Positions 1 to 56,246 of a stretch of 56,246 bases of DNA are shown piece by piece (the stretch's first letter is position 1; each line of letters begins with the position of its first letter). The stretch is from positions 1-56,246 of the forward strand of contig NZ_AQPH01000017.1 in the NCBI RefSeq assembly GCF_000442515.1, written 5' to 3'. A program made the position numbers and the translations under genes. This DNA is from Magnetospirillum fulvum MGU-K5 (GTDB lineage: Bacteria > Pseudomonadota > Alphaproteobacteria > Rhodospirillales > Magnetospirillaceae). The notes beneath the pieces were generated by a model, which did not search any database, was not told where the DNA came from, and worked only from the letters and a program-made list of their open reading frames with translations.

Positions 1-1
1 C

Positions 2-127
2 GTCCAAGCGGCGGTCAAGATCGAGCTGCGCTTCCTTCAGCGGCAGCATTCGCCCGTCGCCGGTTTCAAGCAGTCGCCCGACCCGGCCGCTGACGATCCG
101 GGGCGGTTCTCTCCGCTGTGCAAGTAA
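2..127 (+). CDS. 3' end of an unidentified gene (partial)
   Basis: An open frame enters from the left edge and stops with TAA at 125-127, giving 41 residues that end in ...RFSPLCK. The segment is basic and proline-rich like a disordered C-terminal tail, and its codons have the high G/C third positions of the rest of the window. Too little is present to assign a family. It could be a chance open frame, but the CNNM gene starts only about 230 bases downstream on the same strand, so an upstream gene here is plausible. Confidence 0.4.
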   Translation, partial: VQAAVKIELRFLQRQHSPVAGFKQSPDPAADDPGRFSPLCK

Positions 128-353
128 AGCTATCGTCTCGGGCGGAATCCAATGGGCGTGCCAATCGATGGTGGCGGGGGGCATGACGGTCTTCCTGCGC
201 GGTCGGTCGGAGGCGGTTGGTGGAGTCGCGGATTGCACCGGGGTCCGGGGCCGTTATAATGCTCCACCCCACATCGTCCGGCGAGAGGGGTCTTCGCCGG
301 TTCGGCGCGGATGCCGCCCTCCCTGGCGTTCCTCGAGGATAGCGTTTCCCCTG

Positions 354-1667
354 ATGTCCCTGGCTTTTGAAATTGCCGTCATCGTCTTTTTGGTCCTTTT
401 GAACGGCGCTTTCGCCATGTCCGAAATGGCGATCGTTTCATCCCGCCGCCAGCGTCTGGCGTCGCGCGCGGCCGAGGGCAGCCGGGGCGCTGCCCTTGCG
501 TTGCGGCTGGCCGACGATCCCGGCCGCTTCCTGTCCTGCGTCCAGATCGGGATTACCCTGGTCGGTATCCTGGCCGGAACCTATTCTGGCGCGACCCTGG
601 CCGGTCATCTGGCGATCTGGCTGGGGGGCATTCCGCTGCTGGCCCCGGTGGCTGACGCGCTGTCGATCACCGTGGTGGTCAGCCTGATCACCTATGCCTC
701 GCTGATCGTCGGCGAATTGGTGCCCAAGCGGATCGCCTTGTCGAACCCGGAGCGGATCGCCGCCCTGGTCGCGCCGACGATGATGCTGATGGCGACGATT
801 GCCTCGCCGGTCGTCTGGCTGCTGGAGGGGTCGACCCGGCTGGCGCTGCGGCTGCTGGGAGTGCGTGGCGGCAGCACCTCGACGGTGACCGAGGAAGAAG
901 TGCGCGAGATGGTCGCCGAGGGAACCGAGGCCGGGGTGATCGACCCGCGCGAGCAGGAGATGATCTCGGGCGTGCTGCGCTTTGGCGAGCGGCGGGCGCG
1001 GGCGATCATGACCCCGCGCGGCGAAGTGGTGTGGATCGACCTGGAATGGGAGCCGAAGCGGATCGAGGCGATCGTTCGCGAAAGCCCGCATTCCCGCTTT
1101 CCTGCCTATCGCGGTAGCCTTGACGATGTCGTGGGTGTGATCCAGGCCAAGGATTTGCTGGACGGCTTCATGGCCCACGGCGGGTTCGACCCGGTTGCGG
1201 CGGTGCGGCCGATCGAGGTGGTTCCCGACACCGCTCCGGCGCTTCAGGTGCTCGACGTGCTGAAACGCTCGCGCATTCACATGGCGCTGGTGGTCGATGA
1301 ATATGGCGAGGCCGAAGGCATCGTCACCGCCACCGACATCCTGCTGGCGGTGCTGGGAACCCTGGCCGAACATGGCGAGGATTACGAAGGCCGCATCACC
1401 CGGCGCGAGGACGGTTCGTGGCTGCTCGACGGGGATGTTGCCGTCGATATGGCGGCCGAGCGGACCGGATGCCGGGCGATGAGCGGCAGCGATAGCGATT
1501 TCACCACCGTCGCGGGCTTTGTCCTGTGGCGGCTGCGGGCGATCCCCGAGGCCGGGGATCATTTTATTGATACTGGCTGGCGGTTCGAAGTGGTCGACAT
1601 GGATGGACGCCGGATCGACAAGGTTCTGCTCGCCCGGGTTGGTGCCGAAGAGGGAGACCCGGGATGA
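354..1667 (+). CDS. CNNM/CorC (HlyC) family membrane protein with CBS domains
   Basis: 437 residues. The N-terminal half is the CNNM (DUF21) transmembrane domain: hydrophobic from residue 2 (MSLAFEIAVIVFLVLLNG), with the GELVPKRIAL motif typical of this domain at about residue 120. A CBS pair follows (IMTPRGEVVWID... and VVPDTAPALQVLDVLKRSRIHMALVVDEYGEAEGIVT), then the C-terminal CorC/HlyC domain. The family is linked to divalent cation (Mg2+, Co2+) efflux or homeostasis at the inner membrane; the old label 'hemolysin' is misleading. The frame is open further upstream to 168, but the sequence before 354 is arginine-rich and non-membrane-like, so the ATG at 354 is chosen. Its stop overlaps the start of the next gene by 4 bases (ATGA), so the two are probably translated together. 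Family sure; substrate unknown. Confidence 0.9.
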   Translation: MSLAFEIAVIVFLVLLNGAFAMSEMAIVSSRRQRLASRAAEGSRGAALALRLADDPGRFLSCVQIGITLVGILAGTYSGATLAGHLAIWLGGIPLLAPVADALSITVVVSLITYASLIVGELVPKRIALSNPERIAALVAPTMMLMATIASPVVWLLEGSTRLALRLLGVRGGSTSTVTEEEVREMVAEGTEAGVIDPREQEMISGVLRFGERRARAIMTPRGEVVWIDLEWEPKRIEAIVRESPHSRFPAYRGSLDDVVGVIQAKDLLDGFMAHGGFDPVAAVRPIEVVPDTAPALQVLDVLKRSRIHMALVVDEYGEAEGIVTATDILLAVLGTLAEHGEDYEGRITRREDGSWLLDGDVAVDMAAERTGCRAMSGSDSDFTTVAGFVLWRLRAIPEAGDHFIDTGWRFEVVDMDGRRIDKVLLARVGAEEGDPG

Positions 1668-3055
1668 GGATGGCGATGCGGTGTGTGGCGGCGGTTTGGG
1701 GGCTGGCCCTGACCGTTCTGCCTGGGGTTGCTGTCGCGGCCGATCCCGCCGCCTTGCCCGATCTGACCGGACATTGGGTCGGGTTCGTCGGGCTGGGGCT
1801 GTTCGTGCTGGCCTATGCCCTGGTGATCGCCGAGGAATCGACGCATCTGCGCAAATCCAAGCCGGTGGTGGTTGCCGCCGGGCTGATGTGGACCTTGCTG
1901 GCGGTCGAGATGGCCCGGCGCGGTCAGTCCGACGCGGTGGCCGTCGCGGTGCGCCATGTCTTTCTCGAATATGCCGAGCTGCTGCTGTTCCTGCTGGTGG
2001 CGATGACCTATGTCAACGCGCTGGAGGAACGCAAGGTGTTCGACGCCTTGCGCTCGGCTCTGGTGCGCTCGGGCTTTGGTTATCGCGCCCTGTTCTGGCT
2101 GACCGGCGTGCTCGCCTTTTTTATCTCGCCGGTGGCCGACAACATGACCACCGCGCTGGTGATGTGCGCCGTGGTGCTGTCGGTCGGGCGGGACCAGCCA
2201 CGATTCACCACCCTGTCCTGCATCAATATCGTCGTCGCCGCCAATGCCGGGGGCGCGTTCAGCCCGTTTGGCGACATCACCACGCTGATGGTGTGGCAGA
2301 AGGGCATGGTGCCGTTCGCCGACTTCTTCCGCTTGTTTCTCCCCGCCGTCGCGACCTTCGTGGTTCCGGCTTTGCTGATGCATGTCGCTTTGCCGTCCGG
2401 TGCGCCCAATGCGCGCGGGGCAGCGGTGGTGATGTTGCCGGGGGCGCTGGGGATCGCCGCTTTGTTCGGGCTGACCATTGCGATCACCGTCCTGTTCCAT
2501 TCCGCGCTGCATCTGCCGCCGGTGATCGGGATGATGAGCGGTCTGGGCTTGCTGCAATTGTATTCCTATACGCTGCGGAGCCGGTACCGCCGCAATCCCA
2601 CCCGGACCGAGTGGAATTTCGACGTGTTCGAGCGGATTTCGCGGCTGGAATGGGACACTCTGCTGTTCTTCTACGGTGTGATGATGTGCGTCGGTGCGCT
2701 GGGGCTGCTCGGCTATCTCTCGCTGACCTCGCACCTGCTCTACGAACAATTGGGGCCGACCAGCGCCAATATCGCGATCGGCGTGCTGTCGGCGATCTTT
2801 GACAATATCCCGCTGATGTTCGCGGTGTTGACGATGAATCCCGATATGGGGTTGGGGCAATGGCTGTTGATCACCCTGACGGCCGGGATCGGCGGCAGCC
2901 TGCTGTCGATCGGCTCGGCGGCCGGGGTGGCGCTGATGGGGCAGGCGCGGGGGATCTATACCTTTTCCGCGCATCTGCGCTGGAGTTGGGCGGTGGCCGC
3001 CGGTTTTGCCGCCGGAATCGTGGTTCATCTCGGGCTCAATGCCGACTTGTTCTGA
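1664..3055 (+). CDS. nhaD: NhaD-type Na+/H+ antiporter
   Basis: 463 residues, with an N-terminal signal-like segment ending near AVAADP (about residue 26) and roughly a dozen hydrophobic segments. NhaD/ArsB-like ion transporter motifs are present: SPVADNMTTALVM, GGAFSPFGDITTLMVW and IFDNIPLMFAVLTM, where the acidic and polar residues line the ion path in this family. The predicted role is exchange of Na+ (or Li+) for H+ across the inner membrane. The start overlaps the stop of the CNNM gene (ATGA at 1664-1667), so the pair looks like an ion-homeostasis operon. The length is normal for the family. An ArsB/SLC13-like transporter is the alternative, but the motifs favour NhaD. Confidence 0.85.
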   Translation: MRMAMRCVAAVWGLALTVLPGVAVAADPAALPDLTGHWVGFVGLGLFVLAYALVIAEESTHLRKSKPVVVAAGLMWTLLAVEMARRGQSDAVAVAVRHVFLEYAELLLFLLVAMTYVNALEERKVFDALRSALVRSGFGYRALFWLTGVLAFFISPVADNMTTALVMCAVVLSVGRDQPRFTTLSCINIVVAANAGGAFSPFGDITTLMVWQKGMVPFADFFRLFLPAVATFVVPALLMHVALPSGAPNARGAAVVMLPGALGIAALFGLTIAITVLFHSALHLPPVIGMMSGLGLLQLYSYTLRSRYRRNPTRTEWNFDVFERISRLEWDTLLFFYGVMMCVGALGLLGYLSLTSHLLYEQLGPTSANIAIGVLSAIFDNIPLMFAVLTMNPDMGLGQWLLITLTAGIGGSLLSIGSAAGVALMGQARGIYTFSAHLRWSWAVAAGFAAGIVVHLGLNADLF

Positions 3056-3225
3056 TGTTTTGACTGCGGAAAACCCGACCATGGCGCTTGACGCCGGGGG
3101 ACGTCAGCGACACAGTGGCAGGCGCTGGGATCAGTGACAGAGGATCGTCCGGAGAGACGGTGGTCGGCATTTCCATTTCGAGGAGAGGCCGGGGGTCTCT
3201 GGATGGGCATTTTTTGGGGGGGCAG

Positions 3226-4860
3226 ATGCGCAAGCTGGCAATCAAAAGCGTCGAGGAGGCCGAATTCGAGGCGGGCGGCCTCGTTCCGGCTTTGTCTCGG
3301 GCTTTGGCCGCCGTTACAGTTCTGGATGGAACCGTAACGACGTCGGAATATCTGTGTCTGGTTGAAGCCGCCAATGCGCTGGCCGATCAGTCCGACGACC
3401 CGGCGATGCCGGCGGCAATCGCACTCCGGGCACTGGCCGCTCCGGAAGGGCTTGATACCGCCCTGCGTCGGCTGAGAGAGGCCGCCCTTGGCCTGGAAGA
3501 GGAAGTTCGTCGCGCCGGGTTCGAGGTGGCTTTGCCGCTGCTGCGGGTCAGCGGCGACGATGCCCGCGATACCGCCGACCGCTTTGCCGCGGCGCTGGGG
3601 CTTGAGGTCGACGTCGAGACTCTCGACATTCCTGCCCCGGTACGGATTCGCCGCCGCGGCCCCAAGCCGGGCCCGTTCAGCCGATTGGTCAACCGGCGCG
3701 AAGATGAACGTCTGCTGGCGATCCTGGCTGTCGCCCAGGCCCACGGTCACACCGCGTTGGCCCGTTCGGTCGGCGAGCAACTGGCCGAGGGCAATACCAA
3801 TCTAGCCGCTCTGCGGGCGTCGATTGCCGATCTTTCGCCCCGGATCGAAGCTCAGGTCGAGCGTTTGACGGCGCAGCGCGAGGCGCTGGGGCCGCAGCGG
3901 CAGTTGGCCGAGATTCTCAGTCTGTCGATCACGGCCAACGTCCGTCAGATCGAACAGCGGCTGGCGGCGATGATCCGCCGCATCGATTTCCAGAAAGAAA
4001 CCTTCCGCGAAGACGTCCGCACTTTCCTCGACGATCCTGCCAACGGGGTCGATCTGGTGGTGCGCGAACTGATGTTCCAGGACGATCCGCTTGACCGCGA
4101 CATCTGGGACAGCTTCGCCAACAGCAGCCATGGTCGCTCGGTGCAGCTTCGTTATGGCGAGTTGCAGCGCCGCTACGAATCCCAGATCACGCTTCTGAAG
4201 GAAGAGTTGATGCAGTTCCGCGAGGAGCTGATCTCCAACCGCACCACCTTCATGAAGACGATCGATCCCAAGCGCAGCGCCAGTCTGGCTCCGCCGCCCG
4301 CCGTGGGCGCCGCCGTCGATGCCGAACCGATGCATACCCGTCCGTTCGGTCGCAACACCACCCCGACGGTCCGCCGCGAATCCTGGCTGGGCCAGAATGT
4401 TCCGCGGATTTTCGAATTCGGCGATCTGCTCGCCAATGTCGTGCTGGTGCTGGGCGCGCTGGTGATCGGCATCGGGGCCTATGAAGTGCTGCTAGAGGCG
4501 TTGACCCTTCAGGATTTGTTGCCGCAGGGTCTGACGCTGGCCGCCGCCCTTGGCGTTCCGATGTTGTTGGCCGGTCTGTACAAGTGGCTGGCCAGCCCGG
4601 AGAAGCGCCGGGTCCGCGCCGCCCGCCGTCGTCGGGCTCGCATCCTGTCGCGGCTTGACGGGCTGATGGCCGACACCGTCGCCACGCATGACCGTATCCT
4701 GGATGGGGTGGTCGAAGAGTTCTTTGTCGCCGCCGAACAGTGCCTGGCTCCGCTGGTCCACTCGACCCAGCGGACTCTCGACGTCACGGTGCTTCAGGAT
4801 CGCTGGATCGATCGTTCGACCCGGGCGACCCGCGACAGCCTCAAGGCTCTGTCGGCCTGA
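3226..4860 (+). CDS. Large unknown protein with C-terminal membrane segments
   Basis: 544 residues, family not recognised. The ATG at 3226 is preferred because a run of G's lies just upstream; the open frame extends to 3088 but that part is glycine/serine-rich and unlikely to be coding. Residues 1-110 are helical and acidic and recall a TerB-like fold (AAVTVLDGTVTTSEYLCLVEAANAL), a weak resemblance only. A proline/arginine-rich linker (RIRRRGPKPGPFSRLVNRRED) follows near residue 150, then a long helical, coiled-coil-like region (about 190-360). Two hydrophobic segments near 405-430 and 440-460 flank LTLQDLLPQG, and a strongly basic stretch (RRVRAARRRRARI) follows. The layout suggests an inner-membrane protein with a large N-terminal cytoplasmic part. 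A possible terminator hairpin follows the stop. Confidence 0.75.
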   Translation: MRKLAIKSVEEAEFEAGGLVPALSRALAAVTVLDGTVTTSEYLCLVEAANALADQSDDPAMPAAIALRALAAPEGLDTALRRLREAALGLEEEVRRAGFEVALPLLRVSGDDARDTADRFAAALGLEVDVETLDIPAPVRIRRRGPKPGPFSRLVNRREDERLLAILAVAQAHGHTALARSVGEQLAEGNTNLAALRASIADLSPRIEAQVERLTAQREALGPQRQLAEILSLSITANVRQIEQRLAAMIRRIDFQKETFREDVRTFLDDPANGVDLVVRELMFQDDPLDRDIWDSFANSSHGRSVQLRYGELQRRYESQITLLKEELMQFREELISNRTTFMKTIDPKRSASLAPPPAVGAAVDAEPMHTRPFGRNTTPTVRRESWLGQNVPRIFEFGDLLANVVLVLGALVIGIGAYEVLLEALTLQDLLPQGLTLAAALGVPMLLAGLYKWLASPEKRRVRAARRRRARILSRLDGLMADTVATHDRILDGVVEEFFVAAEQCLAPLVHSTQRTLDVTVLQDRWIDRSTRATRDSLKALSA

Positions 4861-4869
4861 TCGAATCGG

Positions 4870-4903
4870 CCGGGCACGGTGCGCAATGTCGCATCGTGCC
4901 CGG
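4870..4903 (+). terminator. Hairpin after the unknown membrane protein gene
   Basis: Nine-base perfect arms CCGGGCACG (4870-4878) and CGTGCCCGG (4895-4903) enclose a 16-base loop region, 10 bases after the stop codon at 4860. There is no clear T tract, so it may be a Rho-assisted or bidirectional terminator separating this gene from the opposite-strand gene at 5004-5510. Confidence 0.45.
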
Positions 4904-5003
4904 AATCCCCCGCCTCAGCGGGGATGGAGCGGCCCGCGCCGCCCAAAATTCCTATCTTCTCAATATGATGGCTTGGAATGAGTGCGCCGGGGCAAGGCTC
5001 GCG

Positions 5004-5510
5004 TCAGCGTGGGCGCTTGCGCCATTCCGGTTGCAAGGCGGTTTCGCCATTTTTCGCCGGAGCCAGCGGCGGGCGCAAGTAAACCGCAATCAATTCCAAG
5101 TAAGGCCGCGTCGGCAGAAGGAATTCAACAACCGCCGAAACTAGACCCGTCGCGGTCGGTGGCGTTTCCAAAGCAAGGTCGGTGCCGACCAGAATCCGTC
5201 CTTGAACGACACGCAGGCGTGAATGCTTCAGCGAATCGTTGGCGACGGCGCAAATCCGGGCCAGCCCGGCGCGGGCCTGTGCGGATTCGGCGGAATAGGG
5301 CATCGGGCCGACATCTCCGACAATCCGCAGGGTGACGCTGCCATGGTCGACCTCGACCCGGCCGACGAAGCGGATGTCGCGATAACGGAAGTCAAATTGG
5401 GTGGTTCCGTCGGCGAGAGGGAGTGCCTTCCCGCTGCCGTCACGCAACACCGAACCCGGGTCGATCGGTAAGGCCCATCCACCAGACCCGAAAGTCATTA
5501 TTTTCGTCAT
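5004..5510 (-). CDS. Unknown protein, possibly YbjN/type III chaperone-like
   Basis: 168 residues on the minus strand between two plus-strand genes. ATG at 5510 is chosen (AGGTGG just upstream); GTG 5516 and ATG 5498 are alternatives. The middle alternates strands and helices (FDFRYRDIRFVGRVEVDHGSVTL, later RLRVVQGRILVGTDLALE), in the manner of YbjN / secretion-chaperone-like small alpha-beta proteins, but this is only a resemblance. The C-terminus is basic. It does not share an operon with its neighbours. Codon use fits the genome. It could be lineage-specific; no function is assigned. Confidence 0.55.
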   Translation of the reverse strand: MTKIMTFGSGGWALPIDPGSVLRDGSGKALPLADGTTQFDFRYRDIRFVGRVEVDHGSVTLRIVGDVGPMPYSAESAQARAGLARICAVANDSLKHSRLRVVQGRILVGTDLALETPPTATGLVSAVVEFLLPTRPYLELIAVYLRPPLAPAKNGETALQPEWRKRPR

Positions 5511-5642
5511 GCCCACCTACGTTTGGAGGCCTAAAGCCCTTACTATGCATGCTGTTTTTCGAGATGAAAATCCAAAAGACCGGGTGTATAAGTTGCCATG
5601 TCCCGACGCATCCGGCGGGATACATGATCCGGAGGGGTGGAA

Positions 5643-6419
5643 ATGGCCGAGGATAATTCGCTGACCAAGTACCTGTCGTTCCCCGTGAACCGTGAAGGGT
5701 GGCTTTTCATTGCTCTCTTCGCCGTCGTTGCGTGGGTGCTCGGTCAGATTTGGGGGTTGCTGGGGTGGCTGGGTTTCTTCGCTACCGTTTGGAGCGTCTG
5801 GTTCTTCCGTGATCCGGAGCGCGTGACCCCGTCTCGTGACGGTGTCGTCGTCAGCCCGGCTGATGGCGTCGTCAAGACCGTCTCGACTGTCGCGCCGCCG
5901 GCCGAATTGGGCCTGGGCGACAAGCCGCGGGTTCGGGTTACCCTGCTGCGTAATCTGCTCAATGTACATGTGAATCGTGCCCCGGTCGAGGGCAAGGTCA
6001 CCAAGACCGTTGAAGTCGCCGGTGTCTTTGAAGACGCGTCGCGTGATTCCGCCGCCGCCGAGAACGATCGTCTTGGCGTCGTTGTTACCAGTGCCAACAA
6101 TCGTCCGGTTGCCGTCGTTCAGGTCGCCGGTCTGGTCGTGCGTCACCTCAGCAACGATCTGGTCGAAGGTCAGCCGGTGAAGGCCGGTCAGCGCGCCGGT
6201 ATCGCCCGTCTCAGCCTCGATCCGGTCAAGGATCTGGTGAAGCGCTTCAAGGGCGAAGCCTCGGCCGAGGCGAAGGATGCCGCCAAGGCGTCGTCCAGCT
6301 TCTCGCTCGGTCAGCTGGTGACCCGCGTCGACGTCTACCTGCCGGAAGGCGTGGCGGCGACCGTGGCCCCCGGCCAGTCGATCATCGCCGGCGAGACGGT
6401 TCTGGCTGAACTCGCTTAA
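5643..6419 (+). CDS. Psd-like protein lacking the self-cleavage serine (probable pseudoenzyme)
   Basis: 258 residues; ATG at 5643 with an ideal GGAGGGG ribosome site ending 5 bases before it. It is homologous to the short phosphatidylserine decarboxylases that make phosphatidylethanolamine at the inner membrane. N-terminal hydrophobic hairpin (residues about 20-48), then WFFRDPERV, the SPADG motif (catalytic Asp) and NVHVNR (catalytic His) are all kept. The site where Psd cuts itself between Gly and Ser (GSR) to make its pyruvoyl group reads VTR here (Val226-Thr227), and is preceded by an insert of about 34 residues rich in Ala, Lys and Ser that the neighbour lacks. It is therefore unlikely to mature normally, though Thr is chemically close to Ser. 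A second, intact homologue follows 221 bases downstream. Confidence 0.85.
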   Translation: MAEDNSLTKYLSFPVNREGWLFIALFAVVAWVLGQIWGLLGWLGFFATVWSVWFFRDPERVTPSRDGVVVSPADGVVKTVSTVAPPAELGLGDKPRVRVTLLRNLLNVHVNRAPVEGKVTKTVEVAGVFEDASRDSAAAENDRLGVVVTSANNRPVAVVQVAGLVVRHLSNDLVEGQPVKAGQRAGIARLSLDPVKDLVKRFKGEASAEAKDAAKASSSFSLGQLVTRVDVYLPEGVAATVAPGQSIIAGETVLAELA

Positions 6420-6640
6420 GGACGAACCCGGCCCGGCGGGTGGGGTCGGACCGGATGTCGGTCGTGTGGGGGTCGCGTCTCCACCCGACCGGCGCAAGGC
6501 ACACTCGGGACGAAAGTCCGTTGTGGGCTTTCTTTGCCGGGTAACCGGCCTTACGATTACATCTGAACAACCCTCCTTCGTTCGTCTTGAACGGAGGAGG
6601 GTTTCCTGCCCGGCGGGGCCGAACACGTATGGGGGGAGTC

Positions 6641-7768
6641 ATGTCCCGCAAAAGTGGAAAGAACCACCAGGGCGGCGATCAGTCCGCTCTGTCCAAGCCG
6701 AAAACTGCTGCTGCCAAGCCGGCTGCTGCCACGGCCGCGCCGAAAGCTGCGCCTGCGGCGAAGCCTGCCGCCGCTGCGGCGGCTCCGACGAAGTCCGCTC
6801 CGGCCGCTGCGCCGAAGCCCGCTCCGGCTGCCGAGGCGGTGACGCCCGCGCCGGTCGAAGCCGCGCCCGCTCCGGTCGCCGAGGCTGCGAAGCCCGCTCC
6901 GGTCGAAGTTGCGCCCGTTCCCGTCGTTGAGGCTACGAAGCCTGCGCCGGTTGAAGTCAAGCCCGCTCCGGTCGTCGAAGCGCCGAAGCCCGCGCCGACC
7001 CCGGCGAAGCCTGCTCCCGTCGTCGAGACCGCGAAGCCCGCCGTGGTGGTGCTGCCGCAGACTCCGGGCGGAAAATTGTCGACCCAGCCGGCTGTGCTGG
7101 GGATCAATCGCGAAGGCTGGCTGTTCGTCGGCGCCGGTCTGGTTGGCTGGCTGGTGCTCGGCCACATCTGGGGCTTCCTCGGCACCCTGTCGCTGTTGTT
7201 CGCCGTGTGGTGTGCCTGGTTCTTCCGCGATCCGAAGCGGGTGGTTCCGGTGCGTCCCGGTCTGGTGATTTCGCCCGCCGATGGTGTGGTGCAGACCGTC
7301 GAACAGGCGGTTCCCCCGGCGGAACTGGGCTTTGGCCCCGAGCCGCGTCCGGTTGTCCGCGTGTTCATGAACGTCTTCAACGTCCATGTGAACCGCGTTC
7401 CCGCCAACGGTACCGTGGCGCGGACGGCCTATCGTCCCGGCAAGTTCTTCGATGCCTCGCTCGACAAGGCGAGCGAGCATAACGAACGTGTCGCGGTGCG
7501 GCTGACCCTGGATGACGGGCGGGGCGATATCGCCTTTGTTCAGATCGCCGGTCTGGTGGCGCGGCGGATCAGCAACGGCCTGAAGGACGGTCAGAAGGTG
7601 AAGGCGGGTGAACGCTTTGGCCTGATCCGCTTCGGCAGCCGTCTTGATATCTATCTGCCCGAGGGGGCCAAGCCCCTCGTCGCCGTCGGTCAGACCGCGA
7701 TCGCGGGCGAGACGGTGCTGGCTGATCTTGTTTCGGCGGAACCGGCCCGGATCGGGACCGTCCGCTAG
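6641..7768 (+). CDS. psd: Phosphatidylserine decarboxylase with Ala/Pro-rich N-terminal extension
   Basis: 375 residues, against about 230 usual for the short Psd class. Residues 1-150 are a low-complexity extension of Ala, Pro, Lys and Val, including four 16-residue repeats (see separate entry). The Psd core follows: INREGW, a membrane hairpin at about 161-200, [23 protein letters not shown], and the self-cleavage site FGSR with Ser333, all intact. It should decarboxylate phosphatidylserine to phosphatidylethanolamine at the inner membrane after cleaving itself to form the pyruvoyl prosthetic group. ATG 6641 is preceded by GGGGGGAG; an in-frame ATG at 6629 is the alternative. It is the downstream member of a tandem pair with the degenerate Psd homologue. 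No pssA gene, a frequent partner, is adjacent. Confidence 0.88.
6842..7033 (+). repeat. Four in-frame 48-base repeats coding KPAPVEV-P-PVVEA units
   Basis: Residues 68-131 of the extended Psd consist of four consecutive 16-residue units: [48 protein letters not shown] and [16 protein letters not shown]. The DNA repeats are diverged at third positions, so this is an old duplication under coding constraint. Such Pro-Ala-Lys tracts usually form extended flexible linkers, as in dihydrolipoyl acyltransferases and TonB. Confidence 0.8.
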
Positions 7769-7792
7769 GCTGTCCGGTTGGGGTTAAGAGTG

Positions 7793-7826
7793 GGGCCGCG
7801 CCGCCTTTGGGCCGCGCGGCCCTTTT
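7793..7826 (+). terminator. Rho-independent terminator after psd
   Basis: Arms GGGCCGCGC (7793-7801) and GCGCGGCCC (7814-7822) are perfect inverted repeats followed directly by TTTTCTTT. It lies 24 bases after the psd stop and closes the plus-strand Psd pair. Confidence 0.8.
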
Positions 7827-7869
7827 CTTTGTGAAACGCTGTAACCGGGTATACGCCCCGATCCCCCCA

Positions 7870-7890
7870 TCGGGAGGCATAGCCTCCCGA
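7870..7890. terminator. Perfect 9-bp hairpin between psd and the pdh cluster
   Basis: TCGGGAGGC-ATA-GCCTCCCGA (7870-7890) is a perfect stem with a three-base loop, followed on the plus strand by CTCCTCTTTATTTTT. It lies between the end of psd and the end of lpdA, which converge here. It could serve as a second plus-strand terminator. Confidence 0.5.
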
Positions 7891-7992
7891 CTCCTCTTTA
7901 TTTTTAAGTCATTGATATATAAAGGGAATGGAGGTTTTGAGGCGTTTGCCTCCGAACGGGTCTGGGCGGTCGCCCGGCCGCGCAGCGGAGCT

Positions 7993-9381
7993 TTAAACGT
8001 GCAACGCCCGGCCAAAGGCGGCCAGGACGGCTTCGTGCATCGCCTCGGACAAAGTGGGGTGAGGGAAGATGGTGGCAATCAGTTCGGCCTCGGTCGCTTC
8101 CAGGGTTCCGGCGACGGCGTAGCCCTGGATCATTTCGGTCGCTTCGGGGCCGATGATGTGAGCGCCCAGCAATTCGCCGCTGGTGGCGTCGAACACAGTC
8201 TTGACCAGCCCGTCAGCCTCGCCCAGCGCGATCGCCTTGCCGTTGGCGGCAAAGGGGAAGCGACCGATCCTGAGCGTGTGGCCCAGGGCCAGGGCGGCGG
8301 GTTCGGTCAGACCGACCGAGGCGACCTGGGGATGGCCGTAGGTGCAGCCGGGAATGCGGCGGGGATCGAGCGGATGCAGGCCGGGCAAACCGGCGATCGC
8401 CTCAACGCACAGCACGCCTTCGTGGCTGGCCTTGTGGGCGAGCCAGGGCGGACCAGCGACATCGCCGATCGCGTAGAGGCCGGGCTGATCGGTCCGGCAC
8501 AGCGAATCCGTAACGATATGGCCCTTTTCGACACGAGCGCGGGTGGTGTCGAGTCCGATTTCCTCGACATTGCCGGTGATGCCGATCGCGACGATGATCC
8601 GATCGGCGGGGAGGTGCAGGGTTTGCCCCCCGGCCTCGACCGCGATGTCTACCTCGCTCTCGTGCTTGGTCAGTCCGGTAACCTTGGCCCCGGTGTGAAT
8701 GCGTATCCCCTGACGCTCGAACGCGGCTCTCGCCAGGGCGGAGATTTCCGGGTCCTCGACCGGCAGGATGCGGTCAAGCGCTTCGACCACCGTGACCTCG
8801 GCGCCGAAAGTGGCAAAGAAGCTGGCAAATTCGATCCCGATCGCGCCCGATCCGATCACCACCAGACGCTTGGGCAGGATGTCGGGGGTCAGCGCCTCGC
8901 GGTAGCTCCACAGAAAGCGGCCATCGGGTTCAAAGCCGGGCAGCAGACGGGCGCGCGCTCCGGTCGCCAGGATGATATGCGGCGCGGTCAACGTGCCTTT
9001 GCCCTCGACCGCGATCTGGCCCGGCCCGGTCAGGCGGGCGCTGCCTTCGATCACCGTCACCTTGTTCTTTTTGAGCAGATGGCGCACCCCGGCCTGGAGC
9101 CGCCCGGCGACATCGCGCGAGCGGGCGACGATCCGGCCAAGGTCAAAGCCAAGCGGGCCGGTCGACAGACCGAACGAGTCCGCTTCGCCCATCAGCCGGT
9201 AAATCTCGGCCGAGCGCAGCAGGGCCTTGGTCGGGATGCAGCCCCAATTGAGGCAGATACCGCCCAGATGCGCCCGTTCGATCAGGGTGACGGTCAGGCC
9301 AAGCTGGGCGGCGCGGATCGCGGCGACATAGCCGCCCGGTCCTCCCCCGATCACGATCAGATCGTTTGCGCTTTCGGCCAT
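7993..9381 (-). CDS. lpdA: Dihydrolipoamide dehydrogenase (E3) of the pyruvate dehydrogenase complex
   Basis: 462 residues, normal length. Rossmann FAD motif GGGPGGYVAA at residues 12-21; redox disulphide in GGICLNWGCIPTKA (Cys43, Cys48); NAD-binding GSGAIGIEFASFF; FAD-contacting YAIGDV; and C-terminal HPTLSEAMHEA with the catalytic His-Glu pair. It reoxidises the dihydrolipoyl arm and makes NADH. It is the last gene of the minus-strand run pdhA-pdhB-pdhC-lpdA and starts 16 bases after the pdhC stop. It has no fused lipoyl domain, which matters because pdhC also lacks one. Confidence 0.95.
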   Translation of the reverse strand: MAESANDLIVIGGGPGGYVAAIRAAQLGLTVTLIERAHLGGICLNWGCIPTKALLRSAEIYRLMGEADSFGLSTGPLGFDLGRIVARSRDVAGRLQAGVRHLLKKNKVTVIEGSARLTGPGQIAVEGKGTLTAPHIILATGARARLLPGFEPDGRFLWSYREALTPDILPKRLVVIGSGAIGIEFASFFATFGAEVTVVEALDRILPVEDPEISALARAAFERQGIRIHTGAKVTGLTKHESEVDIAVEAGGQTLHLPADRIIVAIGITGNVEEIGLDTTRARVEKGHIVTDSLCRTDQPGLYAIGDVAGPPWLAHKASHEGVLCVEAIAGLPGLHPLDPRRIPGCTYGHPQVASVGLTEPAALALGHTLRIGRFPFAANGKAIALGEADGLVKTVFDATSGELLGAHIIGPEATEMIQGYAVAGTLEATEAELIATIFPHPTLSEAMHEAVLAAFGRALHV

Positions 9382-9397
9382 CGCACTCTCTCTTTCA

Positions 9398-10291
9398 CTA
9401 CAGCATCATTCGCAACGGGTCTTCGAGCAGACCTTTGACGGCAGCGAGGAAGCGGGCGCCGGTGGCACCGTCCACCGTCCGATGATCGACAGACAGGGTC
9501 ACGCTCATGACGGTGGCCACCGCCAGCGCGCCATCCTTGACGATCGGGCGGGGCTCGGCCGCGCCGACGGCCAGGATGCAGGCTTGTGGCGGGTTGATGA
9601 TCGCGGCGAACTCGCGCACGCCATACATGCCGAGATTCGAGATGGTGAAGCCGCCGCCCTGGTACTCTTCGGGCTTCAGTCCGCCGTCGCGGGCGCGGGC
9701 GGCCAGGGCCTTGACCTCGGCGGAGAGTTCGCCCAGTCCCTTGCGGTCGGCTTGCCGAACAATCGGGGTAATCAGTCCCTCGGGCGTCGCCACCGCAACG
9801 GCAATGTCGATGTCGGTGAAGCGGCGGATCGCGGTTTCGGCCCAGGCGGCATTGGCCTCGGGCACGGCACGCAGCCCCAGCGCCACCCCGCGCAGGATGA
9901 AATCGTTGACCGACAGCTTGTCGGGGGCAAGGCGGGTGTTGAGCTGCTCGCGCAAGCTCAGAATCGCATCCATCTCGATATCGATGGTGAGGTAGAAGTG
10001 GGGGATCGTCGCTTTTGCCTCGGTCAGGCGGCGGGCAATCGTGCGGCGCATCGGCGAGAGCGGGAGATCGGTATAGCCGGTCGTGGGAGCCGCTGGAACC
10101 GGGGCCGCAGGGACGGGCGCGGACGGGGCCGCAACCGGAGCCGGACGGGGAGCAGCCTTGGCCGCCTCGACATCGGCCTTGACGATCCGCCCGTGCGGGC
10201 CGCTGCCGGTCAAGGTGGCAAGGTCGATCCCGGCGGCGGCGGCAAGACGGCGGGCCAGCGGGCTGGCGAACAGGCGAGGGGACGGGCTCAT
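9398..10291 (-). CDS. pdhC: Dihydrolipoamide acetyltransferase (E2) without a lipoyl domain
   Basis: 297 residues, against more than 400 usual for alphaproteobacterial E2. It begins directly with the E1/E3-binding domain (SPLARRLAAAAGIDLATLTGSG, residues about 11-45), then a Pro/Ala linker, then the acetyltransferase core ending in the catalytic DHRTVDG motif. No lipoyl domain (ETDKA motif) precedes it. The start is fixed by a one-base overlap with the upstream pdhB stop (TGATG at 10289-10293), leaving no room for one. It transfers the acetyl group to CoA. The lipoyl arm must come from another subunit, most simply the lipoyl domain fused to the N-terminus of E1-beta (pdhB). Confidence 0.92.
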   Translation of the reverse strand: MSPSPRLFASPLARRLAAAAGIDLATLTGSGPHGRIVKADVEAAKAAPRPAPVAAPSAPVPAAPVPAAPTTGYTDLPLSPMRRTIARRLTEAKATIPHFYLTIDIEMDAILSLREQLNTRLAPDKLSVNDFILRGVALGLRAVPEANAAWAETAIRRFTDIDIAVAVATPEGLITPIVRQADRKGLGELSAEVKALAARARDGGLKPEEYQGGGFTISNLGMYGVREFAAIINPPQACILAVGAAEPRPIVKDGALAVATVMSVTLSVDHRTVDGATGARFLAAVKGLLEDPLRMML

Positions 10292-11666
10292 CACGCGCCT
10301 CCTTCGCTTGGCCGGTTGCACAGGGCGCGGGCGGCGGCGGCGACTGTTGCGGGCTGGGGCAGGGCCAATTGTTCCAGATTGGCGGCATAGGGTAGCGGCA
10401 CGTCGGCACCGCACACCCGGCTCGGCGGCGCGTCGAGCCAATCGAAGGCGCGTTCGACGATCTGGGCGGCGATTTCGGCGGCCAGCCCGGCGACCGGCCA
10501 GCCTTCCTCGACGGTCAGGATGCGGTTGGTCTTCTGTACCGAGGTGACCAGGGTGTCGATGTCGAGCGGACGGAGCGAGCGCAGGTTGATTACTTCGGCC
10601 TCGATCCCCTCGGCCTTCAAGGTCTGGGCGGCGTCGAGCGCGACCTGAACCATCCGTGACCACGCCACCAGGGTGATGTCGCGGCCGCTCTGGACGATTT
10701 CAGCCTGACCGAACGGGAGCACGAAGTCGGGATCATCGGGGACGTCGAAGGTCTGGCCGTAGAGCAATTCGTTTTCCAGCACCACCACCGGGTTGGGGTC
10801 GCGAATTGCCGCCTTCAACAGGCCCTTGGCGTCGGCGGCGCTCCACGGCGCGACCACTTTCAGGCCGGGGCAATGGGCGTACCAGGACGAGAAATCCTGG
10901 CTGTGCTGGGCACCGACCCGGGCGGCGGCACCGTTGGGACCGCGAAAGACAATCGGACAGGACAATTGCCCGCCCGACATATAGCGGGTCTTGGCCGCCG
11001 AATTGAGGATATGGTCGATCGCCTGGAGAGAGAAATTGAACGTCATGAACTCGACGATCGGCTTCAGGCCGGTGAAGGCGGCTCCGCAGGCCAGCCCGGT
11101 AAAGCCCATTTCGGTGATCGGGGTATCGACCACCCGCTTTGGCCCGAATTCGTCGAGTAACCCCTGGCTGATCTTGTAGGCCCCCTGATACTGGCCGACC
11201 TCCTCGCCCATCAGGAAGACATCGGGGTCGCGGCGCATTTCCTCGGCCATCGCGTCGCGCAGGGCGTCGCGGACGGTCTGGCGATGGGTAGTGACCGGGG
11301 GCGCGGCGCGGACGGGCGTGGTAACCGGAGCCGGGGGTGGCGGCGGTGCAGCCGAGGCAGGTGCGGCGGTGGCGGCAGGGGCGGGGGCGGGGCGGCGGTC
11401 GCGCCCGCCTCGGGCAGGCTTTCACCGTCCAGCAGCAGCAGGGCCAGCGGGGTGTTGACCGCGACCCCATCGGTTTCGGCGGGAACCAGGATGCGGCCGA
11501 GAATACCGTCCTCGATCGATTCCAGTTCCATCGTCGCTTTGTCGGTTTCGATTTCGGCCAAGGCATCGCCGGATTTCACCGCGTCGCCTTCGGCCTTCAA
11601 CCAGCGGGCCAGCCGCCCTTCGCGCATCGTCGGCGACAGCGCCGGCATCAAAATCTCGATCGGCAT
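10291..11666 (-). CDS. pdhB: Pyruvate dehydrogenase E1-beta with N-terminal lipoyl domain; apparent one-base frameshift
   Basis: The gene lies in two frames. From ATG 11666 comes a lipoyl domain ([17 protein letters not shown]..., lipoyl-lysine in [10 protein letters not shown]). From about 11400 to 10291 a second frame carries the linker ([17 protein letters not shown]) and the whole E1-beta domain ([45 protein letters not shown]). In relatives this is one polypeptide. The frames join if one base is added in the C-rich stretch complementary to 11376-11400 (GGGGCGGGGGCGGGG on the plus strand), giving 458 residues, the family's normal size. The E1-beta frame has an upstream stop at 11422-11424 and its first ATG is at 11250, so a separate short E1-beta could still be made. 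Sequencing error, a real mutation or frameshifting cannot be told apart here. Confidence 0.85.
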
Positions 11667-11682
11667 CGGTGGCGGTCTCCGC

Positions 11683-12690
11683 TCAGGCTTCGGACAGAAC
11701 GTCGGTCCAGAGTTCCGACGCGGCAGGTTCGGGGCTGGTCTGGGCGAAGTCGGCGGCGGCGGCGACGCTGGCCTTGATCGTCCGGTCGATCTCCTTCAAT
11801 CCCGCTTCGTCGATCACGTTCTGGGATTGCAGAATCTGGCGCAGCCGGTCGATCGGATCGTGGTTGTCCCGCATCTCGGACACCTCTTCCTTGCTGCGGT
11901 ACTTGGCCGGATCGGACATCGAATGGCCGCGATAGCGATAGGTCATCATTTCCAGGATGAACGGACCGGCCCCGGCGCGGGCATAGGCCAGGGCGCGGGC
12001 CGCCGCCGAGCGCACCGACAGCACGTTCATTCCGTCGATCCGCTCGCCGGGAATGCCATAGGCAGCCCCACGGGCGCACAATTCGTCGCCGGCGGCATGG
12101 CGGGCCGAGGCGGTGCCCATCGCATACAGATTATTCTCGATCACGAACACCACCGGCAGCTTCCACAGCGCCGCCATGTTGAAGGATTCGTAGACCTGTC
12201 CCTGATTGACCGCGCCATCGCCGAGATAGACGTGGGCGACGCCGCCGTCACCCCGGTATTGGTGGGCAAAGCCCAACCCGATCCCCAGCGGGACCTGAGC
12301 CCCGACGATGCCATGGCCGCCATAGAAGCGGTGGTCGCGGCTGAACATATGCATCGAGCCGCCCTTGCCGCGCGAATAGCCGCCCGAGCGTCCGGTCAGC
12401 TCGGCCATTACCCCCTTGGGGTCCAGCCCACAGGCCAGCATGTGGCCGTGATCGCGATAGCTGGTGATGCAGGAATCGGTCGGTCCGGCCATCGCCTGCA
12501 TGCCGGTGACGACCGCTTCCTGACCGATATAGAGATGACAGAAGCCGTTGATTTGCCCCATGCCGTACAATTGTCCGGCCTTTTCCTCGAAGCGGCGGAT
12601 CAGCAGCATCGAGCGGTAGAGCCTCAGCAACTCCTCGGGCGGGGGAGTGGCAGGCGTTGCGGGGTCCGGCTGGCGTGGTTTGACGGCCAT
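11683..12690 (-). CDS. pdhA: Pyruvate dehydrogenase E1-alpha
   Basis: 335 residues. ATG 12690 (MAVKPRQPD) follows a GGGAG ribosome site; the frame is open upstream to 12759 but that part is not family-like. Thiamine pyrophosphate motif GDGAVNQG...ENN; phosphorylation-loop region YRYRGHSMSDPAKYRSKEEV; and the HLYIGQEA and GYSRGKGGSMHMF signatures of the alpha2-beta2 type E1. With pdhB it decarboxylates pyruvate and acetylates the lipoyl arm. It is the first gene of the pdh run and is separated by 16 bases from pdhB. An FtsB-like gene lies upstream on the same strand, the usual alphaproteobacterial arrangement. Confidence 0.95.
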   Translation of the reverse strand: MAVKPRQPDPATPATPPPEELLRLYRSMLLIRRFEEKAGQLYGMGQINGFCHLYIGQEAVVTGMQAMAGPTDSCITSYRDHGHMLACGLDPKGVMAELTGRSGGYSRGKGGSMHMFSRDHRFYGGHGIVGAQVPLGIGLGFAHQYRGDGGVAHVYLGDGAVNQGQVYESFNMAALWKLPVVFVIENNLYAMGTASARHAAGDELCARGAAYGIPGERIDGMNVLSVRSAAARALAYARAGAGPFILEMMTYRYRGHSMSDPAKYRSKEEVSEMRDNHDPIDRLRQILQSQNVIDEAGLKEIDRTIKASVAAAADFAQTSPEPAASELWTDVLSEA

Positions 12691-12792
12691 GAATACTCCC
12701 CTGCGGATTGGAGCGAAGGGCTCATCTCCGAAGGTGGAGCATAGCAGGCCGTCCTGCAAGGGGAAGGAAGAGAATTCAGTGCCGGGTCGCGA

Positions 12793-13104
12793 TCAGCGAC
12801 GGCGGTCGAACACGACGATATCGCCGTCTTTGCTCATGTTGAGCATGATCCGGGCCCGCTCTTCCAACATGTCCTGATCCAGGTGATCGGGCCGCAGCAA
12901 CAAAACACGGTGCTCCATGTCGCGCCGTTCCGACGAAACCTTGGCCAACTGTAATTCCGCCCCAAGGATTTCATCTTGCATCCGCAACCAAGCGCGGATA
13001 CCGCGATCTCCCTCAACCGTGTGATAGGCGAAATAGACCACAGCACTGACACCGACAAGGGGTCCGGCGATGTGGCGAAGATAGCGTCGAATATCCTGAA
13101 TCAT
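12793..13104 (-). CDS. ftsB: FtsB/DivIC-family septum formation protein
   Basis: 103 residues with one N-terminal membrane span (about 14-28, PLVGVSAVVYFAYHT), then a coiled coil (IRAWLRMQDEILGAELQLAKVSSERRDMEHRVLLLR), and the family's C-terminal DMLEERARIMLNM segment. Members join FtsL and FtsQ in the divisome in the periplasm. The position directly upstream of pdhA is typical of alphaproteobacteria. The size matches the family. Confidence 0.85.
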   Translation of the reverse strand: MIQDIRRYLRHIAGPLVGVSAVVYFAYHTVEGDRGIRAWLRMQDEILGAELQLAKVSSERRDMEHRVLLLRPDHLDQDMLEERARIMLNMSKDGDIVVFDRRR

Positions 13105-13282
13105 TGCGGGATGAAATCACAGCCGGAATCGTTCCGTCAATAGCCGCCGGTCGAAAAATTAGATTTCACTAAAGGTCGTGACATTTCGATCAAAACAAAC
13201 CGTCTCCTGTCATCTTCTGTGATTAATACCACATTGACCCGATGAACATAGAGAGAACGCGGCTATTCCTTGGTCTGAAGGA

Positions 13283-14032
13283 TCAACTTGGCACGCCGCG
13301 CCGGGCCGCGTCAGCCGCCGCCAGGGCTGTTTCGGCGCTCTCTCCCGCCGCCAGGATGTGATAGCCCGAGAACATGGCGAAACTGTGCGAGGTTCCCTGC
13401 CAGACAAAGGGCAATAAGTTGATCTGCTCCATGATCTCGCGCACCTTGGTCCGGGCCATCGCCAGATTGGTCGAGACCAGCACCAGGGCGAAGTCGCTGC
13501 CGCCCAGCAAGCCCCGAGGATCGGTGGTGCGCAAGGCCCCCACCAGTGTGGCGCAGATATGGCGCAGGGCGGCATCGCCCGCCGCGATCCCATCTTGCTG
13601 GCGGATCAGTTCTATTCCGGCGACGTGCAGCACCACCAGAGTCCCGTCGGCTACGCCCGACCCCAGCAGGGATTCCAGCGCCCGCATAAAGCCGCGCCGA
13701 TTGGGAATCGGCAGAGAGGCATCCTGATCGGCCAGGGTTTCCAGATGGGACAGGCGGCGGCGCGTGTGGCCGTCGGTCCAGCGCAGCCGGTCGAGTTCGC
13801 CCAGCAAGCCGGTGATCGAACTCATCACCGCCGGGGTGATCACCGTTTCGGGCAGGCCAAGGATCGAGGCGACATCATTGGTCGAATGTTCGACCCGGGG
13901 CGGTTCCGAGGGAGGATAGGGCGAATGCTGCGGATAAGGGGGATGGCCGAACCCGGACGAATCGCGCTCGTGCCCGCTGCCTTTGGCCGGGGCGATGGGG
14001 ATCAGCGGGTCGGTGCGGAACTCATTGGCCAT
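13283..14032 (-). CDS. Degenerate GGDEF-domain protein (GGSDF) with an intact c-di-GMP I-site
   Basis: 249 residues. The first 55 are Pro/Ser-rich and probably disordered; a short helical region follows, and a GGDEF-type domain runs from about residue 103 to the end. The active-site loop reads GGSDF (177-181) instead of GGDEF, so cyclase activity is doubtful. The product-binding I-site RxxD (RTTD, 168-171) stands exactly five residues before it and is intact. The protein may therefore sense c-di-GMP rather than make it. It starts 47 bases after the end of a PAS histidine kinase gene on the same strand, so the two are probably co-transcribed. Confidence 0.8.
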   Translation of the reverse strand: MANEFRTDPLIPIAPAKGSGHERDSSGFGHPPYPQHSPYPPSEPPRVEHSTNDVASILGLPETVITPAVMSSITGLLGELDRLRWTDGHTRRRLSHLETLADQDASLPIPNRRGFMRALESLLGSGVADGTLVVLHVAGIELIRQQDGIAAGDAALRHICATLVGALRTTDPRGLLGGSDFALVLVSTNLAMARTKVREIMEQINLLPFVWQGTSHSFAMFSGYHILAAGESAETALAAADAARRGVPS

Positions 14033-14079
14033 TCCTCACCCCTTCCGGTCAGGGGCCAAGCAGGGATAACCATATTATA

Positions 14080-16074
14080 TCACATTGGTGGAGCTATCGT
14101 CTCCTGCTCCGAAATCGGTAGGACAACCCGGAAGATTGATCCTTCGCCCGGACGGCTTTCGACGCTGATGACGCCACCCATGCCTTTGATCAAGTTTAGC
14201 ACCACCGAGAGCCCCAGCCCGGTGCCTTGTCCCACTGGCTTGGTGGTGAAGAACGGGTCGAAGATGCGGGCGATGGTGGCGGCATCCATCCCGCTGCCGG
14301 TATCGGCGATGCTGATCTTGACGTAATGAGCGTTGGGGGACAACGCCGAGAGCGGGTTGAACGGTGGGTCCGACATGCTTTTTTCCGCCTGACGCTCGCG
14401 ACTGGCGGCAATCAGTGCCGCCAGACCCGTCGGGTCCAATTCGATCATCGACAGGGTCAGGGTGCCGTGCCCGTCCATCGCGTCGCGGGCGTTGTTGATC
14501 AGATTGAGCAGGACCTGCTGCAATTGCCCGGCATCGCCGATGATCGTCGCCTGCTCGACCTCGCGCCGCCGGACCACCCGGATCGAGGGCGGCAGGGTCA
14601 AGGCGGCCATCGCGGCGAAATCGTCGAACACCCGCACCAGATCGACCGGCCCCAGGACTTTGCTTTCCTTGCGGCAATAGGCCAGCACGTTGCGAACGAT
14701 GTCGCGGCTGTTCTTCGAGGCATCGATGATCCGCCGACACCGTTCGGCGTTGCGCTCGTCCAGGATGGCGGTGCGGGCGATCATCTCGGCCCCCATCAGG
14801 ATCGGCCCCAGCATGTTGTTCAGTTCGTGGGCGATACCCCCGGCCAGACGGCCCAGCGCCTCAAGCTTCTGCCCCTCATGCAGCAGGAGTTCGAGTTGGC
14901 GGCGCTCGTGGGCGATCCGGGTGGTTTCGGTGACGTCCTCGATGAAGAACAGCAGCGACGGCTCGGGCTCGTCGGGCGCGCTGGGATACCGGGTGCCGGT
15001 CATCCGCCAGTGACGCTCGGCCCCGTCGGCAAGCCGGGGCGAGCAGAGCAGGGCGAACGACATCCCCGCCGGGGGAATCCGCGACGGCGGCGGCAGCAAT
15101 TCGTTCGGAATGAGGCTGTGCAGATTGGTTCCGAGCAGGCTGGAATAGCCATCGCTGGCCATGCTCTCGAACGCTGGATTGCAGAAGCGGATGGTGCCGT
15201 CCATCGTGACGACGACGATCCCGTGTGCGGCGGTGACAAAGGTCAGACGCAGGCGGCGTTCGCTTTCCGCCATCTTGCGTTCGGCGTTGCGCCGCCTCGT
15301 GATATCGCGGCCGATCACGATCAGCGACAGCCGCCCGTCGCTGCGCAATTCGCTGACGGTCATCTCGAAGGGAAAGCGCGACCCGTCGCGTCGCCGTCCC
15401 ATCATCTCGTTTTCGACCGGCCGGTCGGGCGCATCGGGATCGGCTGCGACCAGAGCCACCGGAGACGGGGTTCCCGGCTCGATCAAATCGGCGAATGGCA
15501 AGCCGGGGCCTTCGTTGGGGCCAAGCCCGAACTCGCGCCGCGCTGCGGAATTGCACCACGTTACCCGGTCGTCATCGGACAAGATGAATATGCAATCCTG
15601 CGCATGATCCATCAGGGTCTGGTGATGGAATTCGGCGCGGACCTGGCGCGTGTTGTCGAGCCACACCCCATCCCAGACAATCCGCCCGTCCGCCATCCGG
15701 TGCGGGCGGGAGGATTCGGCCAGCCAGCGGGTTTCGTCAGCGGCGGTGACGACGCGGAAATCACTGCGGCAGGGCGACAGGGTTCGGGCGGACTCGCGGA
15801 TCGCCGCCAGATAGGTGTCGCGGTCGGCCCAGTGGATCACTCCCAACGCACCGCTGGCCGAGACGGTCAGCGCCTCGGGGGCAACGCCCAGGGTGCCCGC
15901 GGTCTTCTCGGAAATCCACGGATAGCGGATGGTGCCGTCGGCCAGCATCTCGCGTTGCCAGCTGAGGCAATCGAGTTCGGCCAGGATGTCGGCCCGGACC
16001 CCGCAAAACAGAGCCGGGTCTCTGTCTTCGTCTGCGGGAGGATGCAACGGAGCAAACGGGCCGGGACGGGTCAT
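14080..16074 (-). CDS. PAS-domain sensor histidine kinase
   Basis: 664 residues from ATG 16074, chosen because AAGG lies 7 bases upstream; ATG 16104 is an alternative. No membrane span, so probably a cytoplasmic sensor. Three PAS-like modules follow one another, including QDCIFILSDDDRVTWCNSAAR and HGIVVVTMDGTIRFCNPAFE. A HisKA dimerisation helix (GGIAHELNN, His at about 416) and a HATPase domain (NNARDAMDG, IADTGSGM, GTGLGLSVV) complete it. It should phosphorylate itself and pass the phosphate to an unlinked response regulator, since no receiver domain is attached or adjacent. The downstream gene encodes a degenerate GGDEF protein. Divergent from mipZ across about 100 bases. Confidence 0.9.
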   Translation of the reverse strand: MTRPGPFAPLHPPADEDRDPALFCGVRADILAELDCLSWQREMLADGTIRYPWISEKTAGTLGVAPEALTVSASGALGVIHWADRDTYLAAIRESARTLSPCRSDFRVVTAADETRWLAESSRPHRMADGRIVWDGVWLDNTRQVRAEFHHQTLMDHAQDCIFILSDDDRVTWCNSAARREFGLGPNEGPGLPFADLIEPGTPSPVALVAADPDAPDRPVENEMMGRRRDGSRFPFEMTVSELRSDGRLSLIVIGRDITRRRNAERKMAESERRLRLTFVTAAHGIVVVTMDGTIRFCNPAFESMASDGYSSLLGTNLHSLIPNELLPPPSRIPPAGMSFALLCSPRLADGAERHWRMTGTRYPSAPDEPEPSLLFFIEDVTETTRIAHERRQLELLLHEGQKLEALGRLAGGIAHELNNMLGPILMGAEMIARTAILDERNAERCRRIIDASKNSRDIVRNVLAYCRKESKVLGPVDLVRVFDDFAAMAALTLPPSIRVVRRREVEQATIIGDAGQLQQVLLNLINNARDAMDGHGTLTLSMIELDPTGLAALIAASRERQAEKSMSDPPFNPLSALSPNAHYVKISIADTGSGMDAATIARIFDPFFTTKPVGQGTGLGLSVVLNLIKGMGGVISVESRPGEGSIFRVVLPISEQETIAPPM

Positions 16075-16176
16075 GGACTGGCCTTGCAAGGGATGGGAGA
16101 GCATGCCTTCGGTAGTGTACCATGCCCCTTCGCGCGGGGCGAGGTTCGCCCCCCGGAACCGGAAGGGGAGAACAAC

Positions 16177-17022
16177 GTGGGGCCGCGCGCGCATGTGGTG
16201 GTGATCGGCAACGAAAAGGGCGGGTCGGGCAAGACCACCGTGGCGATGCATGTGACGGTCGGGCTGCTGCGGCTGGGGTTCCGGGTCGGCTGCATCGATC
16301 TCGATCATCGCCAGCAATCGCTTGGCCGCTATATCGCCAACCGGGTCGGCTGGGTCGGCCGGACCGGGGTGGCGCTGCCGATGCCGCGGATGTCGATCGT
16401 GTCGCCCTCAGATATCGATTCGAAGTCCGGGGCGATTGCCGAGGAATGCGCGGGCTTCGACCGTGTCCTCGACGATCTTGCCGCCGATTGTGATTTCGTG
16501 GTCGTCGATTGTCCCGGCTCGGATGTTCCGCTGGCCCGCCACGCCCACATCCACGCCGACACCCTGATGACCCCGATCAATGACAGCCTGCTCGATCTCG
16601 ACCTGCTGGGGCGGCTTGATCCGATCAGCCGCACCCTGGTCCAGGCCGGTCCTTATGCCGATCTGGTGTGGGAGTTGCGCCGCGAGCGACGGCGGCGGCA
16701 TCGCTCCGGCATTGATTGGGTGGTGACCCGCTCGCGCCTGTCGACCTTGTCCGACCGCAACAAGCTGATGATGGCCGACCTGCTGCCGACGATGCAAAAG
16801 GTGCTGGGCTTTCGCCTCGCCGATGGGTTCGGCGAGCGGATGATCTATCGCTACCTGTTCCTGTGGGGGCTGACCGTGCTTGATCTCGATCAGGCCGGGA
16901 TCGGGATGGAGATGACGAAGTCGCACCGCGCCGCCCGTGACGAGGTCTGCGCCCTGCTGGGCGAATTATGGCTGCCCCGCGTCGCCGAGCGGCTCGACCG
17001 TCTGCGCGATCCGGTTCCGTAA
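16177..17022 (+). CDS. mipZ: MipZ/ParA-type ATPase, division-site regulator
   Basis: 281 residues. The GTG at 16177 has GGAAGGGGAG six bases upstream; the frame is open far upstream but is not coding there. Deviant Walker A KGGSGKTT at residues 14-21, then DLDHRQQSLGRYI, VVVDCPGSD, and the MipZ-specific C-terminal part (DWVVTRSRLSTLSDRNK, GFGERMIYRYLF, AARDEV). MipZ forms a gradient from the cell poles by binding ParB and DNA and inhibits FtsZ polymerisation, so that division occurs mid-cell. No parB is adjacent. Convergent with the permease gene, 5 bases apart. Confidence 0.92.
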   Translation: MGPRAHVVVIGNEKGGSGKTTVAMHVTVGLLRLGFRVGCIDLDHRQQSLGRYIANRVGWVGRTGVALPMPRMSIVSPSDIDSKSGAIAEECAGFDRVLDDLAADCDFVVVDCPGSDVPLARHAHIHADTLMTPINDSLLDLDLLGRLDPISRTLVQAGPYADLVWELRRERRRRHRSGIDWVVTRSRLSTLSDRNKLMMADLLPTMQKVLGFRLADGFGERMIYRYLFLWGLTVLDLDQAGIGMEMTKSHRAARDEVCALLGELWLPRVAERLDRLRDPVP

Positions 17023-17027
17023 CCTCT

Positions 17028-18320
17028 TTAGCCGACGAAAGCGTGTTTGGCTAATGCCGCCGCCGCCAGCAGCCATACCGCCACACCGACTTCGCGCCCG
17101 CGCCCGGATAACAGCTTGATCGCGGCAAAGGAGATCAGGCCAAAGGTGATCCCGTCGGCGATCGAGAAGGTCAGCGGCATCGCCAGCGCGGTGATTGTCG
17201 CCGGAACCGCCTCGGTCACGTCGTCCCAGGCGATTCCGCTCAGGCTGCCGGTCATCACGCAGGCGACGAACAACAGCGCCGGGGCGGTGGCGTAGGCCGG
17301 CACCGAGGCCGCCAGCGGGCTGAAGAACAGCGCCAGCAGGAACAAAGCGGCGACGGTGATTGCGGTCAGGCCGGTGCGCCCGCCCGCCTTGATCCCGGCG
17401 GCGCTCTCGATATAGCTGGTGGTGGGAGAGGTGCCGAGCGCGGCTCCGCCGGTCGCGGCCAGGGCGTCGGCGATCAGCACCCGCCCGGTGCGCGGCAGCT
17501 TGCCGTTCGCATCCAGCAGCCCGGAACGGTGGGCCAACCCGACCAGGGTTCCGGCATTGTCGAACAGCACGACGAACAGGAAGGCGAAGATGATCGCCAC
17601 CAGCCCGAGATCAAGCGCGCCCCGGACATCCATCGCGAGGAAGGTCGGGGCAATCGGGGGGGGAGGGGAGACGATGCCGCCGAACGGGCTGACCCCCAGC
17701 GCCATTCCCGCCGCCGCCGTGCCGAGGATGCCGATCAGGATCGCGCCGGGGACTTTGCGGGCGTCAAGCGCGACCATGATCAGGAATCCGGCGATGGCGA
17801 GCAGGACCGGCGGCTGGTGCAGATCGCCCAGGGTGACCAGGGTGCTGGGATGGGCGACGATCAATCCGGCGTTCTTCAGCGCGATGGTGCCGAGAAACAG
17901 CCCGATTCCGGCCGAGATCGCCAGCTTCAGCGAATGAGGAATCGCGTCGATAATCGTCTCGCGCGCCGGAGACAGCGCCAAGGCGAGGAACAGCAGCCCC
18001 GATACGAACACCGCACCCAGCGCGACCTGCCAGGAATGGCCCAGCCCCAGCACCACGGTATAAGTGAAATAGGCGTTGAGGCCCATTCCCGGCGCCAGCG
18101 CGATCGGATAATTGGCCAACAGCCCCATCAGCAGGCTGCCGCCCGCCGCCGCCAGACAGGTCGCGGCGAACACCGCGCCGTGATCCATTCCGGCCTCGGC
18201 CAGGATCGCCGGGTTGACGATGATGATATAGGCCATCGTCAAAAAGGTGGTCAGCCCGGCCAGAATCTCGGTCGATACCGAGCTTCCCTGAGCCTTGATC
18301 GCGAAGAAACGGTCCAGCAT
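17028..18320 (-). CDS. NCS2 (AzgA-like) purine permease
   Basis: 430 residues from ATG 18320 (MLDRFFAIKAQG) behind a GGGGGAAA site; the longer frame to 18482 is non-membrane-like. Twelve or more hydrophobic segments. Family signatures: AGLTTFLTMAYIIIVNP, GMGLNAYFTY, LFDNAGTLVGLA, and TSPTTSYIESAAGIKAGGRTG. AzgA-type members import adenine, guanine or hypoxanthine with H+. The exact purine cannot be read from the sequence. Divergent from radA with about 150 bases between. Confidence 0.9.
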   Translation of the reverse strand: MLDRFFAIKAQGSSVSTEILAGLTTFLTMAYIIIVNPAILAEAGMDHGAVFAATCLAAAGGSLLMGLLANYPIALAPGMGLNAYFTYTVVLGLGHSWQVALGAVFVSGLLFLALALSPARETIIDAIPHSLKLAISAGIGLFLGTIALKNAGLIVAHPSTLVTLGDLHQPPVLLAIAGFLIMVALDARKVPGAILIGILGTAAAGMALGVSPFGGIVSPPPPIAPTFLAMDVRGALDLGLVAIIFAFLFVVLFDNAGTLVGLAHRSGLLDANGKLPRTGRVLIADALAATGGAALGTSPTTSYIESAAGIKAGGRTGLTAITVAALFLLALFFSPLAASVPAYATAPALLFVACVMTGSLSGIAWDDVTEAVPATITALAMPLTFSIADGITFGLISFAAIKLLSGRGREVGVAVWLLAAAALAKHAFVG

Positions 18321-18474
18321 GATTTCCCCCACCCCCCGGTGACTCTTCGGCCCCAGGGATAGCGCACAAGCGCGTCGCGGCCAAGGCCGATCAAGCGAAC
18401 GCATTTCGCATTGTTGCCTCAATGTTCCCGTGATACGGTGCCCCGCTTCACCATGACCGGAAAGCCGGATCGCC

Positions 18475-19848
18475 GTGGCCAAAGCCTCTCCCCGTTTTGT
18501 CTGTCAGGAATGCGGGTCCGTCACCACCAAGTGGGCGGGCAAGTGCGAAGCCTGCGGTGCCTGGAACTCGATCCTCGAAGAAGCCGCCCGTGACGAGATC
18601 CCCAAGGGACTGTCGGGCGGCAAGGGACGGCGGATCGATTTCGTCGCGCTGGAGGGCAGTTCTGCGCCGTTGCCGCGCCTGATCACCGGGATCGGCGAAC
18701 TGGACCGGGTCTGCGGCGGCGGGCTGGTCCCCGGCTCGTGCCTGCTTGTCGGCGGCGATCCCGGCATCGGCAAATCGACTTTGCTGCTTCAGGCCAGCGC
18801 GGCCCTGTCCGCCGGGGCCAAGGTTGCCTATATATCGGGTGAAGAAGCGGTCGATCAGGTGCGGATGCGCGCCCACCGGCTGGGCCATGCCCGGGCCGGG
18901 GTGGCGCTGGCCTCGGCGACCAGTCTGCGCGATATCGTCGCCACCCTCGACGGTCCCGATGCTCCCAACGTGGTGGTGATCGATTCGATCCAGACGGTTT
19001 ATGCCGACAGCATCGAGGCCGCGCCCGGCACGGTCAGTCAGGTTCGCGCCGCCGCCGCTGAACTGATCCGTCTGGCCAAGCGGCGCGGCTTTGTCCTGTT
19101 CCTGGTCGGTCACGTCACCAAGGAAGGCACCATCGCCGGACCCCGCGTGCTGGAACACATGGTCGATACCGTGCTTTACTTCGAAGGCGATCGCGGCCAC
19201 CAGTTCCGCATCCTGCGCGCCACCAAGAACCGCTTTGGTGCCACCGACGAGATCGGGGTGTTCGAGATGACCGAGCAGGGCCTGTCCGAGGTTGCCAATC
19301 CCTCGGCCCTGTTTCTGGCCGAACGGCGGGGCAATGTGTCGGGGTCCTGCGTCTATGCCGGGATCGAAGGCAGTCGCCCGATGCTGGTCGAAATTCAGGC
19401 GTTGGTGGCTCCGTCCTCGCTGTCTTCGCCGCGCCGCGCCGTGGTCGGGTGGGATACCGGCCGTCTGGCAATGGTGATGGCGGTGCTTGACGCCCGTTGC
19501 GGGCTTGCTTTGTCGGGGAATGACGTTTATTTGAACGTCGCAGGCGGCTTGCGCATTACCGAACCGGCGGCCGATCTGGCAGTGGCGGCGGCTTTGCTGT
19601 CATCGTCGTCGGATGTGCCGGTTCCGGCCGATATGGTCGTGTTCGGCGAGGTGGGCTTGTCGGGCGAGATTCGCGCCGTGGCCCAGGCCGACCTTCGGTT
19701 GAAGGAAGCCGCCAAGCTGGGATTCGCCCAGGCGCTGGTGCCGTCCAGGCCGCGCCGGGACAAATCGGTGGGTGCGTCGGCCGGTCCGTTGACGATCCGC
19801 ACCGTCGGGCATCTTCAGGACGTGCTGGGGCTGTTCCGCCCGGCATAG
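18475..19848 (+). CDS. radA: DNA repair protein RadA
   Basis: 457 residues, GTG start. N-terminal C4 zinc finger (Cys10, 13, 24, 27 in CQECGSVTTKWAGKCEAC), RecA-like ATPase with Walker A GGDPGIGKST near residue 95, the RadA-specific ATKNRFGATDEIG motif, and a C-terminal Lon-protease-like domain (GLALSGNDVYLNVAGG, GEVGLSGEIRAV). RadA is a helicase-like motor that processes branched recombination intermediates. First of a plus-strand run radA-cvpA-purF-SDR, an order common in this group. Confidence 0.96.
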   Translation: MAKASPRFVCQECGSVTTKWAGKCEACGAWNSILEEAARDEIPKGLSGGKGRRIDFVALEGSSAPLPRLITGIGELDRVCGGGLVPGSCLLVGGDPGIGKSTLLLQASAALSAGAKVAYISGEEAVDQVRMRAHRLGHARAGVALASATSLRDIVATLDGPDAPNVVVIDSIQTVYADSIEAAPGTVSQVRAAAAELIRLAKRRGFVLFLVGHVTKEGTIAGPRVLEHMVDTVLYFEGDRGHQFRILRATKNRFGATDEIGVFEMTEQGLSEVANPSALFLAERRGNVSGSCVYAGIEGSRPMLVEIQALVAPSSLSSPRRAVVGWDTGRLAMVMAVLDARCGLALSGNDVYLNVAGGLRITEPAADLAVAAALLSSSSDVPVPADMVVFGEVGLSGEIRAVAQADLRLKEAAKLGFAQALVPSRPRRDKSVGASAGPLTIRTVGHLQDVLGLFRPA

Positions 19849-19870
19849 CCGTCGATTGGAAACAGGGCGA

Positions 19871-20572
19871 ATGGGAAACCTCAATATCACCGTGGTCGAC
19901 GTCGTCGTGATCGGGGTGCTTCTCGGCTCTGCCGGGTTTGCTTTTCTGCGCGGCTTTGTCCAGGAAGTGCTGTCGATCACCTCGTGGGTCGGCGCGGTGT
20001 TCGCCACTCTTTATGGTTTCTCGACGCTCCAGCCGTTTTTCCGTTCGCAAATCGGCGTGCCGTGGGCGGCCGATGCCGCCACCGGGGCCACCCTGTTCCT
20101 GGTCACCCTGCTGGTCTTGTCGTTGCTGACCAAACGGGTGTCGGACCGGGTTCGCCAAAGCGCGATGAACAGCGTCGATTCCTCGCTTGGCTTCGTGTTC
20201 GGTCTGGCGCGCGGTGCGGTGCTGCTGTCGCTGGCCTTTCTCGCCGTCGCCTGGCTGTTCGACCGTCCCGATCATTATCCGGCCTGGCTGGCCGACGCGC
20301 GCAGCCGTCCCTGGCTTGAACGCGGCGGCACCATGTTGAAATCAATGGCGCCCGAAGGCTTCGGTCAGGCCGAGCTTAAGGCCCGCAACGTTTCCTCCGA
20401 AACCCGCCAGATGATCGAGGCGGAGCAGACCTTCCAGAAATTCGTTTCCCCCCAACCGGCCGCACCCATTACCGTGGCCCCGGGGGCCACGGCCGCTCCG
20501 GCGCGACCGGCCCCAGTCTACGACAGCGAAAGCCGTGCCCAGATGGAACGGCTGATCCGCGGCAATCAGTAG
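19871..20572 (+). CDS. cvpA: CvpA-family membrane protein
   Basis: 233 residues from ATG 19871; a TTG at 19856 is less likely. Four membrane segments in the first 160 residues with the family's NITVVDVVVIGVLLGSAGF start, GFVQEVLS, and the SSLGFVFGLARGAVLLSLAF segment. The C-terminal 75 residues are soluble and end in a Pro/Ala linker. CvpA proteins are needed for colicin V production in E. coli and affect envelope stress and biofilms; their precise role is unknown. The position before purF is the conserved context. Confidence 0.9.
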   Translation: MGNLNITVVDVVVIGVLLGSAGFAFLRGFVQEVLSITSWVGAVFATLYGFSTLQPFFRSQIGVPWAADAATGATLFLVTLLVLSLLTKRVSDRVRQSAMNSVDSSLGFVFGLARGAVLLSLAFLAVAWLFDRPDHYPAWLADARSRPWLERGGTMLKSMAPEGFGQAELKARNVSSETRQMIEAEQTFQKFVSPQPAAPITVAPGATAAPARPAPVYDSESRAQMERLIRGNQ

Positions 20573-20584
20573 GATCACTCCCCG

Positions 20585-22045
20585 ATGCTGACCACCCATC
20601 CTTTCGACGACGACCACCTGCATGAAGAATGTGGGGTGTTCGGCATCTTCGGCCATCCGGAGGCGGCGGCTCACACCGCGCTCGGATTGCACGCGCTGCA
20701 ACATCGCGGCCAGGAAGCGGCCGGTGTCGTCACCTTCGACGGACATCAGTTCCACAATCACCGCGGCCTTGGCCATGTCGAAGACAATTTCGGCAATGAA
20801 TCGGTGATCCGCAAGCTGAAGGGGACGATGGCCGTCGGCCATGTCCGCTATTCGACCACCGGCGAGACCTTGCTGCGCAACGTCCAGCCGCTGTTCGCCG
20901 AAATGGAATTCGGCGGCCTTGCCCTGGGTCATAACGGCAACCTGACCAACGCGATGGCGCTGCGCCGCCAGTTGGTCCGGCGCGGCTGTCTGTTCCAGTC
21001 GACCACCGACACCGAAGTCATCATCCATCTGATCGCGATCAGCCTCTATTCGACGGTCGAGGATCGGTTGATCGACGCGCTGCGTCAGGTCGAAGGAGCC
21101 TATTCCCTGGTCGCGCTGACCCCGGATTCGGTGATCGGTGTCCGCGATCCGCTCGGCATCCGTCCGCTCTGTCTGGGCCGGATGGAAAAGAGCTGGGTGC
21201 TGGCCTCGGAATCCTGTGCGCTCGACATCATTGGGGCGGAATTCGTCCGTGACGTCGAACCGGGCGAGATCGTGATCCTGTCGGCCGAGGGCGTCCGCTC
21301 GTTGAAGCCGTTCGCCAAGCAGCCCAGCCGCTTCTGCATCTTCGAGTACATCTATTTCGCCCGTCCGGATTCGATGATCGAAGGCATCAGCGTCTATGAA
21401 GTGCGCAAGCGCATCGGCGCCGAACTGGCCCGCGAAAGCGGGGTCGAGGCCGATCTGGTGGTGCCGGTGCCGGATTCCGGCGTGCCGGCCGCGATCGGTT
21501 ATGCCGCCGAGGCGGGGGTGCCGTTCGAACTGGGCATCATCCGCAACCATTATGTCGGCCGCACCTTCATCCAGCCGACCGACAGCATCCGTCACACCGG
21601 CGTCAAGATGAAGCACAACGCCAACCGCGCCTCGTTGGCCGGGAAGCGGGTGGTGCTGGTTGACGATTCGATCGTGCGCGGCACCACGTCCCGCAAGATC
21701 GTCGAGATGGTGCGTCAGGCCGGGGCGACCGAGGTGCACATGCGCATCTCCAGCCCGCCGACGACCTATTCCTGCTATTTCGGCATCGACACCCCGGAAC
21801 GGAGCAAGCTGCTGGCCGCCCGTCACGATGTCGAAGGAATGGCCCGTCTGATCGGCGTCGATTCGCTGGCTTTCATTTCGCTCGACGGTCTCTACCGCGC
21901 CGTCGGCGAACCCAGCCGCGATGCCGCTTCGCCGCATTATTGCGATGCCTGCTTCACCGGCGATTACCCGGTGCGGCCGACCGATTTCATCGATAATGGC
22001 GGTGAGATTGAACAATTGTCGCTGTTGACCGAGGATATCGCCTGA
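20585..22045 (+). CDS. purF: Amidophosphoribosyltransferase
   Basis: 486 residues. A short propeptide precedes the N-terminal nucleophile Cys in EECGVFGIFGH (Cys16), which would be exposed by autoprocessing. Class II glutamine amidotransferase domain with GHVRYSTTG and LGHNGNLTN, then a phosphoribosyltransferase domain with VVLVDDSIVRGTT. It makes phosphoribosylamine from PRPP and glutamine, the first step of de novo purine synthesis. The C-terminal Cys residues (CYFG, CDACF) resemble those of Fe-S cluster-bearing members. The stop overlaps the SDR start by one base (TGATG). Confidence 0.96.
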   Translation: MLTTHPFDDDHLHEECGVFGIFGHPEAAAHTALGLHALQHRGQEAAGVVTFDGHQFHNHRGLGHVEDNFGNESVIRKLKGTMAVGHVRYSTTGETLLRNVQPLFAEMEFGGLALGHNGNLTNAMALRRQLVRRGCLFQSTTDTEVIIHLIAISLYSTVEDRLIDALRQVEGAYSLVALTPDSVIGVRDPLGIRPLCLGRMEKSWVLASESCALDIIGAEFVRDVEPGEIVILSAEGVRSLKPFAKQPSRFCIFEYIYFARPDSMIEGISVYEVRKRIGAELARESGVEADLVVPVPDSGVPAAIGYAAEAGVPFELGIIRNHYVGRTFIQPTDSIRHTGVKMKHNANRASLAGKRVVLVDDSIVRGTTSRKIVEMVRQAGATEVHMRISSPPTTYSCYFGIDTPERSKLLAARHDVEGMARLIGVDSLAFISLDGLYRAVGEPSRDAASPHYCDACFTGDYPVRPTDFIDNGGEIEQLSLLTEDIA

Positions 22046-22767
22046 TGTCGGGGTTGCTTGAGGGCAAGGTCGCGCTGGTTACCGGCGCGTCGCGGGGAAT
22101 CGGGGCTGCTGTCGTGCGCCGCTTCGCCGCCGAGGGGGCCGAGATCATCGCGATCGCCCGCACCCAGGCCTCGCTCGAAGAGCTGGACGACGACATCCGC
22201 GCCGCGGGCGGTAAGCCGCTGGTGCTGGTGCCCGAAGACCTGCGCAAGTCCGAGGTGATTGATCGCGTCGCCGCCGCGATCTTCGACCGCTGGGGGCGTC
22301 TTGACGTCCTGGTCGGCAATGCCGGGGTGGTCGGGGGCGGGCTGCGTCCGGTCGCCCATCTCGAACCTAAGGATTGGGACGAGATGATCGCCGTCAATCT
22401 GACCGTCAATTGGCGTCTGATCCGGGCGATGGACCCGCTGTTGCGGATGTCCGAGGCGGGCCGCGCCGTCTTTACCGCCGCCGCCGAGGCGGACGAGGCT
22501 CCCGCCTTCTGGGGCGGGTACGCGGCGTCGAAGGCCGGTCTCGAGTCGATGGTGCGTTGCTGGGCGGCCGAGGTCGCCAATGTCACCCGGCTGCGCGTCA
22601 ATCTGCTCGATCCCGGTCCGGTCGCCACCCGTTTGCGCACCATCGCCTATCCCGGCGAGGACCAGACCCTTTTGACCCAGCCCGATGCGGTGGCTGGAGC
22701 TTTCCTCTCGCTCTGCCTGCCCGGCTGTGAACAACACGGTGAGGTTGTGCGTTCGGCCCAGGTCTGA
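22045..22767 (+). CDS. Short-chain dehydrogenase/reductase
   Basis: 240 residues. NAD(P)-binding TGASRGIG, NAG (GNAGVV), and the active-site pattern ending in YAASK (Tyr and Lys). The usual catalytic Ser is not obvious: the segment before YAASK reads AAAEADEAPAFWGG. Coupled to purF by a one-base start/stop overlap, an arrangement seen in related genomes. Substrate unknown. A long imperfect hairpin follows the stop. Confidence 0.88.
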   Translation: MSGLLEGKVALVTGASRGIGAAVVRRFAAEGAEIIAIARTQASLEELDDDIRAAGGKPLVLVPEDLRKSEVIDRVAAAIFDRWGRLDVLVGNAGVVGGGLRPVAHLEPKDWDEMIAVNLTVNWRLIRAMDPLLRMSEAGRAVFTAAAEADEAPAFWGGYAASKAGLESMVRCWAAEVANVTRLRVNLLDPGPVATRLRTIAYPGEDQTLLTQPDAVAGAFLSLCLPGCEQHGEVVRSAQV

Positions 22768-22784
22768 CGCCAGAGCCGAAAACC

Positions 22785-22840
22785 GACACGCCGTGCGACG
22801 GAGCCGCCCCTTGATTGCGGCGGTTCCGTCCGGCGTGGCC
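22785..22840 (+). terminator. Long hairpin after the SDR gene
   Basis: GACGGAGCCGCC (22797-22808) pairs with GGCGGTTCCGTC (22819-22830) with one G-T pair, and outside it CACGCCG (22787-22793) pairs with CGGCGTG (22831-22837). This makes a stem of nearly 20 bp. No T tract follows, so it may act as a Rho-dependent pause, a 3'-end stabiliser, or be part of a small RNA. Confidence 0.5.
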
Positions 22841-22967
22841 GTGTCCGCCGATCTTGATCGGACTTGCGCCTTTGGCTGAGGATGCGCTATCCCCATGGAT
22901 AGGTAGGCCGGTCGGCGCAACGTCTTTGAAAATAAGGGGCGGCCTTGAGAGGGTCGGCAGCAGCGGG

Positions 22968-24287
22968 ATGAGTCCTTCCGATCCGCACGACGCGATGAAA
23001 GCGTTCGAAACGAAGGCCGCCAGCCTGATCGCCGCGACGCGGTCGCTCGACATTCCCCGCATTTTGTTGCTGCGTCGCCTTACTCTGGCCGACAGCGAAG
23101 CCCGCAAATGGGCCAACGAACGACAGCTTAATGTTGTGTTTTCGGTGGTGCTGGCCAAGGCGGCGGAGCGTCTTGGTCTTCCTGCGCTGCGAGCCCTGCG
23201 CGAACAGGGGCTGAGGTCGCTGTTACCCAATGATTCGACCGGGCAGGCCGAGGATCTTCGGGTGTTGTCCGAGGTCGTCACCCAATTGCTGGGGCCGCCG
23301 GAGATGAGCGAGGCGGAAGCCTTCCGCTCGGCCTTCCGCTCCGTGCTTGACCGCGATTATCCCCCTCCGCCGGAACGGGTCGCCCGGACCCAGCCGCCCT
23401 TGCGTGAGCCGCCGCCTTTGTTTGCCGCCCAATTGGGTCCGGCCACCGAGCGCCGCATCGCCGCCCGGGTACTGGTTGCCCCGCCGCCCGGCGAGCCCGA
23501 GCCCGGCTCCGCTCCCGGTCCGGTCGCCGTGGTCGATTTCGCCGCTTTGTTCGACGAAACCCTGTGCGCCTACGCTCAGAAGACGCTCAGCATGTTCCGC
23601 ATCGCCGGATCGTCGCATGGGGTCAGGCTGCCTTTCCTGCTGGCTCCCGAATTCGGTCAGGTCTATCGCGATGTACTGCAACGCTTTGTCTTGCCGCAGA
23701 TGCGCGCCACCCGCCACATCCAGACCCTGGCCCAAGGCACCAACTGGGCCGAGGCGGGAGCGGATCGCCTGCTCGAAATCATTCAAAGCGGCGAGGTCAA
23801 TAACCCGATCCTGCACAATTGGGATACGCGGTGGGCTTCGTTCCGGGCTGGGCGGTCGGTCAAAGGGCGCAAGACGACGTTAAAGCCCGAGGATAATCCG
23901 TGGCCGCTGCTGCGCGAGGAGGCGACCCGCAGCAATTTCCAGCCGCCCAGTGAGGACGACCTTGTTCTGCTGAAGGACGTGATTCGCTTCGAAGCCGACG
24001 CGATGGCAAAATGCTGGCGTGAACTGAGTCAGCTCTATGCGCAGGAATTCGTGCCCTCCGGCCGGCCGGATCAGGGCCGCGAAGGGGCATTGCGCGACGG
24101 CATCATCAAATGGGTGGCCAAGATGCCCGATCATGTCGGCGAGCATCTGGCGATCAAGGCGATGTTCGAGTTCGAGAAGATCGACGCGGCGTGGTTGCGC
24201 AAGCTGCTGGGCAGCTTTGGCCGCACCGATTCCGAGCGCCGCCGGGTCGTTCCCTATCTGGCCGACTTCGTTACCCAGCTATATTGA
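22968..24287 (+). CDS. Unknown soluble protein
   Basis: 439 residues from ATG 22968; the frame is open to 22815, and the ribosome site is weak at every candidate start. No membrane span or signal peptide, and no motif I recognise. The first 115 residues are helical (MKAFETKAASLIAATRSL...), a Pro-rich linker lies at about 120-180, and a larger helical domain follows (FDETLCAYAQKTLSMFRIAG, HNWDTRWASFRAGRSVKGRK, YLADFVTQLY). Its stop codon lies inside the outer stem of a folded intergenic element. Codon use is normal for the genome. Function unknown. Confidence 0.75.
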   Translation: MSPSDPHDAMKAFETKAASLIAATRSLDIPRILLLRRLTLADSEARKWANERQLNVVFSVVLAKAAERLGLPALRALREQGLRSLLPNDSTGQAEDLRVLSEVVTQLLGPPEMSEAEAFRSAFRSVLDRDYPPPPERVARTQPPLREPPPLFAAQLGPATERRIAARVLVAPPPGEPEPGSAPGPVAVVDFAALFDETLCAYAQKTLSMFRIAGSSHGVRLPFLLAPEFGQVYRDVLQRFVLPQMRATRHIQTLAQGTNWAEAGADRLLEIIQSGEVNNPILHNWDTRWASFRAGRSVKGRKTTLKPEDNPWPLLREEATRSNFQPPSEDDLVLLKDVIRFEADAMAKCWRELSQLYAQEFVPSGRPDQGREGALRDGIIKWVAKMPDHVGEHLAIKAMFEFEKIDAAWLRKLLGSFGRTDSERRRVVPYLADFVTQLY

Positions 24288-24455
24288 GCCGGGCACCCGA
24301 TCGGAAGGGGGACCGCTCCCGGGCTCGTCGTGAGGGAAACGACGAAGCGCGATGACCTGCGGCTTCCACGTCGCGCCGGTCGTCGCGCCTCTTGTTCCGG
24401 ACCGAGGAGTCCGGACGGGAGCGGCCTGATCCACAGCCTGAACTCCCGCCGGCTC
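24286..24455. ncRNA. Candidate multi-helix structured RNA or repeat element between convergent genes
   Basis: Five nested complementary blocks give a cloverleaf-like fold: an outer stem GAGCCGG (24286-24292) with CCGGCTC (24449-24455); CCGCTCCCG (24313-24321) with CGGGAGCGG (24416-24424); a hairpin CGTCGT (24326-24331) / ACGACG (24339-24344); an 11-bp stem (24347-24357 with 24378-24388, one G-T pair) topped by GCGGC/GTCGC; and TCCGGAC (24396-24402) / GTCCGGA (24409-24415). It lies between the convergent ends of the unknown gene and the EF-G-like gene. No known RNA family was recognised. It could be a small RNA, a bidirectional terminator or a dispersed palindromic repeat. Confidence 0.45.
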
Positions 24456-24489
24456 TCCGGTCATTGAAAAAGCATAATCACGGCACTCT

Positions 24490-26517
24490 CTAATCGGCGG
24501 CCAGGGCCTCCCGCCTAGCTTCGATCACCTTTTCGGCGACCCGTCCGGTCAGTTCCTGAAGGTGGTCGAACGTCCAGGCAAAGGTGCCGACCCCCATCGT
24601 CAGCGAGCGCAATTCGACGATCAGATCGTCCATTTCCGCCTGGGGCAGATAGGCGTTGACGGTATCCCACCCCGGCCAGCCCTCGCGGGCATCAAAGCCG
24701 AGAAGCTGGCCGCGCCGTCCCGTCACGATCCGCTGGGCCTTGGCGGTATAGTCGCTGGGGACCGACAGTTCGACCAGCAGGATCGGTTCGAGCAGAATCG
24801 GCTCGCATTGCGGCATCCCTTCGGCCATCCCGATCCGGGCGGCGGTCTTGAACGCCATGTCCGAACTGTCGACGGCGTGATAGCTGCCCTGGGTCAGGGT
24901 GACCGACAGATCGACCACCGGGAAGCCCAGCGCCCCCTGAGACAGGGATTCGGTGACGCCCTGTTCCACCGCCGGAATGAAGTGGCGCGGCACCACGCCG
25001 CCCACCACCGTCTCGCGGAACTGGAAACCCGAGCCACGGGGCAGGGGGGCGATGTCGAGATAGACGTCGCCGAACTGGCCGTGTCCGCCCGATTGCTTCT
25101 TGTGCCGTCCATGCACCGAGGCAGCCTTGCGGATCGTTTCCTTGTAGGGAACGGTCGGTTTGCGGGTCACCACCTGCATGTTGAAGCGGCTTTTCAGCCG
25201 GTCGGTCGCGACCTGAAGATGGATTTCGCCCTGACCACGCAGGACCAGTTCGCCGAATTCGCTGTGATCGAGCACCAGCGAGGGGTCTTCCTCGCACAGC
25301 TTGGCCAGAACCCCGGTCAGCTTGACGTCGTCGCCCTTTTTCTCGGCGGCGACGGCCAGCGAGAACAACGGCGACAAAGGCTTGGGCCAGGGCAGCGTGG
25401 CCGAACTGTCGGCGGTCAGCAGGCCGCCGGTCAGAATCGCATCAAGACGGCCAAAGGCGGCAATATCGCCGGTGCCGACACGAGGGGCCTTGGCCGGTCC
25501 GGTGATGCTGGGGAGATACAAGCCGGAGATGCGGTCGCCGTTGATGGATTGATTGTCGGTGAATTCGCCGCGCCAGACCCGGCCATAGCTCAGCTTGCCG
25601 GTGTGCTGGGCGTGGACCGACTTGAAAATCTGCGCCAGCGGCGGGCCATCGGCGGCGATGCCCAGGCGGCGGGCGGTCGCGGTCGGGCCGGGAACGTCAT
25701 GCCGCAGTGCCTTCAGCAGACGGCGGATGCCGCTATCGTTTTCGGCCGAACCGAAGAAGACCGGAACGATCAGATTCTCGGCCAGATCGCGCGACAGATC
25801 CTGATACAGCTCGGTGGGCGGCGGCTGGATGTCTTCCAGCAATTCTTCCATCAGGCGGTCGTCGAAATCGGCCAGATGCTCCAGCAATTCCTGCCGGGCG
25901 CGGGTTTCCTCGCTTTGGATTTCGTCGGGAATGCGGATCAGGTCTGACGGCTGGCCGGGGCGATAGCGGTAGGCCCGCTCGGACACCAGATCGATATAGC
26001 CGGTGACGGCCTCGCCCTCGCGGATCGGGACTTCGCGTAGCACCAGCGGTCGGTCGGACACGGCCTGAAGCGCCTCCAGCGTCTCGGTCAGGCGGGTTCC
26101 AGCGGTATCGACCTTGTTGATGAACAGCAGATGCGGAATCTTGTGTTCATTGAGGAATTTCAGCATCGGCGCGACCATCACCGCGCGGGCAGGGTCGGGC
26201 TCACAGACGACGATAGCGGCGTCAACGACGGCCAGGGCGTTCAGCGCATCTTGCTTGAACTCAACCGAGCCGGGGCAGTCAACAAAGGTCCAGGTTTCAT
26301 CCAGATAACGGGCGGAAACGATATTGGGTTCGACGCTCATCTGCCGGGCGCGGGCTTCGGGGCTGGAATCGCCGACGGTCGATCCGTCGCGGGTCCGGCC
26401 TTTGCGGGCGACGGTCCCGCAGGCAGAGAGCAAAGCTTCAAGCAGGCTGGTTTTGCCGCTGGCGTAAGGGCCGACCAAAGCGGCCGCCCGCGGCAGGGAA
26501 GGGGTTCTTGACGTCAT
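24490..26517 (-). CDS. EF-G-like translational GTPase (second, divergent elongation factor G)
   Basis: 675 residues, a little shorter than canonical EF-G. GTPase motifs: G1 GPYASGKTS near residue 17, G3 DCPGS, G4 NKVD. Domains II-V follow with EF-G-like sequences (VVTRKPTVPYKETIRK, GGHGQFGDVYLDIAP, SYHAVDSSDMAFK, DYTAKAQRIVTGRRG). The G2 and tip regions differ from housekeeping EF-G, and there is no str operon (rpsL, rpsG, tuf) around it. It therefore belongs to the accessory EF-G-like group of unknown precise role, perhaps ribosome recycling or a stress-specific function. ATG 26517 has GGAGGG upstream. A tetracycline-resistance protein is less likely. Confidence 0.88.
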   Translation of the reverse strand: MTSRTPSLPRAAALVGPYASGKTSLLEALLSACGTVARKGRTRDGSTVGDSSPEARARQMSVEPNIVSARYLDETWTFVDCPGSVEFKQDALNALAVVDAAIVVCEPDPARAVMVAPMLKFLNEHKIPHLLFINKVDTAGTRLTETLEALQAVSDRPLVLREVPIREGEAVTGYIDLVSERAYRYRPGQPSDLIRIPDEIQSEETRARQELLEHLADFDDRLMEELLEDIQPPPTELYQDLSRDLAENLIVPVFFGSAENDSGIRRLLKALRHDVPGPTATARRLGIAADGPPLAQIFKSVHAQHTGKLSYGRVWRGEFTDNQSINGDRISGLYLPSITGPAKAPRVGTGDIAAFGRLDAILTGGLLTADSSATLPWPKPLSPLFSLAVAAEKKGDDVKLTGVLAKLCEEDPSLVLDHSEFGELVLRGQGEIHLQVATDRLKSRFNMQVVTRKPTVPYKETIRKAASVHGRHKKQSGGHGQFGDVYLDIAPLPRGSGFQFRETVVGGVVPRHFIPAVEQGVTESLSQGALGFPVVDLSVTLTQGSYHAVDSSDMAFKTAARIGMAEGMPQCEPILLEPILLVELSVPSDYTAKAQRIVTGRRGQLLGFDAREGWPGWDTVNAYLPQAEMDDLIVELRSLTMGVGTFAWTFDHLQELTGRVAEKVIEARREALAAD

Positions 26518-27199
<682 letters not shown>

Positions 27200-27298
27200 A
27201 GGGGGGTGGCGGCTCCATTTCGTGATTTACGGCAAGGGCCGCCGCACACGTTTTTCGAGCACATCCGTCTTTTGAATCCAACTGTCAGGAAAGTGGCT

Positions 27299-28711
27299 AT
27301 GTCCGACGACGTCCAGAAGGTCCTCGAACTGATCCAGGAAAATGACGTCAAGTACGTCGATTTCCGTTTTACCGATCCCCGCGGCAAGTGGCAGCACACC
27401 GCCCAGCACGTTTCCACCGTCGATGCCGACATGCTGAACGAAGGCATCATGTTCGACGGCTCGTCGATCGCCGGCTGGAAGAGCATCAACGAATCCGACA
27501 TGATTCTGATGCCGGACCCCTCGTCGGCCGTGATGGACCCGTTTGCCGCCCAGGCCCAGTTGATCATCAACTGTGACATTGTCGAGCCGGCGACCGGCCA
27601 GCTGTACGACCGCGATCCGCGCTCGATCGCGAAGCGCGCCGAGGCTTATGTCAAGTCGTCGGGCGTGGGCGACGCGACCTATTTCGGCCCCGAAGCCGAA
27701 TTCTTCATCTTCGACGACGTCAAGTACTCGGTCGGGATGAACAAGGGCTACTACGAGCTGCTGTCGGAAGACGGCGTCGAGTCGCAGGGCAAGGACTTCC
27801 CCGAAGGCAATCTGGGCCACCGTCCGGGCGTCAAGGGCGGCTACTTCCCGGTTCCGCCGGTGGATGGTCATGTCGACATCCGCGCCGAGATGCTGACCGT
27901 GATGGGCGAAATGGGCCTGCCGATCGAAAAGCATCACCACGAAGTGGCCTCGTCGCAGCACGAACTGGGCATCAAGTTCGGCAGCCTGGTTCAGGCCGCT
28001 GACTGGATCCAGATCTACAAGTACGTCGTCCACAACGTCGCCGCGTCCTATGGCAAGACCGCGACCTTCATGCCGAAGCCGATCTATGGCGATAACGGCT
28101 CGGGCATGCACGTCCACCAGTCGATCTGGAAGGCGGGTAAGCCGCTGTTCGCCGGCACCGGCTATGCCGACCTGTCGGAAACCGCCCTGTACTACATCGG
28201 CGGTATCATCAAGCATGCCAAGGCGATCAACGCCTTCACCAACCCGCTGACCAACAGCTACAAGCGTCTGATCCCCGGCTTCGAGGCTCCGGTGCTGCTG
28301 GCTTACTCGTCGCGTAACCGTTCGGCTTCGTGCCGCATTCCCTACTCGGCTTCGCCGAAGGGCAAGCGCGTCGAAATCCGCTTCCCCGATCCGGGTGCCA
28401 ACCCGTACCTCGCCTTCTCGGCGATGCTGATGGCTGGCCTCGACGGTATCGCCAACAAGATCCACCCCGGCGATCCGATGGACAAGAACCTGTACGACCT
28501 GCCGCCGGCCGAGCTGGCCCAGGTCCCGACCGTGTGCGGTTCGCTGCGCGAAGCTCTGGACAGCCTGAAGGCTGACCACGACTTCCTCGTCAAGGGCGAC
28601 GTGTTCTCGAAGGACTTCATCGAGAGCTACATCGACCTGAAGTTCGAAGAAGTCTATCGCTTCGAACACACCCCGCATCCGGTCGAGTTCCAGATGTATT
28701 ACAGCGTTTAA
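27299..28711 (+). CDS. glnA: Glutamine synthetase type I
   Basis: 470 residues, class I-beta. DGSSIAGW, the metal and glutamate motifs ([25 protein letters not shown]), the ATP-binding region ([16 protein letters not shown]), and the adenylylation loop NLYDLPPAE with Tyr399, the target of GlnE. It makes glutamine from glutamate, ammonia and ATP. CAGGAAAG precedes the start. The last codons (CAG ATG TAT TAC AGC GTT TAA) coincide with the left end of a genomic island; a second copy of this tail with other synonymous codons lies at 42554-42572, so the final residues of this gene may be island-derived while the protein stays unchanged. Confidence 0.97.
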
Positions 28712-28758
28712 TCGCTGCGAGGTTTTCCGCGCTCTTCACTGCCCCCCGACAGGAGGAT

Positions 28759-28781
28759 GGTGGACCAGCTCGGTGGACCAG
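28759..28781 (+). repeat. Paired GGTGGACCAG 10-mers, left end
   Basis: Two GGTGGACCAG copies (28759-28768 and 28772-28781), 13 bases apart start to start, with TC following the second. The same pair with the same spacing occurs at 42454-42476, just upstream of the integrase. Possible integrase or excisionase binding sites. Confidence 0.6.
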
Positions 28782-28789
28782 TCAAGAAG

Positions 28790-28820
28790 CCCCCGTCAGG
28801 AAACTGGCGGGGGTTTTTTC
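28790..28820 (+). terminator. glnA terminator (left copy)
   Basis: CCCCCGTCAG (28790-28799), GAAA loop, CTGGCGGGGG (28804-28813; one G-T pair), then TTTTTT. A strong intrinsic terminator 78 bases after the glnA stop. A near-identical copy is at 42649-42676. Confidence 0.9.
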
Positions 28821-28834
28821 TTGTCCGATGTTTG

Positions 28835-29203
28835 GGCGAAAAAATGTGAGCGGGTATCAAGTCGAATGCTGATACCCGGTTCCCCCCATGGGGGGGTGTC
28901 ACCTGCCTCCGCTGGGATGGCTGCTGACTGGGTGCCCTGTCTCCTGTCCCGCCTGTCGTCGGTGCCGCTCTTCCTTGCCCTGCCGGCTATCACCAACCTG
29001 CCCCGGCCTGTGCGTGTGTGCATGGCCCTGGGAGATGCACGATGCACACGGGTCGCGGCTCGTTCCGACCACCCGTCTTGTTGGGGTAAACCCCAGCAAG
29101 CCAGTTCGGCGAGACACTTTTCGCGTCTTGTATGGGTTGATTTCCAATTTCCAAGACGGTACGGTGACGTGGTCTAAAGCTAAACAAGACAGTGAGACGT
29201 CCC
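28835..29203. other. Non-coding left end of the island with inverted repeats
   Basis: 369 bases without a convincing gene. It holds CGGGTATCA (28851-28859) / TGATACCCG (28870-28878), the palindrome CCCCCCATGGGGGG (28882-28895), and CGTCTTG (29124-29130) / CAAGACG (29152-29158) just upstream of the resolvase gene. Short open frames here have no ribosome site or protein-like composition. Confidence 0.5.
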
Positions 29204-29761
29204 ATGAGCAAGATCGGATATGCCCGCGTCAGCACCACCGACCAGGACACCGGCATTCAGGTTGCCGCACTTCGCGCCGCCGGCTGTGAGGTAGTCCGCG
29301 AGGAGAAGGCCAGCGGCACCAGCACCGAGGGCCGCACCGAGCTTCAGACCATCCTGGAATTCCTGCGGCCCGGTGACGTGCTGACCGTCACCCGCATCGA
29401 CCGCCTCGCCCGCTCCATCGCCGACCTCCAGACCATCGTGCGGACCATCCGGGAGAAGGGCGCGGCGCTGGCCTGCACCGAACAGCCGGTGGACACCAGC
29501 ACCGCCGCCGGCAAGGCGTTCCTTGACATGCTGGGCGTCTTCGCCGAGTTCGAGACTAACCTCCGCCGTGAACGCCAGATGGAAGGGATCGCCAAGGCCA
29601 AGGCGGCGGGGGTCTACAAGGGCCGCAAGCCCACCATCGACCCCAAGGAAGTCCGGGCGCTGAGAAGCCAAGGGCTAGGAGCAACCGAGATTGCCAAGCG
29701 GCTGGGGATCGGCCGCGCCTCTGTCTATCGGGTGCTGGAGCAGCAGCAGCCCGCAGACTAA
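29204..29761 (+). CDS. Serine recombinase (resolvase/invertase)
   Basis: 185 residues, the size of the small Tn3-resolvase/Hin family. Catalytic Ser in KIGYARVSTTDQD (Ser10), LTVTRIDRLARSIADL with the active-site Arg residues, EFETNLRRERQMEGI (E-helix), and a C-terminal helix-turn-helix (LGATEIAKRLGIGRASVYRVL). It should cut and rejoin DNA at paired sites, either resolving dimers of the element or inverting a segment. ATG 29204 is chosen because family members start with MSKIGYARVS; a frame start 12 bases earlier is less likely. Inverted repeats upstream could be its target site. Confidence 0.92.
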   Translation: MSKIGYARVSTTDQDTGIQVAALRAAGCEVVREEKASGTSTEGRTELQTILEFLRPGDVLTVTRIDRLARSIADLQTIVRTIREKGAALACTEQPVDTSTAAGKAFLDMLGVFAEFETNLRRERQMEGIAKAKAAGVYKGRKPTIDPKEVRALRSQGLGATEIAKRLGIGRASVYRVLEQQQPAD

Positions 29762-29786
29762 CCACCCGCCAACATCCTTCTTCAAG

Positions 29787-29820
29787 GCCCTCGCCGGGTC
29801 CTCCTGGCGCGGGCTTCTTC
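29787..29820 (+). terminator. Terminator after the resolvase
   Basis: GCCCTCGCCGGG (29787-29798), TCCT loop, CCTGGCGCGGGC (29803-29814), pairing at 10 of 12 positions, followed by TTCTTC. It starts 26 bases after the resolvase stop. Confidence 0.6.
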
Positions 29821-30344
29821 GTCTCTGAGGGAGGCAGCCCTGGTCAATTTTACACATAGAAAACGTTGTTTGTGCCTGGCTCTCTGGGGGCGGGTACGGG
29901 ATTAGGTTGCACCTATGTACACCCTGACCCGGAACCACGGTGCCCCTTCAGCCCTCCGCCCCGTTGCAACCAGCCTCCCAAAGCTTGGGCTTGGCGGGCC
30001 GTGTCCGCGTCTGATCGCGCCAACAGCGCCAGATCGGCACGTCACCGATAAACGCCCAAGAAGGACGTTGAGCGGGCAAATGCCGTCTGGCTGGGTAGGT
30101 AGTGGGGCGACCTTCCACTGCCTCACCGGCCTTCTGGCGGGCTTTGATGGGCATGTCGATTAGGTTGCCCCACGGCATATAGAACCCCTTCCGCCGCCAG
30201 AGCAGCGGAGGGGCGCACCATCAACCCCGCTTCCCACCCTCTGCCGTCCAATCGACTGGGGCCGATGCCGCAAGGTGTCGGCCTCTTTCTTTGGGCTGCG
30301 ACGGGAGGGGGGCGGGAAGCCAACCCCAACACGAAAGGAAGACC
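29821..30344. other. Non-coding stretch in the island
   Basis: About 520 bases with no supported gene on either strand. An AT-richer patch (29839-29872, TTTTACACATAGAAAACGTT) could hold a promoter. The 11-mer GATTAGGTTGC occurs twice in direct orientation (29900-29910 and 30158-30168). Otherwise nothing identified. Confidence 0.45.
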
Positions 30345-31004
30345 ATGAACACTCTCCCCACCATCCGCCCCCTCGACCGCCTCGCCCGGTGCATCAACGA
30401 GCAACAGGCGCAGATCGAAGCCCACGCCAGGAACATGCTGTTCTTCGCCAAGGTGGCCGGCGAATTGCTGATCGAGGCCAGGGACAGTAAGGAACGCACC
30501 GAACCCTTCAAGGAATGGGTGCCCAGGTACTGCCGCAAGGCCAACGGCCAGCCTCTCAGCTATGTCCAGGCCACGAAGTACATGAACGTGGCCCGTCGCT
30601 GGGATGATCTGAAAGGTTTCGCCGACGAAACCTGCACCAACTCCATCGACGCCTTCCTCGGATACCAGAAGGCCAACCCAGCCCCCAAGTCCAACCTTCC
30701 GACCTTCACCGAGGACGACGCCGAGTACGCCCTGAAGATCGCCGCCCGCCTGGACAGCGACTTCGAAGGGGAGCGCGACGTCGCCGCCGACAAACTCAAC
30801 ACCTTCGCCAAGCAGCACGGGATGACCGGCGAAGAGTTGGTCGAGAAGGCGAAGAAGCTGCGCCCGGCCCAGCACCTCACCAATGTCGAAGCCGGGAAGC
30901 AGGAACTCCGAGCAGAAATTCTTGCGCCCTTTCAGTCCATGTCGAAGCAGGAACTGCTCGACGTGATCTTCAATCTCATCGTCAAGTTGTCCAGAGAGGC
31001 CTGA
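30345..31004 (+). CDS. Unknown island protein, DUF3102-like
   Basis: 219 residues from ATG 30345 with AAAGGAAG upstream. Helical and charged. The segment IEAHARNMLFFAKVAGELLIEARDS followed by FKEWV resembles the DUF3102 pattern (helix with A-x3-G-x2-L, then a Trp) found in plasmid and phage proteins; this is tentative. The C-terminal half is helical with LPTFTEDDAEYALKIAARL and ends in KQELLDVIFNLIVKLSREA. It is followed by only 2 bases before the next gene, so they form an operon. Function unknown. Confidence 0.7.
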   Translation: MNTLPTIRPLDRLARCINEQQAQIEAHARNMLFFAKVAGELLIEARDSKERTEPFKEWVPRYCRKANGQPLSYVQATKYMNVARRWDDLKGFADETCTNSIDAFLGYQKANPAPKSNLPTFTEDDAEYALKIAARLDSDFEGERDVAADKLNTFAKQHGMTGEELVEKAKKLRPAQHLTNVEAGKQELRAEILAPFQSMSKQELLDVIFNLIVKLSREA

Positions 31005-31006
31005 CC

Positions 31007-31633
31007 ATGCACTACATCCGCAGGGTCACCGACCTGGAAACCGGGGAGGTGAAGACCATCAGTCTCGGTGAACACCTGCCCTTCACCGAAGCCGCCGCCA
31101 AATTCGGCGTCACCCGTCCGACCCTCGTCAAGGTCCTGCTTCAACTGGGCTTGGTCCAGAAGGAGTTCGACACCGTGGCGCGGGAGAACCGCTACCGTCT
31201 CCATCCCGAGGCCGAGAAGAAGGGGCTGGGCAAGCGTCTGATGGGGCCTCACGGTCCCTTCGACGTTCTCTGTCCGTCCGCCCTGGAGTGGCTTGAGGCC
31301 GACCTGAAGGCCATCCTCGCCGCCAGCACCTTCGACCGGGCCACGGTCACCGCCCTTCAGGCCCTCGACGCCTACGACGCGGAACGGCTCTCCAAGCTGG
31401 ATGTCGAGGGGAAGGTCTTGTGGCTGATCTATCACTTCCCGGACCTGCCCGTCCGTCAGATGGCGCAGGGCCTGGGGGTCAGCGAGAGGCTCGTTCACCG
31501 CTACCTGACCAAGCGGCGGGATCAGCTTGAACGGGCCAGCAAGAGGATGGCGGGGGAGGTCTTCACCCCGGCCGAGCCGGAAGTGGAGCCGAAAGCCGAA
31601 CCCGAGGCAGACCGGCAATCCCTCGCCGCGTGA
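31007..31633 (+). CDS. Helix-turn-helix DNA-binding protein of the island
   Basis: 208 residues, starting 2 bases after the previous stop. Two helix-turn-helix-like segments are visible: FTEAAAKFGVTRPTLVKVLLQLG (about residues 26-48) and PVRQMAQGLGVSERLVHRYL (about 147-166). The C-terminus is a Glu/Pro-rich tail. It may regulate the island or act in initiation of its transfer or replication, but no family was recognised. Same strand and coupled with the DUF3102-like gene. Confidence 0.7.
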   Translation: MHYIRRVTDLETGEVKTISLGEHLPFTEAAAKFGVTRPTLVKVLLQLGLVQKEFDTVARENRYRLHPEAEKKGLGKRLMGPHGPFDVLCPSALEWLEADLKAILAASTFDRATVTALQALDAYDAERLSKLDVEGKVLWLIYHFPDLPVRQMAQGLGVSERLVHRYLTKRRDQLERASKRMAGEVFTPAEPEVEPKAEPEADRQSLAA

Positions 31634-31846
31634 CCCCTGAAGCCGGCCTTGAGGTCGTAGGTATTACAGGCGGTGTGAACACCCCCGAAACAGACCCATC
31701 CGCCGTCTGACCCCGGCGGGGCTGCTCGTCCAGCCCGCCCCCCTGATCAACCCGCCCCACGTCGAGACACGCCCCGGCCCCGTACAGGATGCCGGCTGAT
31801 GGCGCTCGTCTCGGCGTGGGCGTCATCCAACGAGGACACCATCACC

Positions 31847-32557
31847 ATGACCCATCTTCATTCCCCCAGCGGCCGGCGCTGCTCGGTGCCCGGCTGCACC
31901 GTCCCGGCCCGAGGTCGAGGCCCCCATTGCGAGACCCACCGCCAGCGCAAGCGCCGCAACGGCCACGTCGATCAGCATCCCGTCACCAAGGCCACCCTGC
32001 GGCCCTATGTCGCCAGGGTCCGCAAGATCGTCGAGCGCGACCAGACCGGCCAGCTTGCCGCCGCCCTGCACCAGCTTCACGACCTGATCGGCGCCCGGGG
32101 GCGGCAGATCGTCGCCGACGCGGCGAGCGGCAGGCCGGGCAGCAAGTGGGAGCGGATCGCCGCCCAGGAGACGGCCCAGGTGGTCGCGGACACCGACGCC
32201 ATCGGCTGCGCCGCCACCCTTGCCGCCCTGTTCCTGCTGCGGGACGAGGAGCCGGGGCACTTCGCCAGCGACGAGGGCTTCCGGTTCCAGCTTGCCCGCG
32301 CCTTCCGCGCCCAGACCAGCCGGGCCTTCGGGTCGTACTGGGATCTCGAGAACGGGCGGACCAAGACCGTCTACCGCGACACCCCGCCCCGTGCCACGGC
32401 GCTTCTCGCCGGCTGGCTGGTCGAAGCCTACGCCCGCTTCGCCGCCCACGTCGTCGCCTGGGACCGGGCCGAGAGGGCGAAGCAGGCCGAAGCCCACGCA
32501 GCCATCGACGCCGCCTTCGCGGCGATGTCCCCTGCCTCCCGTCCGCCTTGCGCGTGA
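31847..32557 (+). CDS. Unknown protein with an N-terminal Cys/His zinc-binding pattern
   Basis: 236 residues from ATG 31847. Residues 11-36 have C-x4-C-x10-C-x2-H ([20 protein letters not shown]), like a small zinc knuckle, followed by a basic stretch (RQRKRRNGH). The rest is alanine-rich and helical with many Arg residues ([17 protein letters not shown]). It probably binds nucleic acid. It lies 213 bases after the HTH gene and 67 bases before hsdM on the same strand. No family recognised. Confidence 0.65.
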
Positions 32558-32624
32558 TGGTGGATCCCCTTACCCTGCTTCACCCCTTGTGTTCACACCT
32601 TTTCGTCGAGGATCATTCGTTTCC

Positions 32625-34367
32625 ATGAACCAGCAGGCCCTGTCCGCCTTCCTCTGGTCGGTCGCCGACCTTCTGCGCGGCGATTACAAGCAGTCGGACT
32701 ATGGCAAGGTCATCCTGCCCTTCACCGTTCTGCGTCGTCTCGATTGCGTCCTGGCGGGGACCAAGCCAGCGGTGCTGGCCGAGCACAAGGCGAAGACGGC
32801 CCAGGGCCTCAATCCCGATCCGTTCCTGCTGCGGGTGGCGGGGCAGAGCTTCTTCAACGTCTCGCCGCTCGACCTCAAGACCCTGATGGGCGACCAGGAC
32901 CACATCCGCGAGAACCTCTTCGGCTACCTGGGCGGGTTCTCGGCCGCCGTGCGCGACATCTTCGAGCGGTTTGAGTTCGCCACCCAGATCGAGCGCCTCG
33001 CCAAGGCCAACCTGCTCTATCAGGTCACCGAACGCTTCACCCAGGTCGATCTTCACCCCGATGCGGTCAGCAACCACCAAATGGGGCTGGTGTTCGAGGA
33101 ACTGATCCGCAAGTTCGCCGAACTGTCGAACGAGACGGCCGGGGAGCACTTCACCCCGCGCGAGGTCATCCGCCTGATGGTCAGCCTGCTGTTCATCGAG
33201 GATGACGACATTCTGTCGAAGCCCGGCGTGGTGCGCACCATCTACGATCCCACCGCTGGGACGGGCGGCATGTTGTCGATCGCCGGCGAGTACATCGACG
33301 AGCACAACCCCAAGGCCCGCCTGACCGTCTTCGGGCAGGAGCTGAATGCGGAATCGTACGCGATCTGCAAGGCCGACATGCTGATCAAGGGTCAGGACGT
33401 GTCGAAGATCGTGTTCGGCAACACTCTCGCCGACGACGGCCACCCGGCGGAGCGGTTCGACTACATGCTGTCGAACCCGCCGTTCGGGGTCGAGTGGAAG
33501 AAGGTCGAGAAGGAGGTGCGGCGCGAGCACGAGACCCAGGGCTTCAACGGGCGCTTCGGCCCCGGCCTGCCGCGCGTCTCCGATGGCTCGATGCTGTTCC
33601 TGCTGCACCTGATCTCCAAGATGCGCCCGCTGGTCGAGGGCGGCTCGCGCTTCGGCATCGTGCTGAACGGCTCGCCGCTGTTCACCGGGGGCGCCGGCAG
33701 CGGCGAAAGCGAGATCCGCCGCCATGTGCTGGAGAACGACTTGCTGGAGGCGATCATCGGCCTGCCCACCGACATGTTCTACAACACTGGCATCAGCACC
33801 TATGTCTGGATCGTCAGCAACAAGAAGCCTGCCCATCGCAAGGGCAAGGTGCAACTGATCGACGCCACGGGCTTCTGGCAGAAGATGCGTAAAAGCCTGG
33901 GCGCCAAGCGCAAGGAACTGTCGGACGACCACATCACCGAGGTCACCCGCCTGTTCGGCGACTTCCTCGAAGCGGAGAAGGACGGCAGGCCGATCAGCCG
34001 TATTTTCAAAAACACCGAGTTCGGCTACCGCACCATCACCGTCGAGCGCCCGTTGCGCGACGAGGCGGGTCGCGTGGTGCTGGGCCAGAAGGGCAAGCAG
34101 AAGGGCAAGAAGCAGCCTGACAGCAGCCTCCGCGACACCGAGAACGTGCAGCTGACCGAGGACGTCGAGGCGTACTTCAAACGTGAGGTCCTGCCCCACG
34201 TCCCCGACGCCTGGATCGACCACGACAAAACCAAGGTGGGATACGAGATCCCCTTCAACCGCCATTTCTACGTCTTCCAGCCACCCCGCTCGCTGGAGGA
34301 GATCGACGCCGAGCTGAAGCAGGTCACCGACCGCATCACGGCGATGATCAAGGGGCTGAGCGCATGA
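32625..34367 (+). CDS. hsdM: Type I restriction-modification DNA methyltransferase subunit
   Basis: 580 residues. ATG 32625 gives the family start [22 protein letters not shown]; the frame is open upstream in other coding context. HsdM N-terminal helical domain, then SAM-binding DPTAGTGGM near residue 208 and the N6-adenine motif NPPFG near 284, followed by [15 protein letters not shown] and the target-adjacent region. With HsdS it methylates adenine in a bipartite site and forms part of the restriction complex with HsdR. First gene of an overlapping four-gene operon: the stop of hsdM overlaps the hsdS start by 4 bases. Confidence 0.96.
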
Positions 34368-35758
34368 GCTTTCCGAGATACCCGGAGTACAAGGACAGCG
34401 GCGTCGAGTGGCTGGGCGAGGTGCCGTCAGAGTGGAAGGTGCGGCGCCTCAAACAAGTGGCGACCGTGTTTCCCAGCAACATAGACAAGAAGGCTTACGA
34501 CGACGAAGCGCCCGTCCGACTTTGCAATTATGTTGACGTCTACTACAATGAAGAGATCACCGGACGCCTTGCATTCATGGAGGCAACAGCAACACCGGAG
34601 CAAGTTTCGAGGTTCACGCTTCGCGCAGACGACACGATCATCACCAAGGACTCGGAGACGGCCGACGACATTGCAATAGCCGCCCATGTCCCGCAGGATC
34701 TTCCAGGTATCGTCTGTGGCTACCACCTGTCTATGGTGAGGCCCAATCAAGGGGGACAGGGCCGTTTCATCAAGCGCCTGTTTGACAGCCGCTGGCTCAA
34801 GGCGCAATTCGAGGTCGCTGCGCGTGGTCTTACCCGAGTAGGCCTTTCCCAGTACGCCATCGACAACGTTATCGTGACCGTCCCTCCAATAGACGAGCAA
34901 GCCGCTATTGTCGCTTTCCTCGACCGCGAGACCGGCAAGATCGACGCTCTGGTGGCGGAGCAGGAGCGGTTGATCGAACTGCTGAAGGAGAAGAGGCAGG
35001 CGGTCATCTCCCACGCCGTCACCAAGGGCCTCGATCCCACCGTGCCGATGAAGGACTCGGGCATCGAATGGCTCGGCGCGGTGCCGGCGCATTGGCAGGT
35101 GAAGCGTATTAAGTATGTCGTCAAGTCAATAGAACAGGGGTGGAGTCCGCAATGTGAAGGCTATCCGGCGGATGATGACGATACATGGGGTGTATTGAAG
35201 GTCGGATGTGTCAATGGGGGGGCATTCTCTTATCTAGAGAACAAGGTGCTTCCTGAGTCTCTTGAGCCGGCTCCGTCTCTAGCGATTAAATCTGGAGACC
35301 TTCTTGTTTCCCGTGCGAACACACTAGAGCTTGTCGGTAGTGCTGCGGTGGTGGAACAAGATCATCCTCGGCTCATGCTTTGCGACAAGCTGTATCGACT
35401 GCGCCTTGATCACAATATGGCTCTACCTACCTTCCTTGCCAATTTCCTAGGAACAAGATGCGCCCGTGGGCAGATTGAACTTGGAGCCAGTGGCGCGAGC
35501 AGTTCCATGCAGAATATCGGACAAGGAACGATCCTTGAGATGCCTGTCGCCCTACCTCCCGTGGATGAGCAAAGGGAGATCATCTCTGCGATAGGGCGTA
35601 ATACGGCCAAACTTGATTCCCTGACAACCGAATCCCAACACGCCATCGACCTGTTGAAGGAGCGCCGCGCCGCCCTGATCTCGGCCGCCGTCACCGGCAA
35701 GATCGACGTGCGCGGGCTGGGCGTGTCCGTTTCCGACGACCAGAAGGTGCCGGCATGA
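34364..35758 (+). CDS. hsdS: Type I restriction-modification specificity subunit
   Basis: 464 residues. Two target-recognition domains, each introduced by a similar segment ([18 protein letters not shown] at about 10 and [18 protein letters not shown] at about 228) and each closed by a conserved helix ([40 protein letters not shown]). The recognition domains decide the DNA site; the conserved helices act as the ruler. Overlaps hsdM and the next gene by 4 bases each. The recognition domains, above all the second (about 35100-35620), are visibly lower in GC than the conserved helices, as expected for recombined modules. Confidence 0.95.
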
Positions 35759-37707
35759 AGATCTCGAACATCCTCGACCACATCGATTCCGGCCACATGG
35801 CCCTGCCCGAGTTCCAGCGCGGCTATGTCTGGAACCGCGATCAGGTGCGGGGGCTGTTCGATTCGCTCTACCGCCACCATCCGGTCGGCGGCCTGCTGGT
35901 GTGGGTGACCGAATCCAGCACCGCGCACAGCCGGGGCGACGGCCCAGTGGCCCCGGGGGTGGTGAAGCTGCTGCTGGACGGGCAACAGCGGATGACCTCG
36001 CTTTACGGCGTCATTCGCGGCCGACCGCCCAAGTTCTTCGACGGCAACGACCGCGCGTTCACCGACCTGCGCTTCAACCTGGAGAGCGAAGCCTTCGCCT
36101 TCTACCAGCCGGTCAAGATGCAGGATGACCCGCTGTGGATCGACGTGACCGAACTGATGGTCAAGGGTAACACCGGGCTGGGCGAGATTCTGGGGCGGAT
36201 CACCTCCAACCCCGATCTGGTGGCCAGGACCGGCGACTACGCCGCCCGGCTGTCGCGCCTGCTCAGTATCCAGGAGATCAACCTGCACGTCGAGGAGGTG
36301 ACCGGCAGCGACAAGACCCTCGACGTGGTGGTGGACATCTTCAACCGCGTCAACAGCGGCGGCACCAAGCTGTCGAAGGGCGATCTGGCTCTGGCCAAGA
36401 TCTGCGCCGACTGGCCCGACGCGCGGGAGCGGATGAAGGGGCATCTGGGCCGATGGGCCGAGGCCGGCTATGGCTTCAACCTCGACTGGCTGCTGCGCTC
36501 GGTCAACACCGTGCTGACCGGCGAGGCGAAGTTCCTCCATCTGCATGAGAAGTCTGCGGCCGAGGTCGAAAGCGCCCTGAAGCGGACCACCAAGCACATC
36601 GACACCTGCCTCAACCTGATCGCCGGTCGGCTCGGTCTCGATCACGACCAAGTGTTCTTCTCCCGCTTCGCCGTGCCGGTGATGGTCCGCTATCTCGATC
36701 TGCACAGCGGGCCGCTGGACGCCCGCGAGCGCGACAAGCTGCTGTTCTGGTTCGTCCAGTCGGGGATGTGGGGGCGCTTTTCGGGATCGACCGAAACGGT
36801 GATCGACAAGGATTTGGAAGCGCTGGAAGGGCCGGACGGCGGCCTGGACCGGCTGTTGCAGGGGCTGCGCCTGTGGCACGGCGGCCTGTGCGTCGAGCCG
36901 GACCACTTCACCGGCTGGAGCCTGGGGGCGCGGTTCTATCCGGTGCTGTACATGCTGACCCGCATGGGCGAGGCCCGCGACTGGGGCTCGGGACTGCCGC
37001 TGAAGGCCGGATTGCTGGGTAAGGGCAGCAGCCTGGAGGTGCACCACATTTTCCCCAAGTCGCGGCTCTACGAGAAGAAGGGCTATAGCCGCTCCGAGGT
37101 GAATGCGCTCGCCAACTTCTGCTTCCTGACCAAGGACACCAACAACGTCCTGATCAGCAACCGGCTGCCCGAGGAGTACTTCCCCGAAATCGAGGCGCGG
37201 CTCCCCGGCGCCCTGGCCTCGCAATGGATTCCCGACGATCCCGAACTGTGGAAGATCGCCAACTTCCGCGACTTCCTGGAAGCCCGCAAGGCCCTGCTCG
37301 CCGCCGAGACCAACCGGCGAATGACTGATCTGCTGCACGGCGAGACCGAGTGGCTGGGCGCTGGAGCCGCCACGGCCTCGGCGCCGGTGGTGGTGGTCGG
37401 CGGCATCACCAGCCAGGAGGAAGAGGAGCAGTTGGACGCGCTCAACGCCTGGGTCGTCGCCCGGGGACTGCCGCCGGGGGTGATCAGCTACGACTACGCC
37501 GACCCCGAAACCGGGGTGCAACGGGCGGTGTTCGATCTGGTCTGGCCGCAGGGGCTTCAGGCGGAACTGAGCCAGCCGGTCGCCGTGCTGTTGAACGAGA
37601 GCGGCGAAACCCTGGCCCTGGCCAGCGGCGGATTCCGCTGCTTCACCTCGGTGGCCGACTTCAAGCGCTACGTCGAGCGTGACATCCTGTCGGAGGACGC
37701 CGCGTGA
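35755..37707 (+). CDS. DUF262-HNH (GmrSD-like) nuclease inside the type I operon
   Basis: 650 residues. N-terminal DUF262 domain with FQRGYVWNRDQVRGLFDSL and the ParB-like nucleotide motif LLDGQQRMTSLYG (DGQQR at 75-79). A long helical middle follows, then a DUF1524-type HNH nuclease (EVHHIFPKSRLYE near 428-442, Asn in TNNVLISNRLP near 463). About 130 further residues form an extra C-terminal domain not typical of GmrSD (from LDALNAWVVARGLPPG to the end). GmrSD and BrxU proteins cut phage DNA with modified bases using nucleotide hydrolysis. The gene overlaps hsdS (ATGA) and hsdR (GTGA), so it is translated with the restriction system and probably protects against phages whose modified DNA escapes HsdR. 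Confidence 0.88.
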   Translation: MKISNILDHIDSGHMALPEFQRGYVWNRDQVRGLFDSLYRHHPVGGLLVWVTESSTAHSRGDGPVAPGVVKLLLDGQQRMTSLYGVIRGRPPKFFDGNDRAFTDLRFNLESEAFAFYQPVKMQDDPLWIDVTELMVKGNTGLGEILGRITSNPDLVARTGDYAARLSRLLSIQEINLHVEEVTGSDKTLDVVVDIFNRVNSGGTKLSKGDLALAKICADWPDARERMKGHLGRWAEAGYGFNLDWLLRSVNTVLTGEAKFLHLHEKSAAEVESALKRTTKHIDTCLNLIAGRLGLDHDQVFFSRFAVPVMVRYLDLHSGPLDARERDKLLFWFVQSGMWGRFSGSTETVIDKDLEALEGPDGGLDRLLQGLRLWHGGLCVEPDHFTGWSLGARFYPVLYMLTRMGEARDWGSGLPLKAGLLGKGSSLEVHHIFPKSRLYEKKGYSRSEVNALANFCFLTKDTNNVLISNRLPEEYFPEIEARLPGALASQWIPDDPELWKIANFRDFLEARKALLAAETNRRMTDLLHGETEWLGAGAATASAPVVVVGGITSQEEEEQLDALNAWVVARGLPPGVISYDYADPETGVQRAVFDLVWPQGLQAELSQPVAVLLNESGETLALASGGFRCFTSVADFKRYVERDILSEDAA

Positions 37708-40700
37708 GTGCCGGCCAGCCGCTCCACCGCGAGATCGCCTTCGAGGACGACATCTGCGCCCACCTCGCGGCGAACGGCTGGCTGTACGACCCGGCCGACG
37801 CGAGCGCCTACGACCGCGCCCGCGCCCTGTTCCCCGCCGACGTGCTGGCCTGGGTGCGGGACACGCAGCCCAAGGCGTGGGAGGCCTTGGTCCGCGCCCA
37901 CGGGGCGGCGGCGGAGACGATGCTGCTCGACCGGCTGCGCAAGCAGCTCGACGACCGGGGCACCCTCGACGTGCTGCGGGTCGGCCTGGAGATGGTCGGG
38001 CCGAAGGAGCCGGTGCGGCTGGCCCGGTTCCGCCCGTCCCTCGCCCTGAACCCGGCGCTTGAGGCCGAATATGCCGCCAACCGACTGCGGGTGGTGCGGC
38101 AGGTGCGCTATTCGCTCCACTCCGAGAACTGCCTCGATCTGGTGCTGTTCCTCAACGGCGTCCCGGTCGCCACCGCCGAGCTGAAGACCGACTTCACACA
38201 GCGGGTCGAGGACGCGGTGGACCAGTACCGCTTCGATCGCGATCCCCGGCCGAAGGGGCAGGCGGCGGAACCGCTGCTCGACTTCCCGCGCGGCGCCCTG
38301 GTCCATTTCGCGGTCAGCAACAGCCGGGTGAAGATGACCACCAAGCTGGAGGGGCCGGCCACCGCTTTCCTGCCCTTCGACCGGGGCAACCAGGGCGCCG
38401 CCGGCAACCCGCCCAACCCGGCCGGCCACCCCACCGCCTATCTGTGGGAGGAGGTGTGGGCGCGGGACTCGTGGCTCGACATCCTCGGGCGCTACCTCGT
38501 CACCCTGCGCGATGCGAAGAAGAAGATCGCCACGCTGATCTTCCCCCGCTACCACCAACTCGACGTAACCCGACGGCTGGTCGCGGCGGTGACGGCCGAG
38601 GGGCCGGGGCAACGCTACCTGATCCAGCATTCGGCCGGCTCGGGCAAGACCAACTCGATCGCCTGGACCGCCCATTTCCTCGCCGACCTGCACGATTCGG
38701 CCAACACCAAACTGTTTCACACCGTGCTGGTGGTCAGCGACCGCACCGTGCTGGACGTCCAGTTGCAGGAGGCGATCTTCGCCTTCGAGCGCACACGGGG
38801 GGTGGTCGAGACCATCACCAGCGACGACGGCGCCAAGAGCGGCAAGCTGGTCAAGGCCCTGGCCGGCGGCAAGAAGATCGTCGTCTGCACCCTCCAGACC
38901 TTCCCCTTCGCGCTCAAGCAGGTGCAGGAGCTGGCGGCGACCGAAGGCAAGCGGTTCGCGGTGATCGCCGACGAGGCCCATTCCTCGCAGACCGGCACGG
39001 CGGCGGCGACGCTGAAGCAGGTGCTGTCGCCCGAGGCGCTGAAGGAGCTGGAGGACGGCGGTGAGATCGATTCCGAGGACCTGCTCGCCGCCCAGATGAC
39101 GGCGCGGGCCAACCCCGCCGGGATCACCACGATCGCTTTCACCGCCACGCCCAAGGCCAAGACGCTGGAGCTGTTCGGCCGCCGCCCCAGCCCCGAGGCG
39201 CTGCCCGCCCCCTTCCACGTCTACTCGATGCGTCAGGCGATCGAGGAGGGCTTCATCCTCAATGTGCTGAAGAATTACACCCCCTACAAGCTGGCGTTCC
39301 AGCTCGCCAGCAATGGCCGGGAATGGGACGAGCGCGAGGTCGAACGGGCCGCCGCGATGAAGGGGCTGCTCGCCTGGGTACGGCTGCATCCCTACAACAT
39401 CAGCCAGAAGGTCGCCCTGGTGGTCGAGCACTTCCGCGACACCGTGGCGCCGCTGCTGGGCGGCCGGGCCAAGGCGATGGTGGTCACCGCCAGCCGCCGC
39501 GAGGTGGTGCGCTGGCAACTGGCGATCACCAAGTACATCAAGGAGAAGGGCTACAAGATCGGCGCCCTGGTCGCCTTCTCGGGCGAGGTCAAGGACGAGG
39601 AGCTTGGCCCGGACGGCTTCACCGAGCACAGCGCCACCCTGAACCCCACCTTGCGCGGGCGCGACATCCGTGAGGCCTTCGCCACCGACGAGTTCAGCCT
39701 GCTGCTGGTCGCCAACAAGTTCCAGACCGGCTTCGACCAGCCGCTGTTGTGCGGGATGTATGTCGACAAGCGCCTCGCCGGCATCCAGGCGGTGCAGACC
39801 CTGTCGCGCCTCAACCGCGCCCATCCCTGCAAGGACACCACCTACATCCTCGACTTCGTCAACGAGCCCGAGGACATCCTCGCCGCCTTCAAGACCTACT
39901 ACGAGACGGCGGAGCTGGCGGCGACCACCGACCCCAACCTCGTCTTCGACCTTCGCGCCAAGCTTGATGCCCTCGGTCATTACGACGAGCACGAGGTCGA
40001 GCGGGTGGTCACCGCCGAGCTGGACCCATGCGGCACTCAGGCCCAGCTTCAGGCGGCCCTCGCTCCCGTCGCCGATCGGCTGATCCGGCAGTACAAGGCC
40101 CACCGGAGCGAGGAGGAGACGGCCAGGGCGGCCGGGGACGCCAAGGCGGAGAAGGACGCCAAGGATTCGATGGCTGCGCTGGTGCTGTTCAAGTCCGACA
40201 TCGGCGCCTTCCTGCGGGCCTACGCCTTCCTGTCGCAGATCTTCGACTACGGCGCCACGGCGCTGGAGAAGCGGGCGATCTTCTTCCGCCGGCTGCTGCC
40301 GCTGCTCGATTTCCAGCGCGAGCGCGACGGGGTGGACCTCTCCGGGGTGGTGCTGACCCACCATTCCCTGCGCGACCGGGGACGACGCTTCCTCGACCTC
40401 GCGGGCGGCGACGGCGAGAAACTGACGCCGATGACCGCCCCCGGCAGCGGTGCCGTGCAGGACAAGGAGAAGGCCCTGCTGGCCGAGATCATCGCCAAGG
40501 TCAACGACCTGTTCGAAGGCGAGCTGACCGACGACGACAAGCTGATCTACGTCAACCACGTCCTCAAAGGGAAGCTGCTCGAATCCGACCTGCTCGCCGA
40601 GCAGGCAGCCAACAACAGCAAGCAGCAGTTCGCCGCCTCGCCCGATCTTGCCCGCGAAATGCTCAACGCCATCATGGACGCACTCGCCGCCCACTCCACG

Positions 40701-40826
40701 ATGAGCAAGCAGGCGCTGGAGTCCGAGCGGGTGCAGCACGGACTGCGCGACATCCTGCTCGATCAGGCCGGGCTGTACGAGGCGTTGCGGGCGCGTGGGG
40801 GGCCGGGCGAATCGGCCACTCTTTGA
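37704..40826 (+). CDS. hsdR: Type I restriction endonuclease, motor subunit
   Basis: 1,040 residues, GTG start overlapping the previous stop. N-terminal nuclease motif D-x13-E-L-K (Asp145, Glu159, Lys161 in VATAELKTD), Walker A SAGSGKT near 311-316, DEAH box (VIADEAHSSQTG), and later helicase motifs (FTATPK, ANKFQTGFDQPLL, QTLSRLNRAH). The C-terminal helical region would dock on HsdM. It translocates DNA and cuts unmethylated DNA at a distance. The length is normal. The integrase gene converges 12 bases downstream. Confidence 0.96.
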   Translation: MSAGQPLHREIAFEDDICAHLAANGWLYDPADASAYDRARALFPADVLAWVRDTQPKAWEALVRAHGAAAETMLLDRLRKQLDDRGTLDVLRVGLEMVGPKEPVRLARFRPSLALNPALEAEYAANRLRVVRQVRYSLHSENCLDLVLFLNGVPVATAELKTDFTQRVEDAVDQYRFDRDPRPKGQAAEPLLDFPRGALVHFAVSNSRVKMTTKLEGPATAFLPFDRGNQGAAGNPPNPAGHPTAYLWEEVWARDSWLDILGRYLVTLRDAKKKIATLIFPRYHQLDVTRRLVAAVTAEGPGQRYLIQHSAGSGKTNSIAWTAHFLADLHDSANTKLFHTVLVVSDRTVLDVQLQEAIFAFERTRGVVETITSDDGAKSGKLVKALAGGKKIVVCTLQTFPFALKQVQELAATEGKRFAVIADEAHSSQTGTAAATLKQVLSPEALKELEDGGEIDSEDLLAAQMTARANPAGITTIAFTATPKAKTLELFGRRPSPEALPAPFHVYSMRQAIEEGFILNVLKNYTPYKLAFQLASNGREWDEREVERAAAMKGLLAWVRLHPYNISQKVALVVEHFRDTVAPLLGGRAKAMVVTASRREVVRWQLAITKYIKEKGYKIGALVAFSGEVKDEELGPDGFTEHSATLNPTLRGRDIREAFATDEFSLLLVANKFQTGFDQPLLCGMYVDKRLAGIQAVQTLSRLNRAHPCKDTTYILDFVNEPEDILAAFKTYYETAELAATTDPNLVFDLRAKLDALGHYDEHEVERVVTAELDPCGTQAQLQAALAPVADRLIRQYKAHRSEEETARAAGDAKAEKDAKDSMAALVLFKSDIGAFLRAYAFLSQIFDYGATALEKRAIFFRRLLPLLDFQRERDGVDLSGVVLTHHSLRDRGRRFLDLAGGDGEKLTPMTAPGSGAVQDKEKALLAEIIAKVNDLFEGELTDDDKLIYVNHVLKGKLLESDLLAEQAANNSKQQFAASPDLAREMLNAIMDALAAHSTMSKQALESERVQHGLRDILLDQAGLYEALRARGGPGESATL

Positions 40827-40838
40827 TCAAGTGTTGGT

Positions 40839-42443
40839 CTAATTCGCGTTCCTTCCAGCCAGCAGGTGCGACAGATCCACCCCGAAGTCGGCATCCTTGA
40901 ACAGGTCGAGCTTCATCCGGGCGGTTATCAGCTTGTTGCCGTAGCGGCCCCCGGTCATGCTCTTGACCTGATGGCCGACCAGGAACGAGACCATCCGCTC
41001 CTCGACCCCATGCACGTTCAGCAGGTAGGACGTGAACAGGTGGCGGAAGGAGTGGAACACCAGCCCTTCGCGGTCGATGCCGATGGCGCTGCGATACCAG
41101 GGGAACCACTTGCAGAACGCGCTGCTGTAGTCGCCTTCCGCGTCGGCGGTCAGTTCCGGCCATAGCCGCTCGTGCTTCACCGACCGCACATGGTCGAGGA
41201 AGCCAAGGTCGATCAGCCGGGGATGGATCGGCACCAGCCGTTCGCCGGCCTTGGTCTTGGCCTTCTTGATGTCGAAACACCACCCCCCGTCTTCCTGCCG
41301 CACGTCCTCGACCCGCAGCTTGGCGATCTCCTCGACCCTCATCCCGGTATGCAGACCGATCAGCGGGAACCAGTACTTGAAGTCCTTCACCAGAACCTTG
41401 CCCGGCCGCTCGCGCCGATCCGCCCGCCAGTGCCCGGTGTAGAGGGGCGAGGCGAACAGGGTCTTCAACTCCTCGGGGGTGAAGGCGTCGCGCTTGGGTT
41501 CGTCCTCGGGCGGCATCAGGCCCTTGGTCGGGTTGTCGATGGTGGCGACCTTCTCCGTCCTGGCCCAGTTGAACATCGCCGCCACCGCCTTGAAGTGCAG
41601 GCGGATGGTGTTGTTGGCGAGGTCGCTTTCCTCCAGCGAGCGGCGCCACGAGCGCACATCGTCGCGGGTCACCATGTCCACCGGCTTGTTGTCGAGCGTC
41701 TCGGCGAAACGGACCAACTTCGGCACCGTCTTGCGCTGGGTGTCGGCCGTCCACTTGCCGTCCTTCTCCTGCGCCGCCGTGTAGAGCCTGACGAGGTCCG
41801 GAAGCGGCGTGGACGACAGCGCCGGATCGGGTGGTGTGGACGCGGTCGAGGCAACGGCGGGCGGGATGCTGAACAGCGGGTCCTGGGGCGTCACGGCGTA
41901 GTTGCCCACCCGCCGCGCCTTGGCGATCCGGATGAACTCGATGTTGGCGCGAAGCAGCCCTCGGGCGAGGCGGCGGAAGGTCTCGCTCTTGCGGTCGATG
42001 GCGATGCCGGCGTTGGTCAGCAGTTCTTCGACATGGCCCTGGACGAGGCGGAAATCGTTGTGGGCGATGGCCTCGCGGAAGTCGCCGTCCAGGAAGCTCA
42101 GAACCTCCAGGTCGGCCTCAACCGGGTCGTCGTCGCCGCACCCCGTGTACATCGCCTTGCCGGGGCGGAGGTGGAGGCGGTCTTCCTCGTCGATGTCGAG
42201 GGCGTTGGCGAACCAAGTGCGGGCCAGCTCGTCGATCTGGTCCGGGGTCAGGTCGGGATGGGACATGGCGTGGGCGAACAATCGATCAGCAGCTACAGAC
42301 AGGGAGCGGGCGGTGCGGTGGGCCGCCCTTCGGTCGGAAGTCCGCAGGGAACGGACGAGTTCTCGTCTGCCCCATCGCCGCGCCAAGGTCAACGGAACCT
42401 TGCGCCGCCAGTGGTACGCCCCTTCACGCTTTCTCAGGTGCAT
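40839..42443 (-). CDS. Tyrosine recombinase (integrase) of the island
   Basis: 534 residues from ATG 42443 (MHLRKREGAYHWRRKVP); the frame is open to 42662 across the att region but that part is not protein-like. N-terminal arm-binding region (DUF6538-like), a SAM-like core-binding domain (LPDLVRLYTAAQEKDGKWTADTQRK), and the catalytic domain with Arg (GLHTGMRVEEIAKLR), H-x-x-R (FHSFRHLFTSYL), GH, and the nucleophile Tyr in GGRYGNK. It should integrate and excise the island. It lies at the right edge pointing inward, the usual position beside the attachment site. The paired GGTGGACCAG repeats lie about 11 bases upstream of its start and could also be its operator. Confidence 0.93.
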   Translation of the reverse strand: MHLRKREGAYHWRRKVPLTLARRWGRRELVRSLRTSDRRAAHRTARSLSVAADRLFAHAMSHPDLTPDQIDELARTWFANALDIDEEDRLHLRPGKAMYTGCGDDDPVEADLEVLSFLDGDFREAIAHNDFRLVQGHVEELLTNAGIAIDRKSETFRRLARGLLRANIEFIRIAKARRVGNYAVTPQDPLFSIPPAVASTASTPPDPALSSTPLPDLVRLYTAAQEKDGKWTADTQRKTVPKLVRFAETLDNKPVDMVTRDDVRSWRRSLEESDLANNTIRLHFKAVAAMFNWARTEKVATIDNPTKGLMPPEDEPKRDAFTPEELKTLFASPLYTGHWRADRRERPGKVLVKDFKYWFPLIGLHTGMRVEEIAKLRVEDVRQEDGGWCFDIKKAKTKAGERLVPIHPRLIDLGFLDHVRSVKHERLWPELTADAEGDYSSAFCKWFPWYRSAIGIDREGLVFHSFRHLFTSYLLNVHGVEERMVSFLVGHQVKSMTGGRYGNKLITARMKLDLFKDADFGVDLSHLLAGRNAN

Positions 42444-42453
42444 GACTGACCCC

Positions 42454-42476
42454 GGTGGACCAGTCGGGTGGACCAG
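42454..42476 (+). repeat. Paired GGTGGACCAG 10-mers, right end
   Basis: GGTGGACCAG at 42454-42463 and 42467-42476, the same 13-base period and the same following TC as the left pair at 28759-28781; only the 3-base spacer differs. They lie just upstream of the integrase start. Confidence 0.6.
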
Positions 42477-42553
42477 TCGCACGGCGCGGCTGCTCTGGGC
42501 CTGTGGGAGAGTGGCGGAAACACTGGGCTTCCGGGCTGTCGTCGCCCTCCGTC

Positions 42554-42693
42554 CCAGATGTATTACTCGGTCTAATCCGAGGAAGGGTGTCGGTGCGTCG
42601 CGGTCCTCAATCCGAGGGCAGCGGGGTGCGGAAGACCAGTCGAGAAGGCCCCCGTCAGGCAACTGGCGGGGGTTTTCTTATCCGATGTTTGGG
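42554..42693. repeat. Right attachment region (second glnA tail + terminator, attR)
   Basis: CCAGATGTATTAC (42554-42566) continues as TCGGTCTAA, so the string reads in frame as QMYYSV-stop, the same six C-terminal residues as glnA but with TCG GTC in place of AGC GTT. A terminator and the GATGTTTGGGG block follow. Upstream of the core there is no glnA homology. This is most simply the original host glnA end, displaced by insertion of the island. Confidence 0.75.
42649..42678 (+). terminator. glnA-type terminator (right copy)
   Basis: CCCCCGTCAG (42649-42658), GCAA loop, CTGGCGGGGG (42663-42672), TTTTCTT. It matches the terminator after glnA except for the loop and T-tract length. No gene immediately upstream on the plus strand needs it, consistent with it being a displaced copy. 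Confidence 0.85.
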
Positions 42694-42828
42694 GCGCTGA
42701 GTGGGTGTTGAAAGCACCGCGCTGTGGCCGGTGTAAAGTCCGCATCAACGGTTATTTACGGACTTCCGCGTCGAAGCTTTACGGTGCACGGCCGGATAAT
42801 GGCCCCCGTCATACAGACGGAGGCCATC

Positions 42829-43029
42829 ATGGAAAGCAGCGATATCGTCGGTTTGCTGATCGGCATCGCGGCCGTGGCGGCCTTGTTCGGGACGCTGGCC
42901 GATGTCTATCTGCACCCGGATCGCTTCGGCTGGCTGGAACTGCCGCCGCCCGAATCAGGTCCGGGGCGGCTTGTGGTCCGACCCGGTCTTTTTCTTGGGG
43001 AGGGGCGGGCGGCTTTCAACGAAGGCTGA
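42829..43029 (+). CDS. Small membrane protein, unknown
   Basis: 66 residues from ATG 42829 with GGAGG five bases upstream. One membrane span near the N-terminus (IVGLLIGIAAVAALFGTLADVYL), then a Pro/Gly-rich soluble tail (LELPPPESGPGRLVV). Its last 75 bases overlap the end of a convergent small gene. Not recognised; the good ribosome site and clean topology support it. Confidence 0.6.
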   Translation: MESSDIVGLLIGIAAVAALFGTLADVYLHPDRFGWLELPPPESGPGRLVVRPGLFLGEGRAAFNEG

Positions 43030-43107
43030 CGGGGCCGCCGCAACCGCTTTTACGGCGCTCTTCGGCTTTTTGGCTTCGCGGCTGTTGCGCTTCTGTCCTT
43101 TGGCCAT
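42955..43107 (-). CDS. Conserved small basic protein (MAKGQKRN-type)
   Basis: 50 residues from ATG 43107 with AGGAGA upstream; upstream codons in the same frame are not family-like. The start MAKGQKRNSREAKKPK is a pattern I know from many small proteobacterial hypothetical proteins. It is very basic throughout, so it may bind RNA or DNA; the function is unknown. Its 3' end overlaps the convergent small membrane protein gene by 75 bases. Confidence 0.7.
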   Translation of the reverse strand: MAKGQKRNSREAKKPKSAVKAVAAAPSAFVESRPPLPKKKTGSDHKPPRT

Positions 43108-43144
43108 CTCGGTTCTCCTGGTCTCGATGATAAGAGCGTTCCGG

Positions 43145-43360
43145 TTACGGCCGATCCAGACCCGCATCGTGATAGCGGTGCCATGTCGGGGCCAGATCGG
43201 CGGGATCGTCGAAATCGACATTCATCAGCGCCTGATCGAAGCGGGAGCCCGCGGCGAAGTGCCAGTCGCCGCCGCGCGGTGCTGCGTTCAAGAATTTCGC
43301 TAATCTGTCGATTCCATTCATGCCGTTGGTGACGGCAAAAGCCATGGTTTCGGTCGTCAT
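43145..43360 (-). CDS. Small unknown protein
   Basis: 71 residues from ATG 43360 with AGGAGT about 10 bases upstream; an internal ATG (MAFAVTNGMNG) is an alternative start. Contains GGDWHFAAGSRFDQALMNVDFDDP and ends WHRYHDAGLDRP; Asp- and aromatic-rich, no membrane span. Same strand as, and 37 bases upstream of, the MAKGQ gene, so possibly the same transcript. No family recognised. Confidence 0.55.
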   Translation of the reverse strand: MTTETMAFAVTNGMNGIDRLAKFLNAAPRGGDWHFAAGSRFDQALMNVDFDDPADLAPTWHRYHDAGLDRP

Positions 43361-43382
43361 GGCGCGATCACTCCTAAATCAA

Positions 43383-43508
43383 TCAGCCAAGAGTGGGTTT
43401 CAGAAAAACCCATAGAACGATCCCGACGGCGAGGAGGAATGGAACGGCAAAAGGAGGGTTCAGCAAATCTTTTGCCGTGAAGCCTGTGTTTTGATTTTTG
43501 TCATTCAT
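43383..43508 (-). CDS. 41-residue single-span membrane protein
   Basis: ATG 43508 to TGA 43383, with AGGA eight bases before the start. The protein begins MNDKNQNTGFTAKDLLNPPF, then has one membrane span (about 21-36, AVPFLLAVGIVLWVFL), and ends KPTLG. The hydrophilic N-terminus, Pro-Pro turn and single span look designed rather than random, although the gene is very short. It lies between the glucan synthase gene end and the 71-residue gene, on the same strand as both. Confidence 0.5.
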   Translation of the reverse strand: MNDKNQNTGFTAKDLLNPPFAVPFLLAVGIVLWVFLKPTLG

Positions 43509-43584
43509 TTTATTTTTCCTATTTGAGGTATTATATTAGCATGTTTTCTCCATCAAGTGTTCATCCTGATTTATTTTATATAAG

Positions 43585-46500
43585 TTATCCCAGTCTGATA
43601 CGCAGCCGATGGGTCTTGGCATCATCGATCAGGCGATGGCGCAGCGGGTTCGGGGTAATGGCGATATCGTCAAAAAAGGCGGATGCGATTCCGCGTTCGA
43701 CTCCGTCCGGGTTTTCGACCGTGATGCAGGTTCGGGCCGTTCCGTGGCGCAGCGTCAGTTCGAAGCCGGGCCAGCTTTTAGGGATCGCCGGGTCCAGCAT
43801 CAGCACGTCGCCCTCGCGGCGCAGGCCGAGGATCGATTCCAGACCGGCGCGCTGCATCCAGGCTGCCGACCCGCTGTACCACGTCCACCCGCCGCGTCCG
43901 ACATGGGGCGGCATTGCATAGACGTCGGCGGCGACGACATAGGGCTCGACCTTGTAACGGTGCAGGTCGGCCCGGGTCCGGGCATGGTTGATCGGGTTCA
44001 GCAGGGCGAACAGCTCTGCCGCCTTGCCGCCTTGGCCCAGCGCGGCAAAGGCCATTACCGACCACAAAGCGGCATGGGTGTATTGCCCGCCATTCTCGCG
44101 GATGCCGGGGGGATAGCCCTTGATATAACCGGGATCGTGGGTGGTCTTGTCGAAAGGCGGGGCGAACAACAGCGCCAGCCCATCTTCGGGGCGGATCAGG
44201 TCGCGCTCGACCGCAGCCATCGCGCGGGCCGCCCGCTCCGGCTCGGCCGCGCCCGACAGGACGGCCCAGGATTGAGCAATCGAATCGATCCGGCATTCGA
44301 CGCTGTCCGCCGATCCCAACGCCGTTCCATCGTCGAAAAATCCACGCCGGTACCAATCGCCGTCCCAGGCCTGGGTTTCCAGCGCCGCCACCAGGGCCGA
44401 GGCATGGACACGCCAGGAGACCACCCGGTCGTCCGCGCCGCGCGCGGCGGCCAGCGGGGCAAAGGCGGTCAGGGCGGTGTGCAGCATCCAGCCCAGCCAA
44501 ACGCTTTCGCCTTCTCCCTTCTCACCGACGCGGTTCATGCCGTCGTTCCAGTCGCCGGTCCCGATCAGCGGCAGGCCGTGGCGACCGAGGCCCAGGCTGC
44601 AATCGAGGGCGAGGGCACAATGGTCAAACAAGGACGCCGTCTGGTCGCTGAGACCAGGGTGGAAGAAGCTTTCGGCCTCGTCTTCTTTCAGCACCGGACC
44701 GTCGAGGAACGGCACGGCTTCGTCGAGCACCGCTACATCCTGGGTGACCGCGATATACTGGGCGACGGCAAGGGCCAGCCAGACCCGGTCATCGGAAATA
44801 CGGGTCCGCACCCCCTGGCCGGAATGAGGCAGCCACCAATGCTGGACGTCGCCTTCGACGAATTGCCGCGCTGCCGCCCGCAGCAGATGGGCACGGGTCA
44901 TCGCCGGACGGGTCGCGGCCAGCGCCATTCCGTCCTGAAGTTGATCCCGGAAGCCATAAGCGCCGCTGGCCTGATAAAAGGCCGACCGCGCCCACAGGCG
45001 GCAGGCGACGGTCTGGTACAGCAGCCAGCCGTTCAGCATGATGTCCATTGCCCGGTCGGGCGTTTTGACCTGGACCGCCCCTAACAGATCGTCCCAGAAA
45101 TCGGTGACCGTCATCTCGACCCGGTCGAGGTCGGCGGCCCGGGTCCGCGCGATCAGGCTGCGCGCCTCGTCGGCTGTCGCGCACTCGCCCAACAAGACGA
45201 GGATCTCGATACTGGCACCGGGCGGCAAGTCGATCCGGGTCCGCAGCGCGCCGCACGGGTCCAACCCGGCACCCACCCGGTTCGACATCAGCCCGGTTCC
45301 GTTTAACGCCGCCGGATGGGTCAACGAGCCGTTGCGGCCGATGAATTCACGGCGGTCGCCGGTCCATTCGGTCTGACGCCCGCCAAGGTCGAAGAAGGCG
45401 ATGCGGTCGCCAAACGCGGCGCGCCAGGGATTGCGGGCCAGCATCGCTCCGGTTACCGGATCGATCTCGGTGGCGATGAAGGGCAGCGCAGCCGAGCGCG
45501 ATGGGCCGAGACTCCACTCGACATAAGCCGTCACGCTGAGGCGGCGATGACGGCCGGACAGGTTGCGCAGCACCAGCCGCGAAATTTTGACCGGATCGTC
45601 GAGGGGGACGGTCTGGGCCAGATCCGCGGTGATGCCGTGGGCGGACAACTCGAACCGGCTATAGCCCCGGCCGTGGCGGGCGATATAGGTTGCCGTCTCC
45701 TCGCGGATGGGCAGGGCGGTCGGGGTCCACACCACGCCAGTATCCTCGTCGCGCAGATAGATCGCTTCCCCCGGACGATCGGTGACGGGATCATTCGACC
45801 AGGGGGTCAGTTGATTTTCGCGGCTGTTGACCGCCCAGGTATAGCCGCCCCCCTTGGTGGAGGTCTGAAAGCCAAAGGTCGGGTTGGCGATGACGTTGAT
45901 CCAGGGGGCCGGGCTGGTCTGCCCCGGACCCAGGATCGTGACATATTCGGTTCCGTCCAGGGCAAAGCCGCCTAATCCGTTGAAGAACTCGAGCTTGGGC
46001 AGCGGAGGATGGCGCGGCCGGGCGGCGGCAAATGAGTCCGGAGCGATCGCGCGTACCACGACCGGGGTGACCGGCTTGGGGCGAAGCGGTCTGCCGCCGG
46101 GATCGCGGGTTTCGGCGCGGCGGTCGAGTTGTTCGAACAAGGTGCCGCGCTGTGCGACCAGCACCACCCGCGCCACCGACAGCAACAGCGCCTGGGTCTC
46201 GGCGGGGATCAGATCGGCCCGCAGCAGATAGACCCGCCCCGGTTGTCCGCTTTCGGTCTGGCGGCGGGGTTGGCTGACCCGGACCAGGGCGTCGAGCGCG
46301 GTCTGAAGGTCCTGGACATACGAGGACGGGTGTTCGTTGAGAATCACCAGATCGACGGCCAGCCGCTTCATTCGCCAATATTCCTGCGCCAGCAAAACTT
46401 CACGGGCGAGACCGATCGTGTCGGTATCGGCGATCCGCAGCAGCAGGATCGGCAGATCGCCGGAAATTCCTTGTGACCACAGCGCCGATTGCGGCCCGCC

Positions 46501-49500
46501 GCCGCGCCGGATCGTATCGGACGAGGGACGCAAGGACGGGCTGGCATAGATCATGTGACCGGCCAGCCGCTGGAACAGACCGGCCTCGCCCGCCGAGATA
46601 CCGAGGTGGTGCAACTGGACCTGGGCCTGGGTCCAGGCCAGTGTTGCCGCCCGGCCAAAAGCGGTGACGTCGCGGTGCTTGTCGATACAGGCCAAAACGC
46701 CGTCGCGGGTGGCGGCAACCATGGTCCAGAAGGCGATCCGGACGGTTTCACCCGGGGCGATGCGGACCCGCCGCCGCAACGAGAAAATCGGGTCAAGCAC
46801 GGTGCCGACACTGTTCGACAGCGGGCGGCCGTCGATCATTGCGATGGCCGAGCGGATCGGATGGCCCCGACCGAGGAAGCGGATGCGGTCGGTTTCGTAT
46901 CCGGTCGCGCCGACGGTTTCGCCCTCGACGACCGAGACGTGCGCGGCCCAGATTTCCGGCTCGGCCGTGTCGCGCCGGCGCCGTGTCGCCAACAGAGCCT
47001 CGGTCGAAGCCAGATACTCGGTCTCGACAAACAATTTGGAAAAAGCCGGATGGGCGATGTCGGCGGCCTGGGGGGCCAGCACCAGTTCGGCATAAGAGGT
47101 GACATCGACCTCGCGGACGCGGTTGTCGCCATTGATGATTGAAATCCGGCGGATCTCGGCGTCGTCTTCGGCCGAGATCAGAACCTCCATCGTCGTTTTC
47201 AGCAGGCCGTCGCGGCGGTTGAATTCCGCCCGGTCTTCATGGAACGAGATTTCGGAATGATCGGGTTCGGCGCCGGTTGGCTGAAGCCCGGCCGACCACA
47301 CCGCTCCGCTGCGAACGTCGCGGAAAAAGATGTACGACCCGGAATCGTCGCAGGTGGAATCCTCGCGCCAGCGGGTGATCGCCATCTCGCCCCAGCGGGT
47401 ATAGCCCGACCCCGATGCCGTCAACAGCGTGGTGAACTGACCGTTCGACAGCAGGTGGGTGGCCGGGGTCGCCTGATTGGCATAGGCAAAGCAGCGCTCT
47501 CCCGACAGGGCGGTGTCGAGGGGGGCGTCGGAATTGACCTCGGCCGCCCAGGGATGCGCTACCGAGACGTCGCGCGGCATCCGCTCCTGCAACAGCAATT
47601 CGGTCGCCTGGATAATCGGCTCGGCATGGAAGCGGGTCCGCATCGTGCCGTCGAACAACGCATCGGCGATGGCGACGATCGTCATGCCCTGGTGATGCGC
47701 CATATAGGCGCGGACGATCGAAACGGATTGTCCTTCGGGCAAGCGGGTCGGGGTGAAATCAAGCGCTTCGTAAAACCCATAGCGCCCCAACGCCCCATCC
47801 TGTTCCAGCCGCTCCAGATTCGCGGCGGCGGCGTGGGGATCGATCATCGCCGCCAGGGCGGTGGCATAGGGGGCGATCACCCGGTTCTTGCCCAATCCGC
47901 GCTTCAATCCCAGGCTGGGCACGCCGAAATTCGAATATTGGTAGGTGAATTCCTGGTCGCGGGTACTGTAGGCGGATTCCGAGATGCCCCAGGGCAGGCG
48001 CAGCGTCGCGCCGTATTCGATCTGGCGGCGAACCACCAGCCGGTTGGTCTGTTCGAGCAGGCTTCCCGCCGGGGCCCGCATCACCAGCGACGGCATCAGA
48101 TATTCGAACATCGACCCGGACCACGAGACCAGGGCGGCGCTATGCGCCACCGGGGCCACGGTCCGGCCCAGCCGGAACCAGTGCCGGGCCGGGATGTCGC
48201 CCTTGGCAATCGCGATAAAGCTGGCCAGTCGGGCTTCGGAGGCAAGCAGGTCGTAGCAATTCGAGTCCAAGGTGCCCTCGGGCACCAGATAGCCGATCGA
48301 CAGCAGCATCCGGCCCCGGTCGAGCAGGAAGCCGAACTCCATCGCCAGGGCCATCTCGCGGGCGGTCTGCTCCAGCGCGCCCAGGCGGGCCGCCACCGTC
48401 GTCTCGGTCCCCGGCTCGACGTCCCGGCGGTGGCTTTCGATCGCCTTCAGGCTGGCCTCGGTCCAGAACAGCAGATCGGCATCACCGTCGGTGCCACGCT
48501 CGATCATCAAGGCGCGGGCGATATCGACCATGATCTCGGCCTGGGCGGCCATCCGGGCCAGCCCATCGCGGTCGGGCGATCCATAGCGCAGGATGGTGGC
48601 GATCACCTCGATCGATTCGTCAAGTTGATCCCAGGTCACCGTCTGGGTCAGCGGTCCATCGCGCAGGCTGGCCGCTGTTTCGCGGGTGAGGTCAAGGACG
48701 TCGTTCAGCCCGGCCCGCCGCGTTTCGCTGTCGGAGGGCAGGGTGCGCCAAGCCCGGCAGGAATTGGCCAGGGCGATGAGGTGCCCGGCAAGATTTCCGC
48801 TATCGACCGAGGAAATGTATTTGGGCTCAAGCGCGCGCAGATCGCGTGTGTCGTACCAATTATAGAAATGACCCCGAAACCGCGCCATCGACCCCATCGT
48901 CGCCAGTGTCGCTTCCAGCCGTCCGGCGGCGGCGGCGGTGCCGATCCAGCCGAAATCGCGGGCGCAGGCCACCGACAGCAGGTACAGACCGAGATTGGTG
49001 GGCGAGGTCCGGTGGGCCAGAACCGGAAGCGGATCTTCCTGGAAATTATCGGGCGGAAGCCAATGATCGGTCCCGGTGACGTAGCTTTCGAAAAAGCGCC
49101 ATGTCCGCCGCGCCGTCAGGCGCAGGGCCTGGGTATCGACCTCTGAAACCGGCTGGTATCCGATGCCCTGCGGCGACAGGCTGACCCAGCGCGCCACCAG
49201 CGGCGAGACGAACCACAGCACCGCGATCGGGGCGGCGATGATCCAGGTGTTATCTCCCAGCAGGGCGGCGAGGGTCAGGGCGACCAGGGCGATGACGGGG
49301 GCACCCGCCATCCGCCGGATAAAACCCGAAGTATCGAGGCGTGGGCCGATCGAGGCTTGTGCCGCCGGAACCCATTCGAGCAGATGACGGCGGCTGACGC
49401 ACAACCGCCACAGGGTGCGGGCGATGGCGTCGCTCATCAGCCAGGCCTGATGCGCCCGGAAGATCACCACCAGCCCCGACAGGGTCAAGGCCTGACAGAA

Positions 49501-51447
49501 ATCGTCGGCCAGCGCGCGCAGATGGCTGGCCAGAGTAATTCCCGGCCGTTGCGGCGGGATCGCGGCGACCACCGGAATCAGCGCCGGAACGAAGATCGTT
49601 GCCAGAATGAAGCCGGTCCAGACCAGGGCGGCATCGAACGGCATCGTCCACCCGGCCAGCAGGGCGAGGATCGTGGTGGGGGCCGATACGGTGGCGCGCA
49701 GATTGTCGAGCATCTTCCAGCGCCCGATTTGGGGCAGGACGTCGATGCGTCCGTCGCGCCCGGCCGGAATCGGGCCGCAGCCGAGAATCCACGGCAGCAA
49801 CTGCCAATCGCCCCGAGCCCAGCGATAATGACGCAGGGCATCGACGTCATAGCGGGAGGGGAAGTCCTCGACCACCTCGACATCCGAGGCAAGACCGGCG
49901 CGGACGAACACGCCTTCGAACAGATCGTGGCTGAGCAGCGTCGAATCCGGCACCCGCCCGGCCAGAGCGGCTTCGAAGGCATCGACGTCATAAATCCCCT
50001 TGCCGACATACGATCCCTCGCCATACAGGTCCTGATAGACGTCGGACACCGCCGAGACATAGGGATTGATCCCGCTCAGGCTGGAAAAGATGCGCTGGAA
50101 CACCGATCCCTCGCGGCCAATCGGCAGCGACGGCGTGACGCGCGGTTGCAGCAAGCCATAGCCCTCAATCACCCGCCCGGTCTTTGCATCGAAGCGGGGG
50201 TGATTGAGCGGATGGGCCATCTTGCCGATCAGGCGGCGGGCGGCGTCGCGGGGCAGGCGGGTATCGGCATCCAAGGTGATGACGAAGCGGATATCGGCGG
50301 GAGCACTGGCCGCGACGCCGTCGATGGCGACGAAGTTGGTGTCGGTGGCTCCGCGCAGCAGCCGGTTCAGTTCGTGCAGCTTGCCGCGCTTGCGTTCCCA
50401 TCCCATCCAGCGCTCTTCGCCCTCATTCCACACCCGTTTGCGGTGGAACAGGTGGAATCGCGCTCCCGCCGGAGCCGGGCCGTGGCGGCGATTCAGCCGT
50501 TCGATTCCCGCCGCCGCGAGGGCCAGCAGAGACTCGTCCTCTGCGGTTTGTTCCGAGGCGGAATCGATCCAATCGGACAGCAGGGCGTAATGAATCTCGC
50601 CCTCGGGACTGGCGAGGTGATGGATTTCCAGTTGCTCGATCTGCTCCTCGATCGCCTTGGGCGCGGTCAGCAGGCAGGGGACGACGACGATGGTGCGCAA
50701 CGGCGCGGCGATGCCGTGGGCCAGTTCAAGCCCCGGCAGCAGGGTCGGGCGAAAGCCGAAGGTGACGGCGCGATTGACCAGGGCAACCGCCGCGTCGATT
50801 GCCGGGATCAGCCCCAAGGCCGCCAGCAGGAGCAGGTCCACCGTTTCGAGCCCGTCCAGTCCCAGCCCCAGCAGCGGCACCGCGAGCAGCAGCACGGCAA
50901 CACTGCCGGTGGCGAGAGCATAGCCGCCGATCCCAAACAGCCGGATCAGCCGTGCCGGCCATCGCCGCAGCCGGGGGCGATAGCCGATCGAGGCTTCGAA
51001 CGCGCGACGTCCCCCGGCGATCAGGTAATAGCCGGGGTCGCGGCGTCGGTTCGTCTCTTCCTCGGTTACGGTATCGTGCTGGGCCGTCGCGGCGGCGGTG
51101 GCGGCGTGGGTGACCTCCAGTTCCGACCGCCCGGAGCGCCGGGCCAGATCCTCGACCGCGCAGCGGTAAAGATTGCGGGTCGGGAAATCCATCGCCCGGA
51201 ACGCGCTGTCCGCGGCCAGGGCATCGTCGACGAGACAAACGCTTTCGACGATATCGTTCCAGTCGATTTCCGAGATCAGCCGCAGGCTGGTGATGATGTT
51301 GCGGACGGTGACATTGGCGGCCCCCAGCCGTCGGTGGCTGTCATGCACGACGGTTTCGACCGTCTTGGACTGGGCCGCCAGTCGGCGGTCGAGCCAATTC
51401 AGCGCCGGGGCAATCCGCAAATCCTGATCGCGCAGCCGATGGACCAA
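43585..51447 (-). CDS. ndvB: Cyclic beta-1,2-glucan synthase, main part (GT84-GH94)
   Basis: 2,620 residues in this frame. It carries the membrane segments, the GT84 glycosyltransferase with its DxD in TLDADTRLP and HYRWARGDWQ, and a glycoamylase-like segment (WRFFESYVTGTDHWLPPDNF). The C-terminal GH94 phosphorylase module has the catalytic GDWNDGMNRVGEKGEGESVW. NdvB/ChvB proteins use UDP-glucose to build, elongate and cyclise periplasmic beta-1,2-glucans; the GH94 part sets ring size. The frame opens at TTG 51447 but the family sequence continues upstream as LAESFAVQLVHRLRDQD. It joins the N-terminal fragment at 51468-52196 if one G is added to the six-G run (complement of 51472-51477), giving 2,870 residues, the normal family length. 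Confidence 0.9.
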   Translation of the reverse strand: MVHRLRDQDLRIAPALNWLDRRLAAQSKTVETVVHDSHRRLGAANVTVRNIITSLRLISEIDWNDIVESVCLVDDALAADSAFRAMDFPTRNLYRCAVEDLARRSGRSELEVTHAATAAATAQHDTVTEEETNRRRDPGYYLIAGGRRAFEASIGYRPRLRRWPARLIRLFGIGGYALATGSVAVLLLAVPLLGLGLDGLETVDLLLLAALGLIPAIDAAVALVNRAVTFGFRPTLLPGLELAHGIAAPLRTIVVVPCLLTAPKAIEEQIEQLEIHHLASPEGEIHYALLSDWIDSASEQTAEDESLLALAAAGIERLNRRHGPAPAGARFHLFHRKRVWNEGEERWMGWERKRGKLHELNRLLRGATDTNFVAIDGVAASAPADIRFVITLDADTRLPRDAARRLIGKMAHPLNHPRFDAKTGRVIEGYGLLQPRVTPSLPIGREGSVFQRIFSSLSGINPYVSAVSDVYQDLYGEGSYVGKGIYDVDAFEAALAGRVPDSTLLSHDLFEGVFVRAGLASDVEVVEDFPSRYDVDALRHYRWARGDWQLLPWILGCGPIPAGRDGRIDVLPQIGRWKMLDNLRATVSAPTTILALLAGWTMPFDAALVWTGFILATIFVPALIPVVAAIPPQRPGITLASHLRALADDFCQALTLSGLVVIFRAHQAWLMSDAIARTLWRLCVSRRHLLEWVPAAQASIGPRLDTSGFIRRMAGAPVIALVALTLAALLGDNTWIIAAPIAVLWFVSPLVARWVSLSPQGIGYQPVSEVDTQALRLTARRTWRFFESYVTGTDHWLPPDNFQEDPLPVLAHRTSPTNLGLYLLSVACARDFGWIGTAAAAGRLEATLATMGSMARFRGHFYNWYDTRDLRALEPKYISSVDSGNLAGHLIALANSCRAWRTLPSDSETRRAGLNDVLDLTRETAASLRDGPLTQTVTWDQLDESIEVIATILRYGSPDRDGLARMAAQAEIMVDIARALMIERGTDGDADLLFWTEASLKAIESHRRDVEPGTETTVAARLGALEQTAREMALAMEFGFLLDRGRMLLSIGYLVPEGTLDSNCYDLLASEARLASFIAIAKGDIPARHWFRLGRTVAPVAHSAALVSWSGSMFEYLMPSLVMRAPAGSLLEQTNRLVVRRQIEYGATLRLPWGISESAYSTRDQEFTYQYSNFGVPSLGLKRGLGKNRVIAPYATALAAMIDPHAAAANLERLEQDGALGRYGFYEALDFTPTRLPEGQSVSIVRAYMAHHQGMTIVAIADALFDGTMRTRFHAEPIIQATELLLQERMPRDVSVAHPWAAEVNSDAPLDTALSGERCFAYANQATPATHLLSNGQFTTLLTASGSGYTRWGEMAITRWREDSTCDDSGSYIFFRDVRSGAVWSAGLQPTGAEPDHSEISFHEDRAEFNRRDGLLKTTMEVLISAEDDAEIRRISIINGDNRVREVDVTSYAELVLAPQAADIAHPAFSKLFVETEYLASTEALLATRRRRDTAEPEIWAAHVSVVEGETVGATGYETDRIRFLGRGHPIRSAIAMIDGRPLSNSVGTVLDPIFSLRRRVRIAPGETVRIAFWTMVAATRDGVLACIDKHRDVTAFGRAATLAWTQAQVQLHHLGISAGEAGLFQRLAGHMIYASPSLRPSSDTIRRGGGPQSALWSQGISGDLPILLLRIADTDTIGLAREVLLAQEYWRMKRLAVDLVILNEHPSSYVQDLQTALDALVRVSQPRRQTESGQPGRVYLLRADLIPAETQALLLSVARVVLVAQRGTLFEQLDRRAETRDPGGRPLRPKPVTPVVVRAIAPDSFAAARPRHPPLPKLEFFNGLGGFALDGTEYVTILGPGQTSPAPWINVIANPTFGFQTSTKGGGYTWAVNSRENQLTPWSNDPVTDRPGEAIYLRDEDTGVVWTPTALPIREETATYIARHGRGYSRFELSAHGITADLAQTVPLDDPVKISRLVLRNLSGRHRRLSVTAYVEWSLGPSRSAALPFIATEIDPVTGAMLARNPWRAAFGDRIAFFDLGGRQTEWTGDRREFIGRNGSLTHPAALNGTGLMSNRVGAGLDPCGALRTRIDLPPGASIEILVLLGECATADEARSLIARTRAADLDRVEMTVTDFWDDLLGAVQVKTPDRAMDIMLNGWLLYQTVACRLWARSAFYQASGAYGFRDQLQDGMALAATRPAMTRAHLLRAAARQFVEGDVQHWWLPHSGQGVRTRISDDRVWLALAVAQYIAVTQDVAVLDEAVPFLDGPVLKEDEAESFFHPGLSDQTASLFDHCALALDCSLGLGRHGLPLIGTGDWNDGMNRVGEKGEGESVWLGWMLHTALTAFAPLAAARGADDRVVSWRVHASALVAALETQAWDGDWYRRGFFDDGTALGSADSVECRIDSIAQSWAVLSGAAEPERAARAMAAVERDLIRPEDGLALLFAPPFDKTTHDPGYIKGYPPGIRENGGQYTHAALWSVMAFAALGQGGKAAELFALLNPINHARTRADLHRYKVEPYVVAADVYAMPPHVGRGGWTWYSGSAAWMQRAGLESILGLRREGDVLMLDPAIPKSWPGFELTLRHGTARTCITVENPDGVERGIASAFFDDIAITPNPLRHRLIDDAKTHRLRIRLG

Positions 51448-51467
51448 CTGAACCGCGAAAGATTCGG

Positions 51468-52196
51468 CTAGCCCCCCTCCGTCTGCCCGGCCAGGATCGT
51501 TTCGATCGGTTCGGCGTTACTGCCCTCGATTTCCAGCAGGCGGTCGGCTAGATCGTTGGCCTGCTGTCTGGCGGCGCGATCTTCCAAAATCTGTTGGGCC
51601 ACCCGCCGCAAATTCTCGATCAGCACGATCTGAAGGGTGATCGAGACCGCCCACAATTCGCCGATCGTCAGCGGCTGCACCTCTTGGTACGCCCGGACAT
51701 AGCGGATCAACATCGCGGGGTCGAAGCGGCTGTCGCAATGGGCGACGAAGGCCCAGGCCAGACCGAACACGCGGGGATAGAGGGCGAACGGCCCATCGGA
51801 CAATTTGGGCAATTGCCGGTAATAGCTGCTGGGCAGATTGGATTGAATTTCGCGGATCTGGCGTTCGATCACGTAATAATTATCGACCAGCCATTCCGCC
51901 GCCGGAGTGATTGCACCGCCCTCGTCGATCACCCCCACCATGTCGCGATAGGCTCCGAGCAGAACCGCCCCGTTATCGGCCAGCCGTTTGGTCAGCGAGC
52001 GGCCCCGGATCAGCCGGGCCGTCACTGCCTGGGCGACGGCCAGACTGCGGGCATGGTCCTCGATCCGCTCGACGCTGAACAATTCCTCGCGGATCGGGTC
52101 GCGGTCGTCCCAGGGCGAGCCCGCGCGGTCCTTAGGCCCGCTCCGGGCCGGAGCGGATTTGAGTCCCGAACTGAAAATGGAAGACATCGATCGCAT
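51468..52196 (-). CDS. Cyclic glucan synthase, N-terminal fragment in another frame
   Basis: 242 residues from ATG 52196 (AGGAG 10 bases upstream; ATG 52187 alternative). The sequence ELFSVERIEDHARSL, NYYVIERQIREIQSNLPSSYYRQLPKL split over the conserved block, and YPRVFGLAWAFVAHCDSRFD is the standard N-terminus of NdvB/ChvB, which in relatives is continuous with the glycosyltransferase. It stops right after a G run (GAG GGG GGC TAG). Adding one G restores the read-through into the large downstream frame. Either a sequencing error, a mutation inactivating the synthase, or slippage on the G run. Confidence 0.85.
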   Translation of the reverse strand: MRSMSSIFSSGLKSAPARSGPKDRAGSPWDDRDPIREELFSVERIEDHARSLAVAQAVTARLIRGRSLTKRLADNGAVLLGAYRDMVGVIDEGGAITPAAEWLVDNYYVIERQIREIQSNLPSSYYRQLPKLSDGPFALYPRVFGLAWAFVAHCDSRFDPAMLIRYVRAYQEVQPLTIGELWAVSITLQIVLIENLRRVAQQILEDRAARQQANDLADRLLEIEGSNAEPIETILAGQTEGG

Positions 52197-52513
52197 CGGC
52201 CCCGGTCTCCTTGTCGCGTTGTGCGGCGGTGTCGCGGAGCTCGCGTTTGATACTGGCGAGCCGAGGCGGCGCTTGGGCCACGTCACTCCCGGAACGGGGC
52301 GACATGGCCTGGGGCGAAGGGATGAACCGTCATTGGATGGGATCGCGTGACGGCCTGTGATTCTGGCCATCATTTTTCGCAGCCGACGCGCTCTGACTCT
52401 GGGTCATGGCGTCTGGGTGGTATTGCTGCGTCGTCAATATTGCCGCATCTACGGCGTTATTATCTGTTCATCCCTGTATCTGTATTGTTGACTGTTTCGC
52501 CGGGAAGTCAACT

Positions 52514-52538
52514 GGACATTATTGTATTAATAATGTCC
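52514..52538. repeat. Perfect 10-bp inverted repeat in an AT-rich gap
   Basis: GGACATTATT (52514-52523), GTATT, AATAATGTCC (52529-52538). It stands in a 380-base AT-rich gap between the start of the glucan synthase gene and the end of the acid phosphatase gene, both on the minus strand. It could terminate phosphatase transcription, or be an operator for the synthase. Confidence 0.5.
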
Positions 52539-52577
52539 TTTGTAATGACTTCGATCTGTTTGTAACGCTTGGCGCGT

Positions 52578-53267
52578 TTACGGCTGGCGGGCCGCCTGCA
52601 TCTCGGCGGTGGCTTCGGCCAGATCGGCGGTAAAGGCCGGATTGGCGAATAAGCGTGTGGCGATAATCAGACCGGCCATCCGTCCGGCTTCGACGTCGCT
52701 GGGGTAATGGACGCCGCCAATCATCCGTTGCTCGCCATAATGCCGGGCGCGGGCGAACAGAGCGTCGCGGCGGTCGGGAGCCATCCGGGCCAACACTTCG
52801 GCCACCAGCATCGCATAGGCGTTGTGGCGGCTGGGATAGGAACTGCCCTTGGGGCGGGGAACGCTGGGATCGATCGAGGCCTCGATCTGGAACGGTCTGG
52901 GGCGTTGCCAGACCGATTTGGTCGCGCCGACGATTTCGTGCAGATCGTTGCCGAACCGCTTGAAAAAAGCGCGGGTCTTGGGCAGGCGCTCGGGGTCGAT
53001 CTCGCCGATGGCCGGCAGGAAACGGTCGAGCGTCATCTCTTGATCGGCGCGGGTCTGCGCCACCTGGGCCTCGGTCCGGTTCCGTTGCAGGGACAGCAGA
53101 TAGTCGATTTCGCTCCGCACCAGGACCGGGTCGCTGGGCGGCGGCGGCAACAGGCCGATCAGATCGACCTGTTCCGCCTCCAGATAGCCGATCCGCGCCG
53201 GGCTGTCGGCCAGGGCAGGAAACGCGATGAAGACGAGCAGCAGCAGAACGGAGATAAGGCGGCGCAT
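52578..53267 (-). CDS. PAP2-family (class A) acid phosphatase, secreted
   Basis: 229 residues from ATG 53267 with AGGGA upstream. Cleavable signal peptide (MRRLISVLLLLVFIAFPALA). PAP2 motifs: K-x6-RP as KSVWQRPRP, PSRH in SSYPSRHNAYA (PSGH in most members), and R-x5-H-x3-D as RMIGGVHYPSD with catalytic His. It resembles the PhoN/class A non-specific acid phosphatases in the periplasm that release phosphate from organic monoesters. It stands alone between the glucan synthase and the winged-helix gene. Confidence 0.9.
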   Translation of the reverse strand: MRRLISVLLLLVFIAFPALADSPARIGYLEAEQVDLIGLLPPPPSDPVLVRSEIDYLLSLQRNRTEAQVAQTRADQEMTLDRFLPAIGEIDPERLPKTRAFFKRFGNDLHEIVGATKSVWQRPRPFQIEASIDPSVPRPKGSSYPSRHNAYAMLVAEVLARMAPDRRDALFARARHYGEQRMIGGVHYPSDVEAGRMAGLIIATRLFANPAFTADLAEATAEMQAARQP

Positions 53268-53297
53268 CGGTGGTCCCTGGAGTGATTGCAACGCGCC

Positions 53298-53651
53298 CTA
53301 GGTCACCGCCCGGCGAAAGAGGACGTCTCCGTCTTTATCCGGGGCGGGCTGGGGCCTGTCCAGTTCGATTTCGTCGAGCAGCCGGGCCAGCGTCGTCCGT
53401 CCCGCCGGTCCCAGCGACACGGTCCAACGCCGCCCGTCACAGACCATGCGGATGTGTCCGCCGCGAACCATCTCCTGAAGGCAGGCGGACACCGATGTGT
53501 GGCGTCCGCAATCGGCGATGACCGCTTCGACCGCCGAGACCACCTGGCCGAGCGGCAGCGGGCCGGACTGGACCAGTTCCAGCACCCGCCGCCACATCAG
53601 GGCGCGACAGACGGGGTCGCACCGCCCTCCGGAGCCGGGAGCGTCTGTCAT
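53298..53651 (-). CDS. Small winged-helix-like protein coupled to the DUF2325 gene
   Basis: 117 residues; the start overlaps the stop of the upstream gene (ATGA, 53648-53651). The fold pattern looks like a winged helix (RRVLELVQSGPLPLGQVVSAVE, then HTSVSACLQEMVRGGHIRMVCDGRRWTVSL, a helix followed by a beta wing). It could be a regulator or an adaptor. Pairing with the DUF2325 protein by translational coupling suggests they act together. No family recognised. Confidence 0.7.
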   Translation of the reverse strand: MTDAPGSGGRCDPVCRALMWRRVLELVQSGPLPLGQVVSAVEAVIADCGRHTSVSACLQEMVRGGHIRMVCDGRRWTVSLGPAGRTTLARLLDEIELDRPQPAPDKDGDVLFRRAVT

Positions 53652-54874
53652 GACGGGGGCGTTGCGGACAGGGTATCGAGCGCGGCGATGAACGCGCCCA
53701 GGCCCGAACGCCGCACCGGCACGAACGGCTTGCTCCACCGGCGGCATAGCTTCTTCAACTGGTCGTGAGCGGCATGGCTGACACAATCGACCGGGAACAT
53801 CACCGCGTCGGCATTGCCCAGCAGCCCCGGCAAGCGGCCGATATTGTCCTCGACCCCGCCATCATGGTGGATCAGCACGCCGTTACGCTCCGACACCAGC
53901 TTTTGCAGATGCGGCACCTGGATCGACCGCCCCCCGACATAGAGAATGCAGCGTCCGCACAGATCGGGGCGATTGCACGGTGTTGGGCAGGCGGATCGGT
54001 CGCGGCCGTACAGGGCTTCGTTCAACCGCGCTTCCATCGTGGCGGTCTCGGTACGCAAGGCGATCAATTCCGCGGCCTGTTCGTTGACGGTACGGTCAAG
54101 CTCGCCGATGATCTCTTCTGCGGTGCGGGAGCGGTCCTCGGCCTTGCTGGCACGGGCCTCGGCGAGGTCGAGCGCCTGTTGCAGATCCTGCTGCATCACT
54201 TTCAGCGCGCGGACCTGTTCGGTCGCGTCGCCGCACTCGCGCAGCCGCCGGTTCTCGGCCTGCTCCAGCGCCAGCAGGTCGCGAAGGTCGCGCATACTGG
54301 CCTCGCGGCGGGCGATTTCCTGGTGCAACCGTTCCTGCTGGCGGCGGATTTTGCCCTCCAGATCAGCCTTTTCCTTTTCCAGAACCGCCATTTGCCGCAT
54401 GTCCGAGCGCACCATCGATCCGACCTGATGCGACAGCATGTGGACTTCGCCGAACACCAGGGATTGCAGCGATTCGTCGGTGGCGGGATGGGTCATCAGC
54501 GCCCATAGCGGCCCGGCGACTTCGCCGCGACCCAGGCATTCTTTCCACAACGCCTCGACCGCATCGCGGGTGTTAACGCGCGAGAAGCGCTTGACCGCCA
54601 AGGTGTATTTGCGGTCGAGCGCCTTGTGCATCGCCTTGCCGAGCGAACGGTCGCGGCTGGCAAGATGGACCATCGCCGAATGAATCTCGTATTCGGTCGG
54701 ATTGGGCTTGGCCAGTTCCAGGCCGTTGCGGGAGGCAAGGCCGCGCAATTCCGGCAGGCTGAGGCAGGTGCCGATGATCGTGCAATGGCAATGATGCTCG
54801 ATCTCCCACAATTTGCGGCGCAGACGGGGGCGGGCTTCGGGGGGAACCGGATCGCTCTGGCAAGCTTGGCACAT
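53648..54874 (-). CDS. DUF2325 domain protein with Cys-rich N-terminus and coiled coil
   Basis: 408 residues from ATG 54874 (GAAGGGAG upstream). It begins MCQACQSD, an N-terminal Cys pair, with HHCHCTIIGTC soon after. A helical domain follows, then a coiled coil (about 165-290). A second Cys group (CPTPCNRPDLCGRC) comes next, and finally the DUF2325 domain (ILYVGGRSIQVPHLQKLV, then HHDGG and ADAVMFPVDCVSHAAHDQLKKLC). The Cys/His clusters suggest metal or Fe-S binding. The family is of unknown function. Fur-box-like sequences lie upstream, so it may respond to iron. Confidence 0.85.
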   Translation of the reverse strand: MCQACQSDPVPPEARPRLRRKLWEIEHHCHCTIIGTCLSLPELRGLASRNGLELAKPNPTEYEIHSAMVHLASRDRSLGKAMHKALDRKYTLAVKRFSRVNTRDAVEALWKECLGRGEVAGPLWALMTHPATDESLQSLVFGEVHMLSHQVGSMVRSDMRQMAVLEKEKADLEGKIRRQQERLHQEIARREASMRDLRDLLALEQAENRRLRECGDATEQVRALKVMQQDLQQALDLAEARASKAEDRSRTAEEIIGELDRTVNEQAAELIALRTETATMEARLNEALYGRDRSACPTPCNRPDLCGRCILYVGGRSIQVPHLQKLVSERNGVLIHHDGGVEDNIGRLPGLLGNADAVMFPVDCVSHAAHDQLKKLCRRWSKPFVPVRRSGLGAFIAALDTLSATPPS

Positions 54875-54891
54875 GGGGGAACTCCCTTCGC

Positions 54892-54910
54892 AAATGCGAG
54901 TCATTCTTAA
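54892..54910. promoter_or_regulatory. Fur-box-like site upstream of the DUF2325 gene
   Basis: AAATGCGAGTCATTCTTAA. It fits the pattern of AT-rich triplets around a centre (AATGCGA...TCTTAA) seen in proteobacterial Fur sites and lies 18 bases upstream of the DUF2325 start. One mismatched arm, so moderate confidence. Confidence 0.4.
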
Positions 54911-55047
54911 CATTGGCGACTATCGTCTTTCTCCTCCGGGCTTGTCAATCGTGTCTTTCTCCTGTTGCGGTTAAAGGCGGGTGCCCTCCGTGTTGCCTAG
55001 TCCTGATGGTCGATCGGCCGGAATAGGGATTGACTCCATCGGCGGTG

Positions 55048-55066
55048 AATGCGAATCACTCGCAAT
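55048..55066. promoter_or_regulatory. Second Fur-box-like palindrome in the divergent region
   Basis: AATGCGAATCACTCGCAAT, arms AATGCGA and TCGCAAT almost perfectly inverted around ATCAC, close to the AATGCGAATCATTCGCATT type of Fur/Irr-like site. It lies 55 bases before the start of the PAS-GGDEF gene and 174 bases from the DUF2325 start. Confidence 0.5.
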
Positions 55067-55120
55067 AAGCGGCGCGGGAAGACCTGGTCGGCCGCAATCC
55101 TGTCCGGGAGCGAACATAGA

Positions 55121-56246
55121 GTGGGGGATGGCGTAAAACCGGAATTCGGGGTTTTGAGCAAAGTCCGCAGATGGACGGATTCGGTTGTCGGCGGCAGGGC
55201 AGACAGAACCTCGGACACCCATCTGGTCGCCGCACTGAACAAAGCTGTGTTCGATTCCGTGGCCGACGGCATTCTCAGCCTTGATCTGGACGGCCGGATC
55301 ACCTTCGTCAACCACGCCGCCGAGCATCTGAGCGGCTGGAGCGAGCGCGAGACCCTCGGGTTGGCCGCCGAGACGATGTTTCCGTTCGTGACGCTGTTGC
55401 CGCAGCAGGGGCGTGTCGTCGCCCGCGAGCGGGTCGAGGCGGTGTTGCGCGGTCGGGATGGCGGCTCCATTCCGATTGAAATTGTCGCGGCCCCGATAGT
55501 CGAAGCGCGGCGGGTAACCGGATCGGTGGTGGTGTTTCGCGATATCCGCGAACGCCGCCATGCCGAAGAAAGCCGCAAGCTGGCGGCAGCGGTGGTGGAA
55601 TGGTCGCCCCAGGCGATTGTCGTCGCCGATCTGTCCGGCACAATCATCATCGTCAATCCTGCCTTTTCCCGCCTGTCGGGATATGAAGCCGCCGATATCA
55701 TCGGCCGCCCGGTGTCGGTGCTGCGGTCCGGGCATCACGAACCGGCGTTTCATGCCGCGATCCACCATGCTCTTGACCGCGAAGGCATCTGGTGCGGCGA
55801 GGTGTGGAACCGCCACAAGGACGGCGCGCCCTATGCGGTGTGGCTCAGCATCACCCGCGTCATCGCCGAGGCCGGCGGCGGCGGTTTTCTGGTCGGCTTT
55901 TATTTCGACATCACCGAGCGCAAGCGTCAGGAGGACAAAATCCTGCGCGAGGCGAAGCACGATGCCCTGACCGGCTTGCCCAACCGGCGGATGTTCGAAG
56001 AGACGCTGGATGCGGTGCTGACGGAAGCCGAGATCGAGGCGTCTCGGGTCGCGGTGCTGCTGGTCGATCTCGATGGGTTCAAGGCGATCAACGATACCCG
56101 CGGGCACGATGCCGGGGACGCTCTGCTGTGCGAGATGGCGCGGCGGATGGCGGCGGCGGTGCGGGTCGGCGACATGGTCGCCCGGCTGGGCGGCGACGAA
56201 TTCGTTATCGTGCTGGCGCCGATCGACACGGACGGGGTGGCTCGCC
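55121..56246 (+). CDS. PAS-PAS-GGDEF signalling protein (diguanylate cyclase), cut by the window edge
   Basis: At least 375 residues from GTG 55121 (GGGAG upstream), open to the right edge. First PAS domain from about residue 38 (FDSVADGILSLDLDGRITFVN), second from about 155 (VEWSPQAIVVADLSGTIIIVN) with a PAC-type end (VGFYFDITERKRQ). The GGDEF domain has HDALTGLPNRRMF, an intact active site RLGGDEF, and the I-site RVGD five residues before it. It should make c-di-GMP and be feedback-inhibited; an EAL domain could follow beyond the edge. It diverges from the DUF2325 gene across the Fur-like sites, so an iron link is possible. Confidence 0.88.
   Translation, partial: MGDGVKPEFGVLSKVRRWTDSVVGGRADRTSDTHLVAALNKAVFDSVADGILSLDLDGRITFVNHAAEHLSGWSERETLGLAAETMFPFVTLLPQQGRVVARERVEAVLRGRDGGSIPIEIVAAPIVEARRVTGSVVVFRDIRERRHAEESRKLAAAVVEWSPQAIVVADLSGTIIIVNPAFSRLSGYEAADIIGRPVSVLRSGHHEPAFHAAIHHALDREGIWCGEVWNRHKDGAPYAVWLSITRVIAEAGGGGFLVGFYFDITERKRQEDKILREAKHDALTGLPNRRMFEETLDAVLTEAEIEASRVAVLLVDLDGFKAINDTRGHDAGDALLCEMARRMAAAVRVGDMVARLGGDEFVIVLAPIDTDGVAR

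Follow-up and report, generated by a model that had tools for sequence, protein, structure and literature searches.

Integration at the ends of protein-coding genes is already known, and the described systems closest to the locus reported here are the SGI1-type and related elements. In the portions of their descriptions on which we draw, these likewise target a gene end (the 3′ end of trmE, the 3′ end of yicC or the 5′ end of dusA) and keep the gene. Within those portions they differ from our locus in that the target here is glnA and the element brings new C-terminal codons, a stop-codon hairpin, a 3′ UTR and a terminator, and also in size, the islands here measuring 7–14 kb against 22.8–37.1 kb for the dusA and yicC elements. 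A preliminary description of this locus had called its target unusual; the glnA site itself stands, but the rarity was overstated, as protein-gene targets are less rare in the part of the source available to us (PMC12884075). Islander/TIGER-type islands in tRNA genes share 3′-end targeting and gene restoration, whereas the glnA site is without a tRNA; in the accessible part of a Sinorhizobium meliloti source, 54 of 54 catalogued islands lie in tRNA genes (PMC11476347). Defence islands on integrative elements share the restriction–modification cargo (found here in G000, the genome of the window itself, and in G212) or the Lamassu cargo (G257), but what the glnA islands have in common is a single target gene and a single clade of integrases, not their cargo. 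They are a new target-site family of a kind of element that is already known.

The window, meaning the whole stretch of DNA that we analysed, comprises positions 1 to 56,246 of contig NZ_AQPH01000017.1 from Magnetospirillum fulvum MGU-K5. Its relevant features are these:

27299..28711, plus strand: glnA, glutamine synthetase, 470 aa, with Pfam glutamine synthetase N and C domains
28690..28702, plus strand: attL core CCAGATGTATTAC, one of two exact copies, none expected by chance
28702..28717, plus strand: stop-codon hairpin CAGCG-TTTAAT-CGCTG around the glnA stop, putatively of island origin
28759..28781, plus strand: left-arm paired repeats GGTGGACCAG, period 13, putatively bound by the integrase
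28789..28817, plus strand: terminator-like hairpin behind glnA, putatively of island origin
29192..29761, plus strand: serine recombinase (Resolvase, HTH_7), related at 50–51% to proteins of the G212 and G257 islands
30291..31004, plus strand: uncharacterised island protein, no Pfam match, 49% identical to a G191 island protein
31007..31633, plus strand: uncharacterised island protein, no Pfam match
31799..32557, plus strand: small protein carrying a CSVPGC motif, with 36% identity across 185 aa to a G212 island protein
32622..34367, plus strand: hsdM, type I methyltransferase (start codon provisional)
34364..35758, plus strand: hsdS, type I specificity subunit
35755..37707, plus strand: GmrSD_N protein, encoded between hsdS and hsdR; HEC-05 is its best PADLOC match
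37704..40826, plus strand: hsdR, type I restriction subunit
40839..42443, minus strand: tyrosine integrase, DUF6538 + Phage_integrase (Pfam)
42454..42476, plus strand: right-arm pair of GGTGGACCAG repeats, period 13, lying 10 bases upstream of the integrase start
42554..42566, plus strand: attR core CCAGATGTATTAC, followed by the putatively displaced glnA end (TCG GTC TAA) with its own hairpin
42633..42693, plus strand: probably left over from an older island that targeted glnA (its left arm and terminator); not part of the present island

Several elements of the preliminary description hold. Its 13-base core occurs at these two positions and nowhere else in the window (0 in 100 shuffles), and both copies read through to QMYYSV-stop, so that the last codons of glnA are present at each end: the gene itself ends CAG ATG TAT TAC AGC GTT TAA, and the copy at 42554 reads CAG ATG TAT TAC TCG GTC TAA. 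The tyrosine integrase at one end faces inward, as described, and together with a type I restriction operon it lies in an island of 13,864 bp, measured core to core. The site is not a tRNA gene, and no tRNA or tmRNA was found within the window. Of the island interval first proposed, 28690–42693, the left edge stands and the right edge moves inward; the island ends at about 42566, and 42567–42693 lies on the chromosomal side. We rejected composition as evidence, because the G+C content of the island (0.651) matches that of its flanks (0.648 and 0.647) and gives the island reading no support. Six integrase residues, R369, K394, H464, R467, H491 and Y501, which we take to be the conserved catalytic residues of tyrosine recombinases, are identical in 4/4 aligned sequences.

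The claim that the glnA end is the target extends beyond this window. At a cut-off of E ≤ 1e-60, 317 genomes of the order yielded six, the window's own included, with a close integrase (43–100% identical); all six, from three families of the order, adjoin a copied glnA tail, which answers the earlier proposal to look for homologous integrases beside glnA 3′ ends. These six form one clade in a 27-row integrase tree (99/99; 0/500 shuffles). More distant integrase loci behave differently, with 1 of 29 at glnA (a decayed copy in G047) and a tRNA gene in the fetched flanks of 12 of 29. By sequence comparison, then, this integrase family is linked to glnA. Among 385 genomes drawn from the class, only the window's own close integrase matched, and a scan of genome contigs with the protein alone gave a single match, at 22%, in an Omnitrophota MAG. 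Plasmid records held distant integrases only: in none of the 85 records did identity reach 60%, and the one ranked best, from Azospirillum, stood at about 30%. A prophage is not supported: integrase matches occurred in 10 phage records, the best at 34% over a portion of the protein and none extending over 80% of it; viral contigs gave no confirmed integrase match in a scan limited to close relatives; and in the nine island proteins that were scanned Pfam detected neither a phage structural family nor a relaxase.

Both ends lie with glnA on one contig in G191, G212 and G257, with islands of 6732, 6926 and 7996 bp, and in G027, where a 1978-bp remnant is left. In G254 the two ends fall on separate contigs, the integrase gene runs off the end of a contig and just 9 bases of core match; the left end and glnA of G031 were not found in its assembly. 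Cargo in G212 is restriction–modification and in G257 Lamassu, while no restriction or Lamassu-type defence cargo was identified in the G191 island. Cargo is exchangeable among the related islands, with putative anti-phage-type genes in three cases, the window's own included. It had been suggested that relatives without these hsd genes but with both tail copies would speak against targeting; such relatives exist (G191, G212, G257 and G027), and we do not count them against it, because their sites hold other islands of the same kind or a remnant of one. The codon before the core ATG varies by host (CAG, AAG, GAG or AAA), and it is the same at attL and attR in 6/6 pairs. In five of the six pairs the shared core is 9–13 bases long; the G191 pair shares 27 bases, hairpin included, a stretch that does not locate the crossover. 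At the level of sequence, each site carries two alternative glnA ends.

An exact GGTGGACCAG pair with 13-base spacing is present at each end of the island (28759 and 42454; chance mean 0.02). The left repeats begin 64–66 bases after the core ATG in 6/6 attL, and the right repeats begin 100–103 bases before it in 7/7 attR. There are exceptions: G212 retains one intact repeat per pair, the first, and the right-end spacing in G191 is 12 rather than 13. The repeats flanking the core are probably integrase arm sites. These pairs had not featured in the preliminary description.

We are highly confident in the explanation as a whole, namely an integrative genomic island that supplies a replacement end for glnA and whose integrase, of the DUF6538 type, recognises the end of that gene. 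The steps we infer, from integrase specificity and arm-site function to the direction of replacement, excision and remnants, would be as follows. The integrase would recognise the conserved last glnA codons and recombine inside a core of about 12–13 bases, C-NNN-ATGTAYTA, spanning the codons x-M-Y-Y. On arrival the element would contribute, from its left half, the Ser-Val-stop codons along with stop-codon hairpin, 3′ UTR and terminator, so that glutamine synthetase stays intact while the previous end is shifted to the far side, at attR; the last three codons of the present glnA (AGC GTT TAA) would thus come from the island. Arm sites would lie as a left pair between the glnA stop codon and the terminator and a right pair just upstream of the integrase gene. 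The site would be used repeatedly, and old left ends seem to persist as the glnA 3′ UTR and terminator after an island is lost.

That last step invites an alternative, in which the left-end sequence, repeats and terminator together, is an old normal glnA 3′ UTR captured by islands rather than the scar of a lost one. Two order-wide pattern scans of 317 genomes each together placed left ends at glnA in 13 genomes. The first matched 13 genomes, 10 of them at glnA (G006, G007 and G226 are not glnA tails), with 0 control matches; the second matched three, all at glnA, and we count these because they are visibly glnA tails, despite a reversed control pattern that matched 4 genomes. Eight genomes (G035, G041, G034, G044, G045, G020, G049 and G028) have a left end with no right end seen by exact pattern over about 7–19 kb downstream (about 4 kb in G044), nor in about 20 kb more in G035 and G041 or in further searches of G020, G049, G034 and G045. 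Such orphans are what a captured 3′ UTR would leave, although exact-pattern searches would miss a diverged right end. The same repeats, however, sit beside the integrase at the other end in 7/7 attR, and one or both left repeats are damaged or missing in seven of the eight orphans, G020 being intact. On a glnA tree of 30 rows, left ends are also patchily distributed, with 8 changes of which at least 7 are forced, a count that 209 of 500 shuffles equalled or undercut. We regard the captured-UTR alternative as unlikely.

The preliminary description had expected an empty site to run from the glnA stop directly into the sequence right of the island. Left-arm repeats are absent from the ends of 20 of the 30 glnA loci in the family, and in such relatives glnA …YYSV-stop does run into a nearby terminator; none is seen joined to the window's right flank, and no empty site with that flank was found in the relatives examined. 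In G041 and G035, whose glnA is 99% identical to that of the window, the flank sits apart from glnA on a different contig, which makes a rearrangement close to the site likely.

The terminator block of about 60 bases at about 90% identity, claimed earlier as shared by the two ends, does exist (62 bases at 90% by BLAST; 97% between 28789–28817 and 42648–42676, and 88% over an overlapping 26-base stretch), but it does not belong to the att core and is a separate, probably older match. Its identity could suggest that one integration made both copies, with att site and terminator forming one large duplicated block. Against this, no repeat was reported between the core and the terminator block, and a GTCAGG-type terminator stem tracks the left-arm repeats (10/12 ends with them, 0/19 without) while being patchy right of attR, where it is present in G000 and G027 and absent in G191, G212 and G031. 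In addition, G257 and G254 each have, to the right of attR, a sequence that resembles a left arm but is of the other repeat type. The distribution of the stem and these two sequences fit successive insertions, and we consider a single duplicated block very improbable. Weaker still is the proposal that the glnA end was used by chance or as a secondary site, or its tail duplicated by other means; although the core is short (9–13 bases in 5/6 pairs) and distant integrases often lie near tRNA genes (12/29 loci), use of the same place by 6/6 close integrases from three families, near-constant repeat distances and a single integrase clade make it extremely unlikely.

We see several uses for this system. 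It defines a clade of integrases whose landing site is precise and conserved in nature, lies where a central metabolic gene ends, and comes with restoration of that gene. Genetic work on magnetotactic bacteria and related alphaproteobacteria could use the site for insertions. A single chromosomal spot is occupied by anti-phage-type systems that differ from genome to genome, and the host gene seems to retain left arms as its own 3′ end. The locus also suits testing whether target-gene transcription through an attachment site affects excision. Transcription of glnA is expected to change with nitrogen status. Because the repeats of the left arm come after the glnA stop and before the terminator, such transcription may gate excision; islands that take over the 3′ UTR of glnA, a master gene of nitrogen assimilation, may also, by swapping it, replace or rewire a regulatory RNA derived from the glnA mRNA. 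We hold this regulatory proposal as doubtful. In enterobacteria, GlnZ is a regulatory RNA from the glnA mRNA, according to the accessible part of the source (PMC9731577).

The stop-codon hairpin also bears on where the crossover falls. Hairpins at attL and attR differ in sequence, yet each is self-complementary, and a crossover inside them would break them; we therefore rejected a crossover in the hairpin loop on the evidence of G000, G027 and G257, G191 and G212 being indecisive. Across 37 distinct ends the stem averages 5.11 against 3.94 in shuffles (0/1000 as high), a comparison in which kinship among the sequences is not controlled. A hairpin that is retained at both ends, although its sequence differs between them, would fit the RNA-level function that we hold above as doubtful.

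The end of glnA is present at both ends of the island, as the preliminary description had proposed: CCAGATGTATTAC lies at 28690 and 42554, nowhere else in the window and in none of 100 shuffles, and is followed by AGC GTT TAA in the left copy and TCG GTC TAA in the right, each reading Ser-Val-stop. The exact pair GGTGGACCAG-3-GGTGGACCAG also occurs at both ends (28759 and 42454; chance expectation mean 0.02), forming the left and right arms, which we read as probable integrase arm sites. The expectation of a non-tRNA site held as well, with no tRNA found in the window. Read away from glnA, the island genes encode a serine recombinase and three small proteins, followed by a type I restriction operon that includes a GmrSD_N protein and, last, the tyrosine integrase.

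In the window, listed with glnA: P-II gene (Pfam)
27299-28711: glnA (Pfam)
40839-42443, minus strand, pointing inward: tyrosine integrase

Close relatives of the integrase share this target. Among 317 genomes of the order, six matched at E<=1e-60: the window's own (G000), G191 (77%), G031 (67%), G212 (61%), G257 (49%) and G254 (43%, measured over a copy broken off at a contig end). In each of these genomes a copy of the glnA tail sits directly upstream of where the integrase gene starts, and the first right repeat lies 100-103 bases ahead of the tail ATG; the check proposed in the preliminary description, whether homologous integrases also lie next to glnA ends, came out positive. The six integrases form a single clade in a tree of 27 integrases (support 99/99). 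More distant integrases had a tRNA gene within the fetched flanks at 12 of 29 loci and glnA close by at one, where G047 has a 79-aa scrap sharing about 70% identity with the integrase of G031. In the family, a relative of some degree occurs in 30 of 55 genomes and a close one, the window's own aside, only in G031; in a class sample of 385 genomes, the window's own integrase was the sole match. Contig 34 of G000, away from the window's contig, holds more distant relatives about 3 kb or less apart (L002, L003).

In G191, G212 and G257, glnA stands at the opposite end of the island (6732, 6926 and 7996 bp, respectively) on the same contig as the integrase, and the left repeats start 64-66 bases past the ATG, with just the first repeat of each pair intact in G212. 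The island ends of G254 are split between different contigs, and neither a left end nor glnA was found in the G031 assembly. G027 retains an island remnant of 1978 bp in which both ends survive, along with a 24-aa scrap of integrase. Its contig 180 (L147, 1-700) also carries a second, partial glnA with another GTGTAGCAG-type left arm; this could be a second copy or come from a different organism, the genome being listed with 7% contamination.

Tyrosine recombinases require that the overlap of the two partner sites match. The stretch shared by attL, the glnA-side end, and attR, the integrase-side end, spans 13 bases in G000, 27 in G191, 13 in G212, 12 in G257, 9 in G254 and 12 in G027. The codon ahead of the ATG varies by host (CAG, AAG, GAG, AAA) and is identical within all six attL/attR pairs, as expected if the shared stretch is the overlap. 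Immediately to its right, the stop codon sits within a hairpin. The attL and attR versions of this hairpin differ in sequence in G000, G027 and G257 and each is self-complementary, which places the predicted exchange point left of the hairpin in these three. Stems averaged 5.11 over 37 distinct glnA ends (at least 5 in 24) versus 3.94 with the 3' parts reshuffled, with none of 1000 reshufflings as high in this comparison that ignores kinship. At both island ends in the window, the predicted fold is the hairpin followed by a strong terminator. The hairpin (28702-28717 and 42566-42581 in the window) recurs in varied sequences, with or without island ends.

Left ends also occur alone. Among the best 30 of 48 glnA genes found in the family, 10 have left-arm repeats past the stop codon (G000, G034, G035, G041, where they are degenerate, G044, G045, G049, G020, G027 and G028) and 20 have none. 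For eight of the 10 (all except G000 and G027), the stretches searched contained no right end, and in four of them (G028, G035, G044 and G045; G044 is 79% complete) no integrase relative was present anywhere in the genome at E<=1e-3, so the left ends of the eight appear to be remnants. On the 30-row glnA tree the arm label takes 8 changes, at least 7 of them forced, and clusters no more than shuffled labels do (209 of 500 as low). Scanning the 317 genomes for the GTGGACCA form matched 13, of which 10 were glnA tails, with no control hits; the GTGTAGCAG form matched three, all glnA tails, and its reversed control matched four others.

The preliminary description had both core and terminator block shared between the ends. 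Both are indeed duplicated, but the block is not continuous with the core and fits the left end of an older island. The block right of the window attR resembles left ends in G020 (91% over 44 bases), G034 (89%, 53), G045 (96%, 45) and G049 (85%, 61), and contains GACCAGTCGAGAAGG, which resembles their last repeat. A GTCAGG-type terminator stem marks 10 of 12 ends bearing left-arm repeats versus 0 of 19 lacking them; to the right of attR, the stem is present in G000 and G027 and absent from G191, G212 and G031. Downstream of attR in G257 and G254 lies left-arm-like sequence of the other repeat type. These comparisons are best read as serial insertion: an earlier island of this family would have lost all but its left end, and the present one would have inserted ahead of it, which would explain the gap between core and block.

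Farther right, the window matches G041 contig 32 from 42752 to 56246 and parts of G035 contig 23 from about 43028. Both genomes carry glnA on other contigs, well inside them, and G041 has a putative sensor kinase and response regulator, read from DNA, ahead of the matching stretch. Because these matches sit away from glnA, the neighbourhood right of attR has probably been rearranged, and the empty site predicted in the preliminary description was not seen directly.

Integration at the ends of protein genes is already known; in one database, tRNA, tmRNA or intergenic sites account for 56.6% of islands, and protein genes for many of the rest (PMC12884075). In a partial, open-licence literature, we found no paper on glnA as an integration site, which may already stand in integrative-element mapping tables; in the searchable text of selected papers, glnA was mentioned only as a typing marker (seven times, in one paper).

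Cargo functions, as assigned from protein families, differ among the islands. The window carries putative HsdM, HsdS and HsdR with the GmrSD_N protein; G212 carries a predicted Vsr, C5 methyltransferase and Eco29kI-type nuclease; and G257 carries a candidate Lamassu pair, LmuA/LmuB (L117, 3635-6472), inside its glnA-targeting island. For G191, the only proteins identified were the integrase, one recombinase and a protein related to one in the window. A serine recombinase is common to G000, G212 and G257 (50-62%), with a more distant one in G191. The GmrSD_N protein (35755-37707) is encoded between hsdS and hsdR in a reading frame that overlaps theirs, and its best PADLOC match is HEC-05.
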